Assembly (NCBI GenBank): GCA_021463145.1
Contig: JAJTWZ010000032.1
Coordinates: 1 to 46,820, forward strand
Reading direction: 5' to 3'
Length of the DNA stretch: 46,820 bases
From: Blastocatellia bacterium
GTDB lineage: Bacteria > Acidobacteriota > Blastocatellia > UBA7656 > JADIYM01
Below, one piece after another: positions 1 through 46,820 of the stretch. Within the stretch, counting starts at the first letter, position 1, and every line of letters starts with the position of its first letter. The translations under genes were made by a program, and so were the position numbers. A model generated the notes under the pieces. It was given only the letters and a program-made list of their open reading frames with translations, searched no databases and was not told the DNA's origin.

Positions 1-180
1 CGGCGTCACGGCGTGTGCGGCAGCCAGTCGCGTAACGTAGCTCGTCAGACTTTCCACGTACGCGGTTCCGATCCCGAAGGGCTCGATCGCGTAGAGCCGC
101 GCACGCTCCGGTGTCTCGAGATATCGAACAGGAAACGTGGCGTACGCACGGAGCGAAGGAGATCGTCGAGACGCGTCCAT
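1..180 (-). CDS. tniQ: TniQ/TnsD-family transposition protein, N-terminal part (runs off the window)
   Basis: The minus strand from an ATG at 178-180 stays open for 60 codons to the window edge. Residues about 37-57 read GIGTAYVESLTSYVTRLAAA, the characteristic N-terminal signature of TniQ proteins (ESLxSYxxRLA). TniQ/TnsD proteins choose the target site for Tn7- and Tn5053-type transposons, and in CRISPR-associated elements they join the guide complex. The start lies 17 bp after the tnsC stop, so it is the third gene of a tnsAB-tnsC-tniQ operon. The zinc-binding part and everything downstream lie outside the window, so the targeting mode cannot be told. Family call is firm; subtype is open. 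Confidence 0.8.
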   Translation of the reverse strand, partial: MDASRRSPSLRAYATFPVRYLETPERARLYAIEPFGIGTAYVESLTSYVTRLAAAHAVTP

Positions 181-197
181 CGATCCAATGCCTCGCC

Positions 198-1358
198 TCA
201 GTATGCATCGGCGCCGACACGATCGCGCTTCGGCAGGCGACTCCCGGGCCTACCTGGCTTTTTGGCGCCACCTTTCGACCGAGCACGAGTAACAGCCGAT
301 CGTTCGGACGACTCCTCCCGCACGTCGAAACCCGTCAGTCGCCTCAACTCGGCCGTCGATTCCGCCGTCGCGAAGAGGCGCTGCTCACCTTCCCACGCCT
401 CAGCGGCGATGCTCCGGCATTGTGCAACGCCCAGCGCCGTTCGCTCGAGGTGGTTGACCTTCAGACTCCCTCCGTCGGCTATTGCGGCGTGCAGTGCCCG
501 CCGCAGCCAGTCCTTGAGATTGCCGATGCAGCCGACTGAGTGGATCATCAGATACTCCCAGGACGCCACGAGGTCCGGTTCCTCCTCGAGCGGCAGGTGG
601 CGCTGGAAGGTCAAGACGGCGCGCCGGAATGCATGCACATCGGCGGCGGAGTCGCCACGATATCGGCGAAGGTGCAGCAGGACGCTCCTCCGGCTCAGTT
701 GGCCGCTCAGTATCGAGAAGTCGAGCAGGCCGTAACTTCCGACGAGCACGTGCGGCACGCCAGCGAGATTTGCCAGCGATTTGACCGTATCGAGCTGGTC
801 GAGGAGTCGCCGCCCCGAACCTGTCTTCGCGAGGTGGTGGGCCTCGTCGACGAGGCACGCGGCGGGCCGGCGGTAGGCGAGTGCTTGTTCGACTGCATAT
901 CGAAGGTCGCCAACCGTCGCTCGTCGTCGCGCGAACCGGCGCACGCCCTCATCGGCTCTAAACACTCGCGCCTTCGGATCGACCTTGTCGTCGACGAGGG
1001 GCTCGTCAAGGGCCATCAGTACGCGGCGATAGTAGTCGCCCCAGTGAAAACCGGGCTGTCCCTCTGTGACGGCCTCGACACGAACGGCCGCCACCCCGTT
1101 CGGGTCCGCCTTGAGCTCGGGCATCGCGCGCTCGACGAGCCACTGCTCGGTGCGTGCCAGCAGTGTGGTCTTGCCGCTCCCGGCCGGCCCGAAGACCAGG
1201 ACGATCGTCCCGCGCGCGGCCCTCGCGATCGACCCTCTGAGGGCGGCGTCGATCTCGACGAGCACCGGGTGTGCGATCGTCACGCGATCGAAGTGCGCGA
1301 GGCGGACCTCTGGCGCGGCGTCGAGCAACGCGCGCGGAAATTTCGCAGGGCGTGGCAT
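198..1358 (-). CDS. tnsC: TnsC/TniB-type AAA+ transposition regulator
   Basis: A 386-residue AAA ATPase. It has a Walker A motif GPAGSGKTT at about residues 57-65, Walker B CLVDEAH at about 168-174 and a basic tail (RSKGGAKKPGRPGSRLPKR). In Tn7-like elements TnsC forms ATP-dependent filaments on target DNA and connects the target selector (TnsD/TniQ) to the TnsA/TnsB transposase. The start overlaps the end of tnsAB by one base (stop and start share position 1358), so the two are translationally coupled. Sitting between a TnsAB fusion and TniQ makes TnsC a safer call than a general IS21-type helper ATPase. Confidence 0.88.
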   Translation of the reverse strand: MPRPAKFPRALLDAAPEVRLAHFDRVTIAHPVLVEIDAALRGSIARAARGTIVLVFGPAGSGKTTLLARTEQWLVERAMPELKADPNGVAAVRVEAVTEGQPGFHWGDYYRRVLMALDEPLVDDKVDPKARVFRADEGVRRFARRRATVGDLRYAVEQALAYRRPAACLVDEAHHLAKTGSGRRLLDQLDTVKSLANLAGVPHVLVGSYGLLDFSILSGQLSRRSVLLHLRRYRGDSAADVHAFRRAVLTFQRHLPLEEEPDLVASWEYLMIHSVGCIGNLKDWLRRALHAAIADGGSLKVNHLERTALGVAQCRSIAAEAWEGEQRLFATAESTAELRRLTGFDVREESSERSAVTRARSKGGAKKPGRPGSRLPKRDRVGADAY

Positions 1359-4045
1359 CAGTAGGGCTCGTACTCCGCTAACGCAGGGCCGCGGGCCGTC
1401 CGCAGTCGTGGCTGGCGCTTCGCCCTCGGCCGAGCGGGTGCAGGCTCTGCAGCGTCGGGCGCAGCCTGGTCGCTGCTCTGGTTCGCATCCGCGTCGGCCA
1501 GTGTCGCGCGCGTTTGCTGGTCTCGTGTCCGCTGAAGCTGGAGCAATTCCACAGCCTCGACCGAACTCAGGAACACGGCGAGCTGTCGGACAGCTTCTGT
1601 CCGCTGGCGGCTTGGGCCTTCCCGCCGTTTTCGGATCTCGAGACTCGCCAACTCGATCTCCCGCTCAGACCGGCCCCGAAGCGACGCATAGTGTTCCGAC
1701 ACGCAGCGAACCCACCGCGATTCTACGTAGGCGTAGGCCACACCGGCGTCGAGTGGGTCGTAGCGAACCGGGACGTCCGTGCCTTCGATCCTCGGGTTGC
1801 GAAAGACGTCCGTTGTGGCCCAGTAGTAGACACTTCTAATTCGAACGCCCCTGCCGGCGACGACGCGAGCCGTGCCCTTTGGCGTCGACGGCATCGTCAG
1901 CATCCGGAACGGTTCGTCGTAAGGAACGATCCGACTGTCGCGCCTGCCGGCGCGCGCCAGACCCATCGCGAAGGCATCGCGCGGGCTCGCCCCGAGCGCG
2001 ACATGTTCGCGCGTGTCGTAGACCTCGAACGCCCACGCCCGCAGAAACCGGCCGAACTCGGGCAGCGTCCACACGGCCTGCTGCTTCGGGACGCCGCTGG
2101 CCGCCCCGGCGCGCTCTCGCCGCGCTATCTGGGTGTTGCCGAGCAGCGTATTGATGAGCTCGGAGCTGCTCGTGCCAAAGAGCCGCTCGCAGACCGATCC
2201 GAAGCGGGGCGCTCCCGGCGGCCGGCTCTTCTTCGTCGTGCGGAAGCGCGCGAGCAACGTCTCGAAATACACGCTGTCGAATTCCCTGCCGTTGTCGACA
2301 ACGATTGTGTCTGGAAATCGTAGATGGCGCCGAACCAGATCGCGCAAAACCATCATGCAGGACCGGTAGCTCGGCGAATCGTAGAGGCAGGCGAGCGCGA
2401 GCACACGCCGCGAGCAGGCGTCGGTGCAGAGGGTCACCCAAGGTCGACCGAGGGGCTTGCAGGTCTCGGGATCGACGAGCTCAACGCCGAACTCGGTATG
2501 GTCGATGTGAACGATCTCGAAAGGACGGTCGCCGTGTCGAGGCGTCGTCATCTCGAGCTCCCAGTAGAAGGGTTCGACCTGATAGGCCGCCCGCTGGCCC
2601 TGGCGAGCGCGCACCTGGTCGGCGCCGGATCTGTTACGGATCGCGGTGCAGACGGTCTTATAGCTCGGCGGCGCGAGACCCGCGTCGTCACACGCGAGAA
2701 CGACTGCCTCGTGGACGCGGATACGCGCGACCTGCCTCGGCGTCTCATACCGAGTGCGTATCGCTTCGTCGAGCAGTGCCCTGGCCTCGGGGCGCAACCT
2801 TGGTTTGCGATTGCCTCGCGCGCGTCGGCGCGGGATCAGGCCGACGAGCCCAGCGCCGTGAATGGCTTCGGCATGACGCCAGCGCGTCGTCCACGACTGA
2901 ACTGTACGGAGGGCGTGCATGCCCGTCCCCTCGCCACGTCGGTACCGGTCCACCGCGTCGAGGCGCACAAGCGCCTCGGCGAGGTCGTCAGGATGTGCGC
3001 CAGCCAAGAGGTCTCGGCCGCCGTCGACGTGTGGCGAGCGCACGCCGACGGGCGCGACGATGTTCGCTGCGACCAGGTCCTCGAGCGAGTTCTGGGCGAG
3101 CTCGACGAGGCGGCGCTCGTCGTCGACGAGCCACACAGCCTGCTCGCCAACATTTGCGATCGTCCATGGTCGGCCGTCCCAGACGAGGCGCTGTCCGGGA
3201 ACGCAGTCGAGAAGCGGCACGTTGGCACCGGACGGCGCTCGCGTGCCTTCGACCGCGCGGGCGACAGCCTCGGAGCGATAGACGCGTACGCGCGCCGGCT
3301 CGGCAAGGGCGCTCTCGTGTAGGTCGACGTAGAGATCTCCTCGCGCAATGAGTGCATAGAGCTCGCCCACGCGCGTTTCGCAGAGTTGATCGAGCATCTC
3401 GATCAGGATGGCCTGACCGCGCTCCGGGACGAGTGAGAGGATCTCCCGGTGCGAAGCGTCCGCGACCGGGTCCCCAAGGGGCGAGAGATAGTCGGCCAGA
3501 AAGCGAAGGTTGCGCTGAAAGACCCAGTCGATACCGGCCGAGGAGCGAAGCCGATAGTAGAGGCCGACCGCGCTCGCGATGCGCTCACCAGGCGGGCATT
3601 GCCACGTGCCGGCGTCGAGTCGATACCGCTCGGGCTGCGCCTCGGCAAGCGCTTGCAACCGTCGCTCCGTTTTGCACTCCTCCCACCCGGCCTGCTCAGA
3701 CCGGATGACGAAAAAGTCCGGCGTGTGGATCGCCGTTACGGCCCGGCCTGCGGGCGTGTGGTATGTGAGCCTGATCGGTGGTGGCTGATCGTAGTACTCG
3801 AGTACGTCACGATCGTGCTCGAGTTCGAAGATGGCGGCCAATTCCACCGTGTGGCTCTCGAACTGGATGGTGACGCCCATCTTCCGACTCGGGAAGCGTC
3901 CGACGACGTTGCGGCATCGGCTGCTCACGGATCGCGACGGCTGTGACGCTCGGACGCAAGTAACAGTGTCACGTCCCGCGGCAGGAAGCTCTATGTTGGC
4001 GCACCAGTGCTCGAAGTCCTCGCTCGAGAGCATAGACCTCCCCAT
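1358..4045 (-). CDS. TnsA-TnsB fusion transposase (Tn7-like)
   Basis: An 895-residue protein joining two activities usually made as separate chains. Residues about 60-130 match a TnsA-type endonuclease: E69 in VEL, D110 in HTPDFFVI and E123/K125 in EECKTE supply the acidic and lysine residues of the fold. From about 505 there is a DDE (rve/Mu-type) integrase core with D515 (HIDHTEFG), D584 (VVDNG) and E620 (VCERLFGT), then a Mu-type C-terminal domain and an Ala/Pro/Arg-rich tail. TnsA cuts the 5' ends and TnsB joins the 3' ends, so the fusion predicts cut-and-paste transposition. Met1 at 4045 and Met5 at 4033 are both possible starts. Natural TnsA-TnsB fusions are known in several Tn7-like branches, including some CRISPR-associated ones. 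Confidence 0.87.
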   Translation of the reverse strand: MGRSMLSSEDFEHWCANIELPAAGRDTVTCVRASQPSRSVSSRCRNVVGRFPSRKMGVTIQFESHTVELAAIFELEHDRDVLEYYDQPPPIRLTYHTPAGRAVTAIHTPDFFVIRSEQAGWEECKTERRLQALAEAQPERYRLDAGTWQCPPGERIASAVGLYYRLRSSAGIDWVFQRNLRFLADYLSPLGDPVADASHREILSLVPERGQAILIEMLDQLCETRVGELYALIARGDLYVDLHESALAEPARVRVYRSEAVARAVEGTRAPSGANVPLLDCVPGQRLVWDGRPWTIANVGEQAVWLVDDERRLVELAQNSLEDLVAANIVAPVGVRSPHVDGGRDLLAGAHPDDLAEALVRLDAVDRYRRGEGTGMHALRTVQSWTTRWRHAEAIHGAGLVGLIPRRRARGNRKPRLRPEARALLDEAIRTRYETPRQVARIRVHEAVVLACDDAGLAPPSYKTVCTAIRNRSGADQVRARQGQRAAYQVEPFYWELEMTTPRHGDRPFEIVHIDHTEFGVELVDPETCKPLGRPWVTLCTDACSRRVLALACLYDSPSYRSCMMVLRDLVRRHLRFPDTIVVDNGREFDSVYFETLLARFRTTKKSRPPGAPRFGSVCERLFGTSSSELINTLLGNTQIARRERAGAASGVPKQQAVWTLPEFGRFLRAWAFEVYDTREHVALGASPRDAFAMGLARAGRRDSRIVPYDEPFRMLTMPSTPKGTARVVAGRGVRIRSVYYWATTDVFRNPRIEGTDVPVRYDPLDAGVAYAYVESRWVRCVSEHYASLRGRSEREIELASLEIRKRREGPSRQRTEAVRQLAVFLSSVEAVELLQLQRTRDQQTRATLADADANQSSDQAAPDAAEPAPARPRAKRQPRLRTARGPALAEYEPY

Positions 4046-4243
4046 TGGGCCGCTCCCCTGTCGGCGTCACATCCGCATGCGACCGAGGCCGGCGATCGTG
4101 TCGAGCTGCTCTCCGCGTCGTTCGGACTGCGAGCGGCGAGCAATCGCATTCAACGCGACACACAGAGCGATCTTTCGCCACCGCTTCACACCGATGCTTG
4201 AGAGTGAGGAAATCCTCCGGTGATGCCACGTATGACGGAGCGA
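4046..4243. other. Probable transposon-end region upstream of tnsAB
   Basis: These 198 bases separate tnsAB from the truncated ECF sigma gene and hold no credible gene. In Tn7 the right end lies directly upstream of tnsA, so the element end is expected here. On the minus strand the octamer GATCGCTC occurs twice (plus-strand acagagcgatc at 4162-4172 and acggagcgatc at 4235-4245, 10 of 11 identical), with looser relatives GATTGCTCG near 4140 and GATCGCC near 4093. These could be TnsB sites, but they are short and I see no clean TGT terminus. They do not match the 19-bp repeats found at 39242-39377. Confidence 0.3.
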
Positions 4244-4519
4244 TCACCTAGAGGTCGTCGATGCTGACCGGTTGAGGCATCGGTTTCTCAGAATGGTGTA
4301 GAGCCACGGGTAGAAGTGGCTTCCCTGCTTGAAGCGGTCGAGAGACCGGTATGCTGCACGGAAGGCGTCCTGCGCCGCGTCGCGGGCTTCCTCACCGTCG
4401 GCGAGGATGGCCCGGGCGTGGCCAATCGCCTCGGCCTGGTAACAGGCGACCAGATGTCTGAAGGCATCTGGTTCGCCCTCCATGCACCTCCTGATTGCAT
4501 CGTGAACTACCGTACCCAT
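4244..4519 (-). pseudogene. ECF-type sigma factor, truncated after region 2
   Basis: The 91-residue frame begins like an ECF sigma factor: EGEPDAFRHLVACYQ (region 2.1), EEARDAAQDAFRAAYR (2.2-2.3) and HFYPWLYTILRNRCLN (2.4). It then ends in RSASTTSR and a stop. Complete ECF factors run to roughly 160-200 residues with a region 4 that reads the -35 element; none is found here in any frame. The cut lies next to the presumed end of the Tn7-like element, so I infer that the transposon or a related rearrangement removed the 3' half. The start (ATG at 4517-4519) agrees with the normal N-terminal length. Without region 4 it should not work as a specific sigma factor. Confidence 0.75.
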
Positions 4520-4687
4520 GGAAGCGGCGTTTTATCATCTCCGCAGACGAGATCGCGTGTTCCATCAGGAGCACGCGCGCGCTTGCCTCGCAGCCTGACG
4601 AGTCAGGGCAGGTCGGCCGGAGCTTCCTCCGTGGCCGGCTGCTCGGAGCCGTGGTCCTGGTTAGTGGCTGCCGATGCGGGGACAGAG

Positions 4688-4693
4688 TACAAT
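4688..4693 (+). promoter_or_regulatory. Possible sigma-70 -10 element for the first antiporter
   Basis: TACAAT is one base from the -10 consensus and lies 31 bases before the antiporter ATG. A poor -35 (TGGCTG) sits 17 bases upstream. The 205-base interval 4520-4724 between the divergent ECF fragment and the antiporter holds no other signal I can support. Confidence 0.3.
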
Positions 4694-4724
4694 CGGCGAC
4701 CGCCGTGCTGCTTCCCGCTGTCTG

Positions 4725-6305
4725 ATGCACACCGAGATCGTCTTCGTCATCCTCTTCGCCGTGGCGACCGCGGTCGCTCTCGCGTCGCGCCGGCTAAAGA
4801 TCCCGTACACGGTGGCGCTCGTCGCGGCCGGGCTGCTACTCGGTGCGATCCACGTGATGGAGCCCCCGCACCTGACCAAGGAGTTTCTCTTCGCGGTCAT
4901 CCTCCCGGGGCTCATCTTCGAGGCGGCGTTCCATCTCGAGTACAAGCGATTTCGTGAGAACGCCATCGCCATCAACGCCCTCGCGATTCCGGGCGTCGCG
5001 GCCGCGATCGGCCTGTCGGCGGCATTGCTGATGGTCGAGGTCGAAGCGTTTGAGCTCGTCGAGGTCTTTGCGCCGACGACGGCTCTCGTCTTCGGCGCGC
5101 TGATCGCGGCGACCGACCCGATCGCCGTCGTCGCCCTCTTCCGGTCCCTCGGCGTCCCGAAACGGCTCATGGTGCTCGTCGAAGGCGAGAGCCTGCTAAA
5201 CGACGGCACGGCGGTCGTCTTCTTCACGACAATCCTCGCCGTGGCGACGGGGCAGAGCCTTTCGGCCGGCGGGGCCGCGCTCGGTTTCGTGACGGTCGTC
5301 GGCATGGGCGCACTCGTCGGGGCACTCATCGGCCTGGTCATCTCGCACGTGACCCAGCGCATCGACGACCCGATGATCGAGATCACGCTGACGGTCATCG
5401 CCGCCTACGGGTCGTTCAGCGTCGCCGAGCAGTTCCATTATTCGGGTGTCATCGCGACGGTCTTCGCCGGGATGCTCTGCGGCAACGTCGGCGCGCGGAC
5501 CGGGATGAGCCCGACGACGCGCATCAGTGTCCAGAGCTTCTGGGACTACGTCGCGTTCGCGCTCAACTCGATCGTGTTCCTCCTGATCGGCTTCGAGGTG
5601 AGCGTGCCATCGCTGCTTGGCTACTGGAAGCCGATCCTTGCGGCTTTCGTAGCCGTCGCGATCGGGCGCGCGATCGTCGTCTTTGCCGTCTCGGCGCTGC
5701 TCGGGCGGACCCGCGAACGGCTGCCGTGGTCGTGGAGTCTGGCGTTGACCTGGGCGGGGCTGCGCGGAGCGATCTCGATGGTGCTCGTGCTCGGGCTCGC
5801 CGCTGATTTTCCGAACCGCGATCTGCTCATCCACATGACGTTCGGTGTGGTCGTGCTGTCGATCCTCGCCCAGGGGCTAAGCATGAACATGCTGCTCAAA
5901 CGACTCGGGATCGTTGGCGCGAAGGCCGACTACCAGGACGCCTACGAGTGTTTCCGGGGCCGCCTGCGCGCGGCCGAAGCGGCGCTCGCCGAAATCAAGA
6001 AGCTGCGAACGGAGCGGGTCGCACACGGCGTGGTGCTCGAGGCAATCGAGGCCGAATACGAGGGGCGCGTGCGTAAGGCGGAAGCGGGAATTCGGACTCT
6101 GCGTCTCAGCGAGGCCGAACTCGGCGAAGGGGAGGAGCGTGAAACTCGGCGCCGTCTGCTTCTCGTTGAGAAGGACGAACAGCTCAACGCCTTCCACGCG
6201 GGCGTCGTCGGCCGTGAGGCGTTCGACGAGCTCATGGCGGACATCGACGCGAGGCTTGCCGAGCTCGAAGTCGAACGCGTGGAGCCATCGATGAGCGCTG
6301 AATGA
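4725..6305 (+). CDS. CPA1-family Na+/H+ antiporter (NhaP/NHE type)
   Basis: An integral inner-membrane protein of 526 residues from the ATG at 4725. An upstream in-frame ATG at 4674 would add 17 unlikely residues. About 12 hydrophobic segments fill residues 1-405. Family motifs are FEAAFHL (65-71), ATDPIAVVALF (129-139) and EGESLLND (153-160), whose Asp160 is the expected ion-binding acid. The last 120 residues are charged and probably coiled (many Glu, Arg and Ala), a cytosolic tail of the kind that regulates NHE/NhaP exchangers. The role is to expel Na+ (or exchange K+) for H+, setting pH and salt balance. It opens the ion-homeostasis block and is followed 190 bases later by a second antiporter. 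Which cation it carries cannot be read from the sequence. Confidence 0.9.
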   Translation: MHTEIVFVILFAVATAVALASRRLKIPYTVALVAAGLLLGAIHVMEPPHLTKEFLFAVILPGLIFEAAFHLEYKRFRENAIAINALAIPGVAAAIGLSAALLMVEVEAFELVEVFAPTTALVFGALIAATDPIAVVALFRSLGVPKRLMVLVEGESLLNDGTAVVFFTTILAVATGQSLSAGGAALGFVTVVGMGALVGALIGLVISHVTQRIDDPMIEITLTVIAAYGSFSVAEQFHYSGVIATVFAGMLCGNVGARTGMSPTTRISVQSFWDYVAFALNSIVFLLIGFEVSVPSLLGYWKPILAAFVAVAIGRAIVVFAVSALLGRTRERLPWSWSLALTWAGLRGAISMVLVLGLAADFPNRDLLIHMTFGVVVLSILAQGLSMNMLLKRLGIVGAKADYQDAYECFRGRLRAAEAALAEIKKLRTERVAHGVVLEAIEAEYEGRVRKAEAGIRTLRLSEAELGEGEERETRRRLLLVEKDEQLNAFHAGVVGREAFDELMADIDARLAELEVERVEPSMSAE

Positions 6306-6494
6306 GTATTCTTTTTTCACGCGACGACGAGGACGATGCAAGCGAGTTTCTGACGGCCACGCGGTCTAGAATCAGAGCGGCAAGGTCGCCGCGCTGCGAG
6401 TCGGCTATCACGCTCGCCGAGACCCGCTCGCCCGAGGACCGGGCAGCGCGGCTTCCGCATGTACACTGACCCCTGTTCGACGAGAAGAACCTGC

Positions 6495-8360
6495 GTGATC
6501 GAGACCTTCGTCACTGACCTTTACCGGGCCAACCCTGCGCTTGCGGCTCTGATGATGATCGTCGTTGTCCTGGTCGTGGGGACCGCGGCGCAGATCGCGG
6601 CCGAGCGGCTGGAGATTCCAGCCACGGGTCCGCTGCTTCTGACCGGCCTGCTGCTCGGCCCTGCGGCACTCGCTCTTGTGCTCCCCGAACTGCTCGGCCC
6701 GCAGCTGCGTGTCATCGTCCGCGCGGCCGTCGCCGTCTGCGTTTTCGAGGGCGGGCTACTGCTCGACGTGCACGAGCTACGCCGCACGTCGCGCGCCGTC
6801 ACGGGGCTGATCACCGTCGGACTGCCCGTCACGACCGTCCTGGCGGCCGCGTGCGCATATCTTCTGCTCGGCTGGCCGCTCGACGTGAGCTTGCTCTTCG
6901 GCGCCATCGTGTCGGTCACCGGCCCGACTGTCATCACGCCAATCCTGCGAAAGGTGCGCGTCAACCGGCGGGTACGCGCGACGCTCGAGAGTGAGTCGGT
7001 TATCGCCGACCCGCTTGGCGTAATCCTGGCCGCCGTAGTCTTCACCGCAATGACGTCGCCACAAGGCGTTGCATACGCTGCGCCCCACGCCCTGCAGACG
7101 CTCGCGGCGGGCGCAGCGATCGGCGCGATGGCTGCGGGGCTCGTTTGGCTTTTTGCCGGGCGCTTCCAACTGCTTCCGGCTAAGTTCGCGCGCCTGACAA
7201 TCCTCGGCGCCGCGCTCGCCGCCTATACCGCCGCAGAGCTGGTCGCCCACGAGGCTGGCGTCCTCGCGGCAGCCGTTGCCGGCATCATCATCGGCTCGCT
7301 CGACATTCCTCACAAGCGACAGGTCGAGGAGTTCAAAGGCGACGTCGCGTCGATCGCCATTTCGGCCGTCTTCATCCTGCTCGCCGCGAGCCTCGAGCCT
7401 CGCGACCTGGAGGCGCTCGGGTGGGCGGGGCTCGGCGTGGTCGTCCTGCTGATGTTCGTCGTCAGACCGTTCACGGTCTTTCTGACGACCTTCGGGTCCG
7501 AGCTGCGAAACAATGAGAAGCTCTTCGTCTCGCTGCTCGGGCCTCGCGGAATCGTCGCAGCGTCAGTCGCGACCTTCTTCTCGCTCGAACTGGTGGACGC
7601 CGGCTACGAGGGGGGCCGCGCGCTCGTGGCGCTCGTCTTCGCCGTCGTGCTGACGACGGTGCTCGTCGAAGGGACCGCGGCCGGCTGGCTCGCAAGGAGG
7701 CTCAGGGTGATGGACAAGGTGACAATCATCGTCGGCGCGGGCGAGACTGGCCGGCTGCTCGCTGAGGGGCTCGGTGGAGCTGGCGAGAATGTGTCGCTCA
7801 TCGACACGGACGATGCGCTGTGCGCGCTCGCGGTCGACGCGCCACTCGTTCGCGTCTTCTGCGCCGATGCGACCGACCCATCGGTTCTGCGCAGCGCGGG
7901 AGTCGAGAACGCGAGGTGCCTGGTGGCGGCGACGCCGAGCGACAAGGTGAACCTGCTCGTCTGCCAGGTGGCGCGCGCCGAGTTCGAAATCCCTCGCCTC
8001 GTCGCGCGGGCGAATTCGGCCGCTAACCTTAAGGCGTTCGAGGCGGCAGGGATCGAGGCGCTCAGCCCGGCGCGCGCGAACGCGACGATCCTCGAGAACA
8101 TGGTGCTCAGGCCGAACTTGCTTCGATTGCTCGTCGCCGGGGCGCGTTCGGACCACGTCGCGGAGGTGACGGTCGGCACGGGCGGGACGACGCTCGCGAA
8201 TCTGGCGCTGCGCGGTATCGTCGTGGCAGTCGTCAGGCGCGGCGAACGGCTAATCGCGCCGCGCGGCAGAACGGAACTGCGCACCGGCGACGTTCTGACC
8301 CTCATCGGGACCGACGACGGCATTCGCGAGGCCCGCGAGCGGCTCAACGACGCCGGTTGA
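6495..8360 (+). CDS. Cation/proton antiporter with TrkA-N and TrkA-C (RCK) regulatory domains
   Basis: Residues about 15-400 form an antiporter membrane domain of about 12 segments with CPA1 motifs VTGPTVITP (near 141) and ESESVIADPLG (near 165). From about 406 there is a TrkA-N/RCK Rossmann domain (IIVGAGETG, then SLIDTDD) that should bind NAD(H) or another nucleotide. A TrkA-C domain ends the chain. This layout is typical of antiporters gated by nucleotide or second messenger. Some RCK_C domains bind c-di-AMP, which matters because a PgpH homologue lies at 31979. I prefer the GTG start at 6495 (621 residues) to the ATG at 6459, since the extra dozen residues look like untranslated sequence. 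The preceding 190 bases hold no gene. Confidence 0.88.
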   Translation: MIETFVTDLYRANPALAALMMIVVVLVVGTAAQIAAERLEIPATGPLLLTGLLLGPAALALVLPELLGPQLRVIVRAAVAVCVFEGGLLLDVHELRRTSRAVTGLITVGLPVTTVLAAACAYLLLGWPLDVSLLFGAIVSVTGPTVITPILRKVRVNRRVRATLESESVIADPLGVILAAVVFTAMTSPQGVAYAAPHALQTLAAGAAIGAMAAGLVWLFAGRFQLLPAKFARLTILGAALAAYTAAELVAHEAGVLAAAVAGIIIGSLDIPHKRQVEEFKGDVASIAISAVFILLAASLEPRDLEALGWAGLGVVVLLMFVVRPFTVFLTTFGSELRNNEKLFVSLLGPRGIVAASVATFFSLELVDAGYEGGRALVALVFAVVLTTVLVEGTAAGWLARRLRVMDKVTIIVGAGETGRLLAEGLGGAGENVSLIDTDDALCALAVDAPLVRVFCADATDPSVLRSAGVENARCLVAATPSDKVNLLVCQVARAEFEIPRLVARANSAANLKAFEAAGIEALSPARANATILENMVLRPNLLRLLVAGARSDHVAEVTVGTGGTTLANLALRGIVVAVVRRGERLIAPRGRTELRTGDVLTLIGTDDGIREARERLNDAG

Positions 8361-8372
8361 GGGCAACTGGCG

Positions 8373-8790
8373 TCATTGCCTCGCGACCATCGCGGCGCGC
8401 GGTCGATACATGAGGTGGTAGAACATCCTCAGGTAACGGTCGGTCTGCTCGCGATCGAGATCTGCACAGGTGCGCTTTGAAGCCAGCATCGATCGCGGAT
8501 TGCCGATCCTTCTCGGTCGAGAAGCTCGTCAGCGCAATGGCGGGAATCTTCCCTCCGAGTTCGGATGGACGTGTCCGGATCGAGCGAATGAGCTCGTAGC
8601 CATCCTGCTCTGACGTGAGCAACCGCAGTCACCGTGGCGCCATGTGCTTCGAGGAGTATGGTCGCGACCTCACGTGAGTCGTCGTCAACTTCAACGAGAA
8701 GTACGTGACATCTCTCGAGAGGAAGACTGATGGCCCCGGGGTCCGGCTGGTCATCTGACACGACAGCATCTCCTGTGATTGTCTCATTCT
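8373..8790 (-). pseudogene. Decayed response-regulator receiver fused to a sucrose synthase tail
   Basis: Reading the minus strand, one frame gives LPLERCHVLLVEVDDDSREV and EAHGATVTAV. A second frame gives EQDGYELIRSIRTRPSELGG and IPAIALTSFSTEKDRQSA, and then the reading returns to a tail [18 protein letters not shown]...VARQ plus stop (8373-8460). The first two parts are close to the intact receiver at 16100-16522. The last is close to the final 29 residues of sucrose synthase at 16788. The stretch holding the phospho-acceptor Asp is missing, and a frameshift separates the two receiver parts. It is therefore a broken, rearranged copy of the 16-kb locus. The 5' limit is approximate. Confidence 0.8.
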
Positions 8791-9257
8791 CAGACAGCCT
8801 GGTTGATCGAAGCCAACTCTTGTGCCTCCCGATGGGGCTGACCGTCCGCATGTTCACGTGACTCCAGATGAACGGCCGGGATATGAACGACGACACGGGC
8901 TGGGCGTCGCCGACTGGCCTGGAACCTGGTCGAGCCACATTCCCGCAAGGTACTACGCCACAATCGATAATGTCCGGTGCTCAGAGCCGGATCATGACGA
9001 CCGGACTGTCCTCCGGACGGCGGTCGTGTCGGATCGGGACCTCGCGCACGACACGTCGCTCTCGTGCGCAAACGTCAGGCGACCGATTGGCTCGTCTCAT
9101 GTGGGCGTTCTTCCTCATATCGGTCGCCGTGATCGATGTGATCCGCACGCACCAAAGACCGCGATCCGGCCTCCGGTACGAATGGCGTCGTCGAGCGATA
9201 CCCCACCCTGCCGCTCGACGTTGCCGGCTCACCTTGCGCCTTCTATGCTTGTCGCCG
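8791..9257. other. Gene-free interval before the ClC gene
   Basis: About 470 bases between the receiver/sucrose-synthase remnant and the ClC start. Open frames exist on both strands, but none has protein-like composition or a recognisable motif. A frame that would extend the ClC protein upstream to 8868 is Arg/Ser-rich and lacks membrane segments, so I leave it out. No clear promoter was found. Confidence 0.4.
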
Positions 9258-11120
9258 ATGAATTTGGCTCGGAGGATACGAACCGCTCGGCGCCTTGTCA
9301 GTCGTCGCGGGCCGCGACTCGCGGCACTCCGCTTTCTCGTCGGGTTGATTCCGAACGAGCGTCAGCGCGTGCTCGCGCTGACGCTCGTCGCCGGCGTCGT
9401 GTGCGGTTCGGTCGCGGTCGCGTTCCACTTCACGATCCGTCTATTCGAAAGAGTCCTCATCGACCGCGCCTTGGCAGTGCCCGGCTACTGGCGGCTCGCG
9501 CTTTGCGTACTGACCCCTGCCGCCGGCGGGCTCGCGTGCGGCGTGCTACTGCACTACGTCGTGCCCGGCGCGCGCGGCAGTGGGATCCCGCAGGTAAAGG
9601 AGGCGTACGCGATCAAGGGTGGCCGCGTCCCTCTGCGCGAAGCCGTCGGGAAGTTCCTCGTTGGGGCACTCCAGATTGGATCGGGATCCTCGCTCGGGCG
9701 TGAGGGTCCGACCGTGCACATCTGCGCCGGCGTCGTGAGTCGCCTCGGGCGAACTGCGGCGCTCTCGCGGCAGAACCTCGCCCGACTCCTGCCCGTCGGC
9801 GCCGCGGCCGGAATCGCCGCGGCCTTCAACGCGCCGATCGCGGCCGTCACGTTCGCGCTCGAAGAGATCGTCGGCGACCTCGACCAGACGATGCTCTCGG
9901 GCGTGGTCGTCGCCGCCGCACTCGCCGCCGTCACCGAGCGTGGGGTGCTCGGAGAGCACCCGGTCTTCGACATACCGACCGGCTACGGACTGCACTACGC
10001 GTCGTCGCTACTCTTCTACGCGCTGCTCGGCGTCGCCGCCGCACCCGTCTCGCTTGCGTTCACGGAGTCGCTGCTCTGGCTGCGTGCAAGGTTCAAGGCA
10101 ACTGCCGCCGTTCCGCCGTGGGCGCGGCCCGCGATCGGCGGTCTTGTCACCGGCACGCTCGCCGCCGCCGCCCTCGCGTGGTTTCACGTGAGCGGAGTGA
10201 CCGGCGGTGGCTACGACACGCTTCTCGAGGCGCTGTCGGGCAAGCTCGCGCTCGAAGTTCTGCTCCTGCTCGGAGCGCTCAAGCTTGTGGCTACCGTCTT
10301 CAGCTATTCAAGCGGGGGCGCCGGCGGAATTTTCGCGCCGGCGCTCTTCATCGGCGGAATGCTCGGCGGGGCCGTCGGCTGGTGCGACGTCACTCTCTTC
10401 CATCATCCGCAGACCGAGGTCGGCGCGTTCGCCCTCGTCGGCATGGGCGCGGTCTTCGCGGGGATCATTCGGGCGCCGATCACGTCGGTGCTGATCATAT
10501 TCGAGATGACGAACGGGTACTCGCTCGTGCTGCCGCTGATGATCGCCAACATGACGGCATACGGCCTCGCGCGGCGGTGGCGGCCGACCCCCATCTACGA
10601 AGCGCTGCTCGAGCAGGACGGCATCTACCTACCGTACCGGCGCGGCACCGTCGCGCACGCGCTCGAGGTCATTTCGGTCGCCGACGCAATGGCGACCCAG
10701 CCCGTCACGCTCCCAGCCGCGCTGACGGTCGAGGAGGCCGCGAGCCACGTCGAAAGCCTCCGCCACTCAACCTATCCGGTCGTCGGCCCGCAGAACGTTT
10801 TCGTCGGACTCGTGACCAAGGCGCGCCTGCGACTCGCCGTGGCCGAGGGCGGTCGGAACCGGCTTCTAAAGGAGATCGCCGACGGTAAGAACTTTGTCTA
10901 TCCGGACTATTCGCTCGCGCGCGCGGCCGTCCGGATGAACAGCCAGGGAGTCTCTCTCGTGGCTGTCCTGCGACGCGACGACCGAACACTCGTCGGCCTG
11001 ATCGCCATGACCGACATCGTGCGAGCCCAGGCGCGCGCCGTCGTGGCCCTCGGCGACGTCGACGTGTCCGTAATGCCGAAGTCTCGGGATGAGGGCTCGA
11101 ACGGCGCTGGCCGCACCTGA
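9258..11120 (+). CDS. ClC-family Cl-/H+ exchanger with C-terminal CBS pair
   Basis: A 620-residue protein from the ATG at 9258. It shows all three ClC selectivity motifs: GSGIPQV (108-114), GREGPTV (148-154) with the gating glutamate E149, and GGIFAPALFIGG further on. ALEEIVGD (200-207) keeps the internal 'proton glutamate' (position 203 of E. coli ClC). This argues for a coupled Cl-/H+ antiporter and not a passive channel. The last 130 residues hold two CBS-type segments (VADAMATQPVTL and DDRTLVGLIAMTDIVRA), which usually bind adenine nucleotides and adjust gating. Such exchangers serve acid resistance and anion/charge balance. Placed after two cation antiporters, it fits a general ion-homeostasis block. 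Confidence 0.92.
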   Translation: MNLARRIRTARRLVSRRGPRLAALRFLVGLIPNERQRVLALTLVAGVVCGSVAVAFHFTIRLFERVLIDRALAVPGYWRLALCVLTPAAGGLACGVLLHYVVPGARGSGIPQVKEAYAIKGGRVPLREAVGKFLVGALQIGSGSSLGREGPTVHICAGVVSRLGRTAALSRQNLARLLPVGAAAGIAAAFNAPIAAVTFALEEIVGDLDQTMLSGVVVAAALAAVTERGVLGEHPVFDIPTGYGLHYASSLLFYALLGVAAAPVSLAFTESLLWLRARFKATAAVPPWARPAIGGLVTGTLAAAALAWFHVSGVTGGGYDTLLEALSGKLALEVLLLLGALKLVATVFSYSSGGAGGIFAPALFIGGMLGGAVGWCDVTLFHHPQTEVGAFALVGMGAVFAGIIRAPITSVLIIFEMTNGYSLVLPLMIANMTAYGLARRWRPTPIYEALLEQDGIYLPYRRGTVAHALEVISVADAMATQPVTLPAALTVEEAASHVESLRHSTYPVVGPQNVFVGLVTKARLRLAVAEGGRNRLLKEIADGKNFVYPDYSLARAAVRMNSQGVSLVAVLRRDDRTLVGLIAMTDIVRAQARAVVALGDVDVSVMPKSRDEGSNGAGRT

Positions 11121-11230
11121 TCCAAGCACCGCGAGTCCGAGTGGCTCCCGACAATGCATGACGAGCGCGGGCAGGAGTCGATCGCTCTCCGGACGGCCGC
11201 GGCGGCGCCGCCCGATAAAGATTGCAACCG

Positions 11231-11374
11231 ATGAACGAGTCGCGCTATTCCGTGGAACCGCAGTCCGCCGTCCAGTCGCGTCGCCGGCGGCCGCGCGTCG
11301 CTCCCGTGTTCGACCGCGACCCCGACGCGCAGGCGCGCGCCGACCGGGCGTTCCAGGAGTCGCCGGACGGATGA
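11231..11374 (+). CDS. Possible 47-residue peptide, function unknown
   Basis: An ATG at 11231 opens a short frame (MNESRYSVEPQSAVQSRRRR, then acidic/Ala/Arg-rich to a TGA at 11374). Codon use is plausible, with mostly G or C in third positions, but there is no convincing Shine-Dalgarno sequence and I know no homologue. It lies 110 bases after the ClC gene, within about 500 bases (11121-11626) that otherwise hold nothing recognisable. Low-confidence call. Confidence 0.25.
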   Translation: MNESRYSVEPQSAVQSRRRRPRVAPVFDRDPDAQARADRAFQESPDG

Positions 11375-11626
11375 ATTCTCTCGAAGCAAGGAAAGCAGTC
11401 CCACCGGTCGGCGACGTCTTAAGCGGAGTCAGTGAAGCCAGTCAGAGGTTACCGCCAAGATAGCGGCCCTCTCGGCAGTGACGTGACGATGACGGAGCGC
11501 TAGGGCGCGCTTGTGGCGCGAAGTGGGAAAGTACGTACCCGGCGCGAGGTACCGCACAATCTCGACACCCGCAGCGCACGTCACGGCGCCGGAGTCCGAC
11601 TTTGCGCCGATCCAAGCCGCACGATG

Positions 11627-12181
11627 TTAGCCGTTTCTGAGGTACTGATAGACCGTTTCCCGACTGAGCCCGAGGTCACGCGCAATTTCGGCCTTGGGAA
11701 CCCCCGCCCTGACGCGAGCCAGCATTGCGTTCACCTGCTCCGTCGACAGCGCCTTCTTTCGGCCTCGGTATGCCCCGCGTTGCTTGGCAAGCGCGATACC
11801 CTCCCTCTGGCGCTCACGTATCAGCGCCCTTTCGAATTCAGCAAACGATCCCATCACCGACAGGAGCAAGGTCGACATCGGCGAGTCCTCGCCCGTGAAC
11901 GTGAGACGCGCCGTTACGAATTCGACCCGAACGCCGCGGGCCGTCAGTGTCTGCACGACTCGCCGGAGATCATCGAGATTGCGAGCCTGTCGATCCATGC
12001 TGTGGATGACGACGGTGTCTCCCTCCCGGACGAAGTCGAGTAGCAGAAGGACACGCGAGAGAAACGAAACTGGTCGAAGGGCCGAGAGCGACCGCTGGCC
12101 ACTAAAGTACCGCATCGGCGAAAACCTTCCGCTTGCACGCAGCAAGCCGGGCCGGCTGGAGCCACCTAGATCAGCTCGCAA
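11627..12181 (-). pseudogene. Serine recombinase (Tn3-type resolvase/invertase), catalytic N-terminus lost
   Basis: The last ~135 residues are a textbook resolvase: DFVREGDTVVIHSMDRQARN, TGEDSPMSTLLLSVMGSFAE and FERALIRERQREGIALAKQR, followed by a C-terminal helix-turn-helix (STEQVNAML...AEIARDLGLSRETVYQYLRNG). A full enzyme begins with about 60 residues including YxRVS, whose serine attacks DNA. Here that part is replaced by an unrelated Ser/Arg-rich stretch with no YxRVS in any frame up to the neighbouring gene. It should bind DNA but not cut it. It is most likely the leftover of a Tn3-family transposon, though no terminal repeats were recognised. Confidence 0.78.
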
Positions 12182-12223
12182 CTCCGGCGGAGGACGCGTT
12201 CGCCTCCGAGTCGCACCGCGACT

Positions 12224-13189
12224 TTACCGAATCATCAGCAGTACGAGGAAGGCAAGGTAGACCGCGACAAGGAGGCCGCCTTCCGTTCGAGTGATCACGC
12301 GCTCCGTTCGCAGGAACAGCACGGCCATCCCCGTCAGCACCGCCATCAGCACAAGATCGATCCGCAGCGCGTCGTTCGAGCCCGCGATCGGTCGAATGAG
12401 TCCCGCAGCGCCGAGCACCACGAGCACGTTGAAGATGTTCGAGCCGACGACGTTTCCGACCGCGATCGCCGAGTGTCCCCGCAAGGCCGCGACGAGCGAC
12501 GCTGCCATCTCGGGCAGCGAAGTTCCAATGGCGACGATCGTCAGACCGACGACGAATTCGCTCATTCCGAGACCGAGTGCCAAGCTCACCGCACCGTCAA
12601 CGAAAGCCTTGCCCGCGACGAGCAGCACCGCCAGGCCGAGCACACTCCAGGCGGCAAGCGCCAGACGCGACACGGAGGGCTTCTCGTACACCGGTGGCTC
12701 GGCCGGCGGCACGGCAACGGCCGGATCCGAAATCTGCCGCGACGAACGCACGAGGTAGAACGTGAAGACACACGACGCCGCGAAGAGCAGGCCCGATTCG
12801 AAGCGTCCAATCGACCCGTCCCACAGCAGCAGCGGTACGGCGGCCGCCGAGAGCACGAGCACCGGCAACTCGCGATAGATGAGTCCGCCTTCGACCCGAG
12901 GCGGCGAGATGAGGGCTGTCACGCCGAGGATGAGACCGAAGTTCGCGATGTTCGACCCGATGATGTTGCCGAGTACGAGATCGCCCCGTCCGTCGAAGGC
13001 CGCTCCACACGAAACGACCAGCTCAGGCGCCGATGTTCCGTAGGCCACGACCGTCAGCCCGACGATGAGCGGACGAATACCGAACGAATGCGCCAACCCG
13101 GCCGTGCCGCGCACGAGCCATTCGGCGCCGAAGTAGAGACCAGCGCTTCCGGCGAGCAGCATAAGGACGTCGAGGAGCATGCCCGGCAC
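12224..13189 (-). CDS. CaCA-family Ca2+/cation antiporter (YrbG-like)
   Basis: A 321-residue membrane protein with about ten hydrophobic segments and the duplicated alpha-repeats of the family: GTSAPELVVS...GNIIGSNIANFGL in the first half and GTSLPEMAAS...GNVVGSNIFNVLV in the second. The conserved acids and polar residues of each repeat form the ion-binding centre. The two halves are inverted repeats joined by a hydrophilic loop near residues 150-175 (Pro/Ala-rich). It should exchange Ca2+ for Na+ or H+ across the inner membrane. It lies in the block of ion transporters but on the opposite strand to the antiporters and ClC. Confidence 0.9.
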   Translation of the reverse strand: MPGMLLDVLMLLAGSAGLYFGAEWLVRGTAGLAHSFGIRPLIVGLTVVAYGTSAPELVVSCGAAFDGRGDLVLGNIIGSNIANFGLILGVTALISPPRVEGGLIYRELPVLVLSAAAVPLLLWDGSIGRFESGLLFAASCVFTFYLVRSSRQISDPAVAVPPAEPPVYEKPSVSRLALAAWSVLGLAVLLVAGKAFVDGAVSLALGLGMSEFVVGLTIVAIGTSLPEMAASLVAALRGHSAIAVGNVVGSNIFNVLVVLGAAGLIRPIAGSNDALRIDLVLMAVLTGMAVLFLRTERVITRTEGGLLVAVYLAFLVLLMIR

Positions 13190-13341
13190 GGACTATAGGC
13201 TATCCGCTCGCCCCCTTGCACGGTCCAGAACCCGCTCGGAAATGTGCGGATCGGCGCTCAATTCAATCCTGCGATGAAATCCACTTCCTTTCAGCCCAGT
13301 CGATTCGCCCGAACGGCGTGAGCTGAACCAAGTGCGGTTCC

Positions 13342-14085
13342 TCACGTCCCTCCAGCTCGCGCCTTGAATCGGGCGAGCAGCAGCCAGAGTATGGCAACGT
13401 TCGCCGCGAGGCCGGCGAGTCCGTACGCGAGGTAGCTCTCGCCCGCCGTCGCCAGCCAGAGCATCTTCATCGGCCAGTAGCCGGGGACGACCCCACCCAC
13501 GAGCTGCCAGGGAAGATCGAGAAAGTAGGCGGCGATCGGCAGCACGTTGACGAGGTTGATGATCTTGACGAGAGCAAAGCCCGCAACTTTGTTCTCGGCA
13601 AACGAGACGAGGAAGAGCGCCGTGATTGGTCCCGTCACAGCTGCAAGCACCGCGATGACCGCCAGGTCGGGGATCGCAAGCGGAGCCAGTCCGGCGATCG
13701 GATAGCAGAGAAGGGTCGCTAGAACTCCAACCAGGAGCGGTGCCGTGACCCGATAGGCGAGGTACGTCGAGAGCGAAAGAGGCGTCACGAGCAGCGCTGT
13801 GAGGGTGCGGTCGTCGCGCTCGTCGAGAAGCAGGAACCCGACGATCATCCCGACCAGCCCCGGCGGCATCATCAGGAAGAAACTCATCAGCAGCCCGTAA
13901 TACGGCACCAAATCGAAATCGGCGCCGCGCGCAAGCGCACCGGTGAGCTGCGGGACGCCGAAGCGGTACAGGAGCGCCAACAGTAACGGACCGAAAGCCG
14001 TCGAGAGCAGCAGGCTGTCGCGTCGAACATTTGCGAAGTCGATTCGGGCGAGCGCGCCGAGCGTCGATGTCAGACTGCGTGGCAT
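13342..14085 (-). CDS. ABC-2-type transporter permease (second subunit)
   Basis: A 247-residue membrane protein with about six hydrophobic segments and the ABC-2 pattern, including LLLDERDDRTLTALLVTPL, the conserved stretch after the second segment of such permeases (LxxExExxTxxxLLxTPL). It follows the other permease gene by only six bases and is the last gene of a three-gene unit with the ATPase at 14799-15653. Exporters of this class move drugs, lipids, polysaccharides or small proteins; nothing here names the substrate. The 150 bases between its stop and the CaCA start hold no gene. Confidence 0.85.
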   Translation of the reverse strand: MPRSLTSTLGALARIDFANVRRDSLLLSTAFGPLLLALLYRFGVPQLTGALARGADFDLVPYYGLLMSFFLMMPPGLVGMIVGFLLLDERDDRTLTALLVTPLSLSTYLAYRVTAPLLVGVLATLLCYPIAGLAPLAIPDLAVIAVLAAVTGPITALFLVSFAENKVAGFALVKIINLVNVLPIAAYFLDLPWQLVGGVVPGYWPMKMLWLATAGESYLAYGLAGLAANVAILWLLLARFKARAGGT

Positions 14086-14091
14086 AGAGCG

Positions 14092-14802
14092 TCAGGCTCC
14101 CGACGTCCGAACGACGAATCGGTCGAAGCGACTTCTCGCCCAGACGAATGTTGCAGCAAACCATGCGACGAGTCCGAACAGTGCGACCGCGATCTTCCAG
14201 CCGGGCTCGGACGCGTAGGCGCCCCGCATCAACACGAGCGCCATCTCCACCGGATGCGGCAGGAAGAACACGCTGTCGACGAATCCGAAATGGCCGATGA
14301 GCGGCGCGACGAACGCGAACACGAACCCAAGCGACGGAATCATGAATTCGTTGATCGAGTCGTACCGGACGATCGCGATGAACCCGAGCATCGTGTAGAT
14401 GGCTGCGAGCAGGGCGCTCGCCGGAAGCAAGAATCCCCACCGGGCCTGGGTACCGGAGAGAAATGCGACGATGACGAGCGACTCGACAAGGGCAAGCGCC
14501 ACAAGCGAAAGGACCTTCGACAGCAGGTACTCGGAATCACGAAGCGGCGTCGTCGCGACTGCCGAGAGCGAGCCTTCGCCCTTCTCGAAGAGCACGAGCG
14601 CGGCGACGAAATAGAACGTCGTCATCAGAAGGTTGCCCACGACGAACACCGGAACGAGAAGCGCAGCGTGCGGCCGGAGGGCCTCCGCCGTGAACCAGAG
14701 CGCAGTCGCCCAGACGGCAACGACGAGCCCTGTGACAGCGTAAAGCCCGTAGCGAACCTGGAGCCGCACGTCGAGCCGGATCGCCGTGACGAGCCTCTTC
14801 AC
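14092..14802 (-). CDS. ABC-2-type transporter permease (first subunit)
   Basis: A 236-residue protein with six predicted membrane segments. The stretch LFEKGEGSLSAVATTPLRDS is the ABC-2 permease signature (compare the paired subunit's DERDDRTLTALLVTPL), and the two subunits probably form a heterodimer. The start ATG overlaps the ATPase stop by four bases (ATGA), a sign of translational coupling. The ending VRTSGA* lies six bases before the next permease. Substrate unknown. Confidence 0.85.
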   Translation of the reverse strand: MKRLVTAIRLDVRLQVRYGLYAVTGLVVAVWATALWFTAEALRPHAALLVPVFVVGNLLMTTFYFVAALVLFEKGEGSLSAVATTPLRDSEYLLSKVLSLVALALVESLVIVAFLSGTQARWGFLLPASALLAAIYTMLGFIAIVRYDSINEFMIPSLGFVFAFVAPLIGHFGFVDSVFFLPHPVEMALVLMRGAYASEPGWKIAVALFGLVAWFAATFVWARSRFDRFVVRTSGA

Positions 14803-15653
14803 GAGAGCGTCCGCCCGGTCAGTTGAATGAAGATGTCCTCGAGCGTCGTCTCCTGGGTGTGAATCGTCTGAATGGGCTTGTTGCGGAGGGTCGCGAGGAA
14901 TTCCGGGTTGTCGCCGAGACCGTCGAGCGGAAACTCGCGGGTCTCGAGCCCGCCGGGGCCCTCGAGCTCGACGCGGACGAATCGTCGGCCGTGTCGAAGC
15001 TTGAGCGTTCGAGGAGCGTCGACGAGCTCGATACGCCCGTCGACGATGAAGGCGACGCGGTCGCAGAGCTCGTCGGCGATCTGCATGCTGTGTGTCGTCA
15101 GGACGACCGTCGCGCCCTGGTCGCGGCGCTTGAGCACGAGGTCGCGGACGAGACGGCTCGTCACAGGATCAAGCCCCGACGTGGGCTCGTCGAGGAACAG
15201 CAGCTCGGGACGATTCAAGAGGGAGCGGGCGACGTTCAGGCGTAGGCGCATGCCCTTCGAGAACTGCGCCACGCGCTTATCGGCGTCGTCCGCGAGGCCG
15301 ACGGCGTCAAGCAGCTCGCGCGGATCCTCGGTCGCTCCGGAATAGAATCCGCGAAAGGCGGTGAGGTTCTCGAGCGCCGTGAGCTTGAGGTAGTGATTCG
15401 GAAGCTCGAACGAGACGCCGATGCGCTCGTAATAGTCGCTGCCCCAGTTGTTCAGGTCGCGATCGAAGATCCGAACCGATCCTGCGTAGTCGCGAAGGAG
15501 CCGGATGAGGATCTTCTGCGCGGTGCTCTTGCCGGCGCCGCTCGGTCCAAGGAACCCGAAGATCTCCCCGCGCTCGACGCGAAAGCCGATAGACCGAAGT
15601 GCCGGCTCTCGCGTGGCGGGGTACTGGAACGTGAGGTCACGGACTTCGATCAC
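14799..15653 (-). CDS. ABC transporter ATP-binding subunit (ABC-2 exporter)
   Basis: A 284-residue ATPase with Walker A GPSGAGKST (about 36-44), a Q-loop region, an ABC signature near FSKGMRLRLNVARSLLNRP, Walker B LLFLDEPTSGLDP and switch His in TTHS. The signature has FSKGM where most have LSGGQ; this variant is common in DrrA/CcmA-like exporters. The C-terminal 70 residues are the extension usual in this subfamily. It is the first gene of an ATPase-permease-permease operon transcribed leftwards and powers the two 6-TM subunits. I cannot assign the cargo. The position among ion and osmolyte genes does not prove a link. Confidence 0.9.
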   Translation of the reverse strand: MIEVRDLTFQYPATREPALRSIGFRVERGEIFGFLGPSGAGKSTAQKILIRLLRDYAGSVRIFDRDLNNWGSDYYERIGVSFELPNHYLKLTALENLTAFRGFYSGATEDPRELLDAVGLADDADKRVAQFSKGMRLRLNVARSLLNRPELLFLDEPTSGLDPVTSRLVRDLVLKRRDQGATVVLTTHSMQIADELCDRVAFIVDGRIELVDAPRTLKLRHGRRFVRVELEGPGGLETREFPLDGLGDNPEFLATLRNKPIQTIHTQETTLEDIFIQLTGRTLS

Positions 15654-16099
15654 GGGCGTAGACTATCGATGAAGCGCCGCACTGCAAAGACGACTATGGA
15701 ACACACGACCGCGAGTTGGCGCCCGCGACCTATGATCGCTCGCAGCGAGGTCGCAACGCCTGGCTGCCACTCGATATCGCTTGGCAACTGAAGCATTTCG
15801 TCGGACCTCGGGGACCATCAATCGGACTGGGACTACGTCTGGAAACGGTACCGGAATGCGGCCCAGACTCCGATTCAGCCACTTCCGACCATTTGAGGCC
15901 CTTAGCGTACGATTTTTTCCGTTTTCTGAGGGCCCCTTCGAGCGACTCGACGCGAACGCTTGGCACCGCACCGTGTGGGGCCTCACATCGAGGCGACCGG
16001 GCGGCACAGATGTAGAATTTTCGTCGTGGGGCCCGACGGCTTTTTGGGCGCAATAGCCCGAGATTATCCGATTCGAATTGCCGACAATGAGACATCGTC
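15654..16099. other. Gene-free interval between ABC operon and receiver gene
   Basis: About 445 bases. Several frames are open on both strands, but their products are Arg/Ser/Pro-rich with no motif. The promoter of the ABC operon must lie in the left part. I could not pick a clear -35/-10 or sigma-54 pair, nor a convincing terminator for the sucrose operon that ends at 16100. Confidence 0.4.
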
Positions 16100-16522
16100 T
16101 CAGCATCGGCCAGTGAGCACCTTGATGATGGTAACGAGCTCGTCCGGTTCGACTGGCTTGCCCATATGCGCCTCAAAGCCCGCGTCGAGCGAGGCTTGTC
16201 GATCCTCGTCTCTTGAGAATGCAGTCAGCGCGATCGCTGGGATTGTCCCCCCCTTTTCGGGGGACCTTGCCCGGATAGTGCGAATGAGCTGGTATCCATC
16301 TTCGAATGGAAGGCCGATGTCCGAAACAAGGATGTCACAGCGCTCCACGTCGAGCACGGCGAGTGCCTCGCGTGCAAGGGTAACTGACGTCACAGTGGCA
16401 CCGTGCGCCTCGAGAAGGAGGGTGGCCACTTCGCGCGAGTCGTCCGTGTCCTCGACCAACAGCACGTGAATCCCATCAAGGGGCAGAAGAAAAACCTGCA
16501 CGTCGGTCACATCAGTTGACAT
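16100..16522 (-). CDS. Single-domain response regulator (CheY-like receiver)
   Basis: A 140-residue stand-alone receiver domain. Key residues are present: acidic pocket E24/D25 (LLVEDTDDS), phospho-acceptor D68 (ILVSDIGLPF), T100 (IALTAF) and K122 (MGKP). There is no output domain, so it must signal through protein contact, as CheY, Spo0F or phosphorelay receivers do. The kinase partner is not obvious. The lone kinase in the window (29079) already pairs with an NtrC-type regulator. The gene follows the sucrose operon after 265 bases with its own potential operator (16591-16620). A decayed sister copy lies at 8373-8790. Confidence 0.88.
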   Translation of the reverse strand: MSTDVTDVQVFLLPLDGIHVLLVEDTDDSREVATLLLEAHGATVTSVTLAREALAVLDVERCDILVSDIGLPFEDGYQLIRTIRARSPEKGGTIPAIALTAFSRDEDRQASLDAGFEAHMGKPVEPDELVTIIKVLTGRC

Positions 16523-16590
16523 ATGGGCAACCCCGAAGGCTTAGGCTGAAGTGTCCCGTGTTGGGTTCACCGGACCTTGAAGCACCGAAT

Positions 16591-16620
16591 CAGTGCACGT
16601 TGATGGCACGTTGTGCACTG
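16591..16620. repeat. Perfect 8-bp inverted repeat (CAGTGCAC, 14-base spacer, GTGCACTG)
   Basis: The arms are at 16591-16598 and 16613-16620, and GCACGTTG or CACGTTG appears twice in and beside the spacer. It lies about 70-100 bases before the receiver gene start and about 170 bases after the sucrose synthase stop (minus-strand direction). It could be an operator for the receiver gene or an RNA hairpin in a readthrough transcript. No U-run follows, so it is not a typical intrinsic terminator. Confidence 0.4.
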
Positions 16621-16787
16621 CAGAGCCTGATTAAGATGAAGGACTTTGCGCGGGCGAGCATTCGAAGTCATTGCGGACCTTGTCGATCATGTAGACATCG
16701 GTTTTTCCGGATGAGCGGAACGACCATCGACAGTTTGGCTAGTCGACGAACGTTCCGGATACTGGAAACGGCGGCATGATCGTGATG

Positions 16788-19187
16788 TCATTGCCTCGAA
16801 ATCGTCGCCGCGCGCGACTTGTACATCAGGTGGTAGAACATTCTCAGGTAGCGGTCGGCCTGCTCCCGATCGAGATCGTTCGTGAATTTCCAGAAACCGT
16901 AGATCCGGGAGAGGGTCATCAGGCGTTCTGCGTACCGCTTCCACGTGTAGCGTTCCTCGACGCGAGAGAGTGAGGCCGTCGACACTCGCATCCAAGAGGC
17001 CGGTTCCTCCGCCGCGCGCTCGAGAAATGCGGCGATGCGGTCGGCGGCTGCCGCACCATCGTTCGGGTCGATATGAAACCCCGACTCTCCGTCCCGGATG
17101 ATCTCACGCGGGCCGCCGTAACGCGTCGCAAACGTCGGAAGGCCGGACGACATGGCTTCGACGATCGTCAGACCAAATGCCTCGAACAGAGCCGGTTGCA
17201 CGAAGACGCCGCGGCAGTCGGCGACGTAGCGGTAGAGCTCGCCGGCGAGGTTACGATCGAGACGCGCGCTTATCCACCTGAGATTGCCGTCGAGTCCATA
17301 GCGGTCCATCAGCCCGTGCATTCGTTCGATCTGCGATCGCTCCTCTCGATCCTCCGAGAGTGTCGGGTCGATATGACCGCCGATGACGAACAGGTTGGCA
17401 ATGCTGCGAAGTCGGTCACTCTCGCCGAACCATTCGACGAGGCCGGTCAGGTTCTTTACGTGGTCGAGACGCGCCATGGTGAAAACAAGTGCCTTGCCAC
17501 GATCGGCGAGCACTCCGCGGGCGTCCGGACGCGGCCCACCGAAGATCATCTCCTCGATTTCGGGCTCGAGTCCCTTGAGTCGCCGATCGGTCTCGGTGTG
17601 CGAGAAGTAGACGTCCGGATCGGCGCCTGGCGAAACGATGTTGAACTTCGGATCGAACACGTCGATTCCGTCGACGACACGGTAGAGACCCGGCATCGCA
17701 TAAGACTGATAGCTTTCGTACTGGCCGATGCTGAACTCGCCGCCTGCGATCTCCTGATAGGTGCTCGTGATGATGAAGTCAGCGGAGTTCATCGCGATCA
17801 GGTCGGCCGTGTACTGGCACGAGAAGTGGTACTTCGGCTCGTGCTCCTGCCAGTACATGGCCGAGAGCAGGTACTTCGTCTTCTCGAGCGCGTGCGCAAT
17901 GTTGCACTGCGTAACGCCGAGGCGACGGCTGAGAAGCGTTGCGACCAGGTTGCCGTCCGAGTAGTTGCCGACGACGAGGTCCGGACGGCCGCCGAACTCG
18001 ACCGCAATCTCCCGCTCAACCTCAGCGGCAAAGCCTTCCAGGTAAGGCCAGAGGTCGAAACGCGAAATCCAGGGACGGACGACCTCGCCGCTCTCGGACC
18101 GAAACGGGACGCGCAGGATCCACGAGTTGTCGCATCCCCGTATCCGCTCGAGTCTTTGGTCGCACGTCGTTTCCCCGGCGTCGGGAATGAGCCGCGTTAC
18201 CACAAGAATCTTTGGCTCTACGTCGACTCCCTGAATCCGAAGACGCTCGCGCATTTCGTGCTCGAGCGCGCGCACCTGATCGAGGATGTAAACGACCTGG
18301 CCGCCGGTGTCGGGCAGACCGAGGACGTTGTCCTGGCCGAAGTAGCCGTGCGGCGAAAGGATCAGGATTCGCGAGATCATCGGGACGCGCGCGAGAAACG
18401 CCTCGAGCGCCACGGGCGAGGGCGCCTCGAGTATGTCACGCAGGAGATTCATCGTGTCCGTGGCGCGTCCGGCGGTGCTCCCCCAGCCTGCGGCGAATCC
18501 GATCCGGGACATTTGATCGGCAACCTCGGACCACGGCGTGGCCGGCACGAGCGGCTCGAGCAGCGCGATCGCTTCGCGCAGCGCCGAGCGGAACTGATCA
18601 ACCGAAGCGAAGGTGCGTTCGACGAGCAGTGTATGACCGTCGATGGCGTGCAGCGTCAGGAAGGACAGGAGTCTCGTGTGGCCGTCCTTCAGGTTCCGGA
18701 ACATCTCACTCGAAAGATGCCGGTTGAGGAATTGCACGCCCTGGCCGATCGACTCAGACTCGCGAAGTCGCGGAAAGCCCTTGTTGAACGGACGGAAGTC
18801 GACCTTGAGCGGATCTTTCCGCTCGCCGCTTTGCACCAGCGATTCTCGAAACGCCAGGTACTCGCTCACGGAGACTTCCTCCGGGACGAGTCCTTCGAGA
18901 TGGATGCGGACGTAGCTCCAGCGTCCGATCCGCTCGCGAACGGCGAAGTAACCCCAGGGATCCCGGAAGGCCGCGTCCTGCAGGAGTCGCACGAACGTGG
19001 CAAGGGGTGACTTCTGGACGGCGTCGCCGCCGTAGTCGCGGCAGACGCCCTCGAGAGCGGCTCTCAGATCCGACTGGAGCAGGTACGGACGGTCGACGCT
19101 GAAATAAGCCCTCATCAGGGCATCGATGATGTTGCGGTGCTCGCGCGCGTATGCAATCAGCTCGTCTCTCAAAGTACCTCGCTTCAT
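16788..19187 (-). CDS. Sucrose synthase (GT4 family)
   Basis: A 799-residue protein, the usual length of sucrose synthases. Residues 1-270 form the N-terminal regulatory region (e.g. [20 protein letters not shown]). The GT-B catalytic part starts near 271 with [20 protein letters not shown] and the DTGGQ motif. Near residue 680, [16 protein letters not shown] carries the E-x7-E motif. The enzyme reversibly converts sucrose plus a nucleoside diphosphate (ADP or UDP) into NDP-glucose and fructose. It follows sucrose-phosphate synthase by 18 bases, so sucrose can be made and cleaved from the same transcript, as reported for nitrifiers and some other bacteria. The fructose would be recaptured by the fructokinase at 21392. 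Confidence 0.92.
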
Positions 19188-19205
19188 CCGGCTCGATCGT
19201 TCTCG

Positions 19206-21395
19206 TTACATCCCCGTCGTCGCGGCCTTGGACGTTACCATGGCCTGCGAGGCCAACTCGCCGGCAAATTCGTAGTGTGCAATCCCTTCGAGGATTCCAA
19301 GTGCCGCGCGTCCCGAGGCGAAGTAGATCCGGTCCCGCCCCTCGAGGACCTTCAACTCGGCGCTGTGTCCGCCCACGACCACACCGCGGGTATCCCCGAG
19401 GAGCATCTCGACGTCATTTCCCGAGTCGCCGGCGACAAGGAACGAGCCGAGCGGCAGACCCCACTTGTAGGCGAGATAGCGAAGTGCGAGCCCCTTGGAC
19501 GCCCGAATGGGAAGCACGTCGAGGTACGCATTGCACGAATAGATCAGTCGTGCGTGAAGATTCTGTGATCTGAGCGCGGATGTGAGCTCGCGAATGGGAG
19601 GCATGCTCCGGGGGTCCACATCGTAGCTCAGCTTGAACTCGCGCTGGTTGTCGGCAGGCTGAAGCGTGAGCCCGGGGAAGGCGCCGAGTGCCTCCTCGAC
19701 GGCGTCGCGCCGCCACTTGTGGCGGATATGGTCGGACCATCCAGAATCGCGCCTCGCGTCCGGACCATAATGGATCTCGCTTCCGACCGACGTGATGAGA
19801 ACGTCCGGCATCGGCACCCGCCAGCGAGCAAGCACTGCGACGGCGCTTTCGAGGCAGCGGCCCGTGGCGACACCGAATGCGACTTTGTCCGACCGCTCGG
19901 CGATCCACGACATGAGCAACTCGAGCCCCTGACGCTCACCGATCAAGGTGTTGTCGATATCCGAAACGAGAGCGTGAGTGGCAAGCGGCAAAGGCGACGC
20001 GGCATCGCGCTTGAGCGACACGCGACCGCGCCGAATTCGCTTCCGTTCTCGTCGCACGAGCGCCTGTAGGTTCTTTACGTACCGCTCGACGTGCGCGCTC
20101 CAGGTGTAGTGCGTTCGGATACCCTTTATTCCTGAGCGAGACCAGTCGCGCCACTGCTCGTGACTCGACAGGGCCACTTCGAGCGCTGTCGCAATCGCTG
20201 CGGTGTCAAGCGGATCGACGAGCAGGCCGTTGCGGCAGTTCTCGACGATGTCGGTCGGTCCGCCGTCGTTCGTCGCGACAACGGGGAGGCCGCTCGCGGC
20301 GGCCTCGATGATCGTGAGTCCGAAGGGCTCGGTGAGCGCGGGATTGATGAAGACGCCCCTGCGTCGCGCGGCAAGGCGGTAGAACTCGGCTACGTCTTCC
20401 TGTGCGTGGTGCTTCGGAATGGCAACAGTTCCATAGAGATCGTACCGATCGATGTCGAGCAACAGATCCTGATATACCAATCTCGATGCCTCATCGAGCT
20501 CGCGGACGTCGTCGCGGTTGCCCACAACGAGCACGAGGTTCGCGCGCTCGCGCAGCGTTGCCGACTCGCCGAAGGCCGCAATGAGACGGCGCAGGTTCTT
20601 GCGGGAGTCGGGTCTCGAGATGGCGAGCACGATCGGCCTTTCGGGCTCGCGCAGAAATCGGTCGATGAGTGCGGAGACGCGACGGTCGAGTCGGTCGAGG
20701 TGCGACGGCGAAAACCTCGTCGTGTCGGTGCCAGGCGGAATGACGACCGCCCGACGAGGGTCGAAGTTCTCGTAAAGACCGTACTGTTCCACAATCTCCT
20801 GTCGCGTGCTGGTCACGACGAGAGAAGCGTGTGCGAGTACGGACTCTTCGGCTGCAATTCGTCGTGCGAAGTGAAATTGCCGATCGATTGCCGTCACCCG
20901 ACGGCCCGCTGCGATCAGCCGATCTCTCTTGCAGCGGCCGAGCGAATGGCCAGTGTGAACGAGGGGGATTCCGAGCAGGTGCGAGAGTTTCCTGCCGACC
21001 TCTCCCGCATCCGCGTAATGCGAGTGAATCACGTCGGGGCGCCGGCCTCGTCGCCGGATGTGCAGCAGAATCCGGTCGACGAACTGATCGAGGTGGGGCC
21101 ACAACAACTCCTTCCGGACGTATCGCCGCGGTCCAAAGGGCAGCCTGAGAATCTGCGCATTCGGTGCAATCTCCTCCTCAGGGTTCGCATAATCCGTCGA
21201 CACGGCGGGATCGTCGACGAGGCGTGTCAGGAGATCAACATTCGCGACGCCGGGATGACCTGCAAGGGCTCGGGCGAGTTCGACGACGTAGGTCACTTGA
21301 CCGCCCGTGTCGGCATCTCGCCCCAGCTCGAGGTTGTTGCCGCGGACGAGCCCATGCGGGCTCAACATGAGTATGTTCAGCCTCTTCGCTCTCAA
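19206..21395 (-). CDS. Bifunctional sucrose-phosphate synthase / sucrose-phosphatase
   Basis: A two-domain fusion of about 729 residues. The GT4 half has DADTGGQVTYVVELARAL at the start and EPFGLTIIEAAASGLP (E-x7-E) near residue 355, joining UDP-glucose (or ADP-glucose) to fructose-6-phosphate. The C-terminal HAD half (from about 475) has SDIDNTLIGE with the nucleophile Asp and AGDSGNDVEML with the Mg2+-binding acids, removing the phosphate. I take the TTG at 21393-21395 as start because it overlaps the fructokinase stop (TTGA) and suits coupling. The ATG at 21368 (MLSPHGLVRG) is the alternative. Sucrose made this way is a compatible solute in many salt-tolerant bacteria. Confidence 0.9.
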   Translation of the reverse strand: MRAKRLNILMLSPHGLVRGNNLELGRDADTGGQVTYVVELARALAGHPGVANVDLLTRLVDDPAVSTDYANPEEEIAPNAQILRLPFGPRRYVRKELLWPHLDQFVDRILLHIRRRGRRPDVIHSHYADAGEVGRKLSHLLGIPLVHTGHSLGRCKRDRLIAAGRRVTAIDRQFHFARRIAAEESVLAHASLVVTSTRQEIVEQYGLYENFDPRRAVVIPPGTDTTRFSPSHLDRLDRRVSALIDRFLREPERPIVLAISRPDSRKNLRRLIAAFGESATLRERANLVLVVGNRDDVRELDEASRLVYQDLLLDIDRYDLYGTVAIPKHHAQEDVAEFYRLAARRRGVFINPALTEPFGLTIIEAAASGLPVVATNDGGPTDIVENCRNGLLVDPLDTAAIATALEVALSSHEQWRDWSRSGIKGIRTHYTWSAHVERYVKNLQALVRRERKRIRRGRVSLKRDAASPLPLATHALVSDIDNTLIGERQGLELLMSWIAERSDKVAFGVATGRCLESAVAVLARWRVPMPDVLITSVGSEIHYGPDARRDSGWSDHIRHKWRRDAVEEALGAFPGLTLQPADNQREFKLSYDVDPRSMPPIRELTSALRSQNLHARLIYSCNAYLDVLPIRASKGLALRYLAYKWGLPLGSFLVAGDSGNDVEMLLGDTRGVVVGGHSAELKVLEGRDRIYFASGRAALGILEGIAHYEFAGELASQAMVTSKAATTGM

Positions 21396-22366
21396 AATGC
21401 TCCCGAAGAGTTCGTTAAGCAATGCCACTCGCGCAGGAACGGCTCGTAGAATGCCCCGCTCGCTGGAGCAGCCCCACGAATCTGGCAAACGGCTCGAGCC
21501 AGGGCGACGGCGCGGCCAAGAGTTACGTCCGGCGTCCACGCGAGCAACTCTCCGGCAATCAGCGCCGCTGAAACCGCATCCCCCGCACCGACCGTATCGA
21601 CCACGCTGTCGAGAGGCTTGACTCGCGTTTCGAAGTATTGGCCGTCATCAGTGACGAGCCACATTCCATTCGAGCCGTCCGTGACGACAAGGGACTTCAA
21701 GCAATAGGTCTCGACGAGGCCACGAGCTCGGGCGGTCGCGGGCAGATGGTCGACTTCGAGCAGAGCCGAGATCGTATCGAGCTCGCCGAGACTGAGCTTG
21801 ACGACATCGGCAGCCCGCAGTGATCGCACAATCGTCCCAACGTCGTACCACGGAGCCCGAAGGTTGGCATCAAGAAAGGCGAGACATCGGACCGCCTCGA
21901 GCGTCGCCTTAACTGCCGATCGCGAAGGCTCATGTCGTTGTGCGAGCGTGCCCCAATAGAAGACGGCGGGGTTGGCAGCGGAAGCGAGCCTGCGCGCCGT
22001 CCCTGGCTCGATGTAGTCGAAGGCCTGTCGCTCGGGAAAGTCGAAGAAGTTCGAAGAGCCTTCGAGCGTGATAGCCACTTGCCCGGTCGGGTTCACGGGA
22101 TCGAGCTGGATCCCTGCAGTGTCGAGCCCGCGCTCTGCCATCGCGCCGATCACTTCGGCTCCGGGTCCGTCATCTCCAACACGCGAGATGACCAGCGGGT
22201 TGAATCCAAACGCTGCGAGATGGCTGGCAACGTTCAGGGGAGCTCCCCCGGGTACGGCTCCGTCCGGAAACTCGTCCAGCAGAATCTCGCCAAACAGGAC
22301 CGGTCGATGACCTGCCGCGCCCGACCTATCGCCTTGCGTGATGTTTCGTGTCGCCTTTTTCTCCAT
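21392..22366 (-). CDS. PfkB-family fructokinase
   Basis: A 324-residue sugar kinase from the ATG at 22364-22366. FGEILLDEFPDG and PGGAPLNVASHLAAFG (about 40-55) are the N-terminal PfkB signature. DTVGAGDAVSAALIAG near 257-272 is the ATP/anion-hole motif with catalytic Asp263. It phosphorylates fructose to fructose-6-phosphate, recycling fructose freed by sucrose synthase and feeding sucrose-phosphate synthase. It is the first gene of the sucrose operon; its stop overlaps the next start. There is no Shine-Dalgarno sequence before the ATG, and a sigma-54-like element sits so close that the mRNA might begin about five bases upstream, which would give a nearly leaderless message. Confidence 0.87.
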   Translation of the reverse strand: MEKKATRNITQGDRSGAAGHRPVLFGEILLDEFPDGAVPGGAPLNVASHLAAFGFNPLVISRVGDDGPGAEVIGAMAERGLDTAGIQLDPVNPTGQVAITLEGSSNFFDFPERQAFDYIEPGTARRLASAANPAVFYWGTLAQRHEPSRSAVKATLEAVRCLAFLDANLRAPWYDVGTIVRSLRAADVVKLSLGELDTISALLEVDHLPATARARGLVETYCLKSLVVTDGSNGMWLVTDDGQYFETRVKPLDSVVDTVGAGDAVSAALIAGELLAWTPDVTLGRAVALARAVCQIRGAAPASGAFYEPFLREWHCLTNSSGAF

Positions 22367-22381
22367 CGGTTGGTAACAGTC

Positions 22382-22397
22382 TGCAAATGCCGTTCCG
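22382..22397 (-). promoter_or_regulatory. Possible sigma-54 promoter of the sucrose operon
   Basis: The minus strand reads CGGAACGGCATTTGCA. The GG and GC pairs have the required 10-base spacing and TTGCA is perfect, but the -24 box differs from TGGCACG at two positions. The predicted start point (~22371) is only about five bases before the fructokinase ATG. The shared 23-bp site at 22468-22490 lies about 110 bases upstream, a normal distance for an enhancer. Confidence 0.4.
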
Positions 22398-22467
22398 GCC
22401 GGTCCCGCGCGAAAATGGCTGCTGCTGGCAGGGTCTTGAGACTTGATTGGGGCGATCCGGGACGCTT

Positions 22468-22490
22468 GTGTCGCAGACTTCCTCAGTTCT
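22468..22490. promoter_or_regulatory. Putative enhancer site (copy 1 of a shared 23-bp motif)
   Basis: GTGTCgCAGAcTTCC followed by tCAGTTCT. It matches 28984-29006 at 20 of 23 positions in the same orientation. It lies between the divergent fructokinase and mscS genes, about 110 and 235 bases from the two predicted sigma-54 start points. I infer a binding site for the NtrC-type activator encoded at 30646. Confidence 0.55.
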
Positions 22491-22643
22491 CGATCCGCCA
22501 AAGGTGCAGGCGCGGGATCGAATCCGGAAGGATCAATCCGGGAAGATCGGTTGAGGCACGACTCCGTCGGGAGGCCGATCTGTCGCACCGTCACGCTATC
22601 CGGGGAGAGAACGGGTCCAGCGAGGCCACGAGCGAGGCAAGCA

Positions 22644-22659
22644 CGCGCGCGCGCGCGCG
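22644..22659. repeat. (CG)8 alternating tract
   Basis: Sixteen bases of perfect CG alternation between the divergent fructokinase and mscS genes, 30 bases before the mscS -24 box. Such tracts can adopt Z-DNA under negative supercoiling, which rises on osmotic upshift in some bacteria. A role here is only a possibility. Confidence 0.5.
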
Positions 22660-22689
22660 ATACTTGAACGCTCATTCCGTCGCTGCCCG

Positions 22690-22704
22690 TGGCACGCGAT
22701 TCGC
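22690..22704 (+). promoter_or_regulatory. Sigma-54 promoter of the mscS / sugar importer operon
   Basis: TGGCACGCGATTCGC matches the consensus TGGCACG-N4-TTGC at all fixed positions but one (C for the second T). The GG and GC are correctly spaced. Transcription would start near 22716, giving a 76-base leader before the mscS ATG at 22792. This also argues against the earlier ATG at 22717. Confidence 0.6.
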
Positions 22705-22791
22705 AAACGCAGCCTGATGCATGTGAGCGGAGTCAACCATCAGACATTGCGCTGGACTGAGCAGCGAACAGGTGCAAGAGGCGCGAGACCA

Positions 22792-25251
22792 ATGACGTGT
22801 CGAATCTCTCGCGAGCTGGAGATCGGGAAGTGCGCACAGTTCGGCGCAATGATTATCGCGGCGATCCTGGTTGCAGTGGCGTTTGGTGCGGTAACCACAG
22901 CGAGCGCGCAGGAAACGCGGGCCGCGAATCCGATTGACCTCGCTGAAATCGTCCGTCAGTCAAACGACGCCGACCGGGAGCTGCGTGAAGCCGAGGCTGC
23001 ATTGTCAGCCGGGCCATGGGGCGTGGCAATCGAGGAACGGCTATCCAGGACGATCGGCGAGATCGATGAGCAGGTTCGCATTTCGAACGAGCTCTTCGCG
23101 GCACAACCTACGCTCGACGCGATTCGTGAGGTCGAGCAACGATGGCTGGACATCGGTTCAGGACTCGCGGCCATGCAGGAGGAACTGAGTGCCCAGGCTG
23201 ATCGCGACTCTGCCAATCTGGATCGACTCACGGAGCTCGAGGCATCGTGGACTCGCATCGTTGAGGATGGGGCGCAGGCCGGCGTTCCATCGGCAGTCCT
23301 GGCTCGCGCCAAGGCGATCGCTGTCCGCATCGACGAAGTGCTCGCCCGGACAAGAGGAGCGCGCCAGCGAGTTCTCGTGCTTCAGGGCCAGGTAGCTGAC
23401 CAGCAATCGCGTGTGCAGGATGCAGTTGCCAGTGCAAGACTCCTGCGAGAGGCTGCCCTTGGACGCCTCTTTGCGCGTGACAGCGACGCAATATGGAGAG
23501 TGTTGTCTAGCGGCAACGTAGCCGAGGCCGAATCCGATGTCCGCTCGGCACTCGTTGATGAGGTGTCGACACTCAGCGAGTACGGACGACAAACGGGCGA
23601 ACGTTTCGCCCTGCACGTCGGTGTGGTCATACTGTTTGCCCTGGGCGCAGCCTGGGCCAGGCGCCGGGTCCGGCCGTGGGTCACTGACAAGGCGAGCCTT
23701 GCGCCAGTCGCCGCTGTCTTTGACCATCCGTTCGCCATGGCGGTCGTACTTTCCACGCCGGCCAGCGGGTGGATTCATCCGCAGGCGCCCCGCATCTTCG
23801 GCGCGATGCTTGGCGCAGTGGCGCTGGCGGCCACATGTGTCGTCCTCTGGAATCTCGTGGAGGCTTCACTGAGGCCGTTGCTGCTCGCGCTCGGAGGGCT
23901 CTACGTCGCTGGGGTCGCGGAGTCGATCCTGCACACGGTTCCACTCGCGTCGCGGACGGTCGTGCTGGTCGAGTCGGTTGCCGCCATCCTTTTCCTCGTG
24001 TGGTTTGCGAGGCGCGAGTCGACCGGAGAGTGGACGGCACGGGGCGTAGCGGTTGCTGGAGGGGCCTTTTCCACTGCCATCGTTTCCAGCGCTCTTGGAT
24101 ACACCACGCTATCCCGGTTCGTGGTTGCGGGATGCCTCGGAAGCGCGGCTGCCGCAGTCATTCTCTATGCATTGGCGAGAATCCTCGATGGGCTCGTCCT
24201 GTTCGCGCTTCGCGTTTCTCCGCTGGCGATGCTGCGAATGACCCGCAATCACCGGCCAGCACTGCGCCGCCGCATGGCGATCGTCGTGCGATTCGTGCTC
24301 GGGCTCGTCTGGCTTCTGGTTACGCTCGAGCTTTTCGCGGCGAGGGAGACCGTGGAGTCGGCAGTGCGCGGTGCGCTCACTTCAACCGCATCCATCGGGG
24401 AAATCAGCATCTCTCTCGGTGACGTGCTTCTCTTCGCAGCATGTATCGTTGCCGCAGTCTTCGTCGCCCGGTTTCTACTCTTTGCGCTCGAAGAAGATGT
24501 CTACCCTCGGGCGGGGCTACCTCGCGGAGTTCCGTTTGCCATCTCGACGATCGGACGCTATGCGGTGCTCTTCTTCGGTTTCGTTTTCGCATTGAGTGCG
24601 ATGGGAGTCGACCTGTCAAAGTTCGCGCTTCTTGCAGGAGCTTTTGGCATCGGACTCGGCCTCGGGCTGCAGAACGTCGTCGCGAACTTCGCCTCCGGCC
24701 TCATTCTGCTTTTCGAGCGTCCGGTGAAGGTCGGCGACACGGTGGAAGTCGACAAGTTCGCTGGCGACCTGCGTCACATCGGGCTTCGGGCCAGCGTCAT
24801 TCGGACGCTCGAGGGGTCCGAAGTCATCGTCCCCAATACCGATCTCGTTTCGGAGAAAGTCATCAACTGGACACTGACGGACCAGCAACGACGGCTTTCG
24901 ATCGACGTTGGCGTGGCTTATGGAACTGAGCCCGAACGGGTGCTGGAACTGCTCACCGATGTGGCCCTTGCGCATCCGAAGGTGCTCGTCGACCCACCGC
25001 CGCAGGCACTGTTCCTTGGATTCGGTGACAGTGCGCTCAACTTCCAGCTGCGAGCGTGGACCGGACATTTCAATGGCTGGCAGGTCGTCCGGAGCAACCT
25101 TGCCGTCGGCGTAAACGCTGCCCTGCGCGACGCTCGAATCGAGATTCCGTTCCCGCAGCGCGACCTGCATCTCGTTTCGGTCTCGAACGTGGTGACGGAC
25201 CCGCCCGCGCTTGCGGCAGTCCCACCCAGGCAGGATCCCTCGAGTAACTGA
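22792..25251 (+). CDS. Large MscS-family mechanosensitive channel with periplasmic N-domain
   Basis: An 819-residue protein. An N-terminal signal (AMIIAAILVAVAFGAVTTAS, then AQE) leads into about 250 residues rich in Glu, Gln, Arg and Ala, predicted helical and periplasmic, as in MscK/MscM-type members. About ten membrane segments follow. The MscS core begins near 580, and the pore helix GIGLGLGLQNVVANFASG shows the Gly/Ala packing of TM3. The beta and alpha/beta cytoplasmic domains end at about 800. Such channels open on hypo-osmotic shock and release solutes such as sucrose. Here the channel starts an operon: its TGA is one base before the ATG of a sugar-binding protein. Confidence 0.88.
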   Translation: MTCRISRELEIGKCAQFGAMIIAAILVAVAFGAVTTASAQETRAANPIDLAEIVRQSNDADRELREAEAALSAGPWGVAIEERLSRTIGEIDEQVRISNELFAAQPTLDAIREVEQRWLDIGSGLAAMQEELSAQADRDSANLDRLTELEASWTRIVEDGAQAGVPSAVLARAKAIAVRIDEVLARTRGARQRVLVLQGQVADQQSRVQDAVASARLLREAALGRLFARDSDAIWRVLSSGNVAEAESDVRSALVDEVSTLSEYGRQTGERFALHVGVVILFALGAAWARRRVRPWVTDKASLAPVAAVFDHPFAMAVVLSTPASGWIHPQAPRIFGAMLGAVALAATCVVLWNLVEASLRPLLLALGGLYVAGVAESILHTVPLASRTVVLVESVAAILFLVWFARRESTGEWTARGVAVAGGAFSTAIVSSALGYTTLSRFVVAGCLGSAAAAVILYALARILDGLVLFALRVSPLAMLRMTRNHRPALRRRMAIVVRFVLGLVWLLVTLELFAARETVESAVRGALTSTASIGEISISLGDVLLFAACIVAAVFVARFLLFALEEDVYPRAGLPRGVPFAISTIGRYAVLFFGFVFALSAMGVDLSKFALLAGAFGIGLGLGLQNVVANFASGLILLFERPVKVGDTVEVDKFAGDLRHIGLRASVIRTLEGSEVIVPNTDLVSEKVINWTLTDQQRRLSIDVGVAYGTEPERVLELLTDVALAHPKVLVDPPPQALFLGFGDSALNFQLRAWTGHFNGWQVVRSNLAVGVNAALRDARIEIPFPQRDLHLVSVSNVVTDPPALAAVPPRQDPSSN

Positions 25252-25252
25252 G

Positions 25253-26566
25253 ATGGATGAATCTTCCGTCAAACCCCGGAGGAACTCGACACTGAAGCGC
25301 GCGCAGTACGCTTGCCAGTATTTCGCGCCACTGGTTCTCACCCTGACTCTGGTTGCGAATCCTGGTTGCTCGCGAGCGCCGGAAACGGGTCTCCCGATTC
25401 GGGTGACGTTCTGGCACGGGATGGAGCTGGGGGTGAACAACGAGGTTCTCGAAGCCAAAATCAGGGTGTTCAACGACTCACACCCCGGAATCGTCATCGA
25501 GAGCCAGATCTTCGGGGCTGCGGACCAGCTCGGTCCAAAGCTCGATGCAGCCGTGGCGGGCGGGACGCCCCCCGACCTGCTCTGGTGGGCTCCGGCCTAT
25601 TTTCCGAAATACGCGAGAGTGGGTGCGCTGCAGAGCGTGGACGAGTTCATCGAATCCGATCCAACCTTCCTCAAGGACGACGTCTACGACGCTCTGTGGG
25701 AACTCGGCACCTACGGTGGCCGCGTTTTCGTGACGCCCTTTTCGGCGAACAACCTCGCGGTCTATTACAACAAGGAGATGTTCGATCGGGCGCGGATCGA
25801 ACGCCCGCCGGAAACGTGGGACGAGTTTCGCGATACAGCCGCCCGGTTGACTCGTGACGGTGTCCATGGATTCCAGATCCCGGCTGGCACATCGGAATGG
25901 ACCGTGTGGACCTGGCAGTGTTTTCTCTGGCAGGCAGGGGGCGAGATCCTCGATGCGGAGAACCGCTCCGCCGCGTTCGACAGCCGGGCCGGCGTCTCGG
26001 CACTCGAATTCTGGCGGGCGCTCCTGGCCGACGGATCGGCCGTGATCTCGGAAACCGATGCAGGCTACAAGACGTCCGACTTCCTCGCGGGACGTGTCGC
26101 GATGGTAATCAACGGACCCTGGAACTACGCCGAGATCCGGACGCAACGGAACGTCGACGTCGGGGTGTTCCCCTTGCCTGCAAACGAGCGGGCCGCGACG
26201 AACATCGGTGGGGAGTCACTCTTTCTCTTTCAGTCGAATCCGGCTCGCGAACGGGCAGCCTGGGAATTCATGAAGTTCGTGATGAGCCCGGACTTCCAGA
26301 TCGATTGGGCGATCGCGACAGGTTACCTTCCCGTCTCGAAGTCAGCGGCCACCAGCCCGGAGTATCTGGCATTCCTGGACCGGAATGCGTTCCTTGAGGT
26401 CTACAACCGCCAGATGAACGTTGGCAGGGTCCGTCCCTCCGTGCCCGAATATGCCGCGGTCTCGGCGATTCTCGGACGCCAGATCGAGGCGGCGCTTTAC
26501 GGCAAGTACTCATCCGAAGAAGCGCTCGCCCGTGCAGCCGCCGAAACGGATCGGCTCCTGAGATGA
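25253..26566 (+). CDS. Sugar ABC transporter substrate-binding protein (family 1, MalE-like)
   Basis: A 437-residue secreted protein. A hydrophobic signal (PLVLTLTLVANPGC) ends at Cys39, which looks like a lipid attachment site although the residues just before it (NPG) are not a classic lipobox. The body shows the extracellular-solute-binding family 1 pattern: VTFWHGMELG at the start, YYNKEMFDRARIERPPETWD in the middle, and GRVAMVINGPWNYAEI and GYLPVSKSA towards the end. It captures a sugar or oligosaccharide for the two permeases that follow. It starts one base after the mscS stop and overlaps the next gene by four bases. Recapture of leaked sucrose or another disaccharide is an attractive guess. 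Confidence 0.88.
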   Translation: MDESSVKPRRNSTLKRAQYACQYFAPLVLTLTLVANPGCSRAPETGLPIRVTFWHGMELGVNNEVLEAKIRVFNDSHPGIVIESQIFGAADQLGPKLDAAVAGGTPPDLLWWAPAYFPKYARVGALQSVDEFIESDPTFLKDDVYDALWELGTYGGRVFVTPFSANNLAVYYNKEMFDRARIERPPETWDEFRDTAARLTRDGVHGFQIPAGTSEWTVWTWQCFLWQAGGEILDAENRSAAFDSRAGVSALEFWRALLADGSAVISETDAGYKTSDFLAGRVAMVINGPWNYAEIRTQRNVDVGVFPLPANERAATNIGGESLFLFQSNPARERAAWEFMKFVMSPDFQIDWAIATGYLPVSKSAATSPEYLAFLDRNAFLEVYNRQMNVGRVRPSVPEYAAVSAILGRQIEAALYGKYSSEEALARAAAETDRLLR

Positions 26567-27435
26567 CGCGGCTGCAGAAAGACACGCTGACGGCCTACCT
26601 CTTCGTCCTTCCGGCGGCGCTGTTGCTTTCCGTCTTCGTCGTCTACCCGATCGTCGATCTGGTTGTCGTCAGTCTGCACGAGTGGAACATTCTTGAAGAC
26701 CGGATGACGTACGTCGCGGCGGCCAACTATCGCGCCGTGCTCGCGGACGATGCCTTCCGCCAGGCATTTGTGAATACCCTCATCTTCGTTGCCGGCACCG
26801 TGCCAACGGGGATGGTGATCTCGCTCGGTCTTGCGCTGCTGCTCGATTCGCGCATCAGGGCGGTCCGATTTCTGCGTGCGGCGATCTTCACTCCATACGT
26901 CACGTCGACGGTCGCGGCCGGTGTCGTCTTCGTGTGGCTGTTCGATGTCGATCAGGGGTCTGTCAACGCAGTCCTGGGGGTCGTGGGGATCAAAGGCCCG
27001 AACTGGCTTCAGAGCGAGGCTTGGGCCATGCCGGCAGTCATCCTGATGACACTCTGGAGGCAGGCCGGATACTCAATGGTTCTGTTTCTTGCCGGCTTGC
27101 AGGCCATCCCCGAAAGTACCTACGAAGCGGCGACGATCGATGGTGCCCGGCCAGGCTGGCAGACCTTTCGACACATCACCTGGCCGCAACTCTGGCCCAC
27201 CACGTTCTTCGTGCTCGTCGTTTCGGTGATCTTCGCGTTCCGGGCCTTCGAGCCGATGTACGTCATGGTGCGAGGGGGGCCGGTCGGTTCGACGACAACG
27301 CTCGTCTACTACGTCTTCGACCGGGCTTTTCGGTTCGGCGACATGGGCCAGGCTGCTGCCGTATCGACATTGCTGCTTGCGCTGGTACTGGCGTTGACCT
27401 GGCTGCAGTTCCGCTTCGGGCGGGACGAGGTGTAA
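26563..27435 (+). CDS. Sugar ABC transporter permease (MalF/UgpA type)
   Basis: A 290-residue protein with six membrane segments. The EAA loop reads YEAATIDGARPGWQTFRHIT near residues 187-206, the docking site for the ATPase. Its ATG overlaps the binding-protein stop (ATGA). It forms a heterodimer with the product of 27439-28257. It carries no large periplasmic loop, so it is closer to UgpA/MsmF than to E. coli MalF. Confidence 0.9.
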   Translation: MTRLQKDTLTAYLFVLPAALLLSVFVVYPIVDLVVVSLHEWNILEDRMTYVAAANYRAVLADDAFRQAFVNTLIFVAGTVPTGMVISLGLALLLDSRIRAVRFLRAAIFTPYVTSTVAAGVVFVWLFDVDQGSVNAVLGVVGIKGPNWLQSEAWAMPAVILMTLWRQAGYSMVLFLAGLQAIPESTYEAATIDGARPGWQTFRHITWPQLWPTTFFVLVVSVIFAFRAFEPMYVMVRGGPVGSTTTLVYYVFDRAFRFGDMGQAAAVSTLLLALVLALTWLQFRFGRDEV

Positions 27436-27438
27436 CGA

Positions 27439-28257
27439 ATGCAGCTACGACCTACATGCTCCAGGATCCGCTTTGCCGCGTCACTCTTGATTGCGGCCCT
27501 GTTCGCTCTCCCGCTCTGGGTCGTACTCGTCACGTCGCTCGATGACCCTGCTGGATTGGGATTCAGTACCTGGCTGATACCGTCGAGATTGCGGTTCGAA
27601 AACTACGTCGAGGCGTGGCACGCGACGAACTTTCCGCGACAGTTCGTCAACAGCCTCGTGGTCGCACTCGCCGTGACGGCCGGACAGGTTCTGACATCGT
27701 TGATGGCCGGGTATGCCTTCGCAAGAATCCGGTTCATCGGCCGCGACGTAATCCTGATGGCCCTCTTGAGCACGATCATCGTGCCGTTCCAGGTCCTGGT
27801 CATTCCGGTGTTCGTCATTCTGGCCAAGTTGAGCTGGATCAACACCTACTGGGCTCTCATCGTGCCATCGCTGGCAAACGCCTTCGGCATCTTCCTGTTC
27901 GCCCAGTTCTTCCGGACGATTCCGTATGAGCTGGAGGAAGCCGCTTACGTCGACGGTGCGACTCGTTGGCGCGTTCTCTGGCAGATCATGGTGCCTCTGG
28001 CACGTCCGGCGATTGCAACGCTCTTTCTTTTCACTTTCATCGCCGAGTGGAACGAGCTCTTCAAGCCGCTGGTCTTCACGAGCACGAAAGACATGCGGAC
28101 CGTTCAACTCGGGCTTTCGGTATTCCAGGAGCAGTTCCGGGTCGACTACGTGCACCTGATGGCTGCCGTCGTCTTTACGACGGTACCGAGCGTTCTACTC
28201 TTCCTTCTCGGCCAGAAGCACTTCGTGAAGGGCATCGCCACGACCGGGCTGAAGTGA
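27439..28257 (+). CDS. Sugar ABC transporter permease (MalG/UgpE type)
   Basis: A 272-residue, six-segment permease starting three bases after the preceding stop. The EAA motif EEAAYVDGATRWRVLWQIMV is clear. Together with 25253 and 26563 it makes an importer that lacks its own ATPase. The expected MsmK/UgpC-type ATPase is not in the window and is presumably shared from elsewhere in the genome, as is common for family 1 sugar importers. It is the last gene of the mscS operon and faces the convergent secreted-protein gene. Confidence 0.9.
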   Translation: MQLRPTCSRIRFAASLLIAALFALPLWVVLVTSLDDPAGLGFSTWLIPSRLRFENYVEAWHATNFPRQFVNSLVVALAVTAGQVLTSLMAGYAFARIRFIGRDVILMALLSTIIVPFQVLVIPVFVILAKLSWINTYWALIVPSLANAFGIFLFAQFFRTIPYELEEAAYVDGATRWRVLWQIMVPLARPAIATLFLFTFIAEWNELFKPLVFTSTKDMRTVQLGLSVFQEQFRVDYVHLMAAVVFTTVPSVLLFLLGQKHFVKGIATTGLK

Positions 28258-28267
28258 TGCTATGGGC

Positions 28268-28283
28268 GTGATCGCGCGATCAC
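28268..28283. repeat. Perfect 16-bp palindrome between convergent genes
   Basis: GTGATCGCGCGATCAC lies between the importer permease stop and the end of the secreted-protein gene, overlapping the latter's stop codon. It could form a small hairpin in both transcripts or bind a dimeric protein. There is no T-run, so I do not call it an intrinsic terminator. Confidence 0.4.
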
Positions 28284-28783
28284 AGCGTCTTCATGGTGAT
28301 TATCGTGTAGGGTTTTTCGCCAGCGGTGCGGCTGTACGCAACCCAATAACCGAGGGCGGGATAATCGATTCTCCTCGATCCGGACCCGTCAGGTGCGAAC
28401 TCGATACTCGAGCCGAGCACGGCCTCGGGTGTCGGAGCCTTGCTCTCGTAGCCAATGTATGTCGCAACAATGGCTTCGGCCTTGCCGTCTTCGCCGTAGT
28501 AGACGCGGGCCCTTTCGACGTCCGAGAACTCGAAGTATTCCACCGTGTCGTCTTTCTCTTTCGGCTTCCCAAGGAGCTTGTGGATTTCCTCGGCCGCCAT
28601 GCCGAGCCGCGCGCCCTTGAGTTCCTGATAGAGCGGGGCCTTCGGCGTGGACACTGCTGCTGCCGAGCCAGCGGTTTGACCCGCCTGAGAGGCCAGGGCC
28701 AAGGTCGGCGCGATGGTCAACAGGACCACTGTGAGGGCGCTTCTAAAACCACCGCCCGCTGCGATCTTTGAACTCTTCTTCAT
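28280..28783 (-). CDS. Small secreted protein of unknown function
   Basis: A 167-residue product from the ATG at 28781-28783, preceded by a strong ribosome site (AGGAGGT, about ten bases upstream). Residues 1-32 form a signal peptide (KKSSK..., then LTVVLLTIAPTLALA, with cleavage likely before SQAGQ). The mature part has a stretch LGMAAEEIHKLLGKPKEKDD with VEYFEF shortly after, and a domain of short strands. The pattern recalls periplasmic SmpA/OmlA-like or DUF-type folds (G-M...E.....LGKP), but I cannot name it. It has its own sigma-54 promoter and is divergent from a histidine kinase/NtrC pair, so it is the most direct candidate target of that system. Confidence 0.75.
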   Translation of the reverse strand: MKKSSKIAAGGGFRSALTVVLLTIAPTLALASQAGQTAGSAAAVSTPKAPLYQELKGARLGMAAEEIHKLLGKPKEKDDTVEYFEFSDVERARVYYGEDGKAEAIVATYIGYESKAPTPEAVLGSSIEFAPDGSGSRRIDYPALGYWVAYSRTAGEKPYTIITMKTL

Positions 28784-28815
28784 CTTGAATGAGTACCTCC
28801 TGTAGCCGATCCGAC

Positions 28816-28831
28816 TGCAAAGGACATACCA
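28816..28831 (-). promoter_or_regulatory. Sigma-54 promoter of the secreted-protein gene
   Basis: The minus strand reads TGGTATGTCCTTTGCA: TGG-ATG with correct spacing to a perfect TTGCA. It differs from TGGCACG only by two C-to-T changes. Predicted start near 28805, followed by AGGAGGT and the ATG at 28783. The enhancer-like 23-bp site is about 190 bases upstream. Confidence 0.65.
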
Positions 28832-28983
28832 GCCGTCCGGAATTCGACGTGAACCAGGCCTCGAAGTCGCGAAAGCTCGACCGAAGCCTGGGATTTCCGT
28901 TCGACCCGCCGTCGCGCGGTTCGGCAAAGCCGGAAAGCACGGTGTGAACAGCCTATGGACCGAGAGGTCAGGGCATCGCCGCA

Positions 28984-29006
28984 GTGTCCCAGAATTCCAC
29001 AGTTCT
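28984..29006. promoter_or_regulatory. Putative enhancer site (copy 2 of a shared 23-bp motif)
   Basis: GTGTCcCAGAaTTCC followed by aCAGTTCT. The inner 18 bases form an imperfect dyad, CAGAA...TTCTG. It lies between the divergent secreted-protein and kinase genes, 73 bases before the kinase ATG, and matches 22468-22490 at 20 of 23 positions. It could serve both the secreted-protein promoter and control of the kinase operon. Confidence 0.55.
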
Positions 29007-29078
29007 GCGTCGAGATGTCGCAGGGCGCGGGCAACCGCCCCGTTCACCACGACGAAGTCGTTTTACGCTCGAGGGGAT

Positions 29079-30671
29079 ATGATGAATCAGGTATCGAGTG
29101 ACGGACGCGGTGCACAGGACGCGTGGAATGGCCGCGGACTTGCATTCCGTTTCCGCAGATTGCGAATGAGTACGAGTACCAAACTGATTCTGACGTTGAC
29201 ACTTGTCGTTGGTGCCGTCATGGCGTCGGCAGGCTACGCACTCGTGCGCAACCAGGAAACGGCCTTGATGGCACACAGGCAGAACGAAGTTCTTGCGCAC
29301 GCCATCACGCTCCAGTTGGCGCTCGACGAGGCCTACCGAGCCGGGCGGCCCGAGAGCGCCACGTCACTGATCGACCGGCTCAGCGAAAACCCGAAAATCG
29401 AGGGAGTGATCCTCTACGACGAACGGGGACAGGTCGCTGTGCAGTCGAAACCCATCGTCACCACCGGATCTGGACATTTGGAAGATGTTCAGCGGGTCAT
29501 CGAAACAGGTGAAACGGTCGAACGCCTGCTGCGCATCGACGACGCCGACTTCCTGTCGGTCATCATGCCGGTACGCCTCGAGGGCGGGCAGGCCGCCTTC
29601 GAGATCGTCGAGGTGACGACATTCGTCAAGGCCGACATCCGGGAAGCCCGCGCGACCATCGTGGTAACGACACTCTTGCTGTTCGCGATGATTTTCGCGG
29701 TGGTCGTGCTCGTCACGCGCCGCAACCACACGAGGCCGATCGCTGCCCTGCTTGCCGGGGCCCGCGCGCTCGGCGGCGGCGAGCATGGCTACCGGGTTGC
29801 CGTCGATCACGGCGGTGCAGAGTTCACAGAACTTGCAAGCGAGTTCAACCGGATGGCAGATCGTCTCGCGGAACAGCGCAGCGCCGCCGAACGCGACGCC
29901 GACCAGAGGCTGACGCTCGAACGAAGCATTCGTCACAATGAAAGGCTCGCCCTCGTCGGACGCCTCGCCGCGGGAGTCGCGCACGAGATGGGAGCGCCTC
30001 TCAATGTCATTGACGGGCGGGCGGCGCAGATTCTGTCACAGCCGAACGCGTCGCTCGATCGACGCCAGCGGAATCTCACGATCATCCGGACGCAGACGCA
30101 GCGCATTGCCCGAATCGTCCGGCAACTTCTCGGCCTGGCGCGGCCCTACGACCTGCATCCCGTTGAGCTCGACCTCGGGCGTCTTGCGCGCAGTGCATGC
30201 GATCTGGTCGAGCCGGAGGCCAACGCCGCTGCCGTCGAGATCATCGTGTCGGCACCCGGCGCCGCTGTCGTTGAAGTCGACGAACAGCTTGTTCAGCAGG
30301 TGCTTCTGAATCTTTGCCTGAACGCCGTGCAGGCGATGCCGCACGGTGGGCGGCTGCGCGTCGGAGTATCGACGGATACCGGGGGAGGGGAGGTTCTGGT
30401 ACGAGTCTGCGACTCAGGACCGGGTATTTCGCCCGATGATCTTCCCCAGGTTTTCGATCCGTTCTTCACCACGAAGGACGTCGGCAGCGGCACCGGTCTC
30501 GGCCTGAGCGTGTCGCGCCGGATCATCGAGGAGCACGGCGGCCGCATCGAGGCCGCCAACGATCCGTCGGGCGGAGCGGTATTTACCGTCCATCTACCGC
30601 TACCGGTCAAACCAGGCTCAGCAGCGGAAGAGGAGGTGGCAGCAGTTGGCAACACGGCTACTGGTCGCTGA
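29079..30671 (+). CDS. Membrane-bound sensor histidine kinase (NtrB/ZraS-like)
   Basis: A 530-residue kinase from the ATG at 29079, which has GAGGGG just before it; Met2 is an equally good start. Two membrane segments (about 34-55 and 191-213) enclose a ~135-residue periplasmic sensor. A HAMP domain (about 214-266) is followed by the H-box [18 protein letters not shown] with His302, then N ([11 protein letters not shown]), G1 (DSGPGI), F (FDPFFTTKD) and G2 (GTGLGLS) boxes of the HATPase. It is thus a complete ATP-binding autokinase. The gene overlaps the activator gene by 26 bases, so they form a cognate pair. The signal is unknown; the regulon suggested by the shared 23-bp site points to osmotic or envelope stress. 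Confidence 0.9.
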
Positions 30672-31998
30672 GGACGACGCCGACATGCGCGACTTCCTCG
30701 TCGACGTTCTCGAGGATGCGGGCTACGAGACCGTCGGCGCAATCGACGGCGTCAAGGCCATCGAGCGCGTTTCGACTGGCCGCGAACACATCGATCTCGT
30801 GATCACGGACGTTCGAATGCCCGGGGCGAGCGGTGCCGAGCTCCTCGCCGCTGTCCGCGAGCATCGCACGGAGGCACCCGTGATCGTCATCACCGCTTTC
30901 GGCTCGGTACATCACGCCGTCGAGATGGTGAAGGCAGGCGCCTATCACTACCTCACGAAGCCCTTTGAAGCAACGGATCTTCTGGCGTCCGTCGAGGCTG
31001 CTCTCGAGGCGTCGGCGCCTCAGCGCGAGCACGCGCGCCTGCGCCGCGAAGTTCCCCTGGCCCCCGAGCGCATCATCGGTGCTTCCCGCCTCATGCGCGA
31101 GCTTTTCGATCTGATCGATCGCGCAGCTCGAAGTTCGAGCACGATCCTACTCTCCGGCGAGTCGGGAACCGGGAAGGAGCTCGTCGCCCGCGCCGTCCAC
31201 GAGGCATCCGGGCGGCGTGGTCCGTTCATTCCCGTCAACTGTGCCGCGATTCCGGCCGACCTCATCGAGTCCGAGCTCTTTGGCCATACGGACGGTGCGT
31301 TCACCGGCGCAAGGCAGGCCCGGCCGGGCTTGTTCGAAGCGGCCAACGGCGGAACCCTGTTCCTTGACGAGGTCGGCGAACTTCCGCTCGTCGTTCAGCC
31401 CAAGCTGCTGCGCGCGCTGCAGGAGGGTGCCGTGAGGCGCGTCGGAGCGGACCGTGAACGCGAAGTCGACGCGCGACTGGTGGCGGCCACGAACCGTGAC
31501 CTCGAGGTACACGTATCTCAGGGTCGTTTCCGCGAGGACCTGTACTGGCGACTCAACGTGATACCCATTCACATTCCTCCTCTGCGCGAAAGGGCCATGG
31601 ACATTCCACTCCTCGTCGACCACTTCATGACACGTGCCTGCCTTGCCGCAGGGCGCCAACCGCTCGACGTCGCGCCGGACACACTCGCAATCCTGACGGC
31701 CTATTCGTGGCCGGGAAACGTCAGGGAGCTCGAGAACGCCGTCGAGCGGGCGCTCGCGCTCGCGCGCGGACCGAGGCTCACGCCCGACGATCTTCCCGAG
31801 CGCATTCGAACGACGGGTGAAGCCGCGGCTGTGATCGTCCGGGCGCAGGAGAGGCGACTTACACTTCGGGAGCTCGAGAGGGAATACATTCTCGAGACGG
31901 TGCATCGCACCGGGGGAAACAAATCGCGCGCCGCCGAGATGTTGGGACTCGACCGGAAGACCCTCCACCGGAAGCTCAATGAATACGGCAGTGAGTGA
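30646..31998 (+). CDS. NtrC-family sigma-54-dependent response regulator
   Basis: A 450-residue activator starting at a TTG at 30646 after AGGAGG, inside the end of the kinase gene. The receiver domain has D10/D11 and phospho-acceptor D55 ([10 protein letters not shown]). The AAA+ domain has Walker A GESGTGKE (171-178), the sigma-54 contact loop GAFTGA (217-222) and Walker [11 protein letters not shown] (236-245). A Fis-type helix-turn-helix ends the chain ([20 protein letters not shown]). When phosphorylated by the kinase it should open sigma-54 promoters from enhancer sites. Candidate targets are the secreted-protein gene, the mscS operon and the sucrose operon. The stop overlaps the start of the pgpH-like gene. 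Confidence 0.93.
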
Positions 31999-34297
31999 CC
32001 GCACGTCGCCGAGAGGTGTTTGGCGCACGTGGCGGAATGCTGGTCCTCGCGAGCGTTGGATGCTGGGAGCAAGTGTCGCGGCACTCGCCGCGTGCGCCTG
32101 GATCGTCGCTTCAACGGGCTCGGTTCCGAACCTCGACTACTCAGTTGGCGACCTGGTTCGAGCCGAGATTGTGTCCCCGGTGTCGTTTTCGGTCCTGGAT
32201 CCGGAGCGCACGGAGGCACGCCGGGCCGAAGCGGCCGGGCGTATCGTGCCCGTTTTCGACTACGACCCAGACAGGAATACACGAGCGATTGAGCAGCTCG
32301 AGGCCTCACTCGTTCACCTTCGCGCGGTGTATGAAGCCGAGCGGTCGACGGAGAATCCGCCCGTTCCCGAGACGTTCGCGGAGGCGCATCTCGAGGAGTT
32401 TCCTCTCGGCAATGCGTCGCTACTCGCGCTGTTGGCGCGACGGAGTTTCGACCCGGCGCTCATCGAGGCGCTTGTCCAGGTGCTCGAGCGGCATTCGAGC
32501 GGATTCCTCATCGCCGATGATGTCGCTGCCGTGCCGGAGCTTGAGGCGCGCGTGGCGGCGACCGGCGAGCACTTCGCTCTGTCGTTTCGAACCGTTCGCC
32601 GGCTCTCGTTCGCGAAAGGACCCTTGCGTGCCGAACTCCTCGAATTGCCGGGACTGACCGTCGCGGAGAGGCGGCAGATCGGCGCGGCGATCGAAGGCCT
32701 CATTTCCAGTACGCTGACGTTCGACGGCGCGGCGACGGCGGCTGGCCGCCAGGCGGCTCGCGATGCGATAGCGGAGGTCCGGGACGAGTATCAGGCTGGA
32801 CAGCTCGTTGCTTACCGCAATCAGCGCGTCGACGATCGCATTGCGCGCGCACTCGAGGAACTGCGATCGAGGGCGACGACGCCCAACCGAGTGGCCAAGT
32901 GGTGTGCGCTCCTTACCGCGATCCTGGTCATTTCGATCGGCTTGATGCGGACGACCGAAGAAGTTCGGTCGTCCGGACTTTCCAGGGGCCGCGCTGCGCT
33001 TCTCGTGACGCTCACGCTCGTTTGCCAGGTGGCGGTCGTGCGCTTCGGACTCCAGATCGCCGAAGGACTCGGAAACATTCCCTCGGCACCCGGACTCTAT
33101 GGTGGCCCGTTCTACGTGTACGCGATTCCCGTGGCCGTCGCGCCGCTCGTCATCGCGCTGCTCGTCGACCGTACGCTCGGTCTTGTCGTGGGCCTGACGG
33201 CCGTCCCGCTGCTCGCTCTGATGACGGCTGGCTATCCCGGGGGAGGACTGGCTTTTGGGGTCTACGTCGCCGCGGCCGCTGTTGTCGCCTCGCGAGGGAG
33301 CATCCGGTATCACTCGCGTTTCGAGCTCGTTCGGGTTGGGCTTCTCCTGTGCGTGGTGCAAGTTGCCATCTCCGCCGCGGCGGCGGTGCTTGCAGGCGAC
33401 GGAACGCTCGACGGGCGTCGCGTTGCGAGCACCGCTTGCCTCGCCGCTCTCGGCGGCGTTCTTGGGGTGGCCCTTTCGGCGATCGTCTTGCCGGTCGCAG
33501 AGCGGCTTTTTCACATCGTGAGCGACGTTCGGTTGCTCGAGCTCGCCAACGCCGACCACGACCTTCTGCGTGAGCTGGCGATCGATGCTCCCGGCACGCA
33601 CCAGCATTCCTACGTGATGAGTTCGGTCGCGACGGAAGCGGCAAAAGCCATCGGGGCCAATCCGCTGCTCGTGCGCATCGGAGCCTTCTTTCACGATGTC
33701 GGCAAGCTCCATGCGCCGGATATGTTCGCGGAGAACCAGCGCGGCGGGCCGAATCCGCACGACCTGCTCGAACCGGCCGAGAGTGCTCGAATCATCATTC
33801 GTCATGTCTCGTACGGAGTCGAGCGGGCACGGGCTGCCGGGATTCCGCCGCAGATCTGCGAACTCATCACCGGCCATCACGGGACGCGGACTCTTCATTT
33901 CTTTCTCGAGAAAGCAAAGCGCGAGGCGACTGAGGGCACCACGGTCGACGAGACTCAATTCCGGTACCCAGGACCCAAGCCGCAGACGAAGGAATCGGCC
34001 ATTCTGATGCTTGCCGATGGAGCCGAGGCTGCGGTGCGAAGCCTCGATCATCCGACGCGGGAGACGATCGAGGCCATCGTTCATAAGATCGCCGACACAG
34101 TCGTTGGTGACCATCAACTCGACGAGTGCGGGATCACGCTCTCCGAGGTCGCCCGGGTACGAGAGGCGATCGTCGAGACGCTGTTGCACGTCCATCACCG
34201 ACGCGTCAAATATCCGGGTTTCAACCCTCCGTCCGGGACGGAAGTCGCCGGAGGCGAGGTGGGCTCCCCGAGGAGGTTCGAGGCCGCGGACCGATGA
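31979..34297 (+). CDS. pgpH: PgpH-type c-di-AMP phosphodiesterase (7TMR-HD membrane protein)
   Basis: A 772-residue protein with the three-part PgpH layout. There is one N-terminal membrane segment (about 28-46), then a 250-residue extracytoplasmic 7TMR-HDED domain with IVPVFDYDPD, and seven membrane segments from about 305 to 505. A cytoplasmic HD phosphohydrolase domain follows, starting PGTHQHSYVMSSVA (about 538) with the metal pair in GAFFHDVGKL (about 568-577) and TGHHG later. Members hydrolyse the second messenger c-di-AMP, which governs K+ and osmolyte transport in many bacteria. Its ATG at 31979 lies inside the end of the activator gene, an unusual operon partner. A GTG at 31991 is a second start option. 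Confidence 0.9.
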   Translation: MNTAVSDRTSPRGVWRTWRNAGPRERWMLGASVAALAACAWIVASTGSVPNLDYSVGDLVRAEIVSPVSFSVLDPERTEARRAEAAGRIVPVFDYDPDRNTRAIEQLEASLVHLRAVYEAERSTENPPVPETFAEAHLEEFPLGNASLLALLARRSFDPALIEALVQVLERHSSGFLIADDVAAVPELEARVAATGEHFALSFRTVRRLSFAKGPLRAELLELPGLTVAERRQIGAAIEGLISSTLTFDGAATAAGRQAARDAIAEVRDEYQAGQLVAYRNQRVDDRIARALEELRSRATTPNRVAKWCALLTAILVISIGLMRTTEEVRSSGLSRGRAALLVTLTLVCQVAVVRFGLQIAEGLGNIPSAPGLYGGPFYVYAIPVAVAPLVIALLVDRTLGLVVGLTAVPLLALMTAGYPGGGLAFGVYVAAAAVVASRGSIRYHSRFELVRVGLLLCVVQVAISAAAAVLAGDGTLDGRRVASTACLAALGGVLGVALSAIVLPVAERLFHIVSDVRLLELANADHDLLRELAIDAPGTHQHSYVMSSVATEAAKAIGANPLLVRIGAFFHDVGKLHAPDMFAENQRGGPNPHDLLEPAESARIIIRHVSYGVERARAAGIPPQICELITGHHGTRTLHFFLEKAKREATEGTTVDETQFRYPGPKPQTKESAILMLADGAEAAVRSLDHPTRETIEAIVHKIADTVVGDHQLDECGITLSEVARVREAIVETLLHVHHRRVKYPGFNPPSGTEVAGGEVGSPRRFEAADR

Positions 34298-34560
34298 CGA
34301 TCCGGGGCCATCAATAGAGGGCGAGGCTGAACCCGTGGGATTCTCCGCGGCGAACGATTCGTCGCTGCCTGGATTGCCGCCACGGTCTCACGGGTGTCGT
34401 ATTCGATGACCCGCCGTCGCGCTCCGAGCCCGCTCAAAGCCTTCGTTCCGGAGCCGAGCACGATCGGATTCTGGAAGCGCGGCAAAGTCGCCCCTCTGCT
34501 GCGTGGTCCTCGCGTTGACGGCTGGGCGGATCGAGCTGCTGGCGGGTGATGTCTGTCTGA

Positions 34561-35985
34561 TCAATTCGTCGATGCAGTGACCGCCACCTTCGGCTCATCG
34601 ACCACTGCGACCGGACGTACCTTGAGGCGCTCTTCAAGGTAGCTCGCGAGGCGCGCCCGGAGGCGAGCCTGCTGCGATCGCGACGTCCCGCGGGCAAACG
34701 ACACGAAAACGACGCGTGCGGGAACGACCTCCGACTTCTCCTTCTCGGTTGAAAGGTCGCTGACGCTTGGCGCATACAGGGCCCGGTCGATTTCCGGAAA
34801 CGCCGCTGCGATCTCTCCTCGCAGAGCCTCGATCTCTTCAGGATCGCCGCCGATTCGCCTGAGCGTCTCCTTCGCGCGACGGGCCTCCTCGTCGCGGGCG
34901 AGGCGCTCATCCCGCTGAGCCTGGGCGATCGCCTCGAGCCGCAGTTCGAGATCGCTCTGAACCTCTCCGATCATCGCTTTCCGCGCCGATTGGGACAGTC
35001 CGGCGTCGATTACTTTGAGCTCAAAGCCCTCGAGCCCATAGTTCACAAGCTGATGCCGAACCTCCGCAAGGATGTCCGGCTCGATCGGCTCTCCGGCGAC
35101 ATAGACCTGGAGTTGCGCCGGAACAACGTCTGCTCGCACGGTCCATCTCAGCGTCGTTCGTACGTCGGTGTCGACCTCAGCTCGCACGAATCGCTGGATG
35201 TTGCGGTCGATTCTCTGACGCTCGACGACTCGAATGAGCAGGTACACGCTCGGAATGGTCACGGCGATGACGAACGCCAGAACGAGCAGGCGAACGCGCA
35301 TCGTGGTCCGACTGTCGACTTCCACGTGACGGGGAAAGCGAAGTAACCGGACCACGACGAACGTAGCGAAGCTGATGAAGACCGCATTGAGGAAGAAGAG
35401 GTAGAACGCGCCAAAGAAGGCCGTCGCGTCCGCCTTGGCAAGCCCGTAGCCCGCCGTGCAGAGCGGCGGCATGAGCGCTGTAGCGATAGCGACGCCAGGG
35501 ATGGCATTCGTCTTTTCGAGCCGCGACATGGCGACGATGCCTGCCGTTCCGCCGAAAAGAGCAATGCCCACATCGAGAAGCGTCGGGACCGTGCGCGCCG
35601 CAATTTCGTCGGTCACGAGGCCGAGCGGCGAGATCCAGAAATAACCGGCGCTGACGGCCAGGCTGAGTCCAACCGCGACCATCAGGCTGCGCATCGCGGC
35701 GCCAAGCAGCTTCCAGTCCCAGGTCGCGACCGAGAGCCCCACGGCGAGTATCGGCGACATGAGGGGCGAAACGAGCATGGCGCCGATGATGACGGCGGAG
35801 GAGTTCGTGTCGAGTCCGATCGAGGCAAGCGCCGAGGAGGTGAGAAGGAGCCAAAGATTCGTTCCGCGAAGGCTGACGCCCTTGCAGATCGACTCTACCG
35901 TACCGTCTACATCCGTGCCCTTCCGCAATGCGAAAGAGCGCAGAACGGCGATTTTCAGTCGCATACGGTATGTGCTTCGGCCCAT
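34561..35985 (-). CDS. DUF389-family membrane protein
   Basis: A 474-residue protein. After a short basic N-terminus, about six membrane segments (about 42-260) carry the DUF389 signatures: SAVIIGAMLVSPLMSPILAV and GVAIATALMPPLCTAGYGLA. The C-terminal 210 residues are soluble, with a coiled-coil stretch full of Arg/Glu/Ala (about 345-400) and a final beta-rich segment. The biochemical role of DUF389 proteins is not established; they are thought to be transporters or membrane-stress proteins. The protein is convergent with the pgpH-like gene. The 263 bases between them hold no clear gene. Confidence 0.85.
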   Translation of the reverse strand: MGRSTYRMRLKIAVLRSFALRKGTDVDGTVESICKGVSLRGTNLWLLLTSSALASIGLDTNSSAVIIGAMLVSPLMSPILAVGLSVATWDWKLLGAAMRSLMVAVGLSLAVSAGYFWISPLGLVTDEIAARTVPTLLDVGIALFGGTAGIVAMSRLEKTNAIPGVAIATALMPPLCTAGYGLAKADATAFFGAFYLFFLNAVFISFATFVVVRLLRFPRHVEVDSRTTMRVRLLVLAFVIAVTIPSVYLLIRVVERQRIDRNIQRFVRAEVDTDVRTTLRWTVRADVVPAQLQVYVAGEPIEPDILAEVRHQLVNYGLEGFELKVIDAGLSQSARKAMIGEVQSDLELRLEAIAQAQRDERLARDEEARRAKETLRRIGGDPEEIEALRGEIAAAFPEIDRALYAPSVSDLSTEKEKSEVVPARVVFVSFARGTSRSQQARLRARLASYLEERLKVRPVAVVDEPKVAVTASTN

Positions 35986-36206
35986 TCGGTCTAATACACC
36001 CAGGAGGGGCGACTTCGAAGTTTTCGGCGACCAGGCTCCGCCAACCTACCGAACGCCCACGTAGGTGAGATTGTGGAGTTGCGAAGGATACTATAGCGGC
36101 GACTTTGAGCCGTCGGTTTCAAGTCGCACTCATCCGGCAGTCGGGAATGCCCCGCTGCTCGCGCACATCTCGAGACTCGAGGCCGAGCTACTGCGAAACG
36201 TCCGCC

Positions 36207-37826
36207 TCAGCCTCTGAGCTTCCGGATCTTCATCGTCCGAAGCCGCGACGCCAGTGTCGTCGGCTTGATCCCAAGCAACGCCGCTGCTCCGCCCGGTCCG
36301 TAGATTCGCCAATCGGCCGCCTCGAGCGCGGCCATCACGTTTTCGCGCTCGCGTCGTTGCCATTCCGCCTGCGTCACGAACGCCCGCGATTCTCCGGTCT
36401 GAGCCGCATCGGGAGGTTGAAAGCCTGATTCTCGTTCCTCCGGCAGGAGCTGTTCGAGGTCGAGCGGCCGCGATCCGCCGCGGGTCAGGATGATTGCGCG
36501 CTCGACTACGTTCTGCAGCTCTCGGACGTTGCCCGGCCAGTCGTACCGGGCGAGCCTCGCCATCTGCGCGGCATCTATCTGCAAGTCCCGAGAGCGACCC
36601 TGCCGGCGCGCCGTATCGATCACGTGGTGCACCAGTAGCGGAATGTCCTCCCTGCGATCGCGAAGCGAAGGAACCTCGAGCGGGAACACGCTAAGCCGGA
36701 AGTAGAGGTCCTGCCTGAACGTCCCATTCTCGACCTCGCGTCTGAGCTCGCGGTTCGACGCAGCTACAACACGAACGTCGACACGCCGGGTGCGTTCCTC
36801 GCCTACACGTTCGAAGGAGCCTTCCTGAAGGACGCGCAACAGTTTGCCCTGCAGCTCGAGCGGAATCTCACTGACTTCGTCGAGGAACAGCGTTCCTCCA
36901 TCAGCGAGCTCGAACCGGCCCACTCGATCCCGATGTGCGCCGGTGAATGCGCCTCGGGCGTGTCCGAAGAACTCGCTTTCGAACAGGTCTCTCGGTATGG
37001 CCGCACAGTTGACTTTCACCATGGCGGCGTGCGCTCGCCGGCTGCGATCGTGTATCGCGCAGGCGATCAGCTCCTTTCCGGTTCCAGACTCGCCGAGGAC
37101 CAGCACGTTCGCATCAGTTGGAGCAACGAGGCCGATCTGCTCGAGCAGCTTCTGCAGTGCCGGACTCTGACCGACGATGTCGCTGAAGGCTCGTTCCTGT
37201 CGAACCTCCTCGCGAAGGTACTCATTCTCGAGGCGGAGCTGGTCGCGAAGGCGCTCGATTTCGGCAAAAGCCCGGCTGTTGACCATGGCCACAGCGGCGT
37301 GGTCGGCGAGGATGCGGAGCCACGAAAACTCCGCCGCGTCGAGCGGTCGCCTGCTGAAGATGCCGAGTACGCCGAGTATCTCGTTCCGGAAGATCAACGG
37401 TTGACCGGCGAACACCCGGATGCCCTCCCGGACTGCCCACTTCGGATGCATGATCCACGGCTGATCCACCGTGATGTCCGGAAGCAGCATCGGTGTGCCG
37501 GTGGCGCCGATTGTCCCGATTTTCAGGGCTCCGAGGGGGAAACGGCGAAAGTCGCCGTCCAATCGAGACCAGTCCTCGACGTCCGGCTTAGACGGATTGC
37601 CGCCACTCGCGGCCAGATGCAGGCACTCAGTCTGATCGGGACACTTCAGCCGCATCGGACACTTGCCGCAGATGTCACCTGGCGCCCGGAGCCAGATCCG
37701 AGCCAATGCAATCCCCGGCATCGCCACGAGACCGGCAACGATACGGTCAAGTACCGCCTGAACCGAACGCTCCTGCGCTACCTGAAGTGCAAGTGATTGA
37801 AGGCTCTCGAGCTCCACAGATTCCAA
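36207..37826 (-). CDS. Sigma-54-dependent Fis-family activator with four-cysteine GAF domain
   Basis: A 539-residue NorR/FhlA-type regulator. The N-terminal GAF domain (about 10-190) contains ICGKCPMRLKCPDQTECLHL, putting cysteines at 53, 56, 62 and 68 (C-x2-C-x5-C-x5-C), a likely metal or Fe-S/redox sensing site. The AAA+ domain has GESGTGKEL (about 245), GAFTGA (292-297) and [13 protein letters not shown] Fis-type DNA-binding domain ends the chain. The TTG at 37826 or the GTG three codons later may be the start; neither has a strong ribosome site. It is divergent from an AhpD-like gene that has its own sigma-54 promoter, so it very probably activates that gene in response to oxidative, nitrosative or electrophile stress. 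Confidence 0.9.
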   Translation of the reverse strand: MESVELESLQSLALQVAQERSVQAVLDRIVAGLVAMPGIALARIWLRAPGDICGKCPMRLKCPDQTECLHLAASGGNPSKPDVEDWSRLDGDFRRFPLGALKIGTIGATGTPMLLPDITVDQPWIMHPKWAVREGIRVFAGQPLIFRNEILGVLGIFSRRPLDAAEFSWLRILADHAAVAMVNSRAFAEIERLRDQLRLENEYLREEVRQERAFSDIVGQSPALQKLLEQIGLVAPTDANVLVLGESGTGKELIACAIHDRSRRAHAAMVKVNCAAIPRDLFESEFFGHARGAFTGAHRDRVGRFELADGGTLFLDEVSEIPLELQGKLLRVLQEGSFERVGEERTRRVDVRVVAASNRELRREVENGTFRQDLYFRLSVFPLEVPSLRDRREDIPLLVHHVIDTARRQGRSRDLQIDAAQMARLARYDWPGNVRELQNVVERAIILTRGGSRPLDLEQLLPEERESGFQPPDAAQTGESRAFVTQAEWQRRERENVMAALEAADWRIYGPGGAAALLGIKPTTLASRLRTMKIRKLRG

Positions 37827-37840
37827 ACTACACGAAATGT

Positions 37841-37888
37841 CGTGATTCGATCACGGAAAAGTATCAAACAACGATATGTCGTCGTAAC
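37841..37888. promoter_or_regulatory. Probable enhancer sites for the GAF activator
   Basis: CGTGATTCGATCACG (37841-37855) is a perfect 6-bp inverted repeat with a 3-base centre. A second half-related element, GTCGTCGTAAC (37878-37888), fits the GT-N7-AC form of NorR sites, and ATGTCGT occurs in both. They lie 90-140 bases upstream of the predicted ahpD start point and just ahead of the activator's own start, allowing autoregulation. Confidence 0.5.
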
Positions 37889-37952
37889 TTGAAACCTGTT
37901 CATGCAGGCACAAACTGAGTTACAGCAATGAATTACGTGGAGTTGGCGGTCC

Positions 37953-37967
37953 TGGCACGAGAACTGC
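37953..37967 (+). promoter_or_regulatory. Sigma-54 promoter of the AhpD-like gene
   Basis: TGGCACGAGAACTGC: a perfect -24 box and a -12 box with one change (CTGC for TTGC), GG and GC correctly spaced. Predicted start near 37979, giving a leader of about 59 bases with AAGGAGA before the ATG at 38038. Confidence 0.72.
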
Positions 37968-38037
37968 CCTACCCCAATTCGACGGCAGGCGCTGTGGCGC
38001 TGCTTCAACAAAAGACGAAGGCAAGGAGACCAGGACA

Positions 38038-38589
38038 ATGACCAGACTGAATGCTATCGATCCGCAGGAAACGACTGGAAAGACGAAGGAGCTGCTCGAC
38101 GGCGTGAAGGCGAAGCTCGGCCGAGTGCCGAATCTGATGCGGACACTGGCGAATGCTCCGGCGGCGCTCGAGGGCTACCTCAGTTTCAGCGGCGCGCTCG
38201 GCGGAGGAGTTCTGGACGCCAGGCTGCGCGAGCGGATCGCGCTGGCGGTTGCAGATGCAAACAGCTGCGAATACTGCCTGTCGGCGCACACCGCCATCGG
38301 GAAGATGGTCGGGCTGGACGAGGACGAAATCCTCTCGAGCCGGAAGGCAACGTCCGACGATCCCAGGGTCAACGCTGCACTGGGATTCGCTCACCGGATC
38401 GTCGTCAAGCGTGGTGAAGTCGATGACAGCGAGGTCCGCGAAGTGCGTGCAGCCGGATTCTCGGACGCCGAAATCACGGAGATCGTCGCGCACGTAGCAC
38501 TCAACGTCTTCACGAACTATTTCAACCACGTCGCACAGACAGTCGTGGACTTTCCGAAGGTGGAGTTGACGCTCGGAGTCGGACGCTGA
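38038..38589 (+). CDS. AhpD-like / carboxymuconolactone-decarboxylase-family protein
   Basis: A 183-residue protein of the alkylhydroperoxidase (AhpD) fold. The redox motif SCEYCLSAH puts the cysteine pair at C77 and C80 and the proton-relay His at 84, with E65 upstream (RERIALAVAD). AhpD-type proteins reduce peroxides or act as thiol reductants; many relatives of this exact type are of unknown substrate. It is the first gene of a sigma-54-controlled operon divergent from the GAF-domain activator. A second operon gene begins 105 bases downstream but is broken (38694-38753). Confidence 0.88.
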   Translation: MTRLNAIDPQETTGKTKELLDGVKAKLGRVPNLMRTLANAPAALEGYLSFSGALGGGVLDARLRERIALAVADANSCEYCLSAHTAIGKMVGLDEDEILSSRKATSDDPRVNAALGFAHRIVVKRGEVDDSEVREVRAAGFSDAEITEIVAHVALNVFTNYFNHVAQTVVDFPKVELTLGVGR

Positions 38590-38693
38590 AAGCCCGACCG
38601 GCCTCACGGCACCATCGGAGCGCACGGTGATGGAGTTCTCGCCTGCCGAGAGCCCCGTCACCGGCCGGCGCAAACTGAGAGAGGACACGGGCA

Positions 38694-38753
38694 TGGCCAG
38701 GAGCTTCGGAAAGATCGCCTTTACCGATGATGTAAAGGGGGTCCCGTCATAAA
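38694..38753 (+). pseudogene. Start of a pyridoxamine-phosphate-oxidase-like flavoprotein, cut off after 19 codons
   Basis: MARSFGKIAFTDDVKGVPS then a stop. MARxFxxIAFTxxVK is the typical beginning of FMN-binding pyridoxamine 5'-phosphate oxidase-related proteins, which often follow AhpD-like genes. After VK the sequence becomes foreign (GGGGTCCCGTC...) and runs into the inverted-repeat array at 38758. I infer that mobile DNA entered or recombined at about 38740. The match is short, so the family call is tentative. Confidence 0.5.
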
Positions 38754-39241
38754 ACGGAATAATGCCGAGTTGGCTCCTCCATACTCAAAGGCGATCAATG
38801 ATTCCGCTGGTTCACGGAACATGCGACTCGGCATTAATTCACGACTACCCGCCCGCCAAGCTCGCATCGCACGGTGAGCCCGCCGTAGTCCGACTCCAGG
38901 ATTCCCGAGCAGTTCCTGACATGTTCCGGAGACCTCGTCCGCCTGGGGGCCAAGTTCGCCGACTCAATCTGTCCAGAATAATGCCGAGTAGGACCCGAAC
39001 GATCCACAGGCCAGCCGGGCCAAGCGCGTTCGACTCGGGATAATTCGGAACTCGGCATTAACGGAACAAATTGTACGCTAACTAGCGAGGCCGCTTTCCC
39101 TCGGCTCGAATCCCCACGCTTGCCACCTCGCCGGCCCGTCGAGGGCCGTCTTCGGCGTCCCGCGCCCGCTGCATTCTACATCTCAGAAATTTCAGAGAAT
39201 TTCAGTTCGAATCGAGATTCACGCGACGTCCTGGGAACGCG
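38754..39241. repeat. Array of five TAATGCCGAGT-type sites in inverted orientation
   Basis: The 11-mer TAATGCCGAGT or its complement occurs at 38761-38771 (+), 38827-38837 (-), 38979-38989 (+) and 39050-39060 (-). A one-to-two-base variant, ACTCGGGATAA, is at 39033-39043 (-). They form two inverted pairs of about 77 and 82 bases. The last two sites are spaced 17 bases apart head-to-tail, like arm sites of a tyrosine recombinase. No gene is present in this ~490-base interval. The integron attC core (GTTRRRY) is absent. Confidence 0.6.
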
Positions 39242-39383
39242 ACGCAAGCTTATGCTTCAAATTCGAACTCGGCGCAGCTTTATGCTTCCCGGGCAACTGA
39301 CAGCCCTGTCCGATTGCCTCGAATTCAGACGTCCTGGCGCAAGGTTATGCTTCCCCGCACGCAGTTAAATGCTTCAAGTTACA
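39242..39383 (-). mobile_element. Tn7/Tni-type transposon terminus with four 19-bp TnsB-like sites
   Basis: Read on the minus strand, the element begins TGTAAC at 39383. Four direct repeats follow, at 39359-39377, 39337-39355, 39272-39290 and 39242-39260. On the plus strand each contains CGCA and, five bases on, ATGCTTC; 11 of 19 positions are invariant. A 5'-TGT end with several spaced ~20-bp transposase sites is the hallmark of Tn7, Tn5053/Tn402 and Mu-like elements. The element body lies to the left (lower coordinates). The end abuts codon 99 of a sigma factor without any spare base. No matching opposite end was found in the window. Confidence 0.72.
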
Positions 39384-39680
39384 GAAGCGCTCGATGGCCT
39401 TGAGAAGACCGATGTTGCCTTCCTGGACGAGGTCGGCCATCTCGAGGCCACGGCCGGTGAAATGTTTCGCGACCGAGATGACGAGCCGGAGGTTCAGACA
39501 CGCCATCCGGTCGCGGGCGGCGAGGTATGCGGCTTCGTCCCCGGCGGCTCGAAGACGCACGATCTCGCGTGTGAGCGCGAGCTCTTCTGCCCGGCTCATT
39601 ACGTCGTGGCGGATCTCGGTGAAATAGGATTCGAGGTTCGGGTCGGCGGTGTCGCGCACGACCGTTCGGGTTTTTCTCAT
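39345..39680 (-). pseudogene. Sigma-70 (RpoD/RpoH-type) factor cut by a transposon end after 99 codons
   Basis: From the ATG at 39678-39680 the frame reads a primary-type sigma factor. [20 protein letters not shown] is region 1.2, and [18 protein letters not shown] and [17 protein letters not shown] are regions 2.1-2.2. The natural next residues (DPxxGxxFSTYA of region 2.3) are missing. At 39383 the sequence changes to the TGT transposon terminus, adding 12 foreign codons ([12 protein letters not shown]) and a stop inside a repeat. Without regions 2.3-4 the protein cannot recognise promoters. It lies 81 bases after the PRTRC ThiF gene, so the backbone once carried its own sigma factor. Confidence 0.85.
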
Positions 39681-39761
39681 GATGGTTCCATTGCGGGGCC
39701 GCGCCCCGCTCGCCCGGGGCCGGGCGCGGCCCACACGCGAACAGCCGGAGGTATTCTCGTA

Positions 39762-40658
39762 CTAGGCGGCCTTCGCCCGGGGCTTTCGGGGATAAAGGCT
39801 CGACTCTCGAACGCCGGCGGCGCGGGCGATCTCTGAAGGCGCGGTCGGCGTGCTTCGGACGCTTGCCGACCTCGAGTCGAACCACGTGGCGAAGCGCGCG
39901 AGGTCGCGTGAGACGAGCAGCCGATAGAGCGTGTCGCCGGCGACGGTCGCGGCCCAGGCGTTTACGGTCTGGGACTGGAGGTTTGCCGCGACCAGTTCGG
40001 CGCAAGACAACTTCGAGCCCGCGAGCTCTTCGTCGCGCGCCTGGAGAAGATCCGGGGCGACGAGCGACGGGGCCGGGAGCCGCCACACGGCGCCGAGCTG
40101 GACCGAGCCTCTCAGGTGCCGGTGGTTCGTGTCGGCACCGACCAGGACCTGGCCGCTGTCGGCCGAGTTGCCGGCGTCGATCCACCAGACGGTGGGCGCC
40201 GCGCCTTCGCGGTTCGACTCGCAGGCCCGCGCCATCTCGCGGCGCGCCGCGGCGTTGTCGACCGCACCGACGATGACAGTCAGGGTCCGGTCGTGCCAGT
40301 AACCGCCGAGCCCGTAGTTTGCGGCCGAGAACGGTGACCGGTCGATTGTGGTCTCAAGTCCCCACGCCGCGGCGTATCGACGGGCAATAACCTCGGCTTT
40401 CGGTCGGCCGATGTCGGATGCGGCAAAAAGCTGACGGGGAACGTTTTTCGGCTCGACCGTATCGTGGTCGCAGAAGATGAGCTCGACCGTCTCGCCACGG
40501 TCTCGAACGGCGGCGGCAACCGCGGCTGTCATTCGCGCCAGATGCGAGCCCGTTCCGCCACATCCGACCTGGATGATACGAAGCGACCGGTACTCGGCGA
40601 GCCGGACAGGCAGCGCAGCAAGGCCCGTAGTGTCGATGGCTACAGGTTTGGGTTTCAC
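39762..40658 (-). CDS. PRTRC system ThiF-family (E1-like) protein
   Basis: A 298-residue Rossmann protein of the ThiF/E1 superfamily: RIIQVGCGGTGSHLARMTAA (about 26-45) binds the nucleotide, LIFCDHDTVEPKNVPRQLF supplies the Asp/Asn/Arg of the adenylation site, and GRPKAEVIA completes it. E1-like enzymes adenylate the C-terminus of ubiquitin-like proteins. No obvious catalytic thioester cysteine stands out, so it may act as an adenylase only. In PRTRC cassettes (ParB-related, ThiF-related) this gene follows the JAB-type protein A, as it does here with a two-base gap. The last 30 residues are basic and Ala/Pro-rich. Confidence 0.85.
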   Translation of the reverse strand: MKPKPVAIDTTGLAALPVRLAEYRSLRIIQVGCGGTGSHLARMTAAVAAAVRDRGETVELIFCDHDTVEPKNVPRQLFAASDIGRPKAEVIARRYAAAWGLETTIDRSPFSAANYGLGGYWHDRTLTVIVGAVDNAAARREMARACESNREGAAPTVWWIDAGNSADSGQVLVGADTNHRHLRGSVQLGAVWRLPAPSLVAPDLLQARDEELAGSKLSCAELVAANLQSQTVNAWAATVAGDTLYRLLVSRDLARFATWFDSRSASVRSTPTAPSEIARAAGVRESSLYPRKPRAKAA

Positions 40659-40660
40659 GG

Positions 40661-41248
40661 TTACTCCTCCCTTTCAAAGAGGTCGTCGGCCGCGATCGGC
40701 AAGAAATGCCCGTGGCAGCCGACGCGAAGTGAGATTTCAGGCTGTGAGAAGATGCGGCCAACGACGCCGTAGATCCGGAAGCCAGTGGCTTCGTCGGTGT
40801 CGTCTGTTACCGAAAACCGTGCGGGCATCTCGTGATGCGAGTGAATCTCGACCGTCGCGCGCGCGTGATCGTCGAGACCCGGGCCCGCGGGCCGGACGCT
40901 TGTGGCGCTCGCCTCCTGCCCGGGCTCGAGGTACTCCCACGACTGCCCGTTCCACGCGAAGTAGCAGAGGTACTCGACCGGGGTTGCTGCCAAAACGCAG
41001 GCGTGGCGAGCGGATTCGAAGAGGCGCACGAGGTATGAGCGAGGAACCTTCGGGACGAGCAGTTCGATTCCGGCATCGACGTGGGCGAGGCCGGGAATAT
41101 CGGCAGCGGCTACCGGTATTGCGACCTGGCAGACGTCGCGACGGGCGCGAACGAACAGGCCGTTTCCCGCCGTCGCGTATTCGAGAAGCGCGGCCGAGAC
41201 GGCCGGAACCGTGTCGCCGACCATCGTCGTGTAATCGATCAGCCCCAT
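40661..41248 (-). CDS. PRTRC system protein A (JAB/MPN metalloprotease-like)
   Basis: A 195-residue protein. EIHSHHEMPARFSVTDDTDE (about 134-153) is a full JAMM zinc site: H136-x-H138-x7-S146-x2-D149. JAB-domain enzymes remove or process ubiquitin-like proteins, and PRTRC protein A is the family's typical member beside ThiF. The start overlaps the end of protein B by ten bases and the stop is two bases before ThiF, which indicates one tightly coupled transcript. The natural substrate is unknown; the beta-grasp protein C encoded upstream in the same operon is the obvious candidate. Confidence 0.85.
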   Translation of the reverse strand: MGLIDYTTMVGDTVPAVSAALLEYATAGNGLFVRARRDVCQVAIPVAAADIPGLAHVDAGIELLVPKVPRSYLVRLFESARHACVLAATPVEYLCYFAWNGQSWEYLEPGQEASATSVRPAGPGLDDHARATVEIHSHHEMPARFSVTDDTDEATGFRIYGVVGRIFSQPEISLRVGCHGHFLPIAADDLFEREE

Positions 41249-41925
41249 TCGTGTCCTCCGATGAGTCCTTCGACGACGGCGCCGACAGACCCGGCGTTCG
41301 GAACGCGCACGAGGTCATCGACCGGGTAAGTGCGCGCACGTCGGCGCGCGAGGCGGGCGAGCTGATCGACGACGTTTGCCGGATATGCGCTCGACCGTCG
41401 CGCCGCTTCGTTGAGGTTGAAGGGCGTCGAAAAGTACAGGTCGACGGCCGCTAGGATTCGGGTGTGGTCGACGGCCGGCGCGGGGTTTGCTCCCCAGCAG
41501 ACTCTTCCGTCGGCGAAAAGATTCGGAAACGGCGCGTAGTGGACCTTCGAGCGAGGGTCGAACTCGTTTTCGCGGACTGCGAAGAGCCGCAGCCCGGACG
41601 GGCAACCCACGGCGACGAGCGCCGGGACGGGAACCGTGAGGACGAAGGCGTCTTCTCCGGGAGGCGCGATGGTGATCTCACGTTTCCCGGCCGCGAGAAA
41701 CGCGACGGCGAACGGTCCGGTGGCGAGTGAGCCCGAACGGACGATCTCCGGGCGAAGCCACCCCGAGTCGACGCGTTCGCCTGCAAAGGCCGCACGAACG
41801 GCCTGCGGACCGAGGTAGCGAACCCGCTCGCGCCGTCCCGAGCGGTCGACGAACTGGTACTGTCCCTCGAAGAAGAAGAGACCGGCTTCGGCCCCTTCAG
41901 GCAGCATCGGTTTCGGGCCTGACAT
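41239..41925 (-). CDS. PRTRC system protein B
   Basis: A 228-residue protein from the ATG at 41923-41925. The segment VPVPALVAVGCPSGLRLFAV followed by YAPFPNLFADGRVCWG fits the conserved core of PRTRC protein B (PALVFAV...APFxNVxxDGxVCWG). The function of protein B is not known experimentally. It overlaps the upstream gene by 29 bases and the downstream protein A by ten. An upstream in-frame extension (to 42618) is Ser/Arg-rich and belongs to another frame of the preceding gene, so I exclude it. Confidence 0.78.
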   Translation of the reverse strand: MSGPKPMLPEGAEAGLFFFEGQYQFVDRSGRRERVRYLGPQAVRAAFAGERVDSGWLRPEIVRSGSLATGPFAVAFLAAGKREITIAPPGEDAFVLTVPVPALVAVGCPSGLRLFAVRENEFDPRSKVHYAPFPNLFADGRVCWGANPAPAVDHTRILAAVDLYFSTPFNLNEAARRSSAYPANVVDQLARLARRRARTYPVDDLVRVPNAGSVGAVVEGLIGGHEWG

Positions 41926-42709
41926 GTCGGCTCCTTTCGCGCTCGACGGCGCGGTTCCACGCCCGGACCGCCTGCGCGACGCGGCGCGACGGGTCGGCGT
42001 CAATCCACCCGGAAAGATCGCGGACCGCCTCCGCGAGCTCGCAAGCGTCGCGGTACTGGGCAGCGAGCACGGTGATGTTTTCGACCGACCACTCGACCGA
42101 GTCGCAGCCACCGCACATGCAGCCCCCGTCGTAGAAGACGAGGCCGGTGTCGCGCGCTGGTATGAGCGCAACCGAGCCGAGCCGCCGAAGAACGCGCGGC
42201 TCGCGCCCGAGCGCCGCGTCGATGTCGTAGGCGAGCGAGCCGGGATCCTCCGGAACGGGGACGCGTGCGGCATATTCACCGTTGAGGCCGAGCGAGTCGA
42301 GCATCTCGCCCGGATCGTCGATGTCGGCGTGGTTGAGGTAGAGCGCGAGCCGAAGCGCCGACGGCAGATCCCACGGCTGGTACCAGTCGTTTTCGTGGTC
42401 GACGAAGGAGATGAACGGGATGCCGCCCAGGCCGCACTCTTCGATCGCCTCGGCGAAGAGCGGAAAGAGCCGGTCAGAGACGAGCTCGACGCACGCGAGC
42501 ACACCCGCGCGCGTTTCGCCCTGACACTTGAGCGACCGGGAGTCGAGTTTGGCGAAGTCATCGGGAAAGACGTCCCGAAATACAGCAAAGACCCGGGACT
42601 CACGGGCGAGCTCCACAAGCCTTTCGCAGACGTTCCCGTCGTCCGTGACCTCGGATAGCAACTCCATCGAGCGCGAAAACGCGCAAGGGTCGACCCCCGT
42701 CGTGCTCAC
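41897..42709 (-). CDS. Protein in the PRTRC 'F' position, function unknown
   Basis: A 270-residue soluble, acidic protein lying between genes C and B, where PRTRC cassettes carry protein F. I do not recognise a fold. Notable points are FYDGGCMCGGCDSVEWSVEN (about 203-222), whose three cysteines (C-x-C-x2-C) could bind a metal, and a helical C-terminus rich in Arg and Ala. It overlaps C by four bases (ATGA) and B by 29. The call as PRTRC F rests on position; a cassette-specific replacement is possible. Confidence 0.6.
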   Translation of the reverse strand: MSTTGVDPCAFSRSMELLSEVTDDGNVCERLVELARESRVFAVFRDVFPDDFAKLDSRSLKCQGETRAGVLACVELVSDRLFPLFAEAIEECGLGGIPFISFVDHENDWYQPWDLPSALRLALYLNHADIDDPGEMLDSLGLNGEYAARVPVPEDPGSLAYDIDAALGREPRVLRRLGSVALIPARDTGLVFYDGGCMCGGCDSVEWSVENITVLAAQYRDACELAEAVRDLSGWIDADPSRRVAQAVRAWNRAVERERSRHVRPETDAA

Positions 42710-43170
42710 AGCAGCCCGACTGGCCCGCGCGCTGAGTCAGGCGCGGCTGAGCGAAGGCGCGAAAGGGTAGTCGAGATGACCGTCTTTTCCTGGCTTCCGC
42801 GCTCGGCGGCTCGCCGCATCGTACGCTCGAGCCGAGCGAAGCGCGCGGGGTGAAGCGCGCCCGTGGCCAGTAGCGTCGAGACTCGCGTGGCTATGCGGAT
42901 CGCGGGGTTGACGTGTTCGCCTGATGCGGCGAGCCTCGCGGCAACGTCAAGCGCGGCGCCTTTGGTTCCGGCAGTCTTCGTCGCGGTGACGACGAGACGG
43001 CCGTTTTCGGTCGCGCGCGAGAACGCCGCCGTGGCGAGGCTCGGGTAGACACCCGAGAGTGCGGCGCGCAGGTGCGAGTCGCTTTCGGCGACCGTGCGGT
43101 CGATGGAAAATTCCTGTCCGTCGTAGCGGACGATCGCTTGCTCTGTGGGCTTGGTTTCGGTCGTACTCAC
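42706..43170 (-). CDS. PRTRC system protein C (beta-grasp, ubiquitin-like) with C-terminal extension
   Basis: A 154-residue protein. Residues 1-70 match PRTRC protein C: RYDGQEFSIDRTVAESDSHL, ALSGVYPSLATA, then TENGRLVVTATKTAGTKG. Family members usually stop at this GTKG, at about 65-75 residues, and the fold is thought to be ubiquitin-like. Here another ~85 residues follow (AALDVAARLAASGEHVN...LRSAAPDSARGPVGLL), Arg/Ala-rich and helical. A precursor tail after the Ub-like module would suit removal by the JAB protein A and activation by ThiF, but that is inference. Overlaps both neighbours by four bases. Confidence 0.7.
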   Translation of the reverse strand: MSTTETKPTEQAIVRYDGQEFSIDRTVAESDSHLRAALSGVYPSLATAAFSRATENGRLVVTATKTAGTKGAALDVAARLAASGEHVNPAIRIATRVSTLLATGALHPARFARLERTMRRAAERGSQEKTVISTTLSRLRSAAPDSARGPVGLL

Positions 43171-43664
43171 TTCGGTTCCTCCTTCCGGGCGCCGATGCCG
43201 GCAAACAGCGGTCCGGACTCGACCGGTCCTGCTTCCGGCACGACGTCGACCGTCTCGGACGTGGCGGCCTTCGGAGCGGCCTTCGTCGCAGCCTTCGCCT
43301 TCGGTGCAGGCTTATCGACGGGCTTTGCGACTGCGGCCCGTCTTTCGGCGGCGAGGCGGTCGCGTTCGCGCGAGGCCGCCTCGCGTGCCGGAAAGTCGGC
43401 TCGAAGCTGCTTGAGCGCATCGGCCATCGGCTTCGGGAAGGCTCCAAGCTCGGACTTGCGGCACGTGACTGCGACCGGCGCGTCGCGGTGCGACCAGGCG
43501 GTGACGGCAACGCGTCGGCCTTCGGGCGCTCCGTCCTCTGGGTAGATCACCATGCCGACGAAGATCGTCGCGTGGTCCCACACGTAGGGCTCGCGATCGC
43601 CGGTCAGCGTCTCGGCAAGATAGGGCTCTTCGGAGACGGTCGTCTCCTTCTGGTTGTCGGACAT
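43167..43664 (-). CDS. Protein in the PRTRC 'E' position, function unknown
   Basis: A 165-residue protein from the ATG at 43662-43664, which has AAAGGAG a few bases upstream. The first ~85 residues look folded (YVWDHATIFVGMVIYPEDGA, then RRVAVTAWSHRDAPVAVTCR). The rest is a low-complexity tail of Ala, Lys, Pro and Arg (VDKPAPKAKAATKAAPKAAT) like histone-type or DNA-binding tails. PRTRC protein E sits at this spot and often carries such a tail, but I do not see its usual N-terminal motif, so the assignment is by order only. The gene overlaps C by four bases. Confidence 0.55.
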   Translation of the reverse strand: MSDNQKETTVSEEPYLAETLTGDREPYVWDHATIFVGMVIYPEDGAPEGRRVAVTAWSHRDAPVAVTCRKSELGAFPKPMADALKQLRADFPAREAASRERDRLAAERRAAVAKPVDKPAPKAKAATKAAPKAATSETVDVVPEAGPVESGPLFAGIGARKEEPK

Positions 43665-43773
43665 CTCGGCTCCTTTTTCGCCCGCCCCGGCGGCCCCGGG
43701 CGGCTCGCGCTTCACGCCTGGCGTGGAAGCGCGAAGCCGCGCGCCAGACGGACGTATCAGTACGGGCTCAGAG

Positions 43774-44322
43774 TCAGAGCATCACGGCATACGCCGTGAC
43801 GATCGCTACCCTTCCGGCTCGATGATCGCGGATCACGACTCGCCCGGCTGCGAGATCGACGCGATCGGGTCGGACCCAACGGACGGCCGACGCGATCAGA
43901 TGAGCGTTTACCGCATAAGCGAGAAAGGGATCTCGCGTCTCGACCCACATCGTGCCGTGCTCTGGGGACTCGTCGATATCGTGAGAAGCTGGACGGCCGG
44001 TGCCGTCGCAGTCAGTACACACCGCGTCGTGGGTGTGGTCGCACGTCGCGCATGTGCACGACACCATCCCGCCGCCTCGGCACGTCGCGCATGTTTGGAT
44101 CGCCGGACGGTTCAGGACGGGAGTGGGGAGCGTGACTTCCCGCCAGGTCGCCTCGTCCACAAGGTCGAGCCTTGCGGCGTCAACATCGGCGCGGGCGCGT
44201 TCGCCAAGGAAGAGTCGTCCACAAAGCCGTCCCGCAAATCTCACCCCGTCGATCTCGCACGAGGCGTACTGGACTAGGCCTCGGCCGAGTGTTTCGATTG
44301 CAGTTTCCAAATCGCTTTGCAT
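43774..44322 (-). CDS. Zinc-finger protein with DnaJ-like cysteine repeats
   Basis: A 182-residue protein from the ATG at 44320-44322. The centre (about 77-110) has CATCRGGG, CTCATCDHTHD and CTDCDGTG, i.e. CxxCxGxG-type repeats like the zinc-binding region of DnaJ, but with no J domain. The flanks are folded but unfamiliar; the end (LAAGRVVIRDHRAGRVAIVT) is strand-rich. Such small zinc proteins are common in plasmid and phage operons. It starts two bases after the stop of the large upstream gene (44325), so it shares its transcript. Confidence 0.65.
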   Translation of the reverse strand: MQSDLETAIETLGRGLVQYASCEIDGVRFAGRLCGRLFLGERARADVDAARLDLVDEATWREVTLPTPVLNRPAIQTCATCRGGGMVSCTCATCDHTHDAVCTDCDGTGRPASHDIDESPEHGTMWVETRDPFLAYAVNAHLIASAVRWVRPDRVDLAAGRVVIRDHRAGRVAIVTAYAVML

Positions 44323-44324
44323 GA

Positions 44325-45620
44325 TCAGCCACAGAGTCGTTTCACAAACTCGTCGAGCGACTCGCCGTCGTTTGCGTGCCACGTGAGGACGAGGTGGCGG
44401 GGATAGGCTGCGGCAAGGCGGCGAAACGAACGTCGCTTCGCCTCGCGGTAGTCGGGAGTGTCGAGGCCGTTAACCTCGACGATGATGCCCTCGGGGTCGA
44501 GAACGGCATCGGGCAGCAGTCCGAACTCGTCGGCCAGGACCGGACGGCGAAACGGGATCCTGCGGCGCACAAGCTCCCGGAGGAACCTGCGCTCGAGGTC
44601 GGAATCGACGCTTGTGATCGAGTAGCGCGAAAGGATCGGACGAAGGACGAGTCTGAGCGGGCGAAGCTCCCCGGACCCGCGGTCGAGCACCGACGGCAGC
44701 AGCGCCAGGTATGGCCCGGACGTGGGTTGCCCGCCGACCGATAGCCGGACGACAAGGTGCGGTTCGACCGAGAACCGGTAAGGTGGCAGTACAGGCTCGC
44801 GACGGGTTGCGAGGCTTCGTTCGGCGGTTTGTGCGAGGCCCGAAACGTCGACCGTCACGAGACCACCGTTGATCTCGGCGCGGTCGACGGTCGCAAGTAC
44901 CCAGCCTTCGGCCGGGCGGCCAGGGCGTTGGCTCGAGAGAACGTGGCGTCGGACGAGTTCCGGAAGTCCGCCGGCGTAGCTGCCTCCGGGCACCCAGCTG
45001 AGAGCGCCGAGCGTTTCGCTCCTGCGGCCGCCGCGCGATTCGGCAGGAATCGAATCGAGAACGTCGTGCAGGCGCTTCCAGTCTTCGAGTTCTCGTCGCG
45101 ACGGTGTCCAGGACTCGAGCCCCGCGGCGGCGAGTAGATTGGCGATCGCGCCGAGCTCCCGCACGCGCAGGGCCGACGACGGACGGGCCGGATGGTACCC
45201 GGTCGTGGCCGCCACTTCGCTTGGTCGTGCCTCGGCCCGGCCCGTGACGAAAAGCGGCCCGAGGCGACGACGGCGCGCGATGCGCGCGATCGCGTCTTCG
45301 AGGGCGTCGGGCCTCGTCGCGTCCTGACGTTCGACTCGCGCATGCATTCCGCACCACGGGCAGTCTTCGGCGCGGTCGACCACATTGGCCCGAAGGCCGA
45401 TCGCGTTCTCGCGGCGAACGACGTGATGCCTGTGTCCGCATTCCCACTCGACGTGCCATCCCTGGCGATGCCAGTCGGCGAGCACGTAGGCAAGGCGCGC
45501 CGGGTCGGCCTGCGACGCGATCAGGCGGACGATCCACTTTGGGCACGGGCGAGTCGTTAGGTGCCGCTTGTGGACAAGCAGGCAGCCGCGTCCGTCCTCT
45601 CCGGTGCGCAGAGTCTTCAC
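44325..45620 (-). CDS. Plasmid-type protein with PD-(D/E)XK-like C-terminus (resembles DUF1173)
   Basis: About 431 residues from a GTG at 45618-45620, which has GAGGA seven bases upstream. The longer frame to 46004 overlaps the preceding gene and is Arg-rich. Near residues 60-90 there is a cysteine/histidine cluster (ECGHRHH, then CPWCGMHAR) that may bind zinc. The last ~95 residues (DSDLERRFLRELVRRRIPFR, then LLPDAVLDPEGIIVEVNGLD) have the spacing of a PD-(D/E)XK nuclease strand pair, and the ending HLVLTWHAND recalls DUF1173 proteins of plasmids and integrative elements. I am confident it is real, moderately of the nuclease-like fold, and unsure of the family. Confidence 0.6.
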   Translation of the reverse strand: MKTLRTGEDGRGCLLVHKRHLTTRPCPKWIVRLIASQADPARLAYVLADWHRQGWHVEWECGHRHHVVRRENAIGLRANVVDRAEDCPWCGMHARVERQDATRPDALEDAIARIARRRRLGPLFVTGRAEARPSEVAATTGYHPARPSSALRVRELGAIANLLAAAGLESWTPSRRELEDWKRLHDVLDSIPAESRGGRRSETLGALSWVPGGSYAGGLPELVRRHVLSSQRPGRPAEGWVLATVDRAEINGGLVTVDVSGLAQTAERSLATRREPVLPPYRFSVEPHLVVRLSVGGQPTSGPYLALLPSVLDRGSGELRPLRLVLRPILSRYSITSVDSDLERRFLRELVRRRIPFRRPVLADEFGLLPDAVLDPEGIIVEVNGLDTPDYREAKRRSFRRLAAAYPRHLVLTWHANDGESLDEFVKRLCG

Positions 45621-45631
45621 CGTGCGATCCT

Positions 45632-46018
45632 CTAAAGTTCCTCGACGCGCCGGACCCTCTGGTCCGACCCTTGGGCTCTTGCGTGCACGATCGCGACAAG
45701 CCGCGCCTCTCGCTCGCTTCGGGCTTCGACGAGGATTCCCGAGCAGTCGCGAAACCAGACGCGGTAGCAGAAGTCCGGCTCGAAGCGCAGCGCGTGGCCA
45801 TCGGGATCGACGATCCAGCGCTTCTGCCATGCTCCAGTGTAAGAGTCGTGAACCTCGCAGTTGTCGCCGCTCTCGACGACGTACCAGGCGCGGTGCGTGA
45901 CGGCTGCGCGCAGCGCGGCGTCCCGGACCGCGTCGATGCGATCTGTCGCCGAGATGCCGACGGCGGTAACGCCAGTTTCGTGCGAGGCGACGTCGCCTTT
46001 CCACACAATGTCGTGCAT
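45632..46018 (-). CDS. Hypothetical protein, 128 residues
   Basis: A soluble protein with a compact, strand-rich composition (VTHRAWYVVESGDNCEVHDS, then WIVDPDGHALRFEPDFCYRV). I know no family for it. It has AAGAGGAGCT before its ATG (46016-46018), ends 11 bases before the next start, and lies in the same run of genes as the PRTRC cassette. The aromatic, acidic make-up is like small single-strand-binding or cargo proteins of plasmids, but nothing allows a function. Confidence 0.6.
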   Translation of the reverse strand: MHDIVWKGDVASHETGVTAVGISATDRIDAVRDAALRAAVTHRAWYVVESGDNCEVHDSYTGAWQKRWIVDPDGHALRFEPDFCYRVWFRDCSGILVEARSEREARLVAIVHARAQGSDQRVRRVEEL

Positions 46019-46031
46019 TAGTCAGCTCCTC

Positions 46032-46229
46032 TTAGCGACGCCACCGATCGGCCGAATACGTTTCGTCGATGACCTCGAGCGAGTCGACGGCGATGCGGAT
46101 TTCGTCCTGAGACAGGCCATCGGACTCGACGGCGACGAGGGTCGAAACTCCGGGGGCGACCGGGACAGCCTCGAACGGGTGAGGTTCGCGGACGAGTCGC
46201 GCGTCTCGAGGTTCAGTCCTGTCGGGCAT
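46032..46229 (-). CDS. Hypothetical protein, 65 residues
   Basis: A short acidic protein (MPDRTEPRDARLVREPHPFE, later DGLSQDEIRIAVDSLEVIDE) starting at the ATG at 46227-46229, with GGAGCC just upstream, and overlapping the preceding gene's end by 17 bases. It ends 13 bases before the next start. No recognised family. Confidence 0.5.
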   Translation of the reverse strand: MPDRTEPRDARLVREPHPFEAVPVAPGVSTLVAVESDGLSQDEIRIAVDSLEVIDETYSADRWRR

Positions 46230-46446
46230 TGCGGCTCCTGTCGCCGGCGCGGCCGCCGGTGAAGTGGTCGTGAAGCGCGCGGTCCAGATGCATCTGGGCG
46301 CGGTAGAGCATCGCGTACGGCGTGGCTGATGCCTCGGCCGAGCTTTCCCGCCTCGCTTCCCTGAGGATCTCGATTGCCTCGAGAAGATCTCGAACGCACG
46401 GATCCTGTGGGAGGGCCGCTTCGGTGTGAGCTGGTGCGGCATTCAT
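46213..46446 (-). CDS. Hypothetical protein, 77 residues
   Basis: A small helical protein (CVRDLLEAIEILREARRESS, then YAMLYRAQMHLDRALHDHFT) whose ATG overlaps the upstream stop by four bases. It looks like a small coiled or DNA-binding helper, but no family is recognised. Coupling on both sides supports that it is translated. Confidence 0.55.
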   Translation of the reverse strand: MNAAPAHTEAALPQDPCVRDLLEAIEILREARRESSAEASATPYAMLYRAQMHLDRALHDHFTGGRAGDRSRNARQD

Positions 46447-46796
46447 GCGACACCTCGCTGTTCGCGTCCGAAGACGACGAGGTTGAAGGCATCGGCCGTG
46501 CCGATCGCGGACCTCGCGGCTGCGAGCACGCGCGCAACGAGCTGTCCGGGCGTCGGACGGTCGAGGTTGACGAGAACGGCGGAGCCTACGCGCACGACGA
46601 CGGCGCCCGGGCCGGCAACGGCGCGAATCGGGTCGAGGCCCGGCTGCGCGTCACACGCCCTCGAGAATGCGAGGCCCGCTTGCCCGAGCGCTTCTCTAAG
46701 CGCGTGGGTGTCGTGCCGATCGGCGGTCGCGGCCGCTTCGGCGCCGATTGCGGTCATCGCCCGGCGGTAGCTGTCGAGTATGTCGGTTTCGCTCAT
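46443..46796 (-). CDS. Hypothetical protein, 117 residues
   Basis: First gene of the visible operon, with a good ribosome site (AAGGAGAA, seven bases before the ATG). The protein is helical then strand-rich (MSETDILDSYRRAMTAIGAE, later GAVVVRVGSAVLVNLDRPTP). No family recognised. The promoter and any further upstream genes, including the expected ParB-related PRTRC gene, lie beyond the right edge of the window. Confidence 0.55.
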   Translation of the reverse strand: MSETDILDSYRRAMTAIGAEAAATADRHDTHALREALGQAGLAFSRACDAQPGLDPIRAVAGPGAVVVRVGSAVLVNLDRPTPGQLVARVLAAARSAIGTADAFNLVVFGREQRGVA

Positions 46797-46820
46797 GGTC
46801 GCGTTCTCCTTGTCGATCGT

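Follow-up and report, generated by a model that had tools for sequence, protein, structure and literature searches.

Two intergenic regions of a 46,820-nucleotide stretch of a Blastocatellia genome (this whole stretch is the window hereafter) carry similar 23-bp sequences. The question is whether one NtrC-type activator with sigma-54 could control the surrounding sucrose, mechanosensitive channel, sugar importer and secreted-protein genes through them. An earlier note proposed this, naming the regulator encoded from position 30646 (regulator 30646) as the activator. The features are listed in Table 1.

Table 1. Genes, repeats, predicted regulator sites and predicted promoters, with positions in the window
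Feature	Position	Strand	Remarks
Sucrose synthase (SUS)	16788..19187	-	TIGR02470 1160 bits, above cut-off
Sucrose-phosphate synthase/phosphatase (SPS/SPP)	19206..21539	-	TIGR02472 691 and TIGR02471 316 bits, both above cut-off
PfkB-family sugar kinase, fructokinase-like	21392..22366	-	PF00294
Possible extra weak site, low confidence, TGTCGCCTTTTTCTCCA	22349..22365	.	9.7 bits, rank 2; overlaps first pfkB codons
Sigma-54-type promoter of pfkB-SPS-SUS operon, CGGAACGGCATTTGCA	22382..22397	-	14/16; gap 71 from site 1; 0.014 expected
Site 1, repeat copy, GTGTCGCAGACTTCCTCAGTTCT	22468..22490	+	20/23 identical to 28984-29006
Predicted regulator site, TGTCGCAGACTTCCTCA	22469..22485	.	pfkB/mscS gap; 9.2 bits, rank 5 of ~46,800 window positions
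Sigma-54-type promoter of mscS operon, TGGCACGCGATTCGCA	22690..22705	+	15/16; gap 204 from site 1; 0.003 expected
MscS/MscK-type mechanosensitive channel, long N-terminal region	22792..25251	+	PF00924, PF21082; MscK model 230 bits, below cut-off
ABC sugar-binding protein	25211..26566	+	PF13416
ABC permease, UgpA/MalF-like	26563..27435	+	PF00528
ABC permease, UgpE/MalG-like	27439..28257	+	PF00528
Secreted protein, no known family	28280..28783	-	homologues beside kinase/regulator pair in G031, G042
Sigma-54-type promoter of secreted-protein gene, TGGTATGTCCTTTGCA	28816..28831	-	14/16; gap 153 from site 2; ~33 nt before ATG 28783; 0.012 expected
Site 2, repeat copy, GTGTCCCAGAATTCCACAGTTCT	28984..29006	+	20/23 identical to 22468-22490
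Predicted regulator site, TGTCCCAGAATTCCACA	28985..29001	.	secreted-protein gene/kinase gap; 13.5 bits, rank 1 of ~46,800 window positions
Sigma-54-type promoter of kinase/regulator operon, TGGCCGCGGACTTGCA	29129..29144	+	13/16; 37 nt before ATG 29166; 0.086 expected
Sensor histidine kinase	29166..30671	+	HAMP, HisKA, HATPase; start MSTSTKL conserved
NtrC-type response regulator, proposed activator	30646..31998	+	REC, AAA+ with GAFTGA, HTH_8
7TM-HD phosphohydrolase	31979..34297	+	PF07697, PF07698, PF01966; overlaps regulator gene

With SPS and SPP domains and a sucrose synthase above the curated cut-off, the sucrose genes form a bacterial sucrose synthesis operon, and the SPS is the sole copy among 161 genomes of the class (E <= 1e-100). 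The secreted protein has no match in Pfam or NCBIfam, and its homologues in relatives G031 and G042 share 26%/23% identity with it. With low confidence, it may resemble DUF4309/YjgB, to which its single-sequence model (pLDDT 68) gave a Foldseek E of 2.4e-4. No Rfam families were found in the window.

The sucrose genes are preceded by two Na+/H+ exchangers, a ClC channel with CBS domains and a Na+/Ca2+ exchanger (4674-13189), and in G031 the kinase/regulator pair likewise has ClC and Na+/H+ exchanger genes on its flanks. At 8372-8462 (also about 8640-8683), 91 bp share 83.5% identity with the 3' end of the sucrose synthase gene and adjoin a short piece of a receiver domain resembling what lies downstream of sucrose synthase; judged by this similarity, the stretch is a decayed duplicate of the sucrose synthase/response-regulator junction. 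A longer repeat at 8413 and 16828 (22/23) was rejected as a related site, being such a decayed sucrose synthase fragment. Elsewhere, TnsA-like and rve/Mu transposase domains lie within one frame (1358-4045), and ThiF and prokaryotic E2 family D genes make up a ubiquitin-like conjugation cluster (39762-42618).

Regulator 30646 has the parts of an NtrC-family protein, namely a receiver domain (PF00072, aa 6-116) with phospho-acceptor Asp D55, an AAA+ sigma-54 interaction domain (PF00158, 230 bits) with GAFTGA at aa 217, and a Fis-type helix-turn-helix (PF02954) near-identical in orthologues. The family's dyad enhancer site upstream of -24/-12 promoters is present at the level of sequence only. 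All NCBIfam equivalogs compared were below their cut-offs: AtoC (447/714 bits), NtrC (435/559), NtrX (408/600), PrsR (368/502.6), and ZraR (367/760). The kinase gene was taken to begin at ATG 29166 and ATG 29079 was rejected, as orthologues begin at the equivalent of MSTSTKL. The 7TM-HD phosphohydrolase gene is probably cotranscribed with the regulator gene. Orthologues of the kinase and regulator occur in 23 of 162 class genomes; the rest of the phylum sample has almost none. Nearly all relatives' loci fetched have the kinase followed by the regulator, the latter 58-73% identical. A wider contig scan with the regulator as query gave only distant paralogues (at most 48% identity); orthologues were therefore drawn from class relatives, and the paralogue loci were reused as a negative control for motif coupling. 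Other NtrC-type activators exist in the same genome, with 10 GAFTGA motifs in a 1.44-Mb sample.

On recheck, the two repeats were alike at 20 of 23 positions and on the same strand, as first described, and both lie in divergent intergenic regions, one between pfkB and mscS (22367-22791) and the other between the secreted-protein and kinase genes (28784-29165). As a bare window-wide statistic this identity is weak, because 17 same-strand pairs, mostly in GC-rich coding sequence, reach 20/23. When the comparison is confined to these two intergenic regions, the pair is rare: Markov resampling gave 20/23 in 0 of 1500 cases and 19/23 in 0.3%. The earlier note would have counted many copies at random genome positions against its reading; this was not the case, and a degenerate 23-mer (at most 3 mismatches) matched these two places alone in the 5.28-Mb genome (control, 0). 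The 23-mers could in principle be a short dispersed repeat or chance duplication with no regulatory role, as the 17 window pairs would allow, but the copies are intergenic, the genome has no third one, and a matrix trained on other genomes recovered both, so that this origin is most improbable.

The 23-bp site as proposed exists as a repeat, but its informative part is a 17-bp palindrome (22469-22485 and 28985-29001). The whole 23-mer was rejected as a conserved element: relatives' kinase promoters match it at just 13-16 of 23 positions, and the palindromic core is conserved instead. GTTCT, the last five bases of both 23-mers, lies outside the palindrome and is absent from the relatives' motif.

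The palindrome was learned without the window, from the upstream regions of 17 orthologous kinase/NtrC loci of the same class. Palindromic expectation-maximisation in the region upstream of the sigma-54 promoter returned TGt.GCAa.tTGC.aCA with log-likelihood 55.6 (24-33 in 12 shuffles), and the consensus of the predicted regulator site is TGTsGCAnnnTGCsACA. A de novo search with the promoter left in place returned the sigma-54 element itself. The matrix, never exposed to the window, ranks position 28985 first and 22469 fifth and therefore recovers both previously noted sites. The palindrome of site 1, TGTCGCAGACTTCCTCA, matches TGTSGCANNNTGCSACA at 12 of 14 positions. With 9.2 against 13.5 bits, the pfkB/mscS site is modest and the weaker of the two.

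The background of the genome itself was estimated from a 1.19-Mb sample of its 5.28 Mb, which has 87 sites of at least 9 bits per Mb. The palindrome pattern with at most 2 mismatches has 40 matches in the genome and a control pattern 31, and the genome's own sites are thus degenerate. The motif (at least 8 bits) flanked by divergent sigma-54 sites occurs twice in the window, exactly at 22469 and 28985, and not once in the 1.19 Mb sampled. Locus L321 on contig C10 of the same genome (10540-10680) has a 16.3-bit regulator-type site 108 bp upstream of a 15/16 sigma-54 element, and the gene behind this arrangement, for a secreted protein like M36 metallopeptidases, may also belong to the regulon.

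Sigma-54 promoter matches had been described at suitable distances from each repeat, and all four flanking genes do have a correctly oriented one; the expected numbers in Table 1 (0.003, 0.014, 0.012, and 0.086) were computed from own-genome rates. Because the predicted transcription start is very near the annotated ATG of pfkB, the gene may really begin downstream of that codon. Upstream regions of orthologous kinases have a sigma-54 promoter (GG/GC invariant, at least 13/16) in 17 of 26 cases, with 0.9 expected from shuffles, and an unconstrained motif search over them returns this promoter by itself. The part of the genome sampled for rpoN, 1.44 Mb, showed no rpoN box. The promoter variant TGGCACG-N4-TCGC[AT], which resembles the mscS promoter of the window, recurs before secreted-protein genes of the same genome (for example at L273 2499, L274 2508, L275 2521, L277 2507, and L279 2466).

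Coupling of the motif to sigma-54 sites was tested in the relatives with training regions masked, sigma-54 sites of at least 14/16 and a distance of 30-160 bp. It was found 16 times in the kinase/regulator neighbourhoods, at other genes near the pair, while 100 column-permuted matrices in the identical test gave a mean of 0.66 and a maximum of 4. At a stricter cut-off there were 19 couplings in 0.375 Mb of class neighbourhoods, training promoters counted in, and the 1.46 Mb surrounding distant NtrC-like regulators from other phyla had none.

The relatives' genes behind motif and sigma-54 site code for beta-carbonic anhydrase, SulP transporters, UPF0182, baeRF-family protein, L,D-transpeptidase, TerC, and small secreted proteins. 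Judging by the carbonic anhydrase, SulP, UPF0182, L,D-transpeptidase and TerC genes, the regulon may extend more broadly to envelope and ion stress. The G031 homologue of the window's secreted protein is preceded by a 19.4-bit site, 20 bp from which is another of 12.1 bits, and the order on one strand is secreted protein-GpgS-MPGP-MscS. GpgS there is a glucosyl-3-phosphoglycerate synthase relative (NF040724 372 bits, below the 700 cut-off), and MPGP belongs to the mannosyl-3-phosphoglycerate-phosphatase family (TIGR01486 223 bits, above cut-off). This operon, near which a ClC channel and a Na+/H+ exchanger are encoded, has a weak sigma-54 element (11/16). GpgS is present in 10 of 161 class genomes, two of which, G031 and G011, bear the regulator. 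In G011 a 14.8-bit site lies 173 nt ahead of the GpgS start with CGGCACGGTGATTGTA in between, where the sigma-54 element ends TTGTA; upstream of GpgS in the eight genomes without the regulator no motif was found. G042 has a 15.1-bit site and a sigma-54 site before consecutive DUF2383, PRC-barrel and secreted-protein genes. More distant homologues of the secreted protein lack the motif. No promoter-coupled motif was found at full-length mscS homologues of the relatives, and conservation of the link therefore does not extend to mscS.

It could be asked whether the sites belong to another sigma-54 activator of this genome, which encodes several with GAFTGA, one of them in the window (36207-37826). 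This is very unlikely, as in the relatives the motif was found upstream of the operon of this regulator, repeatedly adjoining it, and GpgS genes carry it only in regulator-bearing genomes. The proposal that regulator 30646 would be the common activator of the sucrose genes, mscS/importer and secreted protein is thus borne out as far as prediction goes: the motif from relatives alone finds both sites, four sigma-54-type promoters are properly oriented, and the relatives' motif precedes osmolyte genes and a secreted-protein homologue.

Among the targets, the kinase/regulator operon itself has the strongest support, a point not stressed in the earlier reading. Control of the sucrose and mscS genes is less certain than autoregulation, because the genome's own sites are degenerate, site 1 is modest and the relatives' mscS homologues are without the motif. 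In the narrower case, only the kinase/regulator operon, perhaps with the secreted-protein gene, would be a real target, the resemblance of site 1 would be fortuitous or a remnant, and the sucrose and mscS operons would be under other control. The low score of site 1, its 204 bp to the mscS promoter and the motif-free mscS homologues agree with this, and the sucrose genes, unique to the genome, offer no orthologous promoter for comparison. Against it, two of the five best window positions are in or at the edge of the pfkB/mscS intergenic region, the divergent genes have 14/16 and 15/16 sigma-54 elements, the 20/23 identity to site 2 exceeds what the motif requires (0 of 1500 resamplings), and osmolyte genes of two relatives carry the motif. 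The narrower case is considered unlikely.

The preferred reading is a class-restricted, autoregulated sigma-54 two-component system that quite probably controls a regulon for osmolyte and envelope stress, in which the osmolyte module is exchangeable. Direct computation gave the motif, where it lies in this genome and in the relatives, the link between it and sigma-54-type promoters, and the genes present. An osmotic or envelope signal would lead the kinase to phosphorylate its partner regulator 30646, which would then bind TGTsGCAnnnTGCsACA at both sites and, by DNA looping, activate sigma-54 RNA polymerase at the promoters on either side. Site 1 would serve pfkB-SPS-SUS (sucrose synthesis) and mscS with the ABC importer; site 2 would serve the secreted-protein gene and the kinase/regulator operon. 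Sucrose, mscS/importer and secreted-protein genes would in this genome have been recruited to one autoregulated system for osmolyte, ion and envelope stress, with sucrose as the osmolyte here and glucosylglycerate in two relatives.

The osmotic signal and the role of sucrose as osmolyte are inferred from MscS, two osmolyte pathways, and ClC and Na+/H+ exchangers, which are also in the window. The signal might instead be non-osmotic (envelope, pH/bicarbonate or metabolic stress) with sucrose as a reserve; the relatives' carbonic anhydrase, SulP, UPF0182, L,D-transpeptidase, TerC and baeRF targets fit such a role, and turnover of sucrose could be the task of the ABC importer, sucrose synthase and PfkB kinase. 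Because these neighbourhoods repeatedly contain MscS, ClC, Na+/H+ exchangers and two independent osmolyte pathways, this alternative is regarded as a tentative possibility.

The functions chiefly associated with sigma-54 concern nitrogen, flagella, carbon sources and certain stress responses; sucrose is a compatible solute made via SPS/SPP/SUS in cyanobacteria and methanotrophs. Acidihalobacter also uses sucrose in this way via SPS/SPP/SUS (PMC6396713). The enzyme set is shared with such systems, and here it adjoins mscS and is behind sigma-54-type promoters. AtoSC/ZraSR-type systems likewise have a HAMP/HisKA kinase beside a REC-AAA+(GAFTGA)-HTH_8 regulator and a palindromic enhancer upstream of -24/-12 promoters, and autoregulation of ZraSR has been discussed (PMC12316311). 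The system here differs in equivalog scores below the cut-offs, in its site TGTsGCAnnnTGCsACA, and in its predicted osmolyte, mechanosensitive-channel and envelope targets. DVU3305 of Desulfovibrio vulgaris is, in the parts of the reports considered, an NtrC-type general-stress sigma-54 regulator of its own operon and of UspA-type stress and transport genes (PMC3333781, PMC4641369). It is like the proposed system by this description; those parts do not name osmolyte synthesis or a mechanosensitive channel among its targets. Sigma-54 enrichment before MscS genes was predicted genome-wide in Planctomycetia (PMC12316311), which puts MscS behind sigma-54 promoters as here, but in another phylum and with no activator, site or osmolyte genes assigned. 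With the PrsR model of the PrsK/PrsR (PEP-CTERM) sigma-54 system, TIGR02915, regulator 30646 scores 368 bits, below the 502.6 cut-off, and PEP-CTERM genes were not noted near the sites here. The earlier note knew of no described sigma-54 circuit of such content, and none was found in the literature on sigma-54 with sucrose, osmolyte or mechanosensitive channel, nor any report of sigma-54 control of compatible-solute synthesis plus such a channel, within incomplete coverage.

The further-reaching reading would make this class-restricted autoregulated system a master switch of osmotic/envelope stress, in which each enhancer serves two divergent promoters, and lineages swapped the osmolyte pathway (glucosylglycerate or the class-unique sucrose operon) and kept regulator, site and some accessory genes; the chances of this are evenly balanced. 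The case supplies a defined regulator, a 17-bp site, four mapped (predicted) promoters and the comparative prediction that the site accompanies osmolyte genes in regulator-bearing genomes, by which regulon rewiring after pathway replacement becomes directly testable. It also offers a function for an uncharacterised two-component system of 23 of 162 class genomes. If true, one regulator may run the salt and water-stress programme of these bacteria, with the osmolyte as its swappable part.
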